Assembly (NCBI GenBank): GCA_947462335.1 | Contig: OX381704.1 | Span: 119,966,065-120,030,064, forward strand | Length of the DNA stretch: 64,000 nucleotides | Reading direction: 5' to 3' | Origin: Harmothoe impar | Taxonomy: Eukaryota; Annelida; Polychaeta; Phyllodocida; Polynoidae | In this document: in pieces, positions 1 to 64,000 of the stretch | Layout of the letters: each line of letters starts with the position of its first letter | How positions within the stretch are numbered: position 1 is the first letter of the stretch | The notes under the pieces: generated by a model | What the model was told of the DNA's origin: nothing | Databases searched by the model: none | What the model saw: the letters and a program-made list of their open reading frames with translations, nothing else | Translations under genes and position numbers: made by a program

Positions 1-306
1 CTAAACGTGCAAACTCCCTTTAGAGTTCGGAACAGGTCAGTAGGCTAATCAGCCGCAGTGATGACGGGGTCTCTTCACCAGCGTGGCTCAGAGTAACCGA
101 CGAGTCCCATCGGATGCTGGGTATATATAGGCAGCCAGCCTGCGCGCGCACACGCAGACCGGAAGCCTATAGTGACCTCTCTCCATACCCCAAGCCCGAA
201 GCAGGTGTCGCCACCTGCCGTCGGACTGAAGGGTTCGGACTGAGTTCGCAACACAGCATCCAACAGAACCCGTCATACAACACCTCGTATAACCCTAGCC
301 CCTACA
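1..306 (-). repeat. 3' LTR of Gypsy-1 (partial)
   Basis: Positions 1-306 align almost base for base with 12118-12422, with a handful of substitutions and one 1-base indel near 295. The high-coordinate edge ends cccctaca, which is TGTAGGGG on the element strand and is the canonical TG start of an LTR. About 130 bp of this LTR lies beyond the window, judging from the complete copy at 11986-12422. A TATA-like run lies at about 120-129. Confidence 0.93.
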
Positions 307-318
307 CTACCCCCTACC
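307..318 (-). promoter_or_regulatory. Polypurine tract of Gypsy-1
   Basis: On the element strand the bases directly preceding the 3' LTR are GGTAGGGGGTAG. This is a purine-rich run in exactly the position needed for plus-strand priming. Confidence 0.8.
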
Positions 319-1174
319 AGATAATAACCGGGAGGTAAATAATTAAGGTTATAGTCCGAAAACACTTCGGACTGGCATTATCTTATAAATACCACCTTAG
401 GGGCTTTATATAAGCTATACCTTTAAACAATATGACATATTCTGATGAACACAATAAGGTATTATTAACACATATTTCTATATATATATAGCGACTGTAA
501 TGAAAATTACACTCTATTCCCTAGGACAGATAGAGTTAACCTATATATATAGTATACAAACACTTGAAAAGTATAATATCACAAAAAAATTTCGTCCCTC
601 CAGGACCCCGAGCTATTTACACTCGTAATGAATATTACTATAAGTGATAAACATTATCACTTTTCTTATTAGTTAAGAAATAAGTACATATTATAGTAGT
701 TAACAAAAAAGGACATCATACGTGTTCCTTGTCGAAGATCCCGATCCTCTGGAGATGTTGTAGCATTCTGCCCGGCTTTCGGAACCTACTTCGTTCAGCT
801 CCTACTCACCGGAACAAGAAAGTTCATCGCTCATACTCGGGAGTGTATAGGTAAAAAAAATTTTAGTCCTGCCTCCAGGCGATCTTCAGACTGTTTATAA
901 GGAGCACTCGGTCCTGATATGAAATGTCATATAAAAAAACGACGTATCGGATCCTAATTGTTAACGTGCTCCCGTCCCGAGTTCTGCCTTCCTTCTCCGG
1001 ATCTCCTCCTCAGCTTCCGTCAGTGTTCCCTGGCAGACTGGATCCTTACGTAGCCAGCCTGCCTCGTCCTGCTGTCCGGATACTCATTCACCCTATTAGA
1101 GGGTGTTCTGCCATTGGGGTTGGTATCATTCGAATACCCCCCCCCTCCTAGTCGGGTCCTGCGATAGGGTAATC
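319..1174. other. Noncoding 3' region of Gypsy-1
   Basis: This is AT-rich sequence between the end of the third ORF and the polypurine tract, with short TA runs at about 480-490 and 543-552. I see no coding potential and no internal repeat of note. Its length (about 850 bp) is long for a Ty3/Gypsy 3' untranslated region. Confidence 0.6.
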
Positions 1175-4100
1175 CTATCCGGACTCCGAGCCACCTGTGG
1201 CATCAGGTTTAGCCGGCGCCTCCTCCTCATCGGAGTCTGACTCGGCCTCCGCCAGAGTCAATTCTTGAAGCCAGGACTCGATCTGAGCCCTGGTACCATC
1301 CCATTCGTGCATCTCGTGCGCGAAGCAATCCCTGAACCGGCGGCGTTCAGGGTCCAGTTTCTCCTCGGCGTTCTTAGTCGCCATCCTTTGCTTTTTCCTT
1401 GCGGATTTAGCAGCCACTTGTTCAGTCCGAGCCCTTTCCCTCTCTTCCTGAACGGTATCCACTGCCGCTGCCTTTTGGATAGCGACTTCCCTCTCATGGA
1501 GATGATGCACCGTATTAAGGGACATCATCGCCACCTCCTGACTGAGGTCGGTAAGCAGCCGGTGAAAATTATCCTGCCACTTATCTAGTGCCTGTTGTCC
1601 GGCTTCGTATGAGGCGAAGTCGGCGCGAGGGAACGAAGGAGGAGCTCGTAGTCGCAAGACTAAAGCATCCTCATCCGGAGTCTCGGGAGGGAGATCCTGT
1701 GCCTTGGCAGGTTTCGGTTTCGGTTTCCCCGAAGCCTTTGTCTTTCCTGTCTGGGTGAGGGTTTGAGTTTCCTCTCCCGGAACCAGGTTACTAGGTGGGA
1801 AGTCCTCGTCAAAGACTTCCCCCATACCGGTGTTCGGATCCTCCGGAGCAGCCCGAGATGGCATACTCTGGGGGCCCGACTTCCAGTCAGTCTTAGTGGA
1901 GGTGAAAGCCGGGCCTTTATAGCCAGGATCCGCCTTCTCCAGAACGGATGGTCTCTCATCCGTTTTCACTCTCTTGGCATCGGTAGGCTCCGAGGACTGG
2001 TTCTGTCTCTTCGGAGCTTTCCGTACCTTCTTCGTGCTGGTCCGTTTCTGGTACTCCTCGAACTCCTCGAAGAGTTCGCCCTCCGGGATGCGGAGGTAGT
2101 TGCCATCCGGGTTTACTTTGTAAAATACCCGGACTTTCCCCTTCTCGTTGGAACCGAAGTCCACTTCGAGATTCTCGTTCTTGCCTACTTCCCCGAACCG
2201 GGAGTAGACCTCCTCATGGGCGAGCTGTATACGCTCCGCCGCCGTCTCCAAGGACAAGTTGTGCTTCTTGGCCATGTGTCGTATGATGTCTGCTCTCGTA
2301 TAGAACAGGCCACCATTGGGGCAACTCTTGCTCCCTCTCGGACCCACACTCAGGCAGTCATATCGCATGAAATGACGCACATGGTATCGGGTGATATGCC
2401 GCGCGTACCTTACCTTAGTAGGCCAGGTTCGGGGCGTCTCCAGGGTCTCGCCAATGTTTTGACAAGTCTCGAAGGGGCACCGGCGATCTGGATTCCATCT
2501 CGCCATTGCCCAGGACAGTTTTCTGGAGATAGGAATGGTACTTAGTACTACCAGTCCGGACCATCTCCAGTAACTCAAAGTGGTACAACTGTACCGACTT
2601 GTCGAGAGGATCCTTCTTGATCCACTCTTCATCATCCTTGACACAATCCCCCACGCACATAGGCTTGAAATACCTAAACCTACTCGTGTCGTTGGCACCG
2701 AGTGCTGTCCTTACCAATACCTCGAGTTCGTCATGAGGGATGGTATCTTCATCCAACCCCTTCAAAACTTCTTCCACCTCTTCCGGGGATTGCCCCGCCT
2801 CCAGAGATATGAGCTTGATGGTCTCCCTCAGGTATAAATCCCGACGGTTGGCCTTCTCTAGGTGACTAGTATCAGCATTCCTAGCTGCTGCTGTTGTCTG
2901 TTGGATGATTTCATCCTCCAGAGTTGCGTCCAGAATAGACTCCTTAGTCTGCTGGTGGACTCCCCGAGCCAGCTTCATAGCTGGCGTCAGGTGTCGTCTC
3001 TTCTCCCGTCGGTGATGGACAACCTTGTACTCCGAATATGTTTGCATATCAGAGTCCAAGGCCTCAATAGCCTCGGGACGACCCTCCGACAGAGCGAGTA
3101 GACGAGCCTTGCTAGCCATGTCACTCACGTTCTCCATGGCCGCTGTTAAGCGGTCCGGGAACCATACAGGGAACCTAGCAGACAAACTGTCCAGGCCCCG
3201 GAAGGTCTTCAGTTGGATTAGGTCGAAAGACCTAACCTCCTCACGGCTCAACTGGTCAATGATGGCCCCTCGTAGGATGGATGGGACATCGGTGTCATCC
3301 TTATCCCAGTCATCATGTTCATGCGGGGCTAGGATGTGTACTCCCGACCCCGACGGACCACCACCCGCAGCTTGGTCCAGCTTGCCGGCCTCATCCGAAG
3401 TATCCATTTCTGGTGTCTCCGAGTTAGGCTCGTTGGTCTGGGGAGGTTGGTCCACTGGGGTGGGTACCTCTTTCCGGGGCTCCGGGGTAGCCGGGGCCTT
3501 GAAGGTCAGGTTGGACAGCACCGTTTGTAAAGTCCGAACGACATGTGCGCCCGACGATACATCCATAGCCTCTTCCGTCCGAGGCTCCTGGGGGTTAACA
3601 GTCGTCTTAGGACGAGCTCCCCCGTGTCCGGACCCACCAGCCAGCGCAGCGGCTGTTGCCGCCACTGCCGCACTGTTGTCCAACCCCTGCGAGAAAGACA
3701 ACAAGTCAATCGCCGGGCCGGAGGGGCTGAGGACTCAGTTTTCTTGGCACCATCCTTTACCTTGGTAGGGATCGGGATGGTAGACTTCTTGGGGCCCGGA
3801 GTCTTGACAACACTACTGCTGGTGGACGTCTGGCCCTTCCTTGGTTGATCCCTAGCGGCTGGCTTCGGATCCGCCTTTGTTACGTCCTCCACAGACGTAT
3901 TCTTCTTCTTCGGATCCTTAGGCGCCGTAGCAGTGGCAGCCTTAGGGTCCGTCTTCTTAGTACTCGGAGTACTACTCTTTTTGGGATCGGGCTTCTAAGC
4001 CTGGCCTTACCTTAAGGCTTCTTCCCAGCACTCGCGTGTTTGGGAGCCTTAGTACTGACTCTAGAATCGGACGACTTGGACCGATCCCAGGTAGCACTCT

Positions 4101-4472
4101 TTCCACCGCGCGTCCTCGGACGTGCAGTGTCGGACTCGCTACCACTCTCCATAGACAGTTTCCTGCTCACTGCCTTTTGGAGAGTGGGGGAGATGCTCAA
4201 ACTGCACAACCGCGAGGGTCGGACAGTGCTCATCGCTCCACTCCGGACTGGGCGATCCCTTGCAGCAATTGGGAGTCCTCACTGCCCACGGGCGACGGTG
4301 ACTTCCTAATCGGGGAGACGGCCGGATCCACAGACATATCCGCCAGACTTGCGCGGAGCTCATCACCACTGGGGTTCTGAGCGTCCACTAGACCCTTAAC
4401 GGCCAAAGCCGCCTCGGAGTCTCCGGTAAGTTCGGAGTGACGGAGCTGCTGCTCTGCCATCCTCACTTTCAC
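1175..4472 (-). pseudogene. Gypsy-1 third ORF in env position: zinc-finger / coiled-coil protein, frameshifted
   Basis: A coding tract of roughly 1,100 codons lies downstream of integrase, in the same orientation as gag-pol. It is split over three frames: 4230-4472, 4012-4233, 3506-about 4000, 2415-3704 and 1175-about 2510. From N to C it shows an acidic or low-complexity start, a Lys/Ser/Pro-rich basic stretch, a helical globular region (about 2500-3350), and a Cys/His-rich segment at about 2270-2500. The last has spacing like two C2H2 fingers (CPFETC...H..YH; C...H..KKH). A Pro/Lys-rich linker follows, then a Glu/Arg-rich coiled coil and an acidic tail (SDSDEEEA). I see no signal peptide, transmembrane segment or furin site, so it is not a classical env. 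I do not recognise the family. Frame switches near 3735 and 2500, plus breaks near 4230 and 4010, make this copy non-functional. Confidence 0.7.
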
Positions 4473-5048
4473 GAGGGTGTCTTACGACGAGGAGTTTGAC
4501 GGGGAAACCGAAAGTTCCCCGCCGCCCTCTTTTGTCTCAGAACACGCTAGAAAGAGTACTCACTGCTTACAACTCTTTCACTGACTTTTCTCCTCTTCTA
4601 ACCGCCCTAAATCCCGAATTCGCCGCTGCCGACCATCACCGCTACTGACTTTGGGAAGCCCAAAATCAATATGGCGGTTCCCTCGCTTTTGATTTTAAAA
4701 CAAAGCGCATGCGCGGCGTCTCGCGTGATTGGACGCGATCCCGTTATCCGGTGTGACCCAATTACCGGTTAATCAGGTCACGACCTCTCCCGCCCGCATC
4801 TCGGGCTGCAGGGATCTTACTGCCACTCGGGCGGCTCCCCAAAAGTCAGAATATACTTCGAATAAAGAGCTCATCGGGAGTATTAGTGGATATATATGGG
4901 AAATCAAAGATTACCCCGTCGGATTATCCGTCCACCACCCTCGGGGAACACTCTTACATTCTTTTCTATTGACTCTGAGCGCCCCTGTTGGTAGCACACA
5001 CATAACATATAGAACAACACAGGACACCACACTCGTTGTGTAAACAAG
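4473..5048 (-). promoter_or_regulatory. Spacer between pol and third ORF with promoter-like motif cluster
   Basis: Within 65 bp and upstream of the third ORF on its strand lie a CCAAT box (4728-4732), a perfect NRF1-type GCGCATGCGC palindrome (4705-4714) and a YY1-type CCGCCATATT (4668-4677). This order is typical of TATA-less animal promoters, with YY1 nearest the start site. The most economical reading is a dedicated internal promoter for the third ORF. The rest of the 575-bp spacer shows no coding signal. Confidence 0.55.
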
Positions 5049-8000
5049 CTAGGTAACAGCCCCTCTAGCCACCAGCCTAGGGCTTCGCCGAACGGGGTTA
5101 CCGCCCGCATCCAATAACCTGGCCGAAGGACACTCGTTCTTAACTAAAATTCCAGCCTTGATTTTAGTTCTCCGTGCCCTTCTTCCTTCGCCTGCCGAGA
5201 CTTTCTTTTTCACGGTCTTTCGGAGCTTCCTTCGTACAACCCTCTTAGGGGGGTCCACCGACACCCCTTCTAAAGGTACAAATTTAGCTTCCGAACTCTC
5301 CTTCTCCACCTCCGTTTCCGGGGTGAGCTCCCTCCCAGCCCAAGCACGCAACCGAGCCACATGACTCGTCCGGATGCGTCCCGCTGCAGACTGGATCAAT
5401 ACAGTCGTTTGACTTATGCATTTAACCACGGTATGTGGTCCATCCCAGTTATTTGCCAGTTTGACGTTACAGAGCGGTTCATGCAGTCGGATCACTCGAT
5501 CCCCCACCACAAACCGCCGTGATTTCAATCCGGTGTCATAACCAACCTTCTGCCAATTCGCAGCTTTGAGCAAATGAGCCCTAACTGTTTCGTAGGCGAA
5601 TTTGAACCTCTCTCGTAGAGATTCCACGAACAGCACCGTACAAGGCGCTTCTGGACTGATCCCTACCACCCTGAATACTAAATCCGCGGGCATGATCAAG
5701 TCCTCCCCGAACACCAAGAGGTTCAGGGTGCAATTGGTCGAAGTGTGGACCGTATTATTATACGCATGTACCACAAATTCGCACTGATCATCCCAATCAT
5801 CCATATGGGAGTTCACTAATGGCTTCAAGACCTGAATCAAGGTCCGATTGAACCGCTCCACCTGTCCGTCGGACTGGGGCCGGTACGGATTGGTCCGAGT
5901 CTTGCATATAGCCAACTGATGGCACATAGCAGCCCATAATTTTGACTCAAATTATCTCCCTTGATCACTATGTAACATCAAGGGAGCCCCCAAATGGAGG
6001 ATCCACCCCTTCACCAGTGTTTCCATACAAGTAGCAGCAGTATGATCCTCGAGTGGGTACACTCGGGTGTATTTCGTATAGTAGTCCGATACCACCATCA
6101 TACACGTATTTCCCTTAGGAGTGGGTTTTACCCCACTAATAATGTCTACAGCTATCCGAGCAAACCTTACACCGAACAACTCTTGTTGCAATGGCAATTT
6201 TCCCAGTCCAGGACCAGGTTTGCCTAGACAACAGGCCGGACATGTCTCGATCCACCTTAAAAGGTCACCGGACATTCCCGGCCAGTAATACCTTCTACTC
6301 AGCCGTTCCAAAGAGCGTTTCTTTCCGAAATGCCCACTAGTGGAATGGCCGTGGCAATAGTACAGGATGTCTTTCCTTATAGCAGCCGGGATCACCATTT
6401 GTAATACCCTCCGCTTCCCAGGACAAGACTTCCAACTGCACAACAACGAATCCCGAACCTCCAGTTCATGGAACTGAGCCAGGAAACGTCGCATTTCATG
6501 GTTTTCCAGTGATATTTCAGGTCTCACTGGACAGACCCCGGTAGGGACTAGCTCCCTCAGTCGTGCTATGGTAGGATCGGCTATCTGGTACGTCCTTATA
6601 GTGTCGGTGGACCAATCCAACAGGTTTTGCAACAACCCATCATAAGGCAAACGCACACTCGCTACCACAGCATTGTGAGCACCACAATCCCCACACTCCG
6701 GACGCACACAACAGCGACGTCGACTTAGACAGTCAGCATTAATATGCTTCGTGCCCGCTCGGTGCTGGATATAAGATTTCTCCAGCAGTCCGAACTCGCT
6801 GAGGTGATTCAACCATCGACCAATCATCCCCTCTGCGTCCTTAAAATTAAGGAGCCACCTCAAGGCAGAATGATCCGTCCGAAGTGTGAAGTTCCCTCCA
6901 TACAAGAAGTGCCGAAACTTCTTTGTGTACACCACTACTGCGAGCAACTCCCGCTTTGTAGTACAATAATTTCTCTGAGCCTTGTTCATACTGTTACTAG
7001 CCAACGCTAGCGGGACCTCTACTCCGTCCTGGATCTGGGACAATGCGGCCCCAATGCTCTCATTGCTCGCATCAGTGTCAAGGATGAAATGCCCCTTCTC
7101 CGTAGGGTATTTCAGCACTGGGGTGGTTCGGAACAATGCCTTAATCTCTTTGAAGGCGTCATTCTGCTCCATACCCCATGGGAAGGGTTCTTTCTTCCTC
7201 CCCGGAGTCCAATGGCTCAACTTTTGCAAGGGTTGAGACACCCTAGAGAATCCGGGGATGAAGTCCCTGTAATAGAAACAGAACCCCAAAAAGGATCTGA
7301 TATCCTTTGGTCCTTTTGGAACTTCCCAAGTCTCCACAGTCTCCTGTTTAGCCGGATCAGCCTGCACACCTTCAGTGGAGATGATCCGGCCCAAATAGAC
7401 CATGGACTTCCGAAAAAGTTCACATTTCTTTCGCTTTAAAGTCAAACCATTGGACCGAATTCGCTCCAATACCTCCCCGAGGTTCAATGCACACTCAAAA
7501 CGTCTTGCCAAAAACAATGACGTCGTCCAGGTACGCCAAGCACTTCCACCACAACAGATCACTCAACAGAGTTTCCATCATGGCCTCAAAAGTGGCAGGG
7601 GCGTTGCATAACCCGAAAGGCATCAGCTCAAACTGATACAGTCCAATGTGACTTGTGAAAGCCGTCTTCTCCTTATCCTCCTCCTTCATTCTGATTTGCC
7701 AATATCCGGACTGCAAATCGAGGGTGCAGAACTATTGGTTCCCACCCAACGAGTCCAGAGTCTCATCAATTCGGGGTAGAGGATACGCATTCTTTTTGGT
7801 TACTCCATTCAGGCGTCTATAATCGATACAAAATCGGATAGACCCATCATTCTTAGTAACCATCTGAACCGGGCTGGACCAGGGGCTAGTGCTAGGCACG
7901 ATCACCTTCTGTTCCAGCATGGTTTTCACTTGTTCTTCAACAACTCTTTTCTTACCTAACGGCAAACGTCGGTAAGGCATTTTGAACGGCTGTGCATCTC

Positions 8001-9285
8001 CAGTATTGATAGAATGCAGCACCTTATTAGTTCGGCCCAAAGGCTCCCCCTCTACTTGCCATGCATCCTGATACTTCACTACCAGCCTTCTCAAGGAATC
8101 GAGATCCCTCCGATCCGTCAGATCCGTTTCGGAGATCATTTTCTCGAGTCCATCACTCAAAATGGTTGGAGAAAGGTCACCCTTCATGCTCACATGAACA
8201 GCAGGCATTACTGCCTCACTGGTGAACACCTTCCCCAGCACCGTATCCTTTTTCAGATACTTAGATTCTAACCCGGGGTTAGAAACCGGCACCACGGTCC
8301 AAGCACCATCACCCACAAGGGTGTCCATGCCTGTCAAACCGATGCTTCCCAACATGGCCACATCTGGCTCCAATACTGCCTCTTCCTCTCTCCTAAGCCC
8401 CTTGCTTCGGACCAGCACGTCACACGTCTGTCCGGGAGGAATCTTTACAGTTTGGACCACCGTTGCCACTGTTGATACTTGTCGGAGCACACATTGTTCC
8501 ACCGCACGGTACGGGTGCTCTATCTGGAGTACCCCTGTACCAGGGTTCAGGACCGCGTCATACAACGCCGAAAAATCCAACCCCAGTATACCGTCGTCAG
8601 CAATATCCGCGATGGTGGGAGAAGCCACATACTCCTTCCCTCCAATCCGGAGTGGTATGAATGCGCGCCCATACGTCTGCATACTCGACCCATCGGCCGA
8701 AAAGGCGTTTACCCTCGTTTTGAAGTTCTCACGACTGTCCGGCATAAGAGCATAGAAGTTTGAGGAGATAACGGAGTGGCTTGCTCCCGTATCTACTAAA
8801 AACTCGCCCGCCCTACCGGCCACAGTAACAGACACATACCACCGCCTCCCCCCCAGCGGAGACGGGTTTACGGTGAAGCGTTTAAAATCCTTCGGAGCAG
8901 CCAAATCAAGGCCATGTTTCTTCAAATGGTCGAAACATGGATGATCTGGGGAAAGCTGGGTACTCCCTACCCACACAATGTCTGTGACAGCCGCAACTTC
9001 CTCGTTCCTATCCGTAATGGGCCTCCCTGCCTCATTGCCGGGCAACTGTTGGACTGGAATGTTAACCAGGCCGGCATCCAAACCCCTCAAGCTTGAAGCC
9101 ACCCCTGGTTCCCTTCCTGCCTTCGGAACTCCACTAGGCTCTACCTCTCTGGTATGTTGGCGTACTTCATCTCCAGGGGCCGTCCGCTCGCCAGCTCGGA
9201 CCACCCCTTCTAGTTTCCTTCCTTTCCGGGAACTTTCGGGCTCGGAGCTGTACACTCCGCAGCAAAGTGACCGATCTCCAAGCAC
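5049..9285 (-). pseudogene. pol: Gypsy-1 pol: protease, reverse transcriptase, RNase H, integrase (broken)
   Basis: The tract 7732-9285 carries the aspartic protease (DTGAS at about 8789-8803) and the start of reverse transcriptase ([11 protein letters not shown]). The tract 7495-7716 continues the palm with the catalytic YLDD at about 7522-7533. The tract 5952-7562 has the thumb, RNase H (DTDASNESIGAAL), the integrase HHCC finger (H..H...C..C at about 6220-6360) and the first two acidic integrase residues (VDIISG and HSDQG). The tract 5049-5927 has the third (GQVERF) and a GPY-like module ending in a basic tail. Breaks visible: a TAG at about 7732 where the family normally has an aromatic residue before the QSGYWQI region, a 1-base frameshift near 7500 in a T run, and a TAA at 5952 just after HSDQGR. 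Pol lies in the -1 frame relative to gag. Confidence 0.93.
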
Positions 9286-11881
9286 CTATAGCACTTGGCG
9301 GTCCTCCGGTTGATCTTCCTTCTGTTGGGCTGTGTAGCCCCCTGGATGGAAGTCGTCATTTTCTAAAACAGCGCTGTAAAGAACGCTGCGTCCATCACCG
9401 GAGCCTTCTGATCCGATGACTCTTTCTTCGGAGGAGGGTTTCCACCCCCTTCCGGCTTCTTATTCTTCCACGGTGGTTTAGAGGAATTTCCATTCCTCTT
9501 GAACTGAGCCGCAGAAGCCGTTGCCTCCTCCTCATCACTGCCCGCTCCATCAGACTGTTCCGGAGAACATTTTATAATGGCAGAGGCCCGGATTGGCATC
9601 CGGTCCCCCAACAGTGACTTTTTGAGAGCGTGTATCTCGATGGCCTTAAAAAGGTCATCCAATGACGTATCCGCTCTCCACGTATTATACACCGTCTTTT
9701 GTATTTCCGGATCTCTCAATCCAGCGACGAACTGAGAGAACAATTCCTTAGAGAATAAGGCATCATGGATCCCTGAAGCAGGATGTACCTTCTTCAGGAG
9801 TCGCATCAATGCAAGTCCGAAAACCCTCGGGGCCTCGTTCTTGCCTTGCACTCGCTTCTTAAAAGAGACCGGATCGATCCGAGCGGAGTCTCCGAACAAA
9901 ATAGTTCCGATCTCCACCAGCTGTTTGAAAGTGCCGCGGGGTCCGCATTCATCTTTCCACTGTTCAACTGCCATCAGGCTGTCTCCTAAGCGCAATCCTT
10001 TACAGATGTAAGGGATAGCATCCTGTTGATCCCATCCACTGAGGTTGATATCCTCAACGGTGGCTCCTAACCACTCTTCCCAAGAGTTTTTCTGCCAGTA
10101 TGGAAAAGGTTCACTAGCTATCTGTCTGGCGGCATTGGACGATCCCCTAATTTTAGAGGTTATCGCCAGGCATTTAGAAATGGAAGCCGAAGCGTCCCTT
10201 TCTGCGCCTACATTGTGCAATCCTATCCCAGCTATAGCGGGGTTAGTATCGTACAATTCCTGCAATTCCGTACTCAGAATCGATCGTCTCGAAGGCTTCT
10301 TAGGACTCTTTGTCCCAGGATTCGCCCCCAGGGTAGCCCCCGTAGTAGGCAAGCTGTTCTGTCTCTCCAGCTAGGTCTGGTAAGTACCATACGCCACCAA
10401 GTCCGTAGTGGGGTCCACTCCTTGACTGAACCACCAATTCTTCTCCAGATCGGTCATATACTGACACTGTTGAGCCAGAGCAAGCAACCGCTGATGCTCG
10501 GACTTCTCTTTTTCCAATTGTTTGGCTTGCCTCTCAGCTTCCTCTTCTTGCTGAGCTTGCTCCAGTTTAGCTTTCGCAGCTTCACCGGCAGCTCGGAGCC
10601 CTTCCTTTCGTGCTCTCAGGACTGCCGCCTCTTGCTCCGCTAGCTCTTCTGCAATTGCTGCGTTTTCTCGCATGCGTTTCTGTTGCTGTTCCAAAGCAGC
10701 TTCCTGTTGGCGATACACTTCTCGCCTCTCTATTTCCAGGTTTTTCTGTTCCTGGAACATCATGTTTGTCTGACAATTTTGCCATTGTAACAGACTCGAT
10801 GGAGTGAGGTAGCTCTTGGCTGCCTTCTCCTGCTCGGATGCCTTTTTTAAGCGTTCCGAATCAAGCTGTCGCTCATCCTGTCGCAACTGGGACTGTGGAC
10901 TCAGTACCAGTCCCGACAACGATCTTCCCCTTCCCGCCGGGTTTACACCCGTTGCAGCAGAAAAAAACCTGCTTCGGAATGGGACGGATACCCCTAATAC
11001 CCACCCTTGGTGAGTATTCACTTGCCATTCCTCTACCTCTTGCTCGGCCCACCCTAAGAGGTCGACCTGGCGTTGAAGTAGACAAGGCAGGCTCTATGGT
11101 TACTCCACGCCCCATGGGCAGATTTGGTGTATCCGTAAAACTCATGTAATGAGCAGCTCTAGGACTGCCATTATCAGCGGAAGCGTATGAGGTACTGCTG
11201 TCCTGCATACTATTCCGAGCTTCCAACAAGAACTGCTGTAGAGCACTCTTCTTGGTTCTCAAGATGTCACACTCTGTAGCCAGAGTCTGACGAGCATCCT
11301 TAAGGTCTTCCGTATCCCGAACAAGTTCGGAGTGGGCCCCCTCTGCTTCCAATATCACGGCGTCTCTAGCCGCACAAATCTGGTTGAGTTCCGTGTTTGC
11401 ACTGACAAAGTCGGAACGGACCGCCTCTAGGTCAGCCGTTTTCTGGTTGAACTCCAACCGAACCATGCTTAGAGCTTGCGCCAGCTTCTCATTCTCCTCC
11501 AACAAGGTTAACAACCTAGCATCTTTTTCTTTGATTTTGGAAGTCCGGTGTGTGACTGCGCCTTCCAACGCAATCAGACTGCTTTTCCATTCATTGGACT
11601 GTTTTTGAATGGTCCATTTGAGCCATCTGCAGACGTTCCTGTACCCTAGCTTCTCTCATATAGTCGAAGCGATGCTCCTCCGAAATGTCAAATCTCCGAG
11701 GGGTCGGAGCGGCTGCGCGTGACCCACCGACGTTGAACATCGACAGATTCATCTCTTCTAATGAAAGATTCATTACTTCGGGACCTTTAGATCCCATTAG
11801 CACGCTTGCTCTGGGTGGAACATCCACACTCCTTGTGGGGGTATCTGCCTCATCTATGGCACATAACCCCTCCGATGACAA
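9210..11881 (-). pseudogene. gag: Gypsy-1 gag: coiled-coil N-terminus, capsid-like region, CCHC zinc knuckle (broken)
   Basis: The reading order is 11591-11881, then 10873-11568 (long heptad-type coiled coil), then 10371-about 10985 (Gln/Glu-rich coiled coil), then 9363-10370 (capsid-like region containing YWQKNSWEEW and LRDPEIQ). A zinc knuckle [14 protein letters not shown] (Cx2Cx4Hx4C) follows at about 9255-9300. Gag ends at a TAG at 9210. Breaks: frameshifts near 11590 and about 10961-10967 (a run of seven A), and in-frame TAG codons at 10371 and 9363, the last just upstream of the knuckle. An unusually long coiled-coil domain before capsid is shared with the second Gypsy copy at 28.7-30.9 kb, which confirms it as a family trait. 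Confidence 0.9.
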
Positions 11882-11970
11882 GGCTAAAGCCTCATCGGGA
11901 GACCTTGCTGCTCCGGCCAGAGCACGAGGTCTGTGCTATTGCACAGGCTAACCTGCGTTTCACTCAGAAC

Positions 11971-11984
11971 TGGTCACGGCACCA
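11971..11984 (-). promoter_or_regulatory. Primer binding site of Gypsy-1
   Basis: On the element strand, TGGTGCCGTGACCA begins one base after the 5' LTR. It is complementary to a tRNA 3' end of the form GGTCACGGCACCA, a type used by many Ty3/Gypsy elements. I cannot name the tRNA with certainty. Confidence 0.85.
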
Positions 11985-11985
11985 G

Positions 11986-12422
11986 TGTAATAAACGATAC
12001 TTTGCGTCTTTATGATATTGGTAGAGTATCAAGTAAAGAACAAAGTCCACACAGTTCGGATCAAGTGTTACAGGTTGCGAATCAATAGGTTTATTCAAGA
12101 ACCTAGACAGGCAATATCTAAACGTGCGAACTCCCTATAGAGTTCGGAACGGGTCAGTAGGCTAATCAGCCGCAGTAATCACGGGGTCTCTTCACCAGCG
12201 TGGCTCAGAGTAACCGACGAGTCCCATCGGATGCTGGGTATATATAGGCAGCCAGCCTGCATGCGCACACGCAGACCGGAAGCCTATAGCGACCTCTGTC
12301 CATACCCCAAGCCCGAAGCAGGTGTCGCCACCTGCCGTCGGACTGAAGGGTTCGGACTGAGTTCGCAACACAGCATCCAACAGAACCCGTCATACAACAC
12401 CTCGTATAACCTAGCCCCTACA
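11986..12422 (-). repeat. 5' LTR of Gypsy-1 (complete, about 437 bp)
   Basis: On the element strand it starts TGTAGGGGCTAG at 12422 and ends TTTATTACA at 11986, giving TG...CA termini. A TATA-like motif (tatatatagg, + strand, about 12239-12248) and a polyadenylation-type AATAAA (minus strand, about 12090-12097) are both present in promoter then poly(A) order. Residues 12118-12422 match the left LTR. Confidence 0.93.
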
Positions 12423-13328
12423 CAATAAAGACAAAGATGGGTCTGTTAAACACTAAGCGTATAGAGTTGGGCTTCAGGTATCATCAATGACACTCCTAAT
12501 GGCAGGTAGGTTTTATCATGTAATGCTCGGTGTTTGACGATGACAGCATAAAGCATGTTACAACAAGACATTTCTTTCTTATTCTTTGTTAAACTGATTA
12601 CACAACTATAACCAAACCCATTTAAAGACTATTCACCTTATTAGTCTATTGGGAGAGATTGTGGCACCATCTAGGAGGATATAGACCAGAGAGAGCAGTG
12701 AGACTAAGGGGGATGTGCTTATGACTGCGGAGTATATAGACAGAGGTCAACGATAATCTGTCTGAACGACAGGTTTCTTCACAAGTGGTGCATTGGATTG
12801 TATCACACGAGGTGGAGCCGAGTGTGATGCGATCCAATGCACCATGAGTGGAAAAACCAGGAGTTCAGACTGATTAGAGTGGATCTCTGTATCTATTTTT
12901 ATGTATTTCTTGATTGATTAGATTAAACATACATATAAAGATCGGTTTCATAGCTATCATCGTGGAGAAACAGGCCATGGAGAATGAGCTTCAGTTTCTC
13001 CAGGGGGGTGTGGAGAATGGTGATTTTAGTACTTAAACATAGCAACTTTGTTTCTCCACATGAAATAATTGTTTTTTGCACCGATTTCAGTTAGTTTCTT
13101 CATTCGTAATTGGCAGGGGGTTGGAACATCTCACCCCATTCACTGTGGTGTGTAAGGGAGGTATTGTGGGGTCTATGTCGTCCGGGTTTAGAAATGTCAC
13201 ACCAGTTCCCCACAGTTGATGTATCACACCATGTCACCTGCATCTACAGCAACAAAACTGCAGATGTAAAGACCAAAAATTGCTGTGTTTTATTTTATTA
13301 CGTATAGGATTGACGCAGTTAATGCAAG
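12423..13328. other. Single-copy-looking spacer with one hairpin
   Basis: This is AT-rich DNA without a convincing ORF or exon. The only structure I see is the inverted repeat at 12787-12843, listed separately. Confidence 0.5.
12787..12843. repeat. Foldback hairpin, 22-bp arms
   Basis: The arm 12787-12808 begins GGTGCATTGGAT and its reverse complement lies at 12822-12843, with about two mismatches over 22 bp around a 13-base loop. It could be the relic of a small foldback element; the surrounding DNA has no target duplication that I can define. Confidence 0.7.
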
Positions 13329-13850
13329 TGTAGGGGCTGTGGAAGTATCACGCGAAGACAGGTTCCAAATTCGGTTTTAATGCAACAGGTTTATTCAGTC
13401 ACGATCACAGCCTCAAAGTAACACGAAGGTTTGCTCGGTTAACTTGGTTTAACCATTCGAAGATGTACAGCGTTCTACCGGTAGTTCGAAGTCAGCAGAG
13501 CTGGATGATCTGGTCCTGAGCCAGCATGACTGGTGCAGGAGCCAAAGTGTGGGAGGGGTGTAGGTGCTTCGATCGAAAAGGTAAAGAAGGTATCGAAAGG
13601 TGTGGGTCAGAGCTCGTCCTGGGACGAACTCTCTGAGGTAGCCGACCTCGGCCTCTTATATACCCTGAGCGCGGACCAAGCAGTGTCGACGTGGCACTCC
13701 ACCGGAGCGCCGTCTGGAGTGCCCTGCCTGACTCCGCTACCGGATAACCGAAAGGACATGGCTTAGGTGCTGCCACCTAGTGTCCGAAGGAGGCACTTCC
13801 CGCTCTGACTCCACGGACCCATATGTACACGTATTATTCGTGCCCCTACA
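13329..13850 (-). mobile_element. Solo LTR of a Ty3/Gypsy element related to Gypsy-1
   Basis: The 522-bp unit begins tgtaggggc and ends gcccctaca. It is flanked on both sides by CAAG (13325-13328 and 13851-13854), a 4-bp target duplication. On the minus strand it has a TATA box (tatataagagg, about 13650-13662) and, further downstream, TGAATAAACCTGTTG. The latter matches the TGAATAAACCTATTG of the Gypsy-1 LTR in the same relative position. No internal sequence is attached, so this is the product of LTR-LTR recombination. Confidence 0.85.
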
Positions 13851-13854
13851 CAAG

Positions 13855-14799
13855 TATTATGTAAAGTGCACAGACTACTCCCAAATTCTTTTTCGTGACT
13901 GGGGCCCCTACACCCCACCTGCTACTGCACCAGCCCTTGCCGGGACCAAGACCACTTCGAACAGCTCTTGCTGACTTTGAACCAGCAAGATGCTGCGAGT
14001 GTACTTCAAACCTTTGTGATCAATTGTGTATTATATGGTGATAATACGGAGCCATGATCATATGTAACCAAGCCATCCAAGGACTGAACAACTTGAATAA
14101 AAAGCCTGTTGCATTTAAAATAGAATTTGAAACCTGTGTCCATTTCATGCTTTAACAACCCACACAGAATGTTTTTAAAATCTAATTCCTAGACCAATAA
14201 TTGAATTAATTGAGATATGGTTGGTTTTAGATTAAATGTTTCCGTGCTCATGCATGTGAGATTTTGATCCTACATTTTAATGAAAATATGAAAGAAAAAG
14301 CAACCTCCCAGTGGGCACAGAACATTGAATAACATTGAAAACTGGTTGACAATGTTGATTCAATGTTGATCTAATGTTGATTCAGCGTTGAACTGACATT
14401 TGTGCTAGAACCTTTTTTTAAGGTCCCGGAGGGGCCCTCGTGGTGAGCCTGCAATTATATTGTTTTCCCTTTACAGGAAGTCGGTATGGGTGCCGCCGTT
14501 TTGTTTTAAGGGGTGCCACCATTTTGTGTCACTACACAAATATATGCCTATGTGAAAATATTAATATCAATCAATCTTCCTGAGGTTGATTGAAATCATA
14601 CCTAACCCCCTAACATGGACCCAAGGAATTCAATGGTTCTATTGGTTTGTTGCTAAGACAGCTGGTTGCCTAACAAAAACTATTTGAATCGTTTATCTGC
14701 TTAACAATATACATTTCCATGGTCCTGATGTTTATTATAATCTCCCATCCCTAACCCAAGGAATTAATCATCCTTCCCCCAGATAACCCCTTCCCCCTG
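13855..14799. other. Noncoding spacer with short tandem motif
   Basis: No gene is visible. At about 14310-14400 a degenerate repeat of the type AATGTTGATTC occurs four or more times next to ccagtgggcaca. This resembles subterminal repeats of DNA transposons in aquatic animals, so it is possibly a transposon-end fragment. The duplicated block XA begins at about 14800. Confidence 0.45.
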
Positions 14800-15141
14800 C
14801 TTATTTGGTGTCTTGAATGGGTCCCCTTTAAAATGTACCAACCATGTGGCCTATATATGTGTCTCTTAGTTCCATGTGGTGGGTAGTGGTGCTGTCCTCA
14901 ATGTCTCTTTGCCACAGGTACATACATTTCAGCCAGTCGCTTCGGATGCTTTCTTTAATCAAACAATAATGTTGCCTAGATATATAACCTCAATATTGTC
15001 CTCAAATTATTTACCATATTTTTGTTCCAATTTTTCAGTACAGGAATAGTTATACTTCATTCAAACCTTTTCTTTTATATACTTTCTTAAGGGACCTCGT
15101 ATGAAAACATGTGATTATATTTCTAATACCTGTTAATTTTG

Positions 15142-15152
15142 TTGCTTTCCAG
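15142..15152 (+). other. Splice acceptor upstream of GPCR copy A coding exon
   Basis: The pyrimidine-rich ttgctttccag lies just before the coding exon. The partner copy has ttgctttacag at the same place. A 5' untranslated exon is therefore expected upstream, but I could not locate its donor. Confidence 0.6.
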
Positions 15153-15170
15153 AATAAAAACACTCAAGAG

Positions 15171-16268
15171 ATGGAAGTAACCACTACTTTGTTGCCGATT
15201 AACATCACAGACACCGCAGACAACGGAACTACTGATGGAATAGCAGTAACAGCTACTTTGTTGCCAGACAACATCACAGACAACGGTACAACTGATGGAA
15301 TGCTGATCTTGATGAACAATGACACTGCTACCACAGAACCTCAACTAGCAACAGCCTTCATGGCCTTCTACTTCACCATGAGATTCTTATTCTCTGGGTT
15401 TGCCATATTTGGTAATACACTCACCATCATGGCAGTGGTTCGCTTTAAAAGACTCCGAACCAACACAAACTTCCTGATCTGTAGCCTGGCTATTGCTGAT
15501 ATGTTAGGTGCTATGTTAAGCCCACTGGCTCTGACCCATTACATTCTGTCTGACAAACCAGCTTATGTACCGATCTGCCTCATTGACAAAATACTGGGTC
15601 TAATTTCAGTTGGTGCCAATCTCTTCAGCATTCTGGGGATTGCTGTAGACCGTTACTTGTTCATCGCCCATGGGCTGCACTACCCAATGTGGGTCACTTC
15701 CACCAAGACCTATACCATCATTGCTATCATCTGGGTTTTTATAACATCTGAAATATCTGCTATCATCCTGTTGTTTCATCACCTTGACATTGGTGTGCAA
15801 TGCACAGTATCTGCTTTTCTCCCAAAGCAGGTTACTAATACCATTGTGATGCCACAACTGTACCTGTTAGCCACTTTCACAATTGTATTTTATGTAGCAA
15901 TTGGTAGGATAGCCTACAAGCAGGGTCGCGCTATTGCAGCACTCAACCAGCCATTCGATACCCATGAGGCTGCCCTTAACCGACAGCACAAAAAGATAGC
16001 TAAGATGATGTGCATAGTATTGGGCACCTACTTTATATGTTACATCACACGCATTTTTGCCTTCATTATGCTTGGTTCTTCAAAACACATTTTCTGGCAG
16101 TATTTTGAAAAGGTGGCAATAATCATCTACCGGGCTAACCATTGGCTGAATCCTATTATTTATGCTTGGAGGGATAAAGATTTTAGAATAGCTTTCCGCA
16201 GACTCCTTCATATGAGTCCAAGCAATGCTGTTAACCCAATAGTCCATGAGCTGGGTGGTCCAGCTTAG
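15171..16268 (+). CDS. Class A (rhodopsin-like) G-protein-coupled receptor, copy A
   Basis: The product is a 365-residue seven-helix receptor. The extracellular N-terminus (1-60) holds N-glycosylation sequons at N11, N18, N34, N38 and N50 and a tandem pair of about 18-residue units (TLLP.NIT...NGTTDG). Diagnostic positions: GN at 81-82 in TM1, SLAIAD (105-110) in TM2, C136 before TM3, DRY at 160-162, and NPIIY in TM7 followed by a basic helix 8. The CWxP motif of TM6 is absent. Closest general resemblance is to adenosine/melatonin-like orphan receptors; the ligand cannot be inferred. The start is the ATG at 15171, 18 bases after a splice acceptor (ttgctttccag, ending 15152), so at least one 5' exon lies upstream and the coding region is uninterrupted. 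Upstream in-frame codons are intronic and begin with GTG. Confidence 0.9.
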   Translation: MEVTTTLLPINITDTADNGTTDGIAVTATLLPDNITDNGTTDGMLILMNNDTATTEPQLATAFMAFYFTMRFLFSGFAIFGNTLTIMAVVRFKRLRTNTNFLICSLAIADMLGAMLSPLALTHYILSDKPAYVPICLIDKILGLISVGANLFSILGIAVDRYLFIAHGLHYPMWVTSTKTYTIIAIIWVFITSEISAIILLFHHLDIGVQCTVSAFLPKQVTNTIVMPQLYLLATFTIVFYVAIGRIAYKQGRAIAALNQPFDTHEAALNRQHKKIAKMMCIVLGTYFICYITRIFAFIMLGSSKHIFWQYFEKVAIIIYRANHWLNPIIYAWRDKDFRIAFRRLLHMSPSNAVNPIVHELGGPA

Positions 16269-16270
16269 CA

Positions 16271-17219
16271 GGGTGTGGTGGGGTGTGGTGGGGTGTGGTG
16301 GGGTGTGGTGGGGTGTGGTGGGGTGTGGTGGGGTGTGGTGGGGTGTGGTGGGGTGTGGTGGGGTGTGGTGGGGTGTGGTGGGGTGTGGTGGGGTGTAGTG
16401 GTGTGTGGTGGGGTGTGTTGGGGTGTGGTGGGGTGTGGTGGGGTGTGTTGGGGTGTGGTGGGGTCGGGGTATGGTGTGGTGTGGTAGTGTGTGGTGGGGT
16501 GTAGGGTGTGGTGTGGTGGGGTGTGGTGGGGTGTGTTGGGGTGTAGTAGGATGTGTACGGGTGGGGTGTGGTGGGGTGTGGTGGGGTGGGGTGTGGTAGG
16601 GTGGACTGGGGAAGGGTGGGGTGGGGAGGGGTGTGTTGTGGTGGGGTGTGGTGTGGTGGGGTGTGGTGTGGTGGGGTGTGGTGTGGTGGGGTGTGGTGTG
16701 GTGGGGTGTGGTGGGGTGTGTTGGGGTGTAGTAGGGTGTGTTGGGGCGGGGTGTGGTAGGGTGGACTGGGGAGGGGTGTGGTGTGGTGTGATAGTGTGTG
16801 GTGGGGTGGGGAGGGGTGTGGTGGGGTGTGTGTGGTGGGGTGGGGTGGGGTGCGGTGGGGTGTGGTGTGGTGTAGTAGGGTGGGTGTGGTGGGGTGGGGA
16901 GGGGTGTGGTTGGGTGGGCTGGGGTCGGTGTGGTAGGCTGGGGTGTGGTGGGGTGGGTGTTGGTTGGTTTGCAGTATGGTGTGGTGGTTGTGTGGTAGGG
17001 TGGGTATTAGGAGTGATGAGGTTTGTTCGGGTATGGTGTGGTGGGGTGGGGTGGCGTGTGGTGTGTGGTGGGAGGGGTAGGGTGATGTGTGGGGTTGTGG
17101 TGGGGTGTGGTGGGTTGGGTGTGGTGGGGTGTGGTGGGGTGTGGTGTGGTGGGGTGTGTGGGTGTGGTGGGTGTGGTGGGGTGGGGTGTAGTGGGGTGTT
17201 GTGGGTTGAGGGGGGGGGG
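16271..17219 (+). repeat. G-rich satellite array fused to the GPCR stop codon (copy A)
   Basis: About 950 bp of (GGTGTGGTGG)n-type repeats begins two bases after the TAG stop and ends in a run of nine Gs. The 5' part is almost pure 10-bp units; the rest is a degenerate mix (ggtgtggtgtggtgggg). The copy at 44909-45767 is shorter, so unit number is unstable. Long open frames across it (Val/Trp/Gly-rich on +, Pro/Thr/His-rich on -) are translations of the repeat and not genes. The strand has strong G-quadruplex potential. Confidence 0.95.
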
Positions 17220-18180
17220 CAAAGTCTTTGCCTTACTATAGCTCAAAGGGGCTGGCCAGGACCAATTTGAACCCGTGAAGGACATTTTTGACCCCTCTAA
17301 TGGGAGGGAGTGGAAATCCCCCGAGGGCCTTCCCCCACCTGCTTTAAAAAAAATTACCACTCCCTCAGGTTGGTGTGAGTAAAGGCTTTACTTCATTCAT
17401 ACTGCTGACCTCATTGTCTACTAGATGTGTGTTTGTTCTGGACTGCTGAAACAATATAGAAATATGATCTTTGTGTTGAAAGTGTGTATATCCTTGATTG
17501 ACCTCTGAAATGAATACGTTTTGAACTGTTTAAATTTTAGCAATAATAGTTAGGTGATTAATGTTGTGTATTCAGAACAAGACAGGTGGTGAGCTGAAGA
17601 ACAAATGTAAATTAGTTGCTGTGAACTGGGTGGTTGGAAAGCAGAGTTTTGGTGTAAAGGATTCTATGGGCAGACAATGCCAGTTAGTTGATTGTACGGT
17701 TCTATGGGCAGACAAAGCCTGTAAGTTGATTGTACGGTTCTATGGGCAGACAAAGCCTGTAAGTTGATTGCACGGTTCTATGGGCAGAAAAAGCCTGTGA
17801 GTTGATTGTACGGTTCTATGAGCAGACAAATCCTGTGAGTTGATTTTACGGTTTCATAGGCAGACAAATCCTGTGAGTTGATTGTATGGTTCTATGGGCA
17901 GACAAATCTTTTGAGTTGAATTCATTGTTTCAATGGGCAGATAAAGCCTGTGAGTTGATTGTACGGTTTTATGGGCAGACAAGCCTGTGAGTTGATTGTA
18001 TGGTTCTATGGGCAGGCAAGGCCTGTGAGTTGATTGTATGGTTCGATAGGCAGACAAGGCCAGTGAGTTGATTGTATGGTTTCACGGGCAGACACGTGTT
18101 AGGTTGTGTGGCCCAGAGCCAGGACAGGAAATAAAGTATTCAATATGTTGTCATAATCACCAGAGTTTGTCCTATCTGTT
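17220..18180 (+). repeat. 3'-exon-like module with 38-bp tandem repeats and AATAAA (copy A1)
   Basis: This module recurs four times in the window (17.2, 20.2, 45.8 and 48.35 kb). It comprises a G/C-run start, a conserved block ending near tgaacccgtgaagg, about 350 bp of AT-rich DNA, a conserved segment (gagctgaagaacaaatg...gtgaactgggtggttgg), a tandem repeat, and a terminal aggaaataaag with AATAAA at 18130-18135. Conservation plus a poly(A) signal suggest an untranslated or noncoding 3' exon. No ORF is preserved between copies. Confidence 0.5.
17661..18095 (+). repeat. Minisatellite, ~38-bp unit, about 11 copies
   Basis: The unit is of the form ttctatgggcagacaaagcc followed by tgtgagttgattgtacgg, with scattered substitutions. 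The same array is at 46207-46641. Confidence 0.93.
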
Positions 18181-20189
18181 TACCAAGGCCATGAACAATT
18201 AGCTTTGTGGGATTAAACCAAATTGCAAAAAGAAAATTATAAAAGGCAATAACCAAAATACATAAGTTTCCCTTTTAGACTAATTGATTCTGTTACATTT
18301 AGATAACGGTTGTTATCAGGTGTTGCATATCACCTAGACGCCTTAAAAAATACTATAAGTGACTAGTTCCAAGGGGGTGGGGCGGGAATTTTTCAGTGCC
18401 TTCATTGAAGGGGGCGAGATTTCACTCCCCCCCTGTAATTGATTAATGAACACTACCTATACTACCTATATGGTTAGAGTCTGAATGAGAGAAGTCCTTT
18501 TGTGTGGTTCCTTCAAAACTGACTGTTTATAACACACTATTCACTGCTGCCACCTGTTGGTCACATACTATACTTAAGTGGCTCCTAATGCTTGCTTTGA
18601 TATAGGGGAACATTCACAAACGATGTCACCTTTTTTGGGTTATTTTCAGGACCCCCCAACCCCCTGTCACCTTTAGTCATTTATCAGCGATCATCCCCCT
18701 AAGGAAGACATTACTAATTTTAAATACCCTCCACCCCCATCCCACCAGCTAACCCTCTAAATGCACCACAGTCTTGAAATTAATATAGACATAAAACACA
18801 TACACCAATTGGCCAGATTTATTTCTATTATAACCTGGTGCAAGTGCCTGGTACTAGTCTAAGTACTTTCTGCCCCATGTGACAATGACCAATTAGTTGC
18901 CATTCCACCTAGATAGCAGAGATACTGTTACATTGACATTAGTTTTAGTATACATAATGTACTATTATCGTAATTATCATAATTATTATCATTTTCATTT
19001 GTTCATAAACATGTCTGGACTTCTAAAGGTGTTGTCACACAGACCTTGTCATCCCCCTACCCCCATGTCACTTTATGTCACTAAACTCAGAGACCCACTC
19101 AGCACTTGGCAGGTGACATCATTTGTGAATGTTCCATAGGGCAGTGGTGAATGGAGTGATGCCCCCTATTAGAGTTCAAGGTCAAGTCTAACACTGTTTA
19201 TTGCGTCCTCATAACATGATGAGCGACCTTTGGCAACCCAAATGTGGTCAGCATTCATACAATTTCTCAAAGTCTGAAAAAAATACATATGTTTGGTATA
19301 AGTAATATGCAGCTTACATTTATGTGTTGGATTTTAAATATCTTTCACTTTATTAACAGAGACCAGTAATCTATCATCAGAAAAATAAATGACACATTTA
19401 TTAGCCTGTTTTTCTGGGCTGTATAACATGCAGCTTGGGACAGATAATGGGTTTAGTATACAAATATACATCATTGACGTGAATAGGTATGCTACCACTT
19501 GGTTGAGATATTTCCTAGCTAAGTCATCGATGTTTCATCGAGGACTGATGGCAAACTACACTGCACCCCCTGCTGCCCAGGTTGAGAATAATGTAGAACT
19601 TGGTCACACAATTATCGTCCACAGCTTTGGGACGCTAGTCTATCACAGATTGTTCCTGTGAGGGCATCCTATACCCCTGCTGTAGATAGGAGGGCAGTGG
19701 GGCAGTGTCCCTGTACCCCTCCCTAGTCTGTCACCTTCCAGCCTCTCCTGGCTTTCACCTTTGAAGATAACCTTCCCCGAATAATGGGGCTTTTTTTTTC
19801 AGTTTTACTTGCAAGCTAGGAAGGGCAAACTGAGAGGGTTGGTGAACTGTGGGGGGTGTTGTGGGGTGTAGGGTGGTGAGTCGTAGTGGTGGCGAGGGAT
19901 GTGCCCTGTTCAGGTGGAGGAGGGGAGGGGTGCTTATTTGAATTTTAACCTGGTGCTTAAATGCAAATGCAACAGTCTTAAAAAGAATATCAACAGAATA
20001 TTTAGGTATATTTCTATATACAGTATATGTTAAAATGCTATACTAACAATAACATACTGGTGCAATCTGTACACTATTATTAGTGCTGCCGTGTTTGGGA
20101 TGCCTCCATAATGCACCGGGCAGTAACTAACATGCCTTACATGGTCAATTTTAAACATCAGAGAAGGTTCGTGGATTTGGGCAGGACCG

Positions 20190-20830
20190 AAAAATTCAGA
20201 CTGCTTGAGAAGGGGGGGGTGGGGTACAAAAAACTCTCAAGGGAAAAAAGTTTGCACCTTGGCTGAGATCAAATTGATTCCATCAAGGAGGAAAAGGTAA
20301 AATTTGGACCCCTTTCTTAGAAGGGACAGGAAATTTGGGCATGCTCTCTTCCACCTTATATTAAAAAAATGACTGTTCCCTTTAGGCTGGTCTCTGACAT
20401 GTGAGAAAAGGCTTTAATTCATTTATGCTGCTGACCTGATTATCTGCTAGAGGTGTCTATTTGTTGTAGGGTGCTGGAAATATATAGAAATATGATCTTT
20501 GTGTTGAAAGTTTGTATATCATTGATTGACCTCTGAAATGTGTATGTTTTAAAAGGTTTAGATTTTACCAGTAATAGTTATGTGATAATGTTGTGTATTC
20601 TGAAGAAGACATTCAATGAGCTGAAGAACAAATGCAAACAAATTGTCTTGAACTGGGTGGTTGGAGTTTGGAGAGCAGAGGATGGATGTACGGCTCTATG
20701 CCCAGACAAAGTTGGTCACATACCCAGGATTGACACAGACATGTTTTAGGTTGTGAGGCCCGGAGCCAGGACAGGAAATAAAGCATTCAAGAAGTTAGCA
20801 TAATCTCTGGAGTTTGTTGCATCTTTTTTT
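20190..20830 (+). repeat. 3'-exon-like module, diverged copy A2
   Basis: It aligns with 17.22-18.18 kb but lacks the 38-bp array. It ends in the same ccaggacaggaaataaagcattcaa with AATAAA near 20779, and it matches 48345-48930 in the partner duplication. It marks an older tandem duplication inside block X. Confidence 0.7.
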
Positions 20831-20832
20831 TA

Positions 20833-20835
<3 letters not shown>

Positions 20836-20909
<74 letters not shown>
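20836..20909. repeat. (TA)n microsatellite
   Basis: About 37 TA dinucleotides. The partner tract at 48944-49009 is shorter and interrupted. Confidence 0.97.
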
Positions 20910-20912
<3 letters not shown>

Positions 20913-22353
20913 ATATTCAATACATTAAGCAGTGGGAAATAACTCCATGTGAGATATTACCACCCCAACACCCTGTAATGGATTAATGAACACTCCCTAT
21001 ACAGATTGGGAGTCTTAATGGGAGAAGTCCTTTTGTGTGGTTGCTTCAACACTGACTGTATATAACACGGCTAAGTCTATCCATAATCTGGCTAAATGGA
21101 TGTGGGGGCGATCATTTACTGTGACAGTTACTATGGAAAAGGCTAGGACAACAACCCAAAGATACTGCCCCTACGGCGTATTACTAGGAAAGACCAAAAA
21201 AAAAGTTTTCATAGTAGCTTTCACAGTAAATATTTGCCACCACATCCAATTTGCCAGATTACAGATAGCATAGTCGACAGAATGTTTGATCGAGAGAAGT
21301 CATTCTGTGTGTTTGTGTGGTTCCTTTAATACCATTTATATCACACTACTCACTGCTGCCACCTGTTGGTCACCTACTATACTAAAGTGACTCCTCATGC
21401 TTTATCTCATGTAGTGTATCAATAAGCCTGTATGTAAAATCAAATAAATATTAACACTGAGATCTGTTATAATCCCAATGTCCATGTAAATAGATACAGG
21501 ATGATGATACACAGTGTCATATCTCAAGGGATAACCAAGTCACTAAGGCCGTTTTATTTTACCTTTTCCCTCCGAGAATTTTTGAAAATATTTAGCAAAA
21601 AAAAGAAAAAGTACCTGTTGACTAGCAAAAGATGGAACAAGGCCTTTCAGATTAGGGATAATTCTCAACATACCTTCATTTTATTACCGAAAAATCAAGT
21701 TTTCAATGCTTTTTTTTTCTTTGCCTCTGCCCTTTGGGAATTTTGGGTACTCCGGGCGGTATGTAAAACTGCTTTTTTTTTTTCCTCTGCCCTCCAGAAG
21801 ATTTACAGTAAAAGCCAGTAATCCAAGTTATCAAGAAAAAGGTGGCCTAAAGTGGATTGGTATCCTTTCTCACAGTCTGTAAGGAAAATGTGCAAGGCTT
21901 TCATTATGGAAAGACATAATTGGAAATATATATTATATCACATTTTTTCATATTGGATTATGGACTAGAAGAAATGAAGAACAACTTCTGCAAAACCATC
22001 AAAAGTAGTTTCCTAACTCACCAACCGGTGCCCGAGCATTATGATCCTGTAAATATAAATTGCACTAAGTGGTACATAGTGTATCCACCAGGGGGAAGTA
22101 GGTGCAGAGACTGTGGACACTGCTGCCACCTGGGGCACCATTGTTGGACTAGAGGCAACTCAGCGACCGGGGGACGGACCCTGTCTAATTTTTGCAGTCA
22201 GGTTTTGGCAGACTACTATAAACGTAGATATTTTAGCTGGTATAGATTTATGCGGATATTCTAAGAAATGCAGTTTCACTGAGATTTAAATTCATGGATT
22301 GTGAAGATGGTAGTTATCGAGATATATAGGTCATTGCTGCAGTATGCCTTACA

Positions 22354-22722
22354 GTACCAGTGACAGCACAAGCAAGAACCGCTGACAGCGCATGTCAGGG
22401 ATCAGTGACAGCACAGTTCAGGAACCAGTGACAGCACATGTCAGGAACCAGTGACAGCACAGTTCAGGAACCAGTGACAGCACATGTCAGGAACCAGTGA
22501 CAGCACAGGTCAGAAACCAGTGACAGCACATGTCAGGAACCAGTGACAGCACAGGTCAGGAACCAGTGACAGAACATGTCAGGAACCAGTGACAGCACAG
22601 GTCAGGAACCAGTGACAGAACAGGTCAGGAACCAGTAACAGCACAGGTCAGGAACCAGTGACAGCACATGTCAGGAACCAGTGACAGCACATGTCAGGAA
22701 CCAGTGACAGAACAGGTCAGGC
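22354..22722 (+). repeat. Minisatellite, 23-bp unit, about 16 copies
   Basis: The unit is ccagtgacagcacaggtcag plus gaa; the variation is ag/tg in 'caggtcag' versus 'catgtcag' and cac versus aac. Units are directly abutting with no spacers, so it is not a CRISPR. Confidence 0.95.
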
Positions 22723-23144
22723 ACATGTCACACGGCAAGTTGGAAATCATAGATAATTACGATGTATTATTTTGCTTGAATGTCATGTATTGAGATTGCA
22801 TTCAACAGCATGATGTATATGATGGTTAGAAGCAGATTACTAGCACCTACCCTCTCCTCACCTGTGCCCAGGTATAACTGGGTCACAGCTGATCTCCCCT
22901 CTCAGGCAGGTAGACAGGGCAGCCAGGCAGCTGGCTACATTATTTCTTTTTTCTTTTTCTGTAACTGTTATTTTTATCAAATGTTAATAAATAGGCCGGT
23001 GTGTGTATGTTTCACACGGGCCCAAGACGCTATCATCGTTCATCGTCTTGTTCCCCTTCTCATATCAATAAACAATATCATTCATTAAACAACATCATTC
23101 ATATACCATTTGTCTGAATTGTACTGTATACTGTAAACGTATAC

Positions 23145-23320
23145 ATATATTTTTACGCATGAATATTTTCGCGAATTGAGTACAAAGTACAGTTTCACCT
23201 GTATTTAAATTCGCGGATTTTGGAATATTCTAGTAGTATGGCTATACTGGACAAATATTCGCTCTGTACATATTTTCGCGTATTTTAAAATCCGCGGAAA
23301 TCACGAAAATACAGTACTGT
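23145..23320. repeat. Foldback/MITE-like element with CGCGGATTT arms
   Basis: Near-complementary arms contain tattttcgcgaatt and aattcgcggatttt on the left, and attttcgcgtattttaaaatccgcgg on the right. This compact AT-rich foldback with ttcgcg and ccgcgg cores resembles a MITE type I associate with molluscan genomes. A weaker relic is at about 22258-22300. Confidence 0.5.
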
Positions 23321-24019
23321 GTTTGGAAAATCTTAGTGGACTTAGATATGCCTTGTTAACCTTCCATTTAGTCGGTAACCGTAGAAAATCAAATGAATAT
23401 AAACCAGATAAAATAATCAATACTCAAAAACTCAAACTTCTCACCTAAAGCAAGTGTTTGTAATAATGACAATGAATACAATTCCCCAGTATATTATACT
23501 TATATAACTCTGACCTAACCTGATGTAGATAATAAGTGTGTCCAATTTGGTGGATATTAACCTAACCTCATTTATCAACATGAAAAAAAAAGAATTCACA
23601 GGTGTGGATCCTATAGAATCCGATTCTCATTATATGTTGGTTCAATGTCTTGATCATTTGTCTAATCCCCCTTGGTACCACACATTTATCCTAAAATCAA
23701 ATGGATAAGTCATGACTAACCACACTGCTTATGTTAAGTGCTCCGATATACACATGACCGATGAATACATGGAATTTTATTCATTTCTTTGCACTGTCTA
23801 GGTAGCCTGCGTGGAAAATTGGATGACTCCCTTAGTTTCTATGGAAACAAAGGATCTTAAATTGAACTAAATTGAGGAGGTGAGGGAGAGGAGGCCGAGA
23901 AGTCAGCCTTTCACACCAGGTGTTTGTGGCTATCAATAGGCCATCATTTAATAAATATGGACAAACAATGTCAGGTAGAACTCTAATTTTGGCCAATATT
24001 TTGATATTTTACCTTGAAA

Positions 24020-24215
24020 AAGATGACCTTGACCTTTGCCCAAGGTCATTATACTAACAGCAACTGTAGACCTATTTTAGTTGAACATACCCACAAAATA
24101 TTAGACAGCCAGCTCAGCTTCCGTCTTAAGTTTACCCAATTCATTGAGATTTTATTGTAGCTGGGTCTTCATCTGACCTTGACCTTTGACCTCAGATTAA
24201 ACAAACATGGCCACC
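24020..24215. promoter_or_regulatory. Cluster of AGGTCA-type half-sites
   Basis: Two compact clusters occur: tgaccttgacctttgcc followed by aaggtcat at about 24024-24050, and ctgaccttgacctttgacctc at about 24174-24194. Each is a run of nuclear-receptor half-sites (AGGTCA/TGACCT). Such clusters are repeated widely in mollusc genomes; whether they function here is unknown. Confidence 0.55.
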
Positions 24216-24419
24216 CTGTGTAAAGGGTCAAATTTGGGACTAGTGTGTGGGTCCTTCTAACCCGCGCGTAGTACGCGACAATTTACGTTACCTACTATAA
24301 CTACACTTCCACAGGGTCATCCTGATGCATGAATGCGGCCCTGGTGAGTAACTCACCAGTGCTGCATTGTGTACCTCCCATTGACGTCGCTCAGCACCTC
24401 CTACAAGGCTTCTCTCTAA

Positions 24420-24545
24420 AGTGCTAAGACATGTCCTTAGTGTAAGGGCATCTCCCAAGTGTTAGGACATTTCCTAAGTATAGGGGCATCTCCCAAGTGT
24501 TAGGACATTTCCTTAGGGTAAGGGCATCTCCCAAGTGATGGGATA
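24420..24545. repeat. Short tandem repeat, ~55-bp unit, about 2.3 copies
   Basis: The segments caagtgttaggacatttcct followed by ta(g)g(g)taggggcatctccc repeat with few changes. No other feature overlaps. Confidence 0.8.
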
Positions 24546-25199
24546 TCTCTCTTTGTATACTCTGTGCTTTGTAAGAAAAGTGTCATTATATTTCTGAATG
24601 TAGTTTGTTATAAATAAGTTTAGGATAATTGCAATTTGTTATTACCAAATAAAGAAATGTATGGGCGAAAATTGTGACCAAACAAATCTCATTGTAATAA
24701 AGCAAAATTTATTATCACACCTGCTTCACCATTTGCATTATTCTCCTGAAAATATATGCTGTTATCTGTCCCACTTTAGTGTATGTGAGGTATAATAAGG
24801 CCATATGGGTTCACAATAACTTACCTATTATACATTATACATCTATGATGAACACCTCTCCCACCATAACTCTTATAGCTGTTACCACTAATATTCCCAT
24901 AGTCCCCTTAAGAGAGAGAAGACTACAGAGATAACTACTTTATTTATACAGGACTCAATCTAGCCCAAGTTATAAATGTCTACCTTCATGTCCATACAAA
25001 AGGATGTCACAGTACAAAGGTCAGTCCACTGTGCGTGTTTCTCACCTTCCATACTGACCATGGTGTGACCAGTTACCTCAGTCCCCTCCCTTCCTCCGTC
25101 CATCCATTCTTCTACATCTATTAACAGGAACTATTCATTGTGTATATGGAGAGTTGGTCTACATCTGTAAGGAGGGCAGGAAAGTCCTGAGATAATGTA

Positions 25200-25770
25200 G
25201 GAGTGAGTGAGAGTTGGCATCAGTGGTAAGCTGGCAGTGAGTGAGATGCTGCGACAGAGATGAGGTGGGAGTGAGTGAGAGGTTGCAGCAGAGATGAGGT
25301 TGGGCTGAGTGAGAGGTTGGGGCAGAGATGAGGTAGGAGTGAGTGAGAGGTTGGGGCAGAGATGAGGTGGGAGTGAGTGAGAGGTTGCAGCAGAGATGAG
25401 GTGGGGCTGAGTGAGAGGTTGGGGCAGAGATGAGGTAGGAGTGAGTGAAAGGTTGGGGCAGAGATGAGGTGGGAGTGAGTGAGAGGTTGTGGCAGAGATG
25501 AGGTAGGAGTGAGTGAGAGGTTGTGGCAGAGATGAGGTAGGAGTAAGTGAGAGGTTGTGAGTAGTATATATTGTATCGGAACAGGACTATAGTTGATCCA
25601 AGGATATTGCTCAATCGATATGCAGCCAATCAGAGGCAGCAGAGATGAGGTGGGGCTGAGTGAGAGGTTGGGGCAGAGATGAGGTGGGAGTAAGTCAGAG
25701 GTTGGGGCAGAGATGAGGTAGGAGTGGGTGAGAGGTTGTGGCAGAGATAAGGTAGGAGTGTGTGTGTGAG
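25200..25770. repeat. Minisatellite, 34-bp unit, interrupted (YA)
   Basis: Units of the type gaggtaggagtgagtgagag plus gttggggcagagat are arrayed head to tail. Because 34 is not a multiple of three, three units give a 34-residue repeat, which explains the long Ser/Leu/Pro/His-rich frame on the minus strand. The array is interrupted at 25558-25635. Confidence 0.93.
25558..25635. mobile_element. 78-bp insertion in the minisatellite, shared with 30905-30986
   Basis: The sequence from gtagtatatattgtatcgg to gcagccaatcagagg lies inside the array in YA, is absent from YB, and matches the DNA at 30905-30986 with scattered changes. It ends with a CCAAT-containing ccaatcagagg. No target duplication or terminal inverted repeat is visible, so the insertion mechanism is unclear. 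Confidence 0.7.
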
Positions 25771-27148
25771 GTAGTGAGTGAGAGTGGCAGAAGGTGTGCA
25801 GCAGGACTTGTATATAACACAGTCAGTAGGATGAAACACACACTGCCTGCCCAGCCTCAGGTGAGACCCGTCCATCCCGACACACATCCACAACACACAC
25901 CTGCTAGGTAATCCTAACGACAGAGGTAAGTCATTTCCTTTATGACCACTGGTGTCTGTTTTAGTAGTTTAGGGATTTAAGCCAGTTTTTACTAATGTGA
26001 CCTTTTTTTATTCAGTATGTATAATTTTGTTTAACATTGGGTCTTTTGAATTATAAATTAATATTCTCTCAGTCTTCTTCTTAAGCGAAGGGTCATTCTT
26101 TTTCTTGGTCAGAGGCTTCCAATTTGACTGAAATTTCACCTCCTCAAATTTAAATATTTGATAGCAGTAAAGCCGCAAAGCATAGGTTTGTTTGAATCAT
26201 GTCTTATACCCCCTGCTATAAGACATTGTTTTACGTTCTTGAACGAGTAATGTGCTACAGTTTAATACATTAGGCCACTCAAAAAAATAAAATGGCTTCT
26301 TATCACCGCGCGCGTCATAAAAATCTGGTACTGAGGCAACATTTTTCTTCCTTTTTGCTAATTTTAGATAAAAAATATGACGAAAATGGAAAAAATATTT
26401 GCATATTTGTTATCAAATTAAAGTTTATAATGCCAGTAATGCAGTGGGATAGAAATAACCTATATTTTTCTTACTTTAAAAGATCAATCAATTCTTAACT
26501 ACTGAAATGTGAATTTTGGTCATTATCCTACATATTTGAAAAAAAAAACCTCGTCATATTTTTCAGACCACTTTCTTTTTTTAGTGGCCTTATGTTGGCA
26601 AAGCCACCCAATTCTGAGAGTCAGGCAGTGCACACCTTTTAGAATTGAGTTGACAGTGATGCTCACAAGTGTACAAAGAAAGTGAGATGATTAGCTCCAT
26701 CCGAGAGGTGGGAACAGGTTCATGGGTAAAGCAATGATGACAAGTGAGATGTAAATCATACGGGCGGTCCCTAATAATTGGGACAGAACTTAATCCATAT
26801 GTGCATACCTGTGATCTTTGCCTTAATTGACAGCTGTCTCACAGCTTCACACACCTCATTCGTAGTAAGAAGATAGGGCTGTGGCATGACCTGTGAGTGA
26901 GGACAGTATGTAGTGGCACCTAATTCGTGAAGCTGAGTTAACCCATTTTTGTCTATAGCCAATAACCTGGCTTTTCCTCGTAGTAGCCTCCTTCTCTACT
27001 CCCCTATATCTGTCCTTGCTGGCTCCTTGAAAATCCCTCATTAATTAGTGAGCACATGATGGTTTGGGCTTTGATATGTAACAACAACAACAACTGTGGT
27101 CATCGTGAAGCTTCAAAGCAGAGGTGGTACCAGTGCTGCATACTGCTT

Positions 27149-28718
27149 GCAAAGGCGATAGGAACTTCCTTTCCCTCTTGGACTTGAGACAAAGCCGCCC
27201 CTATACTCTCATTGCTCGCATCAGTGTCTAATATGAAATGACCATCCGCAGTGGGGTATTTCAACACCGGTGTTTCCACAAACAGCCGTTTAATCATTTC
27301 GAATGATTCCCCTTGTTCCTTCCCCCATGGGAACTTCTCCTTGCGTCTCCCCGGGGTCCAGTGCGACAGACATTGGATTGGATAACTTATCCGGGAATAT
27401 CCTGGTAAGAAATCTCTATAATAAGAACAAAATCCTAAAAAGGATCTCACTTCTTTCGGCCCCTTGGGAATGTTCGCCCCTTCCGTGTTGATCGAGTGTA
27501 GGACTCGATCCGTTCGTCCTAACGGCTCTCCGGGCCGCGCAAAGGCTGAACTACACTCGGTCAACATCTCCCTCAGGGCACTCCTATGTCCCTCTGTCTC
27601 TACTCCGGACCTTTCTATTAACGTTGCCAATCCTTCCTCAATTCCTTCACGGTTCGGGACTAGTCCGTTTCCTTTCTCAAAGCTACTGGTGACCGCTTCC
27701 GCGGATATCACTTCTCCCACTACAGTGCCTTTTTCCAAGTAGACGGTTTTCGAACCCGGGTTCGTTATGGGGGCTACCCCCCACGCTATATTTCCTATCA
27801 GGGTGTCGGCCGATTCCAATCCCTTCTTTCCCAACACTGTCACATAAGTTGGAAAACCCCCGGAACGCCCCTCTTCATCCTACTGGAGGCTATGAAGACA
27901 TCACATGCCAGACCGGGAGGTATTTTTACCGTCTGTACTACACTCGCTACACCACTAACTTCACGTGCCAGGCATTGTATCCTGTCTTTGTAGGGATGAT
28001 TTAATTTCAACACTCCAGTGACGGGATCCAATTTTGCCCCATATAAGGAAGCGAAATCCATCCCTTTGATCCCGTCGTCCTCAATCCCAGCAACTGTAGG
28101 GGAAATGATATATTCCCTACCGCCCACCAAGATGATCATACAAGTCCTACCAAACGTTCGTATCTTGCTCCCGTCAGCCGCACATGCATTTACCCTCGTT
28201 GTGAGGTCATCATCCATGCTCGACACCAGATCGAAGAATCTTTTTGACATAGCGCAGTGGCTAGCTCCGGTATCCAACAAAAATTCCCCCATTCTGCCGT
28301 TTACAGATACGGACACATACCATCTCTTTCCTCCCATCATCGAGGGATTACTTGCGAACGGTTTGACGTCGTCTGTCATGTCAAAATCGAATCCGAATCC
28401 TTTCAAATACTCCAGACACGGATGACCTTGGGGAAGGCGGACCCCCCCGATCCTGGATAGCTCCTCTATCCAACCTTCCTCTTTATTGGTGATCGGTTTC
28501 CCTTCTTTGCTCTCCCTGGCAATTGTCTCACCAATACCCCCAGCCCCACATGTTTTTGACTTATTAGCATTTCCCATGCTGCTGGGCGGATACATTACAG
28601 ACTCCTCAATCGCGTTTGTATGGATTGTACCCTGGCATACCTTATTCGGGGTCGTCAGTTTGCCTTCACGGACAACCCCCTCTAATTTTCCGTCTCCTCT
28701 CTCTTTCTTTCTCTCCAC
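27149..28718 (-). pseudogene. pol: Gypsy-2 pol remnant: protease, linker, deleted RT, start of RNase H
   Basis: The frame 27840-28718 has the aspartic protease (LLDTGASHCAMSKRFF, about 28265-28290). A frameshift near 27843 leads into 27149-27840. There the text runs from the pre-RT segment (LGRTDRVLHSINT) directly into the RT connection region (KGPKEVRSFLGFCSYYRDF) and then RNase H (DTDASNESIGAALSQ). Everything containing the RT catalytic YxDD is therefore absent. Pol overlaps gag and lies in the -1 frame, as in Gypsy-1. Confidence 0.88.
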
Positions 28719-30895
28719 ACAGGTTTATCCGCCGTACATTCGGCTGCGAAATGTCCGGTCTCCTGACATCTGAAACACTTCACCGTTGCTCTATCTAGCT
28801 TCGGTCGTTTCCGATAGTCCAACAATCCTTTCATTTCTTCCATCATGGCCATCAACCGCTTTTCGTTTTCGGATAACTCCACCACCAGGGGAGTAGGGGC
28901 CGTTTTAGAGCTTACCTCTACTGGCTTCTCTTTCTCAGGTGGCTTACTAACGTTTTTCTTCCACCGATTCTTTCTATCCCTCTTGTCGCCCCCGATGGCC
29001 GCAATTCTTTCTTCATCCGAACTTTCATTCGAATCACTCTCTTCGGGAGTGGCCGCATGTGCGGACGCCACTCTTTGGTTGGGTACGAACCCGGCAAGTA
29101 ATCGTTTCTTCTTCTCATGCTGAGATATAGCCAAAAAGAAGTCTACCATTGATGACCCTCGTCCCCATTCCTTCTGGACGAGTTCAGCATGGGACGGATC
29201 CCTCAGTCCTTTTATAAAGTAGGTGAATAGTTTATCTAAGAAATATTCGTCGTCACGCCTCCAATAAGGCCGGGCCTTTTGCAACAACCTTTGAAGTTCC
29301 AGACCGAACACTTTCGGAGACTCCTTTGGTTTTTGCGTCCGTACCTGGAACTCCGACCAAGGATCATTCGCTGACAACACACCAAAGATATGTGTGGCTG
29401 CTGCCACCAATTGGTCATAATTTCCGGATTCTCCATACGTCTCTCGCCAATCATCTACCGCTATTCGTCCCGGACCTTCACTCAACCATTTAATGAGGGG
29501 ACCCAAGGAAGCCTCCTTGTCCCACCCATAGTATCGGTTATCGTCACAGAAGTCTTGGTAGCTTTCCTTCCAATTCTCCCCATTGAAACGCCTGGGAGTA
29601 CGAACAGGCTTCCGGGCACTGTTATGACTCCATACCAGCCGATCCGACTGCCTCCGGCTCCATTCCATAATCTCAGACTCATCCTCCCGGGTCCGACTAC
29701 AACAGTCTATCCCCATCCCTTGTATACAAGGATCGGATTCCACTATCGCAGCAACCCTCGGGCCCATGGATGATCGTTTTGTCAACCTACGTGGGGCAGG
29801 GACCGGTCTTGGTGTCCCTCCCCTTGGATTGGGCTGGGTTCGATCAGGACTAGGGGGGTAGCCTCCATATGAACCGGGGTCCGGCACAGTCCCCATTCCT
29901 CCTCCGGGGTAAGACCCTGGGTTCGGAACACCACCCGATCCCCCGCTCTGAATTGATCCACCTCCTTCATTATAGGACTGACGTCCTTCGTTCGATCCGG
30001 CTCCGGGTAAGGGTGCCCGGTACTGGTAGGTTATATTATATATCGGTGGGGGTGGTACCGTATAGTTGTGTCCTGCCAGTGTATCATCCGCGAAGGGATG
30101 CAGAGAGCCGTAGCTATGATTCATTCGTTTGGGTGGGGCCTCGCTCGTAATATCATGGGTACCAGAGATCTCTTTCTCCTCCGTTCCCCCATAAGTTACC
30201 TTACGGTCGGCCTCATTCGGGGCAGTTCTCCCTTGGTTTCGTGCATACTTACCGTCCGAAACGACCCCCCGTGTTTCGATTGGATCCACGGTGGTTAAGA
30301 TCGGACTAGGGGTGGATGCGACGTGCTTAGGTAGCTTGCCTCCCTCATTCGTCGGTTCTCGGCTACGAGCCTCTTCTCCTTTGCGGATTTCATCCATCTG
30401 ACTCTGGTAGGCCAAATAGGTGTCATTCATTTCTTCTTTCTTTTTCTGAATAATTTCGAGGTCAGCCTTCATCTCAATTCGGGCTTGCTTCAAAGCCTCT
30501 CGTTCTTGCTCGAACTGTTCCCTCAAGGCCTGGCCGGACTTTTCTTCTTTCGAATAGTCCGCCTTGATTTTCTTTACCCTCTGGGACTGTCGCTCGATCT
30601 CGCTCTCATAGGTATCCCGAAGATCACGACTTCTTCGAACCTCTTCCCTATCTTTCTGGAGTTGCGCCTGCTCCTCTGTCAGATTGTGTTGGACACACTT
30701 AACCTTTTGTTGAACCTTGGCTAACTGAGAGGTTTCGAGTGCCAACTGTTCACTGATATATTTTCTATCCGCCTGTATTCTGGCTTTCACTTCTTTCAAT
30801 TCCTCTGTTTCTTTCTGGTTCTGGGCGATTACCCTCGCTTTTTCGTCGGCCAGACGGATCAAATCCTCATTCATGGCAATATACCGATCCCTCAT
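28682..30895 (-). CDS. gag: Gypsy-2 gag: coiled coil, capsid-like domain, CCHC knuckle (open frame)
   Basis: An uninterrupted frame of about 737 codons from the ATG at 30895. It has a highly charged coiled coil (about residues 1-175), then a Pro/Gly/Tyr-rich linker with repeated PNPGSYPGG/PDPGSYGG-like units. A capsid-like helical region follows (GWDKEASLGPLIKWLSEGPG ... FIKGLRDPSHAELVQ). Next is an acidic Ser-rich spacer and a zinc knuckle CFRCQETGHFAAEC near the end. It parallels Gypsy-1 gag domain by domain. The true N-terminus may be missing, because the reading frame runs into unrelated 78-bp sequence at 30913. It is retained as an open frame although the element is dead. Confidence 0.85.
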   Translation of the reverse strand: MRDRYIAMNEDLIRLADEKARVIAQNQKETEELKEVKARIQADRKYISEQLALETSQLAKVQQKVKCVQHNLTEEQAQLQKDREEVRRSRDLRDTYESEIERQSQRVKKIKADYSKEEKSGQALREQFEQEREALKQARIEMKADLEIIQKKKEEMNDTYLAYQSQMDEIRKGEEARSREPTNEGGKLPKHVASTPSPILTTVDPIETRGVVSDGKYARNQGRTAPNEADRKVTYGGTEEKEISGTHDITSEAPPKRMNHSYGSLHPFADDTLAGHNYTVPPPPIYNITYQYRAPLPGAGSNEGRQSYNEGGGSIQSGGSGGVPNPGSYPGGGMGTVPDPGSYGGYPPSPDRTQPNPRGGTPRPVPAPRRLTKRSSMGPRVAAIVESDPCIQGMGIDCCSRTREDESEIMEWSRRQSDRLVWSHNSARKPVRTPRRFNGENWKESYQDFCDDNRYYGWDKEASLGPLIKWLSEGPGRIAVDDWRETYGESGNYDQLVAAATHIFGVLSANDPWSEFQVRTQKPKESPKVFGLELQRLLQKARPYWRRDDEYFLDKLFTYFIKGLRDPSHAELVQKEWGRGSSMVDFFLAISQHEKKKRLLAGFVPNQRVASAHAATPEESDSNESSDEERIAAIGGDKRDRKNRWKKNVSKPPEKEKPVEVSSKTAPTPLVVELSENEKRLMAMMEEMKGLLDYRKRPKLDRATVKCFRCQETGHFAAECTADKPVWRERKREETEN

Positions 30896-30964
30896 TTCCT
30901 CCTCCTCTGAGTAGTATAGTATGTATCGGAACGGGACTATAGTTAAGTACTGTTTATTACTCAA

Positions 30965-31395
30965 TCGACATGCAGCCAATCAGAGGCCTCCATTTGGTCA
31001 CGTGACCGGAAGTGACCTACTTAGGGGATTAGTGGTGCATTCTGGGTAACCCTGCAGCCAATCAGAGGCCACCATTTGGTCACGTGACCGGAAGTGACCT
31101 ACTTAGGGGATTAGTGGTGCATTCTGGGTAACCTACTGACCTACTTAGGGGACCGGAAGTGACGTCATATGACTTAATTTAGGATCACGTGACCGGAAGT
31201 GACCTGATGAGTCACGTGAGCGGAAGTGACGTCACATGACCTAATGGCCGACCGGAAGTGAGTGACCTCATTGAGGATCACGTGACCGGAAGTGACTTGA
31301 TTGATCACGTGAGCGGAAGAAGAAGTTTTTTGTTTAGGAAGTGAGGGTCTTTAGGATCACGTGACTGGAAGCGACGTCGTCACATGAGTGACGCT
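30965..31395. promoter_or_regulatory. Tandem array of CCAAT / E-box / ETS / CRE / ZNF143-like motifs
   Basis: A ~79-bp unit is present twice (about 30970-31048 and 31051-31132). Each copy contains ccaatcag (NF-Y), gtcacgtgac (E-box), accggaagtgac (ETS) and gcattctgggtaa (ZNF143/SBF-like). Further degenerate units up to 31390 repeat the core tcacgtgaccggaagtgac, some fused to tgacgtca (CRE, e.g. about 31152-31166 and 31213-31227). All are well-known elements of animal TATA-less promoters. The array sits between the Gypsy-2 gag (reading away on the minus strand) and the left end of the virus-like element. Confidence 0.65.
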
Positions 31396-31454
31396 TTAAG
31401 AGACTGCGCGACTTACTAGTAAAAGAAGACGTATGAAAATAAAAACACAACAAT
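31355..31454 (+). repeat. Left inverted terminal repeat of virus-like element
   Basis: The stretch acttactagtaaaagaagac through gtatgaaaataaaaacacaa (31411-31450) is the reverse complement of 39281-39321 with few differences. Outside it, ctttaagag with atcacgtg...ctgga also matches the right side. The left copy lacks a ~40-base AT segment present on the right. Confidence 0.85.
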
Positions 31455-31455
31455 A

Positions 31456-31542
31456 TTTTATTTTATTTTTTTAATTTTTTTTTTTTTCAATCTTGATAAA
31501 CACTCTATTTTTGAAAAGATGCACACGCTTATTTTTTTTTTT
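31456..31542. other. A/T-rich tail between left ITR and PolB stop
   Basis: Mostly homopolymeric T and A runs, with no further structure seen. It probably includes the PolB 3' untranslated region. Confidence 0.5.
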
Positions 31543-34500
31543 TCATATCTCTAAAGGACTCGTTGTCACACCGTCAGAATGCACGCGACGCTTATAATAC
31601 AAGTAGCGCACGCCGTCTTTCTCTATGGTGTAGGTGACCATTTTGTTTCGCACCACTTTGAAGTTTCTATTTACAGCAATGAGAGTTTTTCGTTGGTGAA
31701 GAACATCCAAGAAGTCGTCTGGTTCCTGAGGGTTTTGTTTCTTCTGTACGCCTTTTGCACTCCATTTTTTGGATTTTCTTTCACCGGTGTCGCTGACTCG
31801 ATCGTAGCAAATGTAAGTCTTAGGGTTGAGACTTAGGATCCCGTCACCTTCCCACTCCGCTTTCATAAGCCCCGAAGTTCTCAGATCGTGAAGGTACCGT
31901 CTCTCACAACATCCGCCGGGCGGCGGACACCATTCTCGCACTCTTTCCGTTTTTGTCTTCACGAAAAGCTCTAAGTGATCGTCGCACACCGCTGTCGGAA
32001 GCCACTTTCGTTTCTCTCTGAAGTACGTCTCTCTCAGGCGAGGTTTGACTAGGTCATCCAACGTGTCACCGCTGAGAGCCATGTAAAGACTGTCGGTGTC
32101 CATTTGACAAAGGGCATAATCGCGCCGATCGACGAATCTATCCAAGAAGTCGTATGTGAACTCTAACATTTTCAACTTCGCGTACTGGTATACCATGAAC
32201 CCTATTTGAATAGGGAGGTTGTTGTTGACTGTTTTCGGTTGTAGTTCGACTTCAAACAGATCGGAACTCAACTCGGACGCCTTTTTGAAGCGCCACGAAT
32301 TGGCCAATAGTTCGAACTTCCGACTGTCAGTGTATCTCACCGCCGTGTGTTTTTCTTTGTTGCAGATTGTTTTACCGTACGTAGCGTTTCACATTAACTT
32401 GTAACAGTCTGACAGAATTTTCTCGTTCTCGTTCACGTCGCCACGTCTTCGCGCCGCCGTTACTTCGTCCGCGAAACCGGCAAAGGAGCGTTTAGGTAGG
32501 TATTCTACCACCAGCTGCACTTTGGTGACTATCAAACCGTGCTCTAAATACCACTTGAGAAGCGGCGTTCCCAAGAGAATATTTTTTCCGTGGTAACTCC
32601 CTATCAGACATCTCTGAGGCGTGTTCAACAGCTTTTCTTCCTGCGCAAAGTCTGACATGTGAGGTCCTATGTCCGATTTTGAAACGGTCGCGTTCTTGAA
32701 AACGGGGGTCATTTCTTCGAAGTAGTCTCGTAGGTGAGGCGGCGTAGTGATGTCCACTTGAACTAAACCGAACATTTTCTCCTCTTTCACAGCGGAAAGG
32801 ATGTCGCTCTCGCTCATCGCGTTTCGAGACACTTTCAAAGCGTCAACCTTCCAGCGTTGTTGGGAGGCCTTGACCCGCTCATCTTGACGCTTCATCTCTC
32901 GCCATTCGCACTCCCACACGACGACCAGCTTGTGACCTAGCGCTTTCAAGTAAGCGCTTACTCTGGTCGTTCTGTCGCGTCTCTCCTCTCTCAGTGAAGC
33001 GCACTGATATCGGTGCGACGGTATGCACTCGTGAGCGTGGAACCAACACCCGTGAAACTGGAAAACCGTATTAGAGGCCGTGTGAAACCCGTCCACGCGA
33101 ATTCTCCGACAGCCTACAACCATCTCGCCGCCGTTCAAAGCGTGGCGCAGTTTCACGTCGCGGTCGTGCTCTACGAAGCGTAACCACTCCAAAGCGCTGT
33201 GAGAGTTTCTTTGCCTAATTTCGGGCTTGAACTCGGTCTCGGGCCGTCTCACCGCGTAATAGCCCGTGCAGTGCGCTTCGCTCATGCAGCGCAAGTACAG
33301 AGAGTTAGCGTCTAGTCCTAGGATGTGTTGGCACGGTCTCGCTTCTTCGCCGTACTTGTGCTCCCTTATCCGCGTGGTGCCCTTCTCGTGAAATCTATGG
33401 AAGATGATGGAAGGACCGCCGACTAGATTTTCTTTGATCAGAGCGTGGAGGACGGCGTCGGACTGGGGGAACGTTGTGAACGCGTCTTCTAGGTTTTGGA
33501 AGAGGAACCGTAAAGTCAAACCGGCGAGAGAAACTCCGTCTTTCAACATGTCAATGCCGCGATCTTGGAAAAATTTAGCGTGATTTTTCAGAGCTTCTAT
33601 GAAAGGTTTGACGTCTTTGTTGTTGTAGTGGATCAAGTAGTCTTCCATAGTTTGCATCTTCTCGTCGGACCAAACTTTCTGACATGCGGCGTAGTCGGAT
33701 TCGGACATTTTGACGCCCGTCAGCTCGCTGTCGAAAGCCGATCTCGGTGGCAGCGTTCTGTTTGCCAGTTTCCTGGTAGACGTCATCCATTCGTAAGGAA
33801 AGTGACCTTTCTCTTCGTTCCTGGTGAAAGCTCGCAAATAGGTCGCGTAGTTGTAACCGGGTGCCAAATAGTTGACTACGTCCAAGAAAACCGTGTGCTG
33901 TGTGTAAACCGCCAAGTATTGATTGCTTCTCTTTATGACGCTGAATTCTTGGTTTCTTCGGTCTCCGGAGGCGAAGAACGAGTGAAGGCGTATTTTGATC
34001 AGGTTCAAGTCGTAACGCCCCGAGTTGAAGCCCACGACTGGAGCTTGACGGATGTATCTCAGAAGACGCTTCTTCAGTTGAACTAACGGGTGTCTGGTCT
34101 GAGCCGCAGCGAAGCCGCCTGGAGAAGGGGTGAACGTCGCCTCCTCCAGCAGGAGAGCTTCACCTATCGCCGCATCTAACTTCGCTAAGGTCGGTCGGTA
34201 AAGTTCTAGCACAGCTTCCCCGATGACTTTGGCGTTCTCGTTTATGTGATTTAAAACTCGGTCCAACAAGGGGTCGGAATCTGCGTCGGATTCTCTGACG
34301 AAGCAGACGGACCCCTCCCACCCCGGAAAGTCGGATGCGACGCTAGCCGACAAAGGGACGTGATCCCACAGCAGGGACACGTGTTCCGTCGACGGTTCTT
34401 TGCACGGTCTGAAGAAAGCCTTGAAATCGAAGGCGATCTTGTAAGGGTAGATTCCGGAATGTCCGTCGGGGGGAAAAATGGAGAAGTCTGCTAGCGCTTC

Positions 34501-35667
34501 GAAAATCGTTCTCGAATTTTGGTAGATGCCGCCTACGTAGCGCAACTTGACTTGTCGGCAAGAGGAAAGCTGGTTCCTGTGTCTCTTCAGCAAGAACTCG
34601 GTGGTGAACGCCGCCTTACACTTGCAACATTCGTATATGCCCGCGTACGCGTTGAAGTCCGTGACGAGAGAGACGTGCAAACCGCCTTTCGCCGTCAGGT
34701 GTAGGTTGACTTTACCTCGGGCGGCCAGAGTTCTGGAAGGCGGTCTGATCAGAGTAACGCGTCTTCTCAACTTCCGCCCCGGCACTTGACGCGACGCGGT
34801 GTAAACCGCTATCTGTACGTCAAACAAGTTCTCTAACGCGGGTAAGTCGCGGATGTTCAGACCCGGAAAGGATTCAGGTGTGGCAGCGGGACAGAACTGA
34901 CGTAACAAATCTGAAGCGCGCTTGCTGGTGTTGTATAAGTGAAAGGAAATGCAGCGGAAGATGCAGAGGTTGTCCTTGTTGGGAAAATCTAACACGCCGC
35001 TTCTCTTTCCAACTCGACCGGCCTGAGTGATCCTACCGCCTATGGGGAATTCCCCCGGTCCCATGTAAACGCAAATGTTCAAATTGGTAGGAAAAAGAAC
35101 GTGCCACTTGGTGTCAGCGTCGCAAAGTTTCCGTACTTCCTCGCAAGCGACGGTGTTTTCCATCTTTGAGAGGAGCTCTTCCAAAGTTTCTGAATTAGTT
35201 ATAGTAGGGAGCGGTTGTATGAGAGTTGCGTTGTTCTGGGAGGCGTGAAAGTAGCGCAGTTTGCTCTTGTCTTCTCTGTGTTGTAAGAGTAAGCCTACCG
35301 AGAAACCCACTTTGTTTCTGAATCTTTGTGTCAAGTGAATGCGACGCATAGTATCTACAGCGTCACTCAACTCGCCGGTTGGTAGCTTGAAGTTTGTTAC
35401 ACTCACGCGAGTCCCGTGCATCCTGACGCCCGTTTGTATCGCAGGCCAATTCGCCGTGAACGTTTCCTCCCCGTTCGGTACAGCACATATGCGCGGAGGG
35501 ACGGTCACCCCGTCCAGAGATTCGCGTCGACAGGCGATCTTTCGGCAATCGCCTTCGCCGCATAGAGGGCAAAACTTAGGTACTACTCTACAATTTTCTA
35601 CGTGTCTCTCGTGGTTGTACGGTCTTTTAAACATTTTGAAACACTTTTCGCATACGTACTGTGTCAT
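31543..35667 (-). pseudogene. Protein-primed-type family B DNA polymerase, one in-frame stop
   Basis: A single frame of about 1,374 codons from the ATG at 35667, interrupted only by a TGA at 32389. N-terminus: C2H2-like finger (residues about 6-26), then a globular region with DNLCIFRCISFHLY, then a second finger (CCKCKAAF...H..). The exonuclease part has motif I as FDFKAFF (Lys where the family has the second acidic residue), motif II GFNSGRYDLN and motif III YNNKD. Polymerase motifs: A (LDANSLY, about 33310-33330), then a Polinton-type insert with HGCWFHAHECIPSH and VVVWECEW, B (Lys...Asn..Tyr-Gly, split by the TGA), and C (MDTDSLY, about 32090-32105). The family copies linear genomes using a protein primer. 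The in-frame stop disables this copy; the rest of the frame is intact, so inactivation looks recent or readthrough must occur. Confidence 0.92.
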
Positions 35668-35813
35668 GTTTTTTTTTCACTCAGTTACCAACTACTTAGC
35701 CGTCTAACTATCTATCTATCTATCAATCCATCTGTCTATCTATCTATCTATTTATCTTTCTGTCTGCTGTCTGTGTTTCCGTCTGTCTGTCTCATACAGC
35801 GTACGTCAAACGC

Positions 35814-35845
<32 letters not shown>

Positions 35846-35860
35846 AGCGTTGAGCGTCTC
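35668..35860. repeat. Microsatellites between PolB and PC4-like gene
   Basis: (TCTA)n at about 35707-35756 and (GT)n at about 35814-35837. They separate two minus-strand genes by under 200 bp. Confidence 0.9.
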
Positions 35861-37002
35861 TCATTCCGAATCTATGCCGAGATATTTCAGAATGATCTCT
35901 GTTTTGTCATCCAACTCTTTGAGCGCTCTGGCGGACAGCGTCACTCCCTGCTGTGTGGGTTTTTTGTCAGGACCTTCGTACTTGCGCACGTGGACGAGGT
36001 TCTTACCGCTGTAGTAGCTCACAGCTGCGTACACTTCGCCCTCCTCATCCAGCACTGCGAACCAGGGGGTGTGATTAGGTTTTCCTTGCGCGGCCGCTGT
36101 GTCGCGTATGCGCACCACTGCGCGGATATCGGCGATGCGTGCTATTAGCTCGCGCAGCGCGTCGGCCGTGAAGTGCACTCGCTTGCTTCTGGTCAGAGAC
36201 GCCTCTTTCACCTGGCCGTCTTTTGTGTAGCGCGGCCTCCTAGACAGTCTAGCCACGTCCTCCCAGATCTCCAGCGTCAAAGCTCCGTCTAAGCAGAACT
36301 CTAACCCGAGAAGACGGGAGAAGGTTTTCTCTGCTTCTTCTCGTCCATCTCGTTCTTTTTCTTGTATTTTTCTCTTCTTACTAGGCCTTGTTGTTCTGGA
36401 ACTCACCTTAGAACGTTTCACACCCGCAGGATGAGTAACACCATCAGCGTGAGCTGAATCAGCAGCAGAACCGATAGCAGGAGCAGCGTCAGCGCTGGTG
36501 GTATCCGAGGCCTCGTTGTTGGAACAGCGCAGCCACACGCCGTCGGTGCTGAGTGTAGCGGTAGAAGATGAAGCGCCGCCGCCCTCGTAAGGTGGCGGTG
36601 AGGGCAGTCGCCACGGACCGGACGGGACGCTACTAGTGGAAGTGAGGTCGAAAGGTCGAAGAGGGAAGCCGAAAAACGTACCGCCCACCCCTTTCCCTTC
36701 GGGTTGTTCGTACGCCTCGTCGTCAGCGTCGTTCTCTGTCTCACCCTGTTGCTGCTGCTCCTCCTCCTCCTCCTCCTCTTCTTCTCGGTTTAGGGGCTGA
36801 GTGTCCGAATAGCTGTCACTCTCAGCGCGAGCGGCGTCGAGGGCGTCGGTCGATGTAGTGGTGGAGGAGAGGGGCTGTGCAACGTGCGGCAGGTCATCAA
36901 AGTCATCAACAGTAGTGGGGAGGTAAAAACCCGGTTGCCAGTACTGCGCTGTGCCAGGAGCGTTGTCGTCAGTAGTAGTAGCGGTAGCAGCAGGTGCAGC
37001 AG

Positions 37003-37042
<40 letters not shown>

Positions 37043-37238
37043 CGCAACAGTAGCAGGCGCAGCAGCCTCAGCAGGCGCAGCAGTAGCAGGCGCAGCGGTA
37101 GCAGGTGCAGCAGCAGCAGCAGCAGCCGCAGCAGGCGGGGCGGCAGTAGCAGCGGCAGCGCGCTTAGCAGCAACGTGTACCGTCGCGAGTGTAACAACGT
37201 CGCTAGCACGACGACTACTACCAGTAGTACTACTACTA

Positions 37239-37276
<38 letters not shown>

Positions 37277-37453
37277 GCTACTACTACTACTACTACTGCC
37301 GCGAGCGCTCGCTACAGCGGGAGGGTGATAAGACCAAGCGGCTGCGGCGGTAGTCTCATTTTCAGTAGCAAGAGGAGGCACTGACGCTAAACGAGCGCTG
37401 TTCCGCGTAGTCTTCTTGTTCTTGGACGGCGCTAGGTGTTGTCTTTTGCTCAT
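35861..37453 (-). CDS. Low-complexity protein with two tandem PC4-like ssDNA-binding domains
   Basis: The ATG at 37453 (MSKRQHLAPSK) gives about 530 residues; a longer frame begins with a non-ATG codon and is not preferred. The first ~380 residues are low complexity: poly-Ser, a long Ala/Pro run encoded by GCT/GCC-type triplet repeats, a Glu/Gln run, and a basic cluster (RTTRPSKKRKIQEKER). The last ~145 residues read as two copies of a PC4 (transcriptional coactivator p15) fold. The first is around GALTLEIWEDV...TKDGQVK...HFTADALRELIARI, the second around GEVYAAVSYYSGKNLVHVRK...PTQQGVTLSARALKELDDK. PC4 binds single-stranded DNA as a dimer, so a tandem pair could act as a monomeric equivalent. 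A role in replication or late transcription of the element is inferred. Confidence 0.7.
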
Positions 37454-38467
37454 GGTGGTGACTGTAGAGAGCAGCAAAAGAATGAGTGAGTGAATGGAGG
37501 TTTCCAGACCCCTTATATACGCCTTCTCGCTTCTAGAGCTAAGCTACTTACTGACCCTGTTCAGCTGCCGCCGGCTGGCCGGCGGCCATTCACAAAGAGA
37601 AACAAAAGACATAAGGCATGGCGTTTTCAGCTGGATCCCTTTCCCCCCTTTTGAGAGATCGACTGTCATGAGCTAAGCCGCTTACCACCCTGTTCAGCAA
37701 TTCAACGCGCATTAGCTGTATAAAGGATTAAGCGGTTGCTGCCGTCGACTGACCGGCGGCCATTCACAAAGACATAAGGTATGACGTTTTCAGCTGGATC
37801 CCTTTCCCCTCTTTTTTTTTTGAGGGATCCACTGTCATGAGCTAAGCCACTTACCACCCTGTTCAGCCATTCAGCGCGCGTTAGCTGTATAAAGGATTAA
37901 CGGTGATGAGCTTAGAGTGTGTATACAAAAAAAAACTACAGGAGGCGTGTGGCGTGAAGCAGGACCCCCCTAAGACGAACGTGTCTGTCTGTGAGTAGAG
38001 GCGTGTGCATGTGGTGAGTGACTTAAGTGTAAGACAAAAAAAAAATCACCACCTCCTGCCGTGGTGAGTAGACCGGGCCGGCCAGGCGGCGGCCGGCTAG
38101 TTCAATAGGGAGGGGTGACAGCTGACTGAGGCTGTGCATGAAAAAAATCCGATTTTCACCTGACCTCTGACGTTTGTTACAATGAATGTCAGAGGGAGGG
38201 AGACGTCCTCAGGTAGGGGGTAGGAGGTAAGGCTATGGATGAGGAAGAAACACCGTTTTCAGCTGGTCTCCACGGATAGCGACGACACACCCCTCGTCAT
38301 CTAAGCTCTTAAGGAGCGGAGCGGTTGAAAAAGCGTCATGCGGACAGGTCGCTACACAGCTGGAGTGCTGTTGGAAATGGGATTAAACTCCCTCTGTATA
38401 AAAAGCTCTGATTTCTGTTGGAAAAAAACCATATCGCCTCTGACCACAGTAACGTCTACTACCACCA

Positions 38468-38520
<53 letters not shown>

Positions 38521-38539
38521 ACCGCCAAGACGAGACGAG
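37454..38539. promoter_or_regulatory. Divergent intergenic region with 2.3 direct repeats (~170 bp)
   Basis: Between the two divergent genes a unit is repeated at about 37540-37680, 37680-37850 and 37850-37910. It contains gccggcggccattcacaaag, tttcagctggatccctttcc, tgtcatgagctaagcc and cttaccaccctgttcagc. Within it are ttagctgtataaagga (TATA-like; 37715-37730 and 37885-37900) and a GC-rich ggccggcc palindrome near 38085. Pure CCG/CCA triplets follow at 38460-38525, just before the death-fold ATG. It is likely a bidirectional promoter and possibly a replication or packaging region. Confidence 0.55.
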
Positions 38540-39280
38540 ATGGCTCAAGCTATTCCACTTTCAAGCTCGCCTTCACCGCCTTGTCCACCTGAAAAAAAGT
38601 TAATGCAGCTTGACGACGTGAGACGCGCGAGGCAGACCGATGGGGAGAACAGAGAGGTAGGACAGCGGCGGTTAGCCTATAGCGACGCCTTGCTTCGTCA
38701 ACTAGGTAAAGAGTTGAGCGGCTGTTGGAGAGAGTTGGGCAGTAGCTTAAAAGTTACCGCCGCCCGTATGGATGCTCTAGTAGAGCGCAGTGTCAAGACA
38801 CCGGAGGAGCTGTGTACGGCGATGTTCCGAGTCTGGTGGGGTGAAACCCCGCATCGTCATAGATGGGGAGAGCTCGGTCGCGTCTTCACCCGCATTAGAC
38901 GCGTGGAACTGTTGGCTCAGTGGATGTCCCTTCTCCACAGACAGGGGTTGGATTTCGAAAACCCCGACTCGCGCGCGATGCATAAGCACTTGGGCACCCT
39001 CGGCAGACGTCTAGGTAGCAGGTGGAAAGAGGTGGGGGACCATTTAAAATTGTCGCCTGAGAGGTTAGATAAGATCGCTGAAGAATGTGAATACGGAGGA
39101 AGTCCCGCTGAGTGGGCCTTCCGAGTGTTGAAAATGTGGCAAGATGAAGCTGACGGTGCCGGCGGTACACCTTTTGAACTCCTTCGAGTGTTGACTGAGG
39201 ACATGGGAAAGTTTGACCTCGGCATCGCGATATTACTTGACTTTATCAAGCAAGAAACAACGAGAACGACGGACATGTGA
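38540..39280 (+). CDS. Tandem death-domain-like protein
   Basis: The ATG at 38540 gives 246 residues and an intact frame. After a short Ser/Pro leader it contains two death-fold repeats. The first is at about residues 45-115 (LRQLGKELSGCWRELGSSLK ... MFRVWW ... WGELGRVF), the second at about 150-240 (LGRRLGSRWKEVGDHLKLSP ... AFRVLKMWQDEA ... ELLRVLTEDMGKFDLGIAIL). The spacing of 'LG..W.ELG..L', 'ML..W' and a final helix with L..L matches the six-helix death domain of FADD, UNC5 and ankyrins. The family mediates homotypic interactions in apoptosis and innate signalling, so a captured host modulator is the natural inference. Its stop codon abuts the right inverted repeat. Confidence 0.75.
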   Translation: MAQAIPLSSSPSPPCPPEKKLMQLDDVRRARQTDGENREVGQRRLAYSDALLRQLGKELSGCWRELGSSLKVTAARMDALVERSVKTPEELCTAMFRVWWGETPHRHRWGELGRVFTRIRRVELLAQWMSLLHRQGLDFENPDSRAMHKHLGTLGRRLGSRWKEVGDHLKLSPERLDKIAEECEYGGSPAEWAFRVLKMWQDEADGAGGTPFELLRVLTEDMGKFDLGIAILLDFIKQETTRTTDM

Positions 39281-39426
39281 ATTGTTGTGTTTTATTTTCA
39301 TACGTCTTCTTTATTAGTAAGTAAAAAAAAAAAAAAATAAAATAAATATCATAACAATAAACGTGCGCCCTCTTAAAGTGTCACTTCCTCCAGTCGCAGC
39401 TGATCGCCTCATCGAAGCACGTGATA
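39281..39426 (-). repeat. Right inverted terminal repeat of virus-like element
   Basis: It begins immediately after the stop codon of the death-fold gene. The first 41 bases match the left repeat in reverse complement. A poly(A)/AT insertion (about 39322-39360) follows, then gcgccctcttaaagtgtcac and gcacgtgat, which match the outer part of the left repeat. An AATAAA within it could serve the death-fold transcript. Confidence 0.82.
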
Positions 39427-39441
39427 AACAAAAAAAAACGA

Positions 39442-39483
39442 AGAGACACGCTTCTTCCTCTCGAGAGGAAGAAGCGTGTCTCT
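39442..39483. repeat. Perfect 42-bp palindrome
   Basis: From agagacacgcttc to gaagcgtgtctct, centred on tctcgaga, the two arms are exact reverse complements with no loop. It lies just outside the right ITR. It could be a resolved hairpin end or a replication signal of the element; no counterpart exists on the left. Confidence 0.9.
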
Positions 39484-39524
39484 CGATTGAAATCTTTTTC
39501 TTTTCTTTTTTTCTTAAAAGAGAC

Positions 39525-39600
39525 AAACGCCCCTTAGAGTGCCCCCCCACCCCCCTAGAGTGCCCCCCTCCCCCCTCCCCCCCTCCCCCCCACCACCCGC
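39525..39600 (-). repeat. C-rich tract with agagtgcccccc repeats
   Basis: Runs of C up to seven, interrupted by tagagtg three times. The opposite strand is strongly G-quadruplex forming. It marks the transition from the virus-like element to flanking AT-rich DNA. Confidence 0.8.
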
Positions 39601-40189
39601 TCAATATTCACTCTTAGGTGATATTCCTAACACTTTTTTGTTGATTTCAATGGAAACTAATTAAAATGAGATAATTGACATTTAAATTAGATATTAACTA
39701 TATAATACGATACAATTGTAAATCCCATAGCCATCATTTTGGGGAAAATTGGTTTAGAAATCTGGTTTTTAACTTATTTTGCAAGAAGATAACTATTCCT
39801 ATGTTAGAAAAATGTCAAAAATCATTTTTCAAAAATAAAAATGTTTCCACACTATGCTACTTAAAATGCCCATATCTAGGCTCTTAAAAGTGTGACTTCC
39901 GACCCATTTTGTTAAAACAGGTCACATATAATAGTCAGTATAAATATAAGCATCCAGGAAAAATTAATTATGTTCATTATGAGAGAATAAAATAGTAGTC
40001 TACCACGATCAGAAACACACTTTGTTATCCATAACAAACCCAGCCCAAGAGGGTAACTCGCCAGTGCTGTTTACATTGTCAACTTTCTCAAAAATAGAGC
40101 CCATAAAATTGCCAAAGATGCATAACATAATTTTCATAAAGAGAATAACCATGGAGATTATCCCAAAGATTACTAGACAGAAATCTCCT
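39601..40189. other. AT-rich flank of the virus-like element
   Basis: No ORF of interest, repeat or RNA gene is recognisable. Block YB starts at about 40190. Confidence 0.5.
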
Positions 40190-42345
40190 GCATTATACAT
40201 CTATGATGAACACCTCTACCACCATAACTCTTATTGCTGTAACAACTAATCTTCCCATAGTCCCCTTAAGAGAGAGAAGACTGCACAAATAACTACTTCA
40301 TTTATACAGGACCCAATCTAGCCCAAGTTATAAATATTTACTTTCATGTCCATACAAAAGGATGTCACAGTACAAAGGTGTGATTAGTCAGTCCACTGTG
40401 CGTGTACTGACCATGGTGTGACCACTTACCTGAGTCCCCCCCCCTTCCTCTCTCCATCTATTCTTCTACATCTATTAACAGGAACTATTCATTGTGTATA
40501 TGGAGAGTTGGTCTACATCTGTAAGGAGGGCAGGAAAGTCCTGAGATAACGTAGGAGTGAGTGAGAGTTGGCAGCAGTGGTAAGCTGGCAGTGAGTGAGA
40601 TGCTGCGTCAGAGTTAAGCTGGGAGGGAGTGAGAGGTTGGGGCAGAGATGAGGTAGGAGTGAGTGAGAGGTTGTGGCAGAGATGAGGTAGGAGTAAGTGA
40701 GAGGTTGTGGCAGAGATGAGGTAGGAGTGGGTGAGAGGTTGTGGCAGAGATGAGGTAGGAGTAAGTGAGAGGTTGTGGCAGAGATGAGGTAGGAGTGAGT
40801 GAGAGGTTGGGGCAGAGATGAGCTGGGAGTGAGTGAGAGGTTGGGGCAGAGATAAGGTGGGAGTGAGTGAGAGGTTGTGGCAGAGATGAGGTAGGAGAGT
40901 GAGAGGTTGTGGCAGAGATGATGTAGGAGTGATTGAGAGGTTGCAGCAGAGATGAGGTAGGAGTCTGTGTGTGTGAGGTAGTGAGTGAGAGTGGCAGAAG
41001 GTGTGCAGCAGGACTAGTATGTAACACAGTCAGTAGGGGGGACGCACACACTGCCTGCCCAGCCTCAGGTGAGACCGGTCCATCCCGACACACATCCACA
41101 ACACACACCTGCTAGGTCATCCTAAAGACAGAGGTAAGTCATTTCCTTTATGACCACTGGTGTCTGTTTTAGTAGTTTAGGGATTTAAGCCAGTTTTCTT
41201 TTATTCAGTATGTATAATTTTGTTCAACATTGGGTCTTTTGAATCATAAATTAATATTCTGTCAGTCTTCTTCTTAAGGGAAGGGTCATTCTTTTTCTTG
41301 GTCAGAGGCTTCCAATTTGACTGAAATTTCACTTCCTCATGAAAGGACTCAAATTTAAATATTTGATAGCAGTAAAGCCGCATTGCCTAGGTTTGTTTGA
41401 ATCATGTCTTATACCCCCTGCCATAAGACATTGTTGTTACGTTCTTGAACGAGTAATGTACTACAGTTTAATACATTAGGCCACTCAAAAAAATAAAATG
41501 GCTTCTTATCACCGCGTGCATCATAAAAATCTGGTACTGAGGCAAATTTTTTCTTCCTTTTTGCTAATTTTAGATGAAAAATATGACGAAAATGGACAAA
41601 TTTTGGCATATTTGTTATCAAATTAAAGTTTATAATGCCAGTAATGCAGTGGGATAGAAATAACTTATATTTTTATTACTTTAAAAGATCAATCAACTCT
41701 TAACTACTGAAATGTGAATTTTGGTCATTATCCTACATATTTAAAAAACCTTTCTCATCATATTTTTCAGACCACTTTCTTTTTTTAGTTGCCTTATGTC
41801 GGCAAAGCCACCCAATTCTGAGAGTCAGGCAATGCACACCTTTCAGAATTGAGTTGACAGTGATGCTCACAAATGTCCAAAGAAAGTGAGATGATTAGCT
41901 CCATCGGAGAGGTGGGAACAGGTTCATGGGTAAAGCAATAATGACAAGTGAGATGTAAATCATACGGACGGTCCCCAATAATTGGGACAGAACTTAATCC
42001 ATATGTGCATACCTGTGATCTTTGCCTTAATTGACAGCTGTCTCACAGCTTCACACACCTCATTCGTAGTAAGAAGATAGGGCTGTGGGATGACCTGTGA
42101 GTGAGGACAGTATGTAGTGGCACCTAATTCCTGAAGCTGAGTTAACCCATTTTTGTCTATAGCCAATAACCTGGCTTTTCCTCGTAGTAGCCTCCTTCTC
42201 TACTCCCCCATATCTCTCCTTGCTGGCTCCTTGAAAATCCCTAATTAATTAGTGAGCACAGGATGGTTCGGGCTTTAATATGTAAAAACAACAACTGTGG
42301 TCAACGTGAAGCTTCAATGCAGAGGTGGTACCAGTGCTGCATACT
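40190..42345. repeat. Duplicated block YB
   Basis: The direct partner of 24830-27148, with numerous substitutions and small indels. It lacks the 78-bp insertion and differs in minisatellite copy number. It ends in unrelated sequence exactly where YA is cut by Gypsy-2 (gctgcatactgc). Confidence 0.9.
40555..40985. repeat. Minisatellite, 34-bp unit (YB)
   Basis: The same unit as at 25200-25770 but uninterrupted, with one unit shortened near 40890. The open frame on the minus strand is a product of the repeat. Confidence 0.92.
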
Positions 42346-42902
42346 GCAAAGGGTCTGCATGATACACCAATGCAGCAGCAGCTTACTCTAGGAAGGGGGG
42401 CGGCAACATTTGTCAGCCAAGGCAAAAAGCAGATAGTGTTACTGCCCAGTGGTCACAGACCACTTGTTAAGCGCAAATTTAGCTCTCTTCAGGGCTTAAT
42501 AAAGAGCTTATTGAGTGCTGCTTTTGTGAGGTATGCCCACTTGGTGTATGGCCATAGAACCCCCGCCCCCATTAGAAATAAATTTGTCCAAAATTCTAGT
42601 AGCATTACAGACTGATTTGTACTGCCGGATTGACATATTGTAAATAAATATTCACAACCTTATACTGTATCCAAACTGTTGTTGACTACTTTCTTCATAT
42701 AGATATCTTATCATCTTAACAAAGTTACAGTCCTCTACACAAGCAAGCCTTCTTTTGTAAAGTCTCTATAAAGTCTTAGTCCTATATATAAAATATATTG
42801 CAAGGTGTGACAACTATCCCAGGCCCTAACCATCCATGGTGTCAGTAAGGTGTACAGGTCTCTCTGATGCTAGAATACAGGGGAAAAAAGGTGCTATAAT
42901 CT
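42346..42902. other. Spacer with a possible degraded coding fragment
   Basis: A 96-codon plus-strand frame at 42325-42615 (containing KFSSLQGLIKSLLSAAFVRY) has a normal residue composition, but I do not recognise it and it begins in the tail of block YB. It could be a relic of a mobile-element ORF. Nothing else is seen here. Confidence 0.3.
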
Positions 42903-42906
42903 TTAA

Positions 42907-43107
42907 CCCTTTGAGGGCGACCAAAAATTGGTACAGTTAGCTGGGAGGGCGATCCTTTTAGCAGGAATTTTCCCTAAGGACGAGGCTTTGGTGATTCCCA
43001 TAGAGTTATGATGACTATAGTCGATGCTCGCCCTGGCATGGCATCAACTATAGTCAATGTTCGCCAAGCCATGGCATCAACTATAGTTGATGCTCGACCA
43101 CAAAGGG
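42907..43107. mobile_element. piggyBac-type MITE (201 bp)
   Basis: The termini are CCCTTTGAGGGCGACC on the left and the inverted ...CGACCACAAAGGG on the right. They are flanked on both sides by TTAA (42903-42906 and 43108-43111), the diagnostic piggyBac target. Inside are three degenerate copies of an atcaactatagt(c/t)gatg(c/t)tcg motif, itself near-palindromic. There is no coding capacity, so it is non-autonomous. Confidence 0.85.
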
Positions 43108-43358
43108 TTAAGGGGAAGATGCTGGCAGGGGTCATATTTGTAGAAATAAAGGGCTAGTGATGACTATAGTCAATATTATGGTTGACCTAAAGTACCCAGA
43201 AATCGACTCACGAACATCAATGCCGACTTTTTTTTTCAAAATTGCATAAGACTTCTAGGGTCCGCCCTGTTTTGCTAGGTAGGGTTGGGTAACCTGGTGT
43301 CTTGAATGGGTCCCCTTCAAATGTACCAACCATGTCGACATTATGTTCCTTCGAATGC

Positions 43359-43430
43359 AAGAATTATGGTTGTTGCCAAGTATAACAATGCCTGAGGAAT
43401 CTTTTTACCCAGCAACAACCATGATTCTTG
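43359..43430. repeat. Small inverted repeat (MITE-like) in XB only
   Basis: The arms caagaattatggttgttgcc and agcaacaaccatgattcttg are near-perfect reverse complements around a ~30-bp centre. Copy A lacks this segment, so it is probably a short insertion or an A-specific loss. Confidence 0.6.
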
Positions 43431-43808
43431 TTAACTAATGCGAGTGGTGTGTGCATAGCTAATAAGTTGTTTATAAGTGACCTATACTTGTATATATATA
43501 TGTGTCTCTTAGTTCCATGTGGTGGGTAGTGGTGCTGTCCTCAATGTCTCTCTGCCACATGTACATACATTTCAGCCAGTCGCTTTGGATGATTTCTTTC
43601 ATCAAACAATGTTGTCTATACATATATACCCTCAATATTGTCCAATATTTACCATATTTTTGTTCCAGTTCTTCAGTACAGGAATAGTTATACTTTATTC
43701 AAACCTTTTGTTTTATATACTTTCTTAAGCGGCCTTGTATGAAAACATATGATTATATTTCTAATAGCTGTTAATTTTGTTGCTTTACAGAATAAAAACA
43801 CTCAAGAA

Positions 43809-44906
43809 ATGGAAGTAACCACTACTTTGTTGCCGATTAACATCACAGACACCGCAGACAACGGAACTACTGATGGAATAGCAGTAACAGCTACTTTGTT
43901 GCCAGACAACATCACAGACAACGGTACAACTGATGGAATGCTGATCTTGATGAACAATGACACTGCTACCACAGAACCTCAACTAGCAACAGCCTTCATG
44001 GCCTTCTACTTCACCATGAGATTCTTATTCTCTGGGTTTGCCATATTTGGTAATACACTCACCATCATGGCAGTGGTTCGCTTTAAAAGACTCCGAACCA
44101 ACACAAACTTCCTGATCTGTAGCCTGGCTATTGCTGATATGTTAGGTGCTATGTTAAGCCCACTGGCTCTGACCCATTACATTCTGTCTGACAAACCAGC
44201 TTATGTACCGATCTGCCTCATTGACAAAATACTGGGTCTAATTTCAGTTGGTGCCAATCTCTTCAGCATTCTGGGGATTGCTGTAGACCGTTACTTGTTC
44301 ATCGCCCATGGGCTGCACTACCCAATGTGGGTCACTTCCACCAAGACCTATACCATCATTGCTATCATCTGGGTTTTTATAACATCTGAAATATCTGCTA
44401 TCATCCTGTTGTTTCATCACCTTGACATTGGTGTGCAATGCACAGTATCTGCTTTTCTCCCAAAGCAGGTTACTAATACCATTGTGATGCCACAACTGTA
44501 CCTGTTAGCCACTTTCACAATTGTATTTTATGTAGCAATTGGTAGGATAGCCTACAAGCAGGGTCGCGCTATTGCAGCACTCAACCAGCCATTCGATACC
44601 CATGAGGCTGCCCTTAACCGACAGCACAAAAAGATAGCTAAGATGATGTGCATAGTATTGGGCACCTACTTTATATGTTACATCACACGCATTTTTGCCT
44701 TCATTATGCTTGGTTCTTCAAAACACATTTTCTGGCAGTATTTTGAAAAGGTGGCAATAATCATCTACCGGGCTAACCATTGGCTGAATCCTATTATTTA
44801 TGCTTGGAGGGATAAAGATTTTAGAATAGCTTTCCGCAGACTCCTTCATATGAGTCCAAGCAATGCTGTTAACCCAATAGTCCATGAGCTGGGTGGTCCA
44901 GCTTAG
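43809..44906 (+). CDS. Class A G-protein-coupled receptor, copy B
   Basis: The predicted 365 residues are identical to copy A at 15171-16268, and I found no nucleotide difference in the coding exon by eye. Differences resume immediately upstream (ctcaagaaATG versus ctcaagagATG; acceptor ttacag versus ttccag). In this copy an upstream in-frame ATG at 43749 lies in the predicted intron and is not the likely start. Like copy A, the stop codon is followed two bases later by the G-rich array. Motifs: DRY, NPIIY, five N-glycosylation sequons. The ligand is unknown. Confidence 0.9.
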   Translation: MEVTTTLLPINITDTADNGTTDGIAVTATLLPDNITDNGTTDGMLILMNNDTATTEPQLATAFMAFYFTMRFLFSGFAIFGNTLTIMAVVRFKRLRTNTNFLICSLAIADMLGAMLSPLALTHYILSDKPAYVPICLIDKILGLISVGANLFSILGIAVDRYLFIAHGLHYPMWVTSTKTYTIIAIIWVFITSEISAIILLFHHLDIGVQCTVSAFLPKQVTNTIVMPQLYLLATFTIVFYVAIGRIAYKQGRAIAALNQPFDTHEAALNRQHKKIAKMMCIVLGTYFICYITRIFAFIMLGSSKHIFWQYFEKVAIIIYRANHWLNPIIYAWRDKDFRIAFRRLLHMSPSNAVNPIVHELGGPA

Positions 44907-44908
44907 CA

Positions 44909-45767
44909 GGGTGTGTTGGGGTGTGGTGGGGTGTGGTGGGGTGTGGTGGGGTGTGGTGGGGTGTGGTGGGGTGTGGTGGGGTGTGGTGGGGTGTGGTGGG
45001 GTGTGGTGGGGTGTGGTGGGGTCGGGGTATGGTGTGGTGTGGTAGTGTGTGGTGGGGTGTAGGGTGTGGTGTGGTGGGGTGTGGTGGGGTGTGTTGGGGT
45101 GTAGTAGGATGTGTACGGGTGGGGTGTGGTAGGGTGGACTGGGGAAGGGTGGGGTGGGGAGGGGTGTGTTGTGGTGGGGTGTGGTGTGGTGGGGTGTGGT
45201 GTGGTGGGGTGTGGTGTGGTGGGGTGTGGTGTGGTGGGGTGTGGTGTGGTGGGGTGTGGTGGGGTGTGTTGGGGTGTAGTAGGGTGTGTTGGGGCGGGGT
45301 GTGGTAGGGTGGACTGGGGAGGGGTGTGGTGTGGTGTGATAGTGTGTGGTGGGGTGGGGAGGGGTGTGGTGGGGTGTGTGTGGTGGGGTGGGGTGCGGTG
45401 GGGTGTGGTGTGGTGTAGTAGGGTGGGTGTGGTGGGGTGGGGAGGGGTGTGGTTGGGTGGGCTGGGGTCGGTGTGGTAGGCTGGGGTGTGGTGGGGTGGG
45501 TGTTGGTTGGTTTGCAGTATGGTGTGGTGGTTGTGTGGTAGGGTGGGTATTAGGAGTGATGAGGTTTGTTCGGGTATGGTGTGGTGGGGTGGGGTGGCGT
45601 GTGGTGTGTGGTGGGAGGGGTAGGGTGATGTGTGGGGTGTGGTGGGGTGTGGTGGGTTGGGGTGTGGTGGGGTGTGGTGGGGTGTGGTGTGGTGGGGTGT
45701 GGTGGGGTGTGGTGGGTGTGGTGGGGTGGGGTGTAGTGGGGTGTTGTGGGTTGAGGGGGGGGGGGCA
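44909..45767 (+). repeat. G-rich satellite array fused to the GPCR stop codon (copy B)
   Basis: Same organisation as 16271-17219 but ~90 bp shorter, mainly through fewer pure 10-bp units at the 5' end. It ends in a run of ten Gs. Confidence 0.95.
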
Positions 45768-46730
45768 AAGTCTTTGCCTTACTATAGCTCAAAGGGGCTG
45801 GCGAGGACCAATTTGAACCCGTGAAGGACATTTTTGACCCCTCTAATGGGAGGGAGTGGAAATCCCCCGAGGGCCTTCCCCCACCTGCTTTAAAAAAAAT
45901 TACCACTCCCTCAGGTTGGTGTGAGTAAAGGCTTTACTTCATTCATACTGCTGACCTCATTGTCTACTAGATGTGTGTTTGTTCTGGACTGCTGAAACAA
46001 TATAGAAATATGATCTTTGTGTTGAAAGTGTGTATATCCTTGATTGACCTCTGAAATGAATACGTTTTGAACTGTTTAAATTTTAGCAATAATAGTTAGG
46101 TGATTAATGTTGTGTATTCAGAACAAGACAGGTGGTGAGCTGAAGAACAAATGTAAATTAGTTGCTGTGAACTGGGTGGTTGGAAAGCAGAGTTTTGGTG
46201 TAAAGGATTCTATGGGCAGACAATGCCAGTTAGTTGATTGTACGGTTCTATGGGCAGACAAAGCCTGTAAGTTGATTGTACGGTTCTATGGGCAGACAAA
46301 GCCTGTAAGTTGATTGCACGGTTCTATGGGCAGAAAAAGCCTGTGAGTTGATTGTACGGTTCTATGAGCAGACAAATCCTGTGAGTTGATTTTACGGTTT
46401 CATAGGCAGACAAATCCTGTGAGTTGATTGTATGGTTCTATGGGCAGACAAATCTTTTGAGTTGAATTCATTGTTTCAATGGGCAGATAAAGCCTGTGAG
46501 TTGATTGTACGGTTTTATGGGCAGACAAGCCTGTGAGTTGATTGTATGGTTCTATGGGCAGGCAAGGCCTGTGAGTTGATTGTATGGTTCGATAGGCAGA
46601 CAAGGCCAGTGAGTTGATTGTATGGTTTCACGGGCAGACACGTGTTAGGTTGTGTGGCCCAGAGCCAGGACAGGAAATAAAGTATTCAATATGTTGTCAT
46701 AATCACCAGAGTTTGTCCTATCTGTTTACC
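45768..46730 (+). repeat. 3'-exon-like module with 38-bp tandem repeats and AATAAA (copy B1)
   Basis: Practically identical to 17220-18180, with the 38-bp array at 46207-46641 and AATAAA at 46676-46681. This near identity places it within the homogenised tract. Confidence 0.55.
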
Positions 46731-48344
46731 AAGGCCATGAACAATTAGCTTTGTGGGATTAAACCAAATTGCAAAAAGAAAATTATAAAAGGCAATAACC
46801 AAAATACATAAGTTTCCCTTTTAGACTAATTGATTCTGTTACATTTAGATAACGGTTGTTATCAGGTGTTGCATATCACCTAGACGCCTTAAAAAATACT
46901 ATAAGTGACTAGTTCCAAGGGGGTGGGGCGGGAATTTTTCAGTGCCTTCATTGAAGGGGGCGAGATTTCACTCCCCCCCTGTAATTGATTAATGAACACT
47001 ACCTATACTACCTATATGGTTAGAGTCTGAATGAGAGAAGTCCTTTTGTGTGGTTCCTTCAAAACTGACTGTTTATAACACACTATTCACTGCTGCCACC
47101 TGTTGGTCACATACTATACTTAAGTGGCTCCTAATGCTTGCTTTGATATAGGGGAACATTCACAAACGATGTCACCTTTTTTGGGTCATTTTCAGGACCC
47201 CCCAACCCCCTGTCACCTTTAGTCATTTATCAGCGATCATCCCCCTAAGGAAGACATTACTAATTTTAAATACCCTCCACCCCCATCCCACCAGCTAACC
47301 CTCTAAATGCACCACAGTCTTGAAATTAATATAGACATAAAACACATACACCAATTGGCCAGATTTATTTCTATTATAACCTGGTGCAAGTGCCTGGTAC
47401 TAATCTAAGTACTTTCTGCCCCATGTGACAATGACCAATTAGTTGCCATTCCACCTAGATAGCAGAGATACTGTTACATTGACATTAGTTTTAGTATACA
47501 TAATGTACTATTATCGCAATTATCATAATTATTATCATTTTCATTTGTTCATAAACATGTCTGGACTTCTAAAGGTGTTGTCACACAGACCTTGTCATCC
47601 CCCTACCCCCATGTCACTTTATGTCACTAAACTCAGAGACCCACTCAGCACTTGGCAGGTGACATCATTTGTGAATGTTCCATAGGGCAGTGGTGAATGG
47701 AGTGATGCCCCCTATTAGAGTTCAAGGTCAAGTCTAACACTGTTTATTGCGTCCTCATAACATGATGAGCGACCTTTGGCAACCCAAATGTGGTCAGCAT
47801 TCATACAATTTCTCAAAGTCTGAAAAAAATACATATGTTTGGTATAAGTAATATGCAGCTTACATTTATGTGTTGGATTTTAAATATCTTTCACTTTATT
47901 AACAGAGACCAGTAATCTATCATCAGAAAAATAAATGACACATTTATTAGCCTGTTTTTCTGGGCTGTATAACATGCAGCTTGGGACAGATAATGGGTTT
48001 AGTATACAAATATACATCATTGACGTGAATAGGTACGCTTCCACTTGGTTGAGATATTTCCTAGCTAAGTCATCAATGTTTCATCAAAGACTGGTGGCAA
48101 ACAACACTGCACCCCTGCTGCCTAGGTTGAAAAGAATGTAGAACTTGGTTATTGTAATGTATTGTCACACAATTATCGCCCACAGCTTTGGGACGCCAGT
48201 CTAACACAGACTGTGCCTGTGAGGGCATCCTATACCCCTTCTGTAGATAGGAGGGCAGTGGGGCAGTGTCCCTGTACCCCTCCCCAGTCTGTCACCTCCA
48301 GCCCTCCTGGCTTTCACCTTTGTAGATAACCTTCCCTGAATAAT

Positions 48345-48935
48345 GTTAAGAATGCTTGAGAGGGGGGTGGGGGGGGGTATAAAGAAACTCTCAAGGGAAA
48401 AAAGTTTGCACCTTGGCTGGGATCAAATTGATTCCATCAAGGAGGAAAAGGTAATATTTGGACCCCTCTCATGGAAGGGACAGGAAACTTTGGCGTACTC
48501 TCTCCCACCTTATGTTAAAAAATGACTGTTCCCTTAGGCTGGTCTTTGACATGTGAGAAAAGGCTTTAATTTATTCATGCTAGATGTGTCTGTTTGTTGT
48601 AGGGTGCTGAAAATATATCGAAATATGATCTTTGTGTTGAAAGTTTGTATATCATTGATTGACCTCTGAAATGTGTATGTTTTGAAGGGTTTAAATTTTA
48701 CCAGTAATAGTAATGTGATGATGTTGTGTATTCGGAAGAAGACATTCAGCGAGCTGAGGAATAACTGTAAACAAATTGTTGTGAACTGGGTGAGATGAGC
48801 AGACAAAGCCAGTGAGTTTGACACAGACCCAGGAGTGACAAAGACATGTTTTAGGTTGTTAGGCCCGGAGCCAGGACAGGAAATAAAGCATTCAAGAAGT
48901 TCGCATAATCTCTGGAGTTTGTTGCATCTTTTTAC
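48345..48935 (+). repeat. 3'-exon-like module, diverged copy B2
   Basis: Aligns with 20190-20830 with deletions. It ends ggccaggacaggaaataaagc-like with AATAAA near 48884. It lies outside the homogenised tract and has drifted accordingly. Confidence 0.65.
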
Positions 48936-48939
48936 AAAA

Positions 48940-48943
<4 letters not shown>

Positions 48944-49002
<59 letters not shown>

Positions 49003-49009
49003 TATATAC
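48944..49009. repeat. (TA)n microsatellite, interrupted
   Basis: TA repeats broken by gtat and cata variants. Positional equivalent of 20836-20909. Confidence 0.95.
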
Positions 49010-51051
49010 CATATTCAATACATTACGCAATTATTTTGAGTGGGAAATAACTCTATGTAAGATATTACCATCCCCACACCCTGAAATGGATTAATGAACA
49101 CTCCCTGTACAGATTGAGTCTGAATGGGAAAAGTCCTTTTGTGTGGTTCCTCCAACACTGTGACAGTTACTATGGAAAAAGGTTAGAACCAAGATTGTAT
49201 CATTCAAGATCTAACTTACTACAAAATCAACAACCCTAAGGATACTGCCCCTATGCCGAATTACTTGGAAAGGCCAAAAAAAAATTCATAGTAGCTGTCA
49301 CAGTAAATATTTGCCCCCATAGCCAGATTACAGATAGCGTCTTTGATAAAAAGCACTACTCACTGCTGCCACCTGTTGGTCACATAATATACTAAAGTGA
49401 CTGATCATACTTGCTTCCATATAAGGTAGTGGCAAATGGAGTGGCACCCCCTGTTAGACAGACAGGGAACTACACTGGACCCCCTGCTGCCCAGGTTGAG
49501 AACAATGTGGAACTTGGTTATTGTAATGTTTTGTCCCAATTATCGCCCAAAACTCTCTGAAACCTGTGTAACACATACTGTGTCTGTGAGGGCATCCTAC
49601 AACCCTGCCGGGGGTAGAGGGGGGACAATGGTTACATAATTATTGCCCCTTCCCACTGAGTTGCCTCCCCCATGGATCAGGGTCGGGAGGAGGGTACCCA
49701 TCAAAGTGACTGGAGTGGGAGAACGCGGTGCCTCTTACCCTGCCCCCCATGTCCCTGTCTACAACACCTTCCAGCTTCTCTGGATAACCTTCCCTGCAAC
49801 GAATATATTATTATGGTCTATTCTAACACTGTGAGGGAAATTTCAAGGATACATACCCTACCCTAAGGAGTGCAAATTAATCAACTAATCCTCTTTCGCA
49901 TCACATATGAACATCATTTATAGACATCAACAGTGCCAAATAGAAAGTCCTAGAGCTCAGCCAATTATTTTTGTGTTGGTGACCGAAAGGTTCGACGATG
50001 CATTCTTATGTAGAATTTTCTGCTGAAATAAAAAATCCAAGTCTTACAAAAATAAATCGGGGCTTTTTCTAAAGAAAATGTTCTCAATAGTTAGGACCAG
50101 GATCAGTGAGTGAGGATCAGCTTTTGACACAATTATGTTCGTCAGATCTATGGTACTCAAAATTACAAGATGAGCTTATGGACTAATAGGATTCAAACAA
50201 GCAAGCTTTCTTTTCTAGAGTCTCTTTAAAGTCTTAGTCCTATATCTAAAGACATGTTGCCATGATTTTAAAACTATCCCTGGCCCTAAACTTCAAATGG
50301 GACCAGTGACAGGGCAGGTCAGGATATGATATATTTAAATCATAGATAATAAACATCAATGGGTGTCAGTAAGGTAGTCTCTTCAATGCTAGAATGCAGG
50401 GAAAAAGCATGCACTACGCTAGTTAAGGGGAAGATGTTAGCAGGGGTCATATTTGTAGAAAGGGCTAGTGAAAACATTGAATAACACTATGACCTAAAGT
50501 TGCACATAGTTGACAGAATTTTGAATGAGAGAAGTCATTCTGTGTGTTTCGTGTGGTCCCTTTGATACTATTTATAACACACTACTCACTGCTGCCAACT
50601 GTTGGCCTCATGCTATACTAAAGTGACTGCTCATACTTTATCTCATGTATCGTATCCATAATTTTGTATGTAAAATCAAATAGATATTAATACTGAGATC
50701 TGTTACAATCCCAATGTAAATATAGGATGATAATACACCATGTCATATTCCAAGGGATAACCAAGTCACTAAATTGGATTGGTATCCTTTCCCACAGTGT
50801 GTAAGGGAAATGTGCAAGGCTTTCTTCATAGAAAGACTGAATTGGAAAAATATATTAACAACATTTTATTCATATCGGATCATGGACAAGAAGAAATGAA
50901 GAACTACGTCCGCAAAACCATCAAAAGTGGTTTCTCATCAACAAGGACTAAACATATGACTAAAAGGCTTTTTTTAAAATGTTGCAGTTATTATGAATTT
51001 ATTGGATCTATGTATCTGGCTCACTCTCACCAAATCAGTGCAACTAAAAAA

Positions 51052-51102
51052 GTGACGTACATGATCGGTGGACGTACATGATCGGCGGACGTACATGATC
51101 GG
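51052..51102 (+). repeat. Left terminal repeat cluster (3 monomers)
   Basis: Three direct copies of GACGTACATGATCGG with short spacers. A fourth copy lies at 51235-51251. They are in inverted orientation relative to the right cluster, and likely nuclease or transposase binding sites. Confidence 0.85.
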
Positions 51103-51420
51103 CAGCTTTATTTTTATCTGAAATTTTTTTTCCAACTTCTCTCAAGTGTTGTCTCAGCATATAAGAAAGTCCCATCTCTTAAATATGTGTCATGGCCAGT
51201 ACAGACCTTTGTTATTAATTGCTTATTACGTTAGGTGACGTACATGATCGGTGAATCTGTATGTAGTCCAAATCGTATTATAATGTAAGGATTTCAGGTT
51301 TGTAAGAAAGTATGTTATCCCACTCCCCCTGGTCTCCTGTAATGTCCCGAAGAACATGCCTAAATATGTCGCTTATGTTGAAATATACCCATTTAGTCCA
51401 GTCAGTGTGTTCGATTTTTA

Positions 51421-51730
51421 ATAAGAATTGTGCATTTTGGTATTAAAGCATGAAAATCGGCACAGAGGTACATAAGGGTATACCGATCATTTTTGGATAT
51501 AGACCCATTCTGGAATTTTGTTTCCTTGGATACGGTTGCCATGGAAACCTTCCAAGGTGAAATGTTGATATTTCCAGTGGATTGTAGGTGCTATAGCACT
51601 ACTAATGACATCAAACTTATCTGTAAGCTTCATTTTAGTATGATGATTGATTTTGTATATTATCTGATTATGTTGACCTCCTATGGTGGGTTGTTGCCTA
51701 GCAACAACCAACATTTTTGTTGATTTCCCT
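51421..51730 (+). repeat. Left subterminal inverted repeat
   Basis: The strand matches the reverse complement of 59212-59515 over about 300 bp, best in the first 130 bp. It includes ggttgttgcctagcaacaac-type inverted motifs (ccatggaaacc, cctagcaac) that recur through the element. Confidence 0.85.
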
Positions 51731-52260
51731 AGCAACCGCCCTAAAAAATCACTTATGAGAAGCCTATTGATACTAAGCACCACTGAGTTGATTCCTCATG
51801 TTTCAAAAGTGTCAATTCTTGCTTTACCTGAGTCAACAGCTCCCTAGCAACAGACATTCCAATTGTTTCCTCCCTAGCAACACAGACCTAAGGCTATGCT
51901 TGTGTATTTCACTATCAGAAATTACCCTAAACACATTGTGAGGAAGTAAATAGTTTGGTTGTAAGGGGTGAAAAACAGGTAAAGTTACATATTACATTAG
52001 TGCAGAGCTTGAATATGGCTGATTTTCAGAAGTTTCATATTGTTGCCATGGAAACCTTCTTTTTAGACAAAGGAGATATATCATACAAGCTCAACATATT
52101 TTTATTTGAATATAAGAACATATTTACTGATTTTTGGTCCCATTCATATCTCCATATCTGCTATTTGAATTTTTACTAAACTAAATAACAAAAATAAACT
52201 GATTTGTACTAAACTAAGATGTAGATCTTCTGCTGACTCCTGCCTTGACAACAACAATAA

Positions 52261-52325
52261 CAGACACAAGATTTGTCACCAGATTTGAACTTCTGATGTT
52301 CTATGTGCTACACAGCTTTTTCAAG
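52261..52325 (+). other. Possible 5' untranslated exon end and donor site
   Basis: A donor tcaag/gtgagt at 52325/52326 precedes an acceptor ttttctcctag at 53122. The exon 53123-53220 then carries the first ATG and a donor gat/gtgagt. The transcript start was not located. Confidence 0.4.
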
Positions 52326-53208
52326 GTGAGTGACACAAAATCCTTTTATGTGTTTTTATGAATGATGTATTATAGACATTTAATTGAAGTAAACTGAACA
52401 AAAAAAAGGTTTGATTCAATGAACAAAAGATGTTTTTCTTTTCAAAACAAAATGCTGTTCGTGGTTTCAAGATCTGCCACCAGGGGTCAGCACTGTCTAA
52501 ATCTGAGAATTTTTAGTTAAATACATCAATTTCATCGACTCATATTTGATTGAATATTGGAACCAAGAGACTTTTTAGGGTATGGCAAATCATGTTAGGG
52601 GACCATAAGTTCCAAATCAATCCATATATAGTAATAATTCCATTTCCTAGTTGCTTAGCAACAGGGCTAAACATGGTATGTGTTCTATGGAAATCTCTCT
52701 AAAAGGGCCCATGATTTATGTAAGGAAAATCATATGCACAACGGCACTTAATGATTCTTCATATCATCCAACCTAAAATAACGACCATGTCTACCCACTG
52801 AAGTAGCCTTATGTTTCTGTAGTGTCACTTAACTGTAAAAGGTATCAGTTGCCTAGCAACACTGTATGTATATTAAGCCATAGACTATTCTTAAGTTTAT
52901 GCTCCTTGCCCACCTTACCCACCTCCCCAAAGAAATTTTCACCTCCGCCAGTCTTACTATTGCCTACCCCATACTCCAATATCACCCTATAAAGGTACCT
53001 ATATACCTAGCAATACCTTTACTTAGACACTGCGTAACATCTCCAATGTAAGAAGTAAATTGCATAGGTTATAAGTTATCCCTCATTTGACTCCCTGAAG
53101 GAAACTTTTCTTTTTCTCCTAGGGAACACAGTGTCGACCAGCTCCATACTGCACCATGTGGTTCCTAGAAGTTGTTTCATTCTGAGAGAAATATTTTCAC
53201 CAGTCATC

Positions 53209-56200
53209 ATGGATTCAGATGTGAGTAAAACCTATAACTGTACTTAAACCTTCTGAGCCCTATGGGCCCCTACTAATCTTGCGCTTAGGGGTTGGATAAT
53301 TTATCCTCTTGCTCTACAGACCAAGTCCAGATGGTTCCCTAAGCTCAGTGAGCATGTGTTCACTCCCTGACTCTCTGCTGTTCGGGAGGGGGGACCCTAT
53401 AGCATTGAAGATCATTCATGAAATACTCTTTTATGAAGTATGTAGTCAACTCCCTGTAATGCGGCATGTGGGGCCCCTATGCCACAAATTTGCCTCTAAC
53501 CCTCAAAAGGATGACCTTTTGAGGCATAAGGGCAAGTTGATATTTAAGGACAGTTTGGTTTATCAATCTGCCTGTATGCCTCATACACTTCATAGTGAAA
53601 TGCATCAAACAATCATACAATATCCACCTGCCCTTATGCCTCAAGCACTATTATCATGGTGATGAAGCCCTAAAAAACCCTAATATATCAACTTCCCCTT
53701 ATGCCTCAATTGCTATAATAGTCAGCTAATGCATTTAACTGCCCAAAACTATCCATCTGCCTTTATACCTCAAATGCTATGTAGTGTGTAGAAAGTCTAT
53801 ATGACAGGGAAATGATTTCTTAACTTTTACATTTATATGTTTTACTTTGAACATATAGTCATTTTGTATTCATTTGATTTGATTTCAGATAACCATGTCA
53901 GAAGCCCCTGAGATGAATGCCATGGATTGAGAAAATTGGTCCATCTGTTGTCTTTGCAGAGATGATGATGATGATGGCCAATTTACATGCCCTTCGAAGA
54001 CTAAAAGAGGTGATGTTGGAAGTGGCTACTCTACAATGGATGTAAACTTGAGACGACTTGCAGAGATAGATGCAGTACCATTCAAATTAGACATCAATAG
54101 CTTGGATGATGGTCATCGTATAACGGAAACTCTAGTGAAACATGAAGCTAAATGGCACAAAAAGTGTGGTCTGATGGTAAACAATCTTAAAGTTGAGAGA
54201 GAATACCGTAAGCGTAAGAGGGATGCACCAGAAGTTACTGGAAACAAGGTCTTCACTCGAATGGATGGCTCTGGTGATGGACCCAATAGAGATGCAAATA
54301 TAGATACTTGCTACTTCTGTTCGGAAGGAAATGAGATTGGAGATTTGCATAGCTTCAGCTGCCTTCCCACAGACTATGCCATTAGAAAATATGCAATTCT
54401 GTTAGAGGATAAACACCTAATTGCAAAATTAAGTACTGGGGATCTCATAGCCCAGGAGGCAAAGTACCATCGGATATGCCTCACAAGATTGTATAACAAG
54501 GGTCGATGTGCTCTACAAAAGAGAAACCACGCCAATTCTGAACAACATGTGAAAGAAGGACTTGCCTTGGCTGAATTGATAAGTTATATCACTGAGTCTT
54601 ATACAAATGAAAAACAACACATATTCCGGCTTGCCGATCTTGGAGATCTTTATAAGAAGAGATTGCAACAGATGGGGATCAGCGTAGAACATAGAATCCA
54701 CACTACCCACCTGAAAGAAAGACTTTTGCTACATATGCCACAAATGGAGGATTACAACAAGGGTCGAGATGTGTTTCTTACATCATGAAGCATGTTTCTG
54801 ATCTACTCTACCAAGGCTATCAAATGGACCAAGATGAATTTGCAGTAGTAATGCAGAAAATAAGTGGCAAAATCCGAGAAGAAATTTTTGCCCTTCAGAC
54901 AAGCTTCATTGGATCACTTGAGCAGAAGACAGAGGGTTCATCAAAGACGCTTAAATCCCTACTAACAATGATCGTTAACGGGTCTAACATTGTTGATCAG
55001 TCAGCAGTGGAATTGAGTCAGCCAGTTTCCACAGCAGCACAAATTCTTACATACAGCACTGTAAAATGCAGAAGGAAAACTAGTTCAACAACCCATCAAT
55101 ACCACAGTCAAGACAGGGAGCCACCACTACCTCTGTATCTTGGGCTCAAGCTCTACTCAGCTTCTCGTCAGAGGAAACTAATCGATGCCTCTTTTGCGAT
55201 TGGCATATCATGCTCCTATGACCGTGTGATGAACATCGTTTCCCACCTGGGTGATAGAATTTGTCGCTATTATGAGGAGAAAAGGGTAGTTTGTCCCCCG
55301 CAACTGAAGAAAGGCATATTTGTTTCAGCAGCAATCGACAATGTGGATCATGATCCTAGTTCATCATCATCAAATTCAGGGTCGTTCCATGGTACCAGCA
55401 TCTCCATCTTCCAAAACATCTACAAGGAAACAGTGGAAGATAAAAATGAAGATATGCCACTCCAAACAGAATTCCGAAAAACAAACAAGAAAATCCGGGA
55501 TCTTCCGTTGTATTACACAAACATTATTCGTCAGGAAATAAGGACATCATTGCAACTCCCAGACATGCAACACTGCATAGCAACCAAAATGTGTCAGTCC
55601 TCTGATGACATAACGGCACTGCACCCTGAATTTCAGTGGCTACAACATGTGAACATTCACTGTCATGATCCTGTGACTCAGGACTCAAAGCTGTCGTGGG
55701 CAGCATATCATGCAAGTAAAGTTCAGGAGACACCAACACCATCAATAAACACCATGCTGCCACTATTCTCGAATGAAGTGTGCTCAAGTACAATGGTACA
55801 TCACTGTTTGAAAGTGGTGAGAGCTGCAGTGAACCATATTAATCCTAGTCAACCAATCATCATCTGTGCAGATCAGCCAGTATATGCCAAGTGCAAGCAA
55901 GACCAATGGAGCTAGGAGTCAGAGTTTAATGAAGAGAATTCTGTCATGCTCCTTGGAGGCCTTCATACAGAGATGGTTATATACAAGGTGCTTGGTCATT
56001 GGCTTGAAGGGAGTGGCTGGGTGGAGGCTCTGCACCAGGCAGATATTGCCACTCTTGGTGTTGCAGAGTCATTCCTAAAAGCCAGCCATGTAACAATAAC
56101 ATGTCACGCCCATCATGTGACTGCTTGTGTGCTCTATGCAATGCTGAAAGATGCTTATGAGAAGAATCAAAATGAAAACCTGGGGCCCAATTGCATCAAC

Positions 56201-58471
56201 TTTCTAGATTGGTGTCACAAGAGAAAGGGAGAGAGTCCACAGTTTCTTTACTGGTGGACATGCTTGGAAATAGAGCTTGACAGCTTTGCATTTGTACGTT
56301 CTCTTCGCACCGGGGACTTTGACATGTACACAAACTCATTGGGCAAAATTGTTCCATGGTTCTTCGTAACAAACCGCACACACTATTGCCGGTGGATGCC
56401 AGTGCACATACGTGACATGCATAGCCTAGATCACAAACATCCACTAGTAGCACAGGAGTTCAGAAAAGGTGGATTTGTGATGGCAAAGTCTTGTAGGAAA
56501 TTCTCCCTCATGAGCCTTGACCAAGGCCATGAGCAGAACAACTGTAAGATAAAGAACGAAGGAGGCATCATCGGAATCACACAGGACCCAGAAGCCCTTC
56601 TGCGTTGGGCGGTCTCCGGCCCAGAATTGGTACGAGTCATATCAGAATTTGAAGCAACTATCATTGGAAAAGAAGCACGAGATACACCCGAAAAACACCA
56701 TGAGGAGACTAAATCAGTCCAAGATACCTTCATCACCGATGTGAATTCCCTCACTAAGGTATTCAATGAGCTTGGGAATCCCTTCACAGATACCTCTGGA
56801 GAATTAATCCATTTGTCCTCAAAGGATATTATGGAGAAAGCTGTCGTAGAAAACCTATATGGTCTTGTCCAGAAAGGCAAAGAGCAATATGCAGACTTCA
56901 TAGAAACACGGCTAAAAACCAAAAAGACACCTTTATCAGACAGGATACCGAGGAATGAGGTTCTACTCTTTCATCAACGACCAAAAAAGAAAGAGCACAA
57001 AAAAGATGAGAACATTCATCTCCTCAAGAGTGAAGCTTCCCTGTTCTCTAAGCTCTATATTGCCAGCCAACAACGTAAAGGAGATGTTGATACCTTTTTC
57101 TCACATGAGAACAAATCATACCCTCCCTCACTCTCCGTGAGGAGTGAGTTGAGGTTTGGCACAAAGTCGGATCTTCTAGGTATACTGGAGAGTGAACAAA
57201 GAGAGGCAGAACCATAAACACCTCGTATCTCAGCTACTGTCATTGATGGTGGAGTCCTCTTGCATCTGTTAGAGCCTCATGGATGCGACACATTTGGTGA
57301 CTATGCCACACATTTGGTGACTATGCCACAAAGACAGTCATCCCCTACATACAGAGCATCGGCACTTCCCGCGTAGACTTAGTCTGGGATCAGTACAACA
57401 AGAAAAGTCTTAAAGGATAACTTCGTGAGAAACGGTTGGCTAAAGGGGCATTACAAAAGAGAGTAGAATCCTCCACAGCAGTGCCCAAACCATCAAAGTG
57501 GCATGACTTCCTCACTGTGACTGAAAACAAGGTCCGACTTTGTGAATTTCTTACCGAACAAATCACAGAAACAATGATCTGGCCAACCAATGACAAGCAG
57601 TTAGTGGTTACAAATGGACACAGTGTTATTTGCATCCCAGAAATGGAAACTATCCAACTTGCCCCTTGTAACCATGAGGAGGCTGATACTAGGCTGATGG
57701 TCCACGTAAAGGATGCAGTGAACAAGGGACACAGACAAATCTTGGTTCGTACTAATGACACAGATGTCCTCGTACTAGCAGTATCTACAGTTCAGGAACT
57801 TGGAGACACAGAGCTTTGGATCCTTTTTGGAAAAGGGGCTAACTTGCGGTACATTTCCGCCCATGAAATCGCTCAAAGTATTGGACCTCAGAAAGCTCGT
57901 GCACTACCGCTATTTCACGCCTTTAGTGGTTGTGACTGTGTATCAGCCTTCCTAAACATCGGCAAAACTACCCACTGGCGTGTGTGGTTAGAGTTTGAGG
58001 AAGTCATGGAGGCCTTTATTCATCTTCAGAATGCACCTGATGAAATCGAAGAGGCAACATTCACACTGATTGAACGCTACACCATACTCCTCTATGCAAG
58101 AAGGTCTGCATTGACATCAGTAAATGCACTCAGGAAGTACCTTTTCACAGAGAAACACAGAGAGATGAGTAACCTACCACCAACACAAGCAGTACTGCGA
58201 GAACACCTGAAGAGAGCAGTACTGCAAGGTGGACATTACTGGGGTAATGTAACCACTGCATACCGTCAGCACCCAAGTCCAGATCTGTGGGGTGGAACTT
58301 GACTGATGACAAATGGCAACCACTGTGGACCAAACTACCCAAGCATCCGCAGCCTGTAGTGAGCTTACACGTTGCAACTGTCGATCAAAGTGCACAAGTT
58401 GCAAGTGTGTAAAGGCTAGCTTGAAGTGTACGTCTCTTTGTGGCTGCAAGGCCCTCTGCCAAAATATGTGA
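53209..58471 (+). pseudogene. Transposon gene: zinc-finger, FEN1/PIN-like and Cys-rich C-terminal protein (broken)
   Basis: Exon 53123-53220 ends with ATG-GAT-TCA-GAT; the next exon starts at 53889 (acceptor tttgatttcag) in phase 0. The coding blocks are 53889-54788, 54785-55915, 55946-57217, 57220-57420, 57436-58302 and a tail to 58471. Parts: an N-terminal CCLCR..CPSK segment, two C/H clusters (KHEAKWHKKC; CYFC...AKYHRIC), a long helical middle with RSELRFG-like features, then HEEADTR...TNDTDVLVLA and FHAFSGCDCVSAF. The last resemble the acidic residues and the GCD of FEN1/XPG PIN nucleases. The end is a Cys-rich CXC-like tail (CNCRSKCTSCKC...CGC). Breaks: TGA 53928, frameshift about 54785, TAG 55913, TAA 57215, a 20-bp tandem duplication at about 57287-57326, TAA 57418, frameshifts near 58290 and 58350. 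The family is a recurrent uncharacterised one in aquatic animals. Confidence 0.75.
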
Positions 58472-59211
58472 GCATGGTGCATTACAACTAGGAAGAATTG
58501 AACTGTAAACACTACCCATCTTTCCTCTATCGACACAATGTGTATGCCAAAGTCAATGAGATTCATACATATCAGTCTAACATTTCAGCGTACCATTGGA
58601 ATCACTGTGGCTTCTATGATGAACGTGTGATGTGAAATCAACCTGTCCTGTCATATCTATAATGCTTATAACTAATCTCCATGTAATACCTAAGTTATCC
58701 AAAGGTTTATGCAATACTATCAAAACTGACAAACTGTAACCATTTGGGATTCCTATGGAACTACAGGATTATAAAAAGTATGATCGAATAGGAGACTGTA
58801 AATAAAATTTGCAAAAAAGATGGAATGCATGTATCAATTTCTTCCTTGATTTAATTAGAATTCTCATAAACAACTATTCTAGACTGGTAGCTAAGGCTGT
58901 CAACAATGTAATTGCTAGTTGCTAAGAAAATAAACAATTAGATTGGCCATTCTAAGACTAAGTAATTGACATGGATCAATGCAAATAGCACAATTGAAAT
59001 CCTTACAATGAGTTTTGGAGGATAAGTGGCCTTAAAACACTATTATATAGACATTAACCTCTGTTGCTAGGGGAAATTACGATTGGAATGTCTGTTGCTA
59101 GGGAACTGTTGGTTCAGCAACTGAGTAAATGATACCATTGGAATCACAGGTATCAATTAAGTGGGGGTAGGTAACCTTAGGATACTCAAAAATTGTGTTT
59201 TAAGGGTGGTT
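58472..59211. other. 3' noncoding part of the TIR transposon
   Basis: AT-rich, with an AATAAA near 58799 (tgtaaataaaatttgc) suitable for the transposon gene. Several short inverted motifs of the type gttgctagggaa / ttgctaaga occur here and near the left end. Confidence 0.5.
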
Positions 59212-59515
59212 GCTAAGGAAATCAACAAATATTTTGCCTGTTGCTAAGCAACAATGCACCATAGAAGGCATTATAAGAGGAAAAATTAATTATCACACTA
59301 AAATGAAGCTTACAAATAAATTTGGTGTATTTGGTAGAACCATAAAGCCAATAATCCCCTGGAAATGTATAAAATCCATGTTGAAAGGTTTCCATGGCAA
59401 CCGTATTCAAGGAAAAAGAAATTCCAGAATGGGTCTATATCCAAAAATGATCGGTATAACCTAATGTACCTCTGGACCGATTTTCATGCTTTAATACCAA
59501 AATGCACAATTCTTG
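59212..59515 (-). repeat. Right subterminal inverted repeat
   Basis: Reverse complement of 51421-51730, with the best match from 59385 to 59510 (ccatggcaaccgtattcaag through accaaaatgcacaattcttg). Confidence 0.85.
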
Positions 59516-59730
59516 GACGCATCTACTCAACTAATTCCTCTGTTCCTTTTCAACCACTTTTTACTTATTCTGAACGCGACAAATTTCAAAGTTTTTTTCT
59601 GCCACATTTGTTTGACCCAATTACTGTAATCAGTGACTAATTGTAGTGGCCAATATGTCCCTCCCCATATCCCTTGTTACATGCAAACATTTCCTTTTAT
59701 TTACCCTCTGTTATCCCATTTCAGTACGGT

Positions 59731-59808
59731 CCGATCATGTACGTCACCGATCATGTACGTCACCGATCATGTACGATCATGTACGTCACCGATCATGTAC
59801 GTCATCGA
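59731..59808 (-). repeat. Right terminal repeat cluster (about 4.5 monomers)
   Basis: CCGATCATGTACGTCAC repeated head to tail, with one monomer truncated to CGATCATGTA. Inverted relative to 51052-51102 and 51235-51251. Confidence 0.85.
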
Positions 59809-60513
59809 TCACCTACTCTATTTTCTATCATGTATATACCACTTACATATCAATAATGTATCAATAATGTACCTCCTCTCCATTGGTATCTTCTTTGTTC
59901 TGTATTCAATTAATATTATTATGTGTTAATAGCTACCGGTATGCAATAACTGTAATAATCAACAACTATGACTGCGATATTTTTTGATAGAAATCCTATT
60001 CATCTGCTTTTTAATACATAATATTATGTTGGCAACTCGATCACTGCTGATGGTGCAACACAAACTTATCTTTGCAGTATATACATCTCATAGTGTCCAT
60101 TATATGTGTAAATGTCGAGATAACAAAACTGTGCGTATCTTACATAGATCCTGTTCATATACAAGGTCAGGATGACGATAAATAGCGGAATGTAGCTCGT
60201 CTTTGACAAGCAAAGATGTACACAATTTCATATCTAACGGTATCCCTATACCAAAGTGCAAATAAAGTTTAAATTCGTTCACAAAAATATACATGTATTT
60301 CATACATGGTTCATGTTCGGCAACAAGAATCAAAGATGTTCATATATAGTATCACACCAGGGAGGAAACGTAAAGCTAATTAATACTTCACAGAGTGTTA
60401 CTGGTATAACATCTCGTCAACTAGCAAAGTTATATCTTCTCAATATGGACATTAAATATACTATTCAAATAAATTACTTAATATTTATAACTGCTCGTAT
60501 GTCTTTGATATTG
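59809..60513. other. AT-rich spacer
   Basis: Between the transposon and the 3' end of the next gene. No ORF of note, RNA gene or repeat is recognised. Confidence 0.5.
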
Positions 60514-63500
60514 TCACTTCCTTGACGATTTCCTGTGCCCTTTCCCTTTCCCTTTCCCTTTCCCTTTTGATTTTGGGGTTAGGTGCAGACCGAGCTCCTT
60601 GTATCTATGTAGAGACAGTGTTTCGGCCAAACTCCACTCATCCTGGGAACTCTGTGTCTTGGCTTCCTGTATCTCCAGGTACTCTCTCAGTGCCAGCGTA
60701 TCCAAAATGGGCCATTCATCCGAAGAAGTGTCACCCTCCTCTTCCCTCACCTCATTCAGAAACCTTCCTTCATTTCTCTTGTTTTTGATCTTTTCTTGTT
60801 GCTGCACTTCAGACTGAGAGTACTTATCCCCTAAGTTGGCATCTTGTTCACTGTCACTCTCACTTTCATCTGTCTCTCCCTCACTGCTGCTGGTGTATTC
60901 CATCTCTTCACCGACTTGGGTGACATGTAGTGCGAGTCTGTGTTTGGCCTGATTCACAGCACTGCGTGTCCTTCTCTCTATCCCATTACGGCGACGAAGT
61001 TCTGTCCGATGTGTCGAGTGCACCTCGTCAAGCAGATCATCTTCGTCGCTGGTGAATTCTGCTTCCCCAGGAGCGGTTTCTTTGCTTCCTAGGGCATGGG
61101 CAATCTCGATATTCTCCTCTTCACTGTCCGGATTGTTGTCGGACTCGCTGGTGGAATGGGGTTGCACATCGGAATCAGGCTCGCTGTCAGTTTGAGAACT
61201 GTCCTCTGATTCTTGTTGTGCACTTCCTGCGGGGCGACGTTTCTTCTTCCTTCTTGTGGGTGGGCCGACAGTAGGGGGTTTCTTCCCTTCCTTGAACCAG
61301 CCGTCACACGTTGGGCGTAGGTCGTCGGTCAAGCAGCACTCTTTGTAGCAGGAAGTTTCTCGAAGATAGAGGTTTCCTTCGTGGAAGGTGGCTTGGTGTA
61401 CAGCTGTTATTCCTCGTACCTCCTTACTCTTCCAACTCTCCACTACCTTTGTACTGCTTTTGATTTCCTTAGGGTCTGCTTTCAGTAGGTTGATCTTTTC
61501 AGTCTGTGGTTGAACAACAGAAATGAATTCCTCCACAGTTTGTATCGATCCACAAGACTTCACTGTTCTGTCTGCCAAACCCTTCAGAGCACCGCCTACT
61601 CCGTCGCAGGGACCTTTTCCGTGGCCTGCCTCTAACCAGTTCCAGGTTATCCGGATGCCAAACAAGTTCGATGCCCGCTTCAGCATCTGGCAAGCGTACC
61701 TGTTTCGGTATTGCGAAGAGGGAGAATCCGTTACCAGGTGTAGGTGCTCCATGTCCGGTACCAGACGCTTTATTTCCGCCACAAGGAGTAAAAGGAAGGT
61801 GAAGGTTGTGGGGAAACACTTTTGCTTCACGCTGCTTATTCCAACAAAGTTAAAGTTTTTCAACTTTTCGGCCCCCTCTTCTCCCAACAACTTAGCATAC
61901 ATCACCATGGGGTGTAATGTCAACTGGTCTTTGCCAAAGAAGGCTGCTTGAATCTCTGCCATGAAAGACGTGGACCAATTTTCAGCATAGTCCATTTGAC
62001 AAATCACATGCTTTGGTGGTAGATTTTCCTTCAGGAGTTTGATAGCTGTGTACTGGGCTTCTACCCTTGCCTGGTGCGCTCGGAAAATTTTAAGAGCAGA
62101 TAGGAATCGTTTCTTGAACTTCCTTTTCGAGTACTGTTTTTTCTCCAGGACTGTGTGGTACACCCTACGTCGCTTAGGGCCCTCCGGGGGGTACCATCGT
62201 GTCTCCTTGTCCCACCTTTTGAACTGGACTACTTCTGCAGTAATGGCATCCAGTGCAGCCGTGATGTCTTCGTCCGACAAGAGTAGGAGCTCAGATGTGC
62301 GGTTTGGCAAGCCCTGCACAGCCTCGAGCATCAATCCCATGTTGGCGTGCGGTTTGCAGAGGCACACCGACCGTTTCAGGAAGACAGAGGTCTTCACGGT
62401 GCGCTTGTCTCTTGCTTTGCAGAAGGTAGCAAAGGACAAGGCCAGGTCCGTCTCCACGACGAACTTGCGGTGTAAGTTGCGCATGCAGTCTACCAGCGCA
62501 ACAATAGGAATGCCGACGTCTTTTCTGTAGTACTTCTTGTCGGGAAGTGTGTACGAATTGTCTTCACGGCGCAGGAACTCATCGACAGCACGGCGCTTGT
62601 AGTCAGCCATGCGACGACAAGACGTCATCTGCTTTTTGCTTTTGTTCTTTGGGAAGATAGAGTTCCTGGACAGACGTATAGCTCGGGCTATGCTGGATTT
62701 CTGGGAAAACCGTTTCCTTGACCCTCCCAGACGCTCACTGAAAAGAATCTTCTTGGTGTCAGTTGAAGCATTTTTAAGTTGTTCTAAGATTTCAAAAAGG
62801 GGTAAGGCCATCTTCAGTTGGGCAGGGGTGGGATCAGGTAGTCCAATACCTTCCAAGAACTTTACTGTCTCCTTGTACACGGAAGAGGATTCGAGACTTT
62901 CGGAGTCCCCATCATGTCCATCCTCCCCTTCTGAATCGGGGGCCAGCACAAAGCCAACCTCCGGATTCTCGACCCACTCGGGGCACGGTCCGTCGTCATC
63001 GTCATCGTCGTCGTCGTCTTCTGAATCGGTGGCCAGCACAAAGCCAACCTCCGGATTCTCGACCCACTCGGGGCACGGTCCGTCGTCATCGTCGTCGTCG
63101 TCGTCGTCTTCTGAATCGGTGGCCAGCACAAAGCCAACCTCCGGATTCTCGACCCACTCGGGGCACGGTCCGTCGTCATCGTCATCGTCGTCGTCGTCTT
63201 CTGAATCGGTGGCCAGCACAAAGCCAACCTCCGGATTCTCGACCCACTCGGGGCACGGTCCGTCGTCGTCGTCGTCGTCGTCTTCTGAATCGGTGGCCAG
63301 CACAAAGCCAACCTCCGGATTCTCGACCCACTCGGGGCACGGTCCGTCTTCGTCGTCATCGTCGTCTTTATATTCTATAACGGGCTGCTGGAGTCTTCCA
63401 TCCTGCACGGGGCTCGTTAAACCAGTGTTCAAGTCCACTTCCATTAGTCGGTCCGCATCGTCGTCGTCATCGTCGTCTTTATATTCTATAATGGGCTGCT

Positions 63501-64000
63501 GGAGTCTTCCATCCTGCACGGGGCTCGTTAAACCAGTGTTCAAGTCCACTTCCATTAGTCGGTCCGCATCGTCGTCGTCATCGTCGTCTTTATATTCTAT
63601 AACGGGCTGCTGGAGTCTTCCATCCTGCACGGGGCTCGTTAAACCAGTGTTCAAGTCCACTTCCATTAGTCGGTCCGCATCGTCGTCTTTGTCTGCCTCA
63701 TTTGTATGTCATGTTTCATCCGTCTCACTGCTACTCTCTTCTTCCTCATTCTCAGATGAAGAAGTTATTGTGGTGTATGGGGATGGTGAACTCTCCTCCA
63801 AATTGTATTTAACTGGTGAAGCGTACCAGACGGATGATTCTGCGATGGAACTGTCATCGTCCTCCCCCGACGAAGTACCATACACATCGTCCACCGACAA
63901 CATCAAGGCCCTGGGGTTTGTAGTATCAACATTGCACGGTGCTTCATCATTATTGGCATCCTCAGCTGGCTGCTCAGGGGTCGGGTTGGGCTGTGGTGCG
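60514..64000 (-). CDS. Uncharacterised RNase-H/DDE-like protein with acidic tandem repeats; in-frame TGA; 5' end outside window
   Basis: The frame is open from the window edge to a TGA at 63709, then continues in the same frame to 60514 (1,050 codons from an internal ATG at 63666). The region at the right edge is Pro/Glu/Ser-rich. Two tandem arrays follow: three 37-residue units (MEVDLNTGLTSPVQDGRLQQ, then acidic), and five units around GPCPEWVENPEVGFVLATDS plus Asp runs. The conserved core (about 61500-62650) has QMDYAENWSTSF, LVTDSPSSQYRNR and EAGHGKGPCDGVGGALKG in order. These are two Asp-containing strand motifs and a terminal Glu/His/Asp block, compatible with an RNase-H-like fold. The C-terminus is acidic, then Lys/Gly repeats (KGKGKGKGKG). 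The family is widespread in invertebrates and probably transposon-related. The TGA may be an error, an intron boundary or a real lesion. Confidence 0.65.
62940..63690 (-). repeat. Two in-frame tandem repeat arrays within the DDE-like gene
   Basis: Five ~85-90-bp units at 62940-63350 and three 111-bp units at 63358-63690. Each unit ends in GTC/ATC (Asp) triplet runs of varying length. Length variation occurs in whole codons, so the frame is kept, suggesting selection on coding. Confidence 0.93.

What the first reader, a model, noticed from the sequence alone, without database searches (positions are those of the whole stretch)
31355..39430. Minimal ITR element encoding protein-primed PolB plus tandem PC4-like and tandem death-fold proteins
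Seen: inverted repeats at both ends, a long family B polymerase frame with exonuclease and palm motifs, and two accessory genes divergent from a repeat-rich spacer. Known: Maverick/Polintons, adintoviruses and bidnaviruses use this polymerase class, but carry integrase, capsid, ATPase or protease genes that I cannot find here. Inference: this is either a new small lineage of animal virus or linear transposon, or a deletion derivative that keeps only replication and host-interaction genes. The polymerase and two duplicated-domain proteins in ~8 kb make it the best candidate for an undescribed system in the window.
Basis: partly seen in the sequence, partly recalled or inferred. Interest (0 to 1): 0.92.

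Follow-up and report, generated by a model that had tools for sequence, protein, structure and literature searches.

The report
Capsid-free animal linear replicon, endogenous copy
Between two inverted repeats, this 8-kb piece of what is likely an animal genome holds a virus-type DNA polymerase gene (broken in this copy), a predicted single-stranded-DNA-binding protein and a two-death-domain protein, with no detectable shell or integrase gene; it is likely a captured copy of a small linear replicon that would copy its own DNA, a kind known to us only from fungi, plants and giant viruses.

Summary
An 8.15-kb unit (31316-39462) has inverted repeats at both ends (score 70; best of 500 shuffles 40); the right end lies in a 42-bp palindrome. 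It encodes a PolB with a Vsr-like insertion and a probable vOTU motif (broken by one in-frame stop), a PC4/Pur-alpha-like protein and a two-death-domain protein. No integrase, capsid, ATPase or protease was recognised. Twenty-eight PolB relatives form one side of a supported branch; 27 of them lie on contigs of 20 kb or less, against 7 of 91 others. Relatives of the accessory proteins were few (death protein 3, PC4-like 1), at identities that parallel the nearest PolB relatives; this favours a small conserved gene set over a one-off deletion. The Vsr insertion is the published mark of group I Mavericks/Polintons, so the polymerase type is not new; the cassette without integrase or capsid, and its accessory genes, look new. 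Not settled: the gene content of relatives' contigs; the whole-genome search did not complete (15 tries). A deleted Maverick or one segment of a multipartite virus remains possible.

The parts
31316..31454 (+). left inverted terminal repeat (139 bp); its outer end abuts a tandem array with E-box and ETS type motifs (motif names recalled)
   Evidence: local alignment with the reverse complement of 39281-39460, score 70 against a maximum of 40 in 500 shuffles; 23-nt perfect core 31422-31444
31543..35667 (-). family B DNA polymerase gene of protein-primed type (zinc finger, terminal-protein region by position, vOTU-like motif, exonuclease, palm with Vsr-like insertion); one frame, 35667-31543, cut by an in-frame stop at 32389-32391
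   Evidence: ORFs; stop codon; relatives, identities; motifs; Pfam DNA_pol_B_2 3.7e-7 in the close relative P0001 (6 of 26 relatives at E up to 0.1) and Vsr in 19 of 26; Vsr structures 3.7e-6
35861..37453 (-). 530-aa protein from the ATG: low-complexity N-terminal part, C-terminal 150 aa with one PC4 domain and a likely second one in Pur-alpha-like arrangement; predicted single-stranded-DNA-binding protein
37478..38539 (.). spacer between the two divergent accessory genes, with a duplicated 169-bp unit (37564-37904) and TATAAA at 37719, 37888 and 38397; predicted promoter region
   Evidence: repeats; motif positions
38540..39280 (+). 246-aa protein with two death domains and no other recognised domain; its stop codon abuts the right inverted repeat
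   Evidence: Pfam Death 2.6e-7, two stretches; halves 0.0035 and 0.0027; relatives 99, 77, 55%; weak profile matches to FADD (best 0.0023) and RIPK1 (best 0.033) death domains
39281..39462 (-). right inverted terminal repeat, with an A-rich insertion relative to the left one
   Evidence: AATAAA on the plus strand at 39336, 39341, 39356
39442..39483 (.). perfect 42-bp palindrome whose centre lies at the outer end of the inverted repeat; the only palindrome of 22 bp or more in the window that is not made of (AT)n runs

Best explanation
This is likely an endogenous copy, with a broken polymerase gene, of a small linear DNA replicon that would replicate by protein priming, codes for no recognisable capsid or integrase, and probably descends from group I Maverick/Polinton-type viruses. 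Shown here: inverted repeats at both ends, the palindrome at the right end, the polymerase with catalytic residues conserved in relatives, the Vsr-like insertion, one PC4 domain, two death domains, and no recognisable capsid, ATPase, protease or integrase gene. Inferred steps: the N-terminal region of PolB acts as terminal protein and primes synthesis at the inverted repeats. The vOTU-like domain (Cys235/His331 in relatives) then cuts it from the polymerase. PolB copies the 8-10 kb molecule by strand displacement, while the PC4/Pur-alpha-like protein coats the displaced strand and may activate transcription. The death-domain protein binds host death-domain adaptors as a decoy and keeps the cell alive. 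Entry into the chromosome was probably by host end-joining or by another element's integrase, since no integrase is encoded and no secure target-site duplication is seen. Transfer between cells, if any, would need a helper.
For: Inverted repeats beyond chance. The palindrome's centre lies at the repeat end, as expected if a terminus was folded back or joined head to head. PolB relatives P0001-P0028 form one side of a branch with SH-aLRT 100 against 27 others in a 55-row tree; P0001, 98% identical, stood in for the window's broken PolB. Of these 28, 27 lie on contigs of 20 kb or less and 7 fall in 9.3-10.1 kb; of 91 others, 7 lie on contigs of 20 kb or less and 1 falls in 9.0-10.2 kb. I read this as small or free molecules. 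Accessory proteins have relatives at identities that parallel PolB: 98/99%; 77/72/77%; 64/55%. Residues of Exo I and II and motifs A and B are invariant in 24 of 24 relatives, motif C in 23 of 24 with one gap. No other gene recognised in the unit. Published precedent: cytoplasmic linear plasmids derive from (proto)polintons by loss of the morphogenetic module, and transpovirons arose by loss of the structural module (PMC11071308, section 11).
Against: No contig of a relative could be read, so it is not shown that relatives lack capsid and integrase genes. Against 28 PolB relatives, only 3 relatives of the death protein and 1 of the PC4-like protein were found (the search needs shared 5-residue words), so the three-gene set is supported only for the nearest group, and no listed PolB hit shares a contig length with an accessory hit. 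Seven of the 28 lie on 12.7-17.6 kb contigs, long enough for a full adintovirus (13.3-14.6 kb in PMC8363768). Contigs of 4-5 kb are probably transcripts, so contig length partly reflects the kind of source. P0001's contig (9882 bp) is longer than the 8.15 kb seen here, so this copy may lack some sequence. Pfam has no OTU match in any of 26 relatives at E up to 0.1; the terminal-protein region was not tested. The death-domain model failed (mean pLDDT 41.8).
Confidence: 0.42

Rival explanations
1. A deletion derivative of a capsid-bearing group I Maverick or adintovirus: the inverted repeats and replication genes stayed, the morphogenetic module and integrase were lost in this copy or in a recently amplified family.
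For: The PolB has the Vsr insertion that marks group I Mavericks. Seven of 28 relatives lie on 12.7-17.6 kb contigs, the size of full adintoviruses. Accessory relatives were found at three levels of divergence only. This copy is decayed.
Against: The three genes are tightly packed and no remnant of another gene was recognised. Relatives of the death protein exist at three levels and of the PC4-like protein at one, paralleling PolB. Seven of 28 relatives' contigs cluster at 9.3-10.1 kb.
Confidence: 0.27
2. One integrated segment of a multipartite linear DNA virus, as in the Bidnaviridae/Vesanto-virus group, with capsid genes on other segments that are not in this window.
For: Bidnaviruses combine such a PolB with separate segments; Vesanto virus may have up to twelve segments (candidates of 3.3-5.8 kb with inverted terminal repeats), three of them with PolB homologues (PMC8363768, passages read). 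The unit ends in a palindrome.
Against: Bidnavirid vOTU lacks its active-site residues (PMC11071308), whereas Cys235 and His331 are invariant in 24 of 24 relatives here, if my motif assignment is right. No parvovirus-type NS1 or capsid in the 25 window ORFs scanned. The unit is larger than the reported segments.
Confidence: 0.18
3. A satellite or hyperparasite that is packaged and integrated by a helper adintovirus or Maverick sharing its ends, an animal analogue of transpovirons.
For: The same anatomy as the best explanation; lack of a recognised integrase and capsid needs an outside source if it spreads between cells. More distant PolB relatives occur in records named after animals (Branchiostoma, Exaiptasia, Styela, Pomacea; 4 of the 120 listed).
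Against: No helper with matching ends was found; IMG/VR scans with PolB and the death protein were empty, and terminal sequences were not searched there.
Confidence: 0.1
4. Host genes co-opted from an old viral insertion, kept for the host's own use.
For: The two accessory frames are open in a copy whose polymerase frame is cut. Short relative contigs (763-2726 bp for the death protein) could be transcripts.
Against: An uninterrupted PolB relative is 98% identical to this copy, so the stop looks recent; all three genes have relatives at parallel levels.
Confidence: 0.03

Closest known systems
Maverick/Polinton, group I (Vsr-containing PolB)
   Same: PolB with Vsr-like insertion and vOTU-like motif, inverted terminal repeats, chromosomal copy
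   Different: no recognised rve integrase, capsid proteins, FtsK ATPase or Ulp1-type protease; 8 kb instead of about 15-20 kb (recalled); has PC4/Pur-like and double death-domain proteins
Adintoviruses
   Same: PolB with N-terminal OTU-like domain; host-directed accessory genes (anti-apoptotic homologues and/or candidate oncogenes reported in most mammal-associated species, PMC11071296, passage read)
   Different: defined by a hexon and an integrase with chromodomain, neither recognised here
Bidnaviridae and Vesanto virus
   Same: protein-primed PolB on a small linear molecule with terminal repeats, capsid on the same or other segments
   Different: their vOTU has lost its active-site residues; here the likely pair is conserved in relatives; no NS1 or capsid found
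Yeast cytoplasmic linear plasmids, fungal/plant mitochondrial linear plasmids, transpovirons
   Same: capsid-free linear replicons whose replication protein descends from viruses of this phylum (PMC11071308)
   Different: hosts are fungi, plants or giant viruses; no death-domain gene there (recalled); PolB here is of the group I Maverick type
Pur-alpha and PC4/Sub1
   Same: strand-strand-strand-strand-helix module, in the model arranged in tandem as in Pur-alpha repeats I-II
   Different: no sequence match to Pur-alpha found; long low-complexity N-terminal part; found beside a viral PolB

Membership tests
Maverick/Polinton (group I) | Vsr-like insertion in PolB | tested here: met
   Vsr structures 3.7e-6 to 5.5e-6, Pfam Vsr in 19 of 26 relatives at E up to 0.1; criterion from PMC10328495
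Maverick/Polinton (group I) | PolB with N-terminal vOTU carrying its Cys/His pair | tested here: inconclusive
   D232/C235 and H331 in 24 of 24 aligned relatives, but assigned by a recalled motif; no Pfam OTU match in 26 relatives; domain order from PMC11071308
Maverick/Polinton (group I) | terminal-protein domain and TPR1/TPR2 of protein-primed polymerases | not tested
Maverick/Polinton (group I) | inverted terminal repeats | tested here: met
Maverick/Polinton (group I) | rve integrase, capsid proteins, FtsK ATPase, Ulp1 protease between the repeats | tested here: not met
   four main frames and ten smaller ORFs: no such domain; strongly diverged genes would be missed, but every ORF over 122 aa in the unit is one of the three genes or overlaps one
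Maverick/Polinton (group I) | 6-bp target-site duplication (recalled) | tested here: inconclusive
   GATTGA at 31299 and 39485, but the left one lies inside a tandem array and not at the repeat end
Adintoviruses | hexon and integrase with chromodomain alongside OTU-bearing PolB | tested here: not met
   definition from PMC11071296
Bidnaviridae | PolB with inactivated vOTU | tested here: inconclusive
   likely active-site residues conserved in 24 of 24, which speaks against; the assignment rests on a recalled motif; criterion from PMC11071308
Bidnaviridae | parvovirus-type NS1 and capsid in the genome, possibly on other segments | not testable with these tools
   no access to other contigs of the same source; the genome search unanswered (15 calls)
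Capsid-free linear plasmids (cytoplasmic type) | polinton-type pPolB with loss of the morphogenetic module | tested here: met
   for this copy only; gene content of relatives unknown
Capsid-free linear plasmids (cytoplasmic type) | extrachromosomal linear DNA with 5'-bound terminal protein | not testable with these tools
   needs wet-lab work; the window copy is chromosomal

The most novel reading that the evidence does not exclude
Animals carry their own class of capsid-free, protein-primed linear DNA replicons of 8-10 kb. They replicate with a Maverick-type polymerase and a Pur-alpha/PC4-like strand-coating protein, and protect the host cell with a double death-domain decoy: an animal counterpart of yeast killer-type linear plasmids and transpovirons.
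Probability: 0.3. Interest if true: 0.88.

Novelty: new variant of a known kind. Interest (0 to 1): 0.66.

Why it matters
If relatives share the gene set, animal genomes hold a lineage that left the virus way of life but kept virus-type DNA replication, as happened in fungi (cytoplasmic linear plasmids) and in giant-virus systems (transpovirons). That would make testable how a selfish linear DNA persists in an animal nucleus without capsid or integrase, and whether a death-domain decoy replaces the virion as its means of persistence. No paper in the held library (open-licence PubMed Central only) holds polinton with death domain, polinton with PC4, or adintovirus with death domain (0 papers each).

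Tried and rejected
Relatives with DNA context: scans of IMG/VR with the larger PolB piece, with PolB alignments and with the death protein gave none; the PC4-like protein and the terminal repeats were not scanned there. The one scan of prokaryote genomes gave one 3450-bp contaminant contig (L001) in a tubeworm symbiont MAG with a 28% PolB fragment; its upstream ORF told nothing.

Whole-genome search for other copies: the genome search did not complete (15 calls).

Host: not named by any search; no Rfam family at gathering score in the window. Reading the Vsr domain as something new was rejected after PMC10328495. PMC12721341 (passages) describes helicase-PolB fusions, not this. A first self-comparison script hid part of its pairs by a fault in my filter and was redone. 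A target-site duplication GATTGA was considered and not accepted.
Full report
WHAT IS THERE. Between 31316 and 39462 lies a unit bounded by inverted repeats (left 31316-31454, right 39281-39460; score 70 against at most 40 in 500 dinucleotide shuffles of the left side). The outer end of the right repeat sits at the centre of a perfect 42-bp palindrome (39442-39483), the only palindrome of 22 bp or more in the window that is not made of (AT)n runs. The homology of the left repeat stops within a few bases of the position matching that centre, where the left flank begins: a tandem array with TCACGTGA and CCGGAAGTGAC motifs. This is what one expects if the element's true end is the palindrome's centre and the right end was folded back or joined head to head before capture (inference).

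GENES. Three genes fill the unit. PolB runs on the minus strand from 35667; one in-frame stop (32389-32391) splits it inside motif B into 1092 and 281 residues that are 98.3 and 97.9% identical to P0001, an uninterrupted 1375-aa relative. Its Exo I motif also carries a substitution at an acidic residue that is invariant in 24 of 24 relatives, so this copy's polymerase is expected to be dead (inference). Next on the same strand is a 530-aa protein (ATG at 37453) whose last 77 residues match Pfam PC4 (7.4e-6, just above the cut-off). On the plus strand, 38540-39280 encodes 246 residues with two death domains (2.6e-7 whole; halves 0.0035 and 0.0027, below the cut-off). Among solved structures a profile of it is nearest to FADD (best 0.0023), one further chain named GPX62 (0.0027) and RIPK1 (best 0.033), all weak. 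Its stop codon abuts the right repeat. The genes are read outward, two leftward and one rightward, with AATAAA signals near the ends and a duplicated 169-bp unit with TATAAA boxes in the spacer between the two divergent genes. Ten of the smaller ORFs have no Pfam domain; some low-complexity frames overlapping the PC4-like gene were not scanned.

POLYMERASE TYPE. A search of 5.8 billion proteins with the larger piece gave 288 relatives (the 120 best listed; only the 7992 candidates sharing most words were scored). The first 26 were aligned. Their profile matches Vsr endonuclease structures (3.7e-6). Pfam Vsr matches 19 of 26 at E up to 0.1 (best 6.6e-4), DNA_pol_B_2 6 of 26, and OTU none. In a hand-picked set of 24 of the 120, the vOTU-like D232/C235/H331, Exo I and II residues and motifs A and B are invariant; motif C is present in 23 with one gap; of ten Vsr positions eight are invariant, H873 is kept in 22 and H880 in 20 (the roles of Vsr and OTU residues are recalled). 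PMC11071308 (passages and sections 6 and 11 read) describes TP-vOTU-Exo-palm polymerases for polintons, with vOTU inactivated in bidnavirids and adenovirids. PMC10328495 (two passages read) gives the roughly 140-aa Vsr insertion as the mark of group I Mavericks. So the polymerase is of group I Maverick type; the vOTU is likely, and the terminal-protein region was not tested.

A SEPARATE GROUP. In a 55-row tree (P0001-P0041 and every sixth of the rest, of 120; quick method, SH-aLRT only; long branches and odd letter make-up flagged, P0001 among the latter; the window's broken PolB was not a row), P0001-P0028 are one side of a branch with support 100. Of these 28, 27 lie on contigs of 20 kb or less (median 9.45 kb, seven between 9.3 and 10.1 kb). 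Of 91 others with a contig length, 7 do (median 92 kb) (one listed row, P0064, has no length). I read this as smaller or free molecules, with two cautions: contigs of 4-5 kb may be transcripts, and seven contigs of 12.7-17.6 kb are long enough for a full adintovirus (13.3-14.6 kb, PMC8363768, passages read).

CO-DIVERGENCE. The death protein has three relatives (99, 77, 55%) and the PC4-like protein one (72%). These levels parallel the three nearest PolB relatives (98, 77, 64%). The records carry no organism names, so that they come from the same elements is inferred. No contig length is shared between a listed PolB hit and an accessory hit, so linkage on one contig is not shown. For the other 25 PolB relatives no accessory relative was found; the search sees only proteins that share short exact words, so this is weak evidence against, but it limits the claim to the nearest group.

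MECHANISM. The most likely reading is a protein-primed linear replicon: a PolB with its own terminal protein for priming and copying, a strand-coating PC4/Pur-like protein, and a death-domain decoy that keeps the host cell alive. No capsid and no integrase of its own was recognised. Loss of the morphogenetic module from polinton-type ancestors is the published origin of cytoplasmic linear plasmids, so the route is known, but no animal case is known to me (recalled). Searches of the held library found no paper with polinton and death domain, polinton and PC4 or adintovirus and death domain.

LIMITS. No other copy in the genome could be looked for. The four IMG/VR scans found no relative. The deleted-Maverick and multipartite-segment rivals stay open, and reading the 9-10 kb contigs would settle most of it.

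Noticed in passing
51054-59811: A second element with inverted ends: 536-column inverted repeat 51423-51954 / 58990-59514 (75.6%) with inverted 16-17-bp tandem arrays outside it (51054-51103, 59731-59811), enclosing four plus-strand frames (285, 406, 433, 293 codons) without Pfam match at 0.001.
   Followed up: partly
14852-19786 and 43495-48345: A 4.9-kb segment present twice at 96.3% identity, each with a class A GPCR gene in one 387-codon frame and a long (GGGTG)n array behind it.
   Followed up: partly
24833-27146 and 40191-42347: Another duplicated segment (86.3%) with a 34-bp tandem array, on either side of the block that holds the finding.
   Followed up: no
1-12423: A Ty3/gypsy-type retroelement on the minus strand with 307-bp direct terminal repeats at 96.7% (1-307, 12118-12423) and protease, RNase H and integrase domains.
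   Followed up: partly
27103-30979: A gypsy-type gag-protease-RNase H fragment left of the element, apparently cut near 27146 where the duplicated segment begins.
   Followed up: partly
30971-31319: Tandem array dense in TCACGTGA (E-box type), CCGGAAGTGAC (ETS type) and TGACGTCA (CRE type) motifs, abutting the left inverted repeat (motif names recalled). It looks like a promoter or LTR.
   Followed up: no
60517-63708: A 1064-codon open frame on the minus strand with Asp-rich 30- and 37-codon tandem repeats and no Pfam match.
   Followed up: no
L001:1564-3450: A contig filed as a bacterial symbiont of a tubeworm carries a PolB fragment with zinc finger and vOTU-like motif (28% to the query), probably host contamination.
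   Followed up: partly
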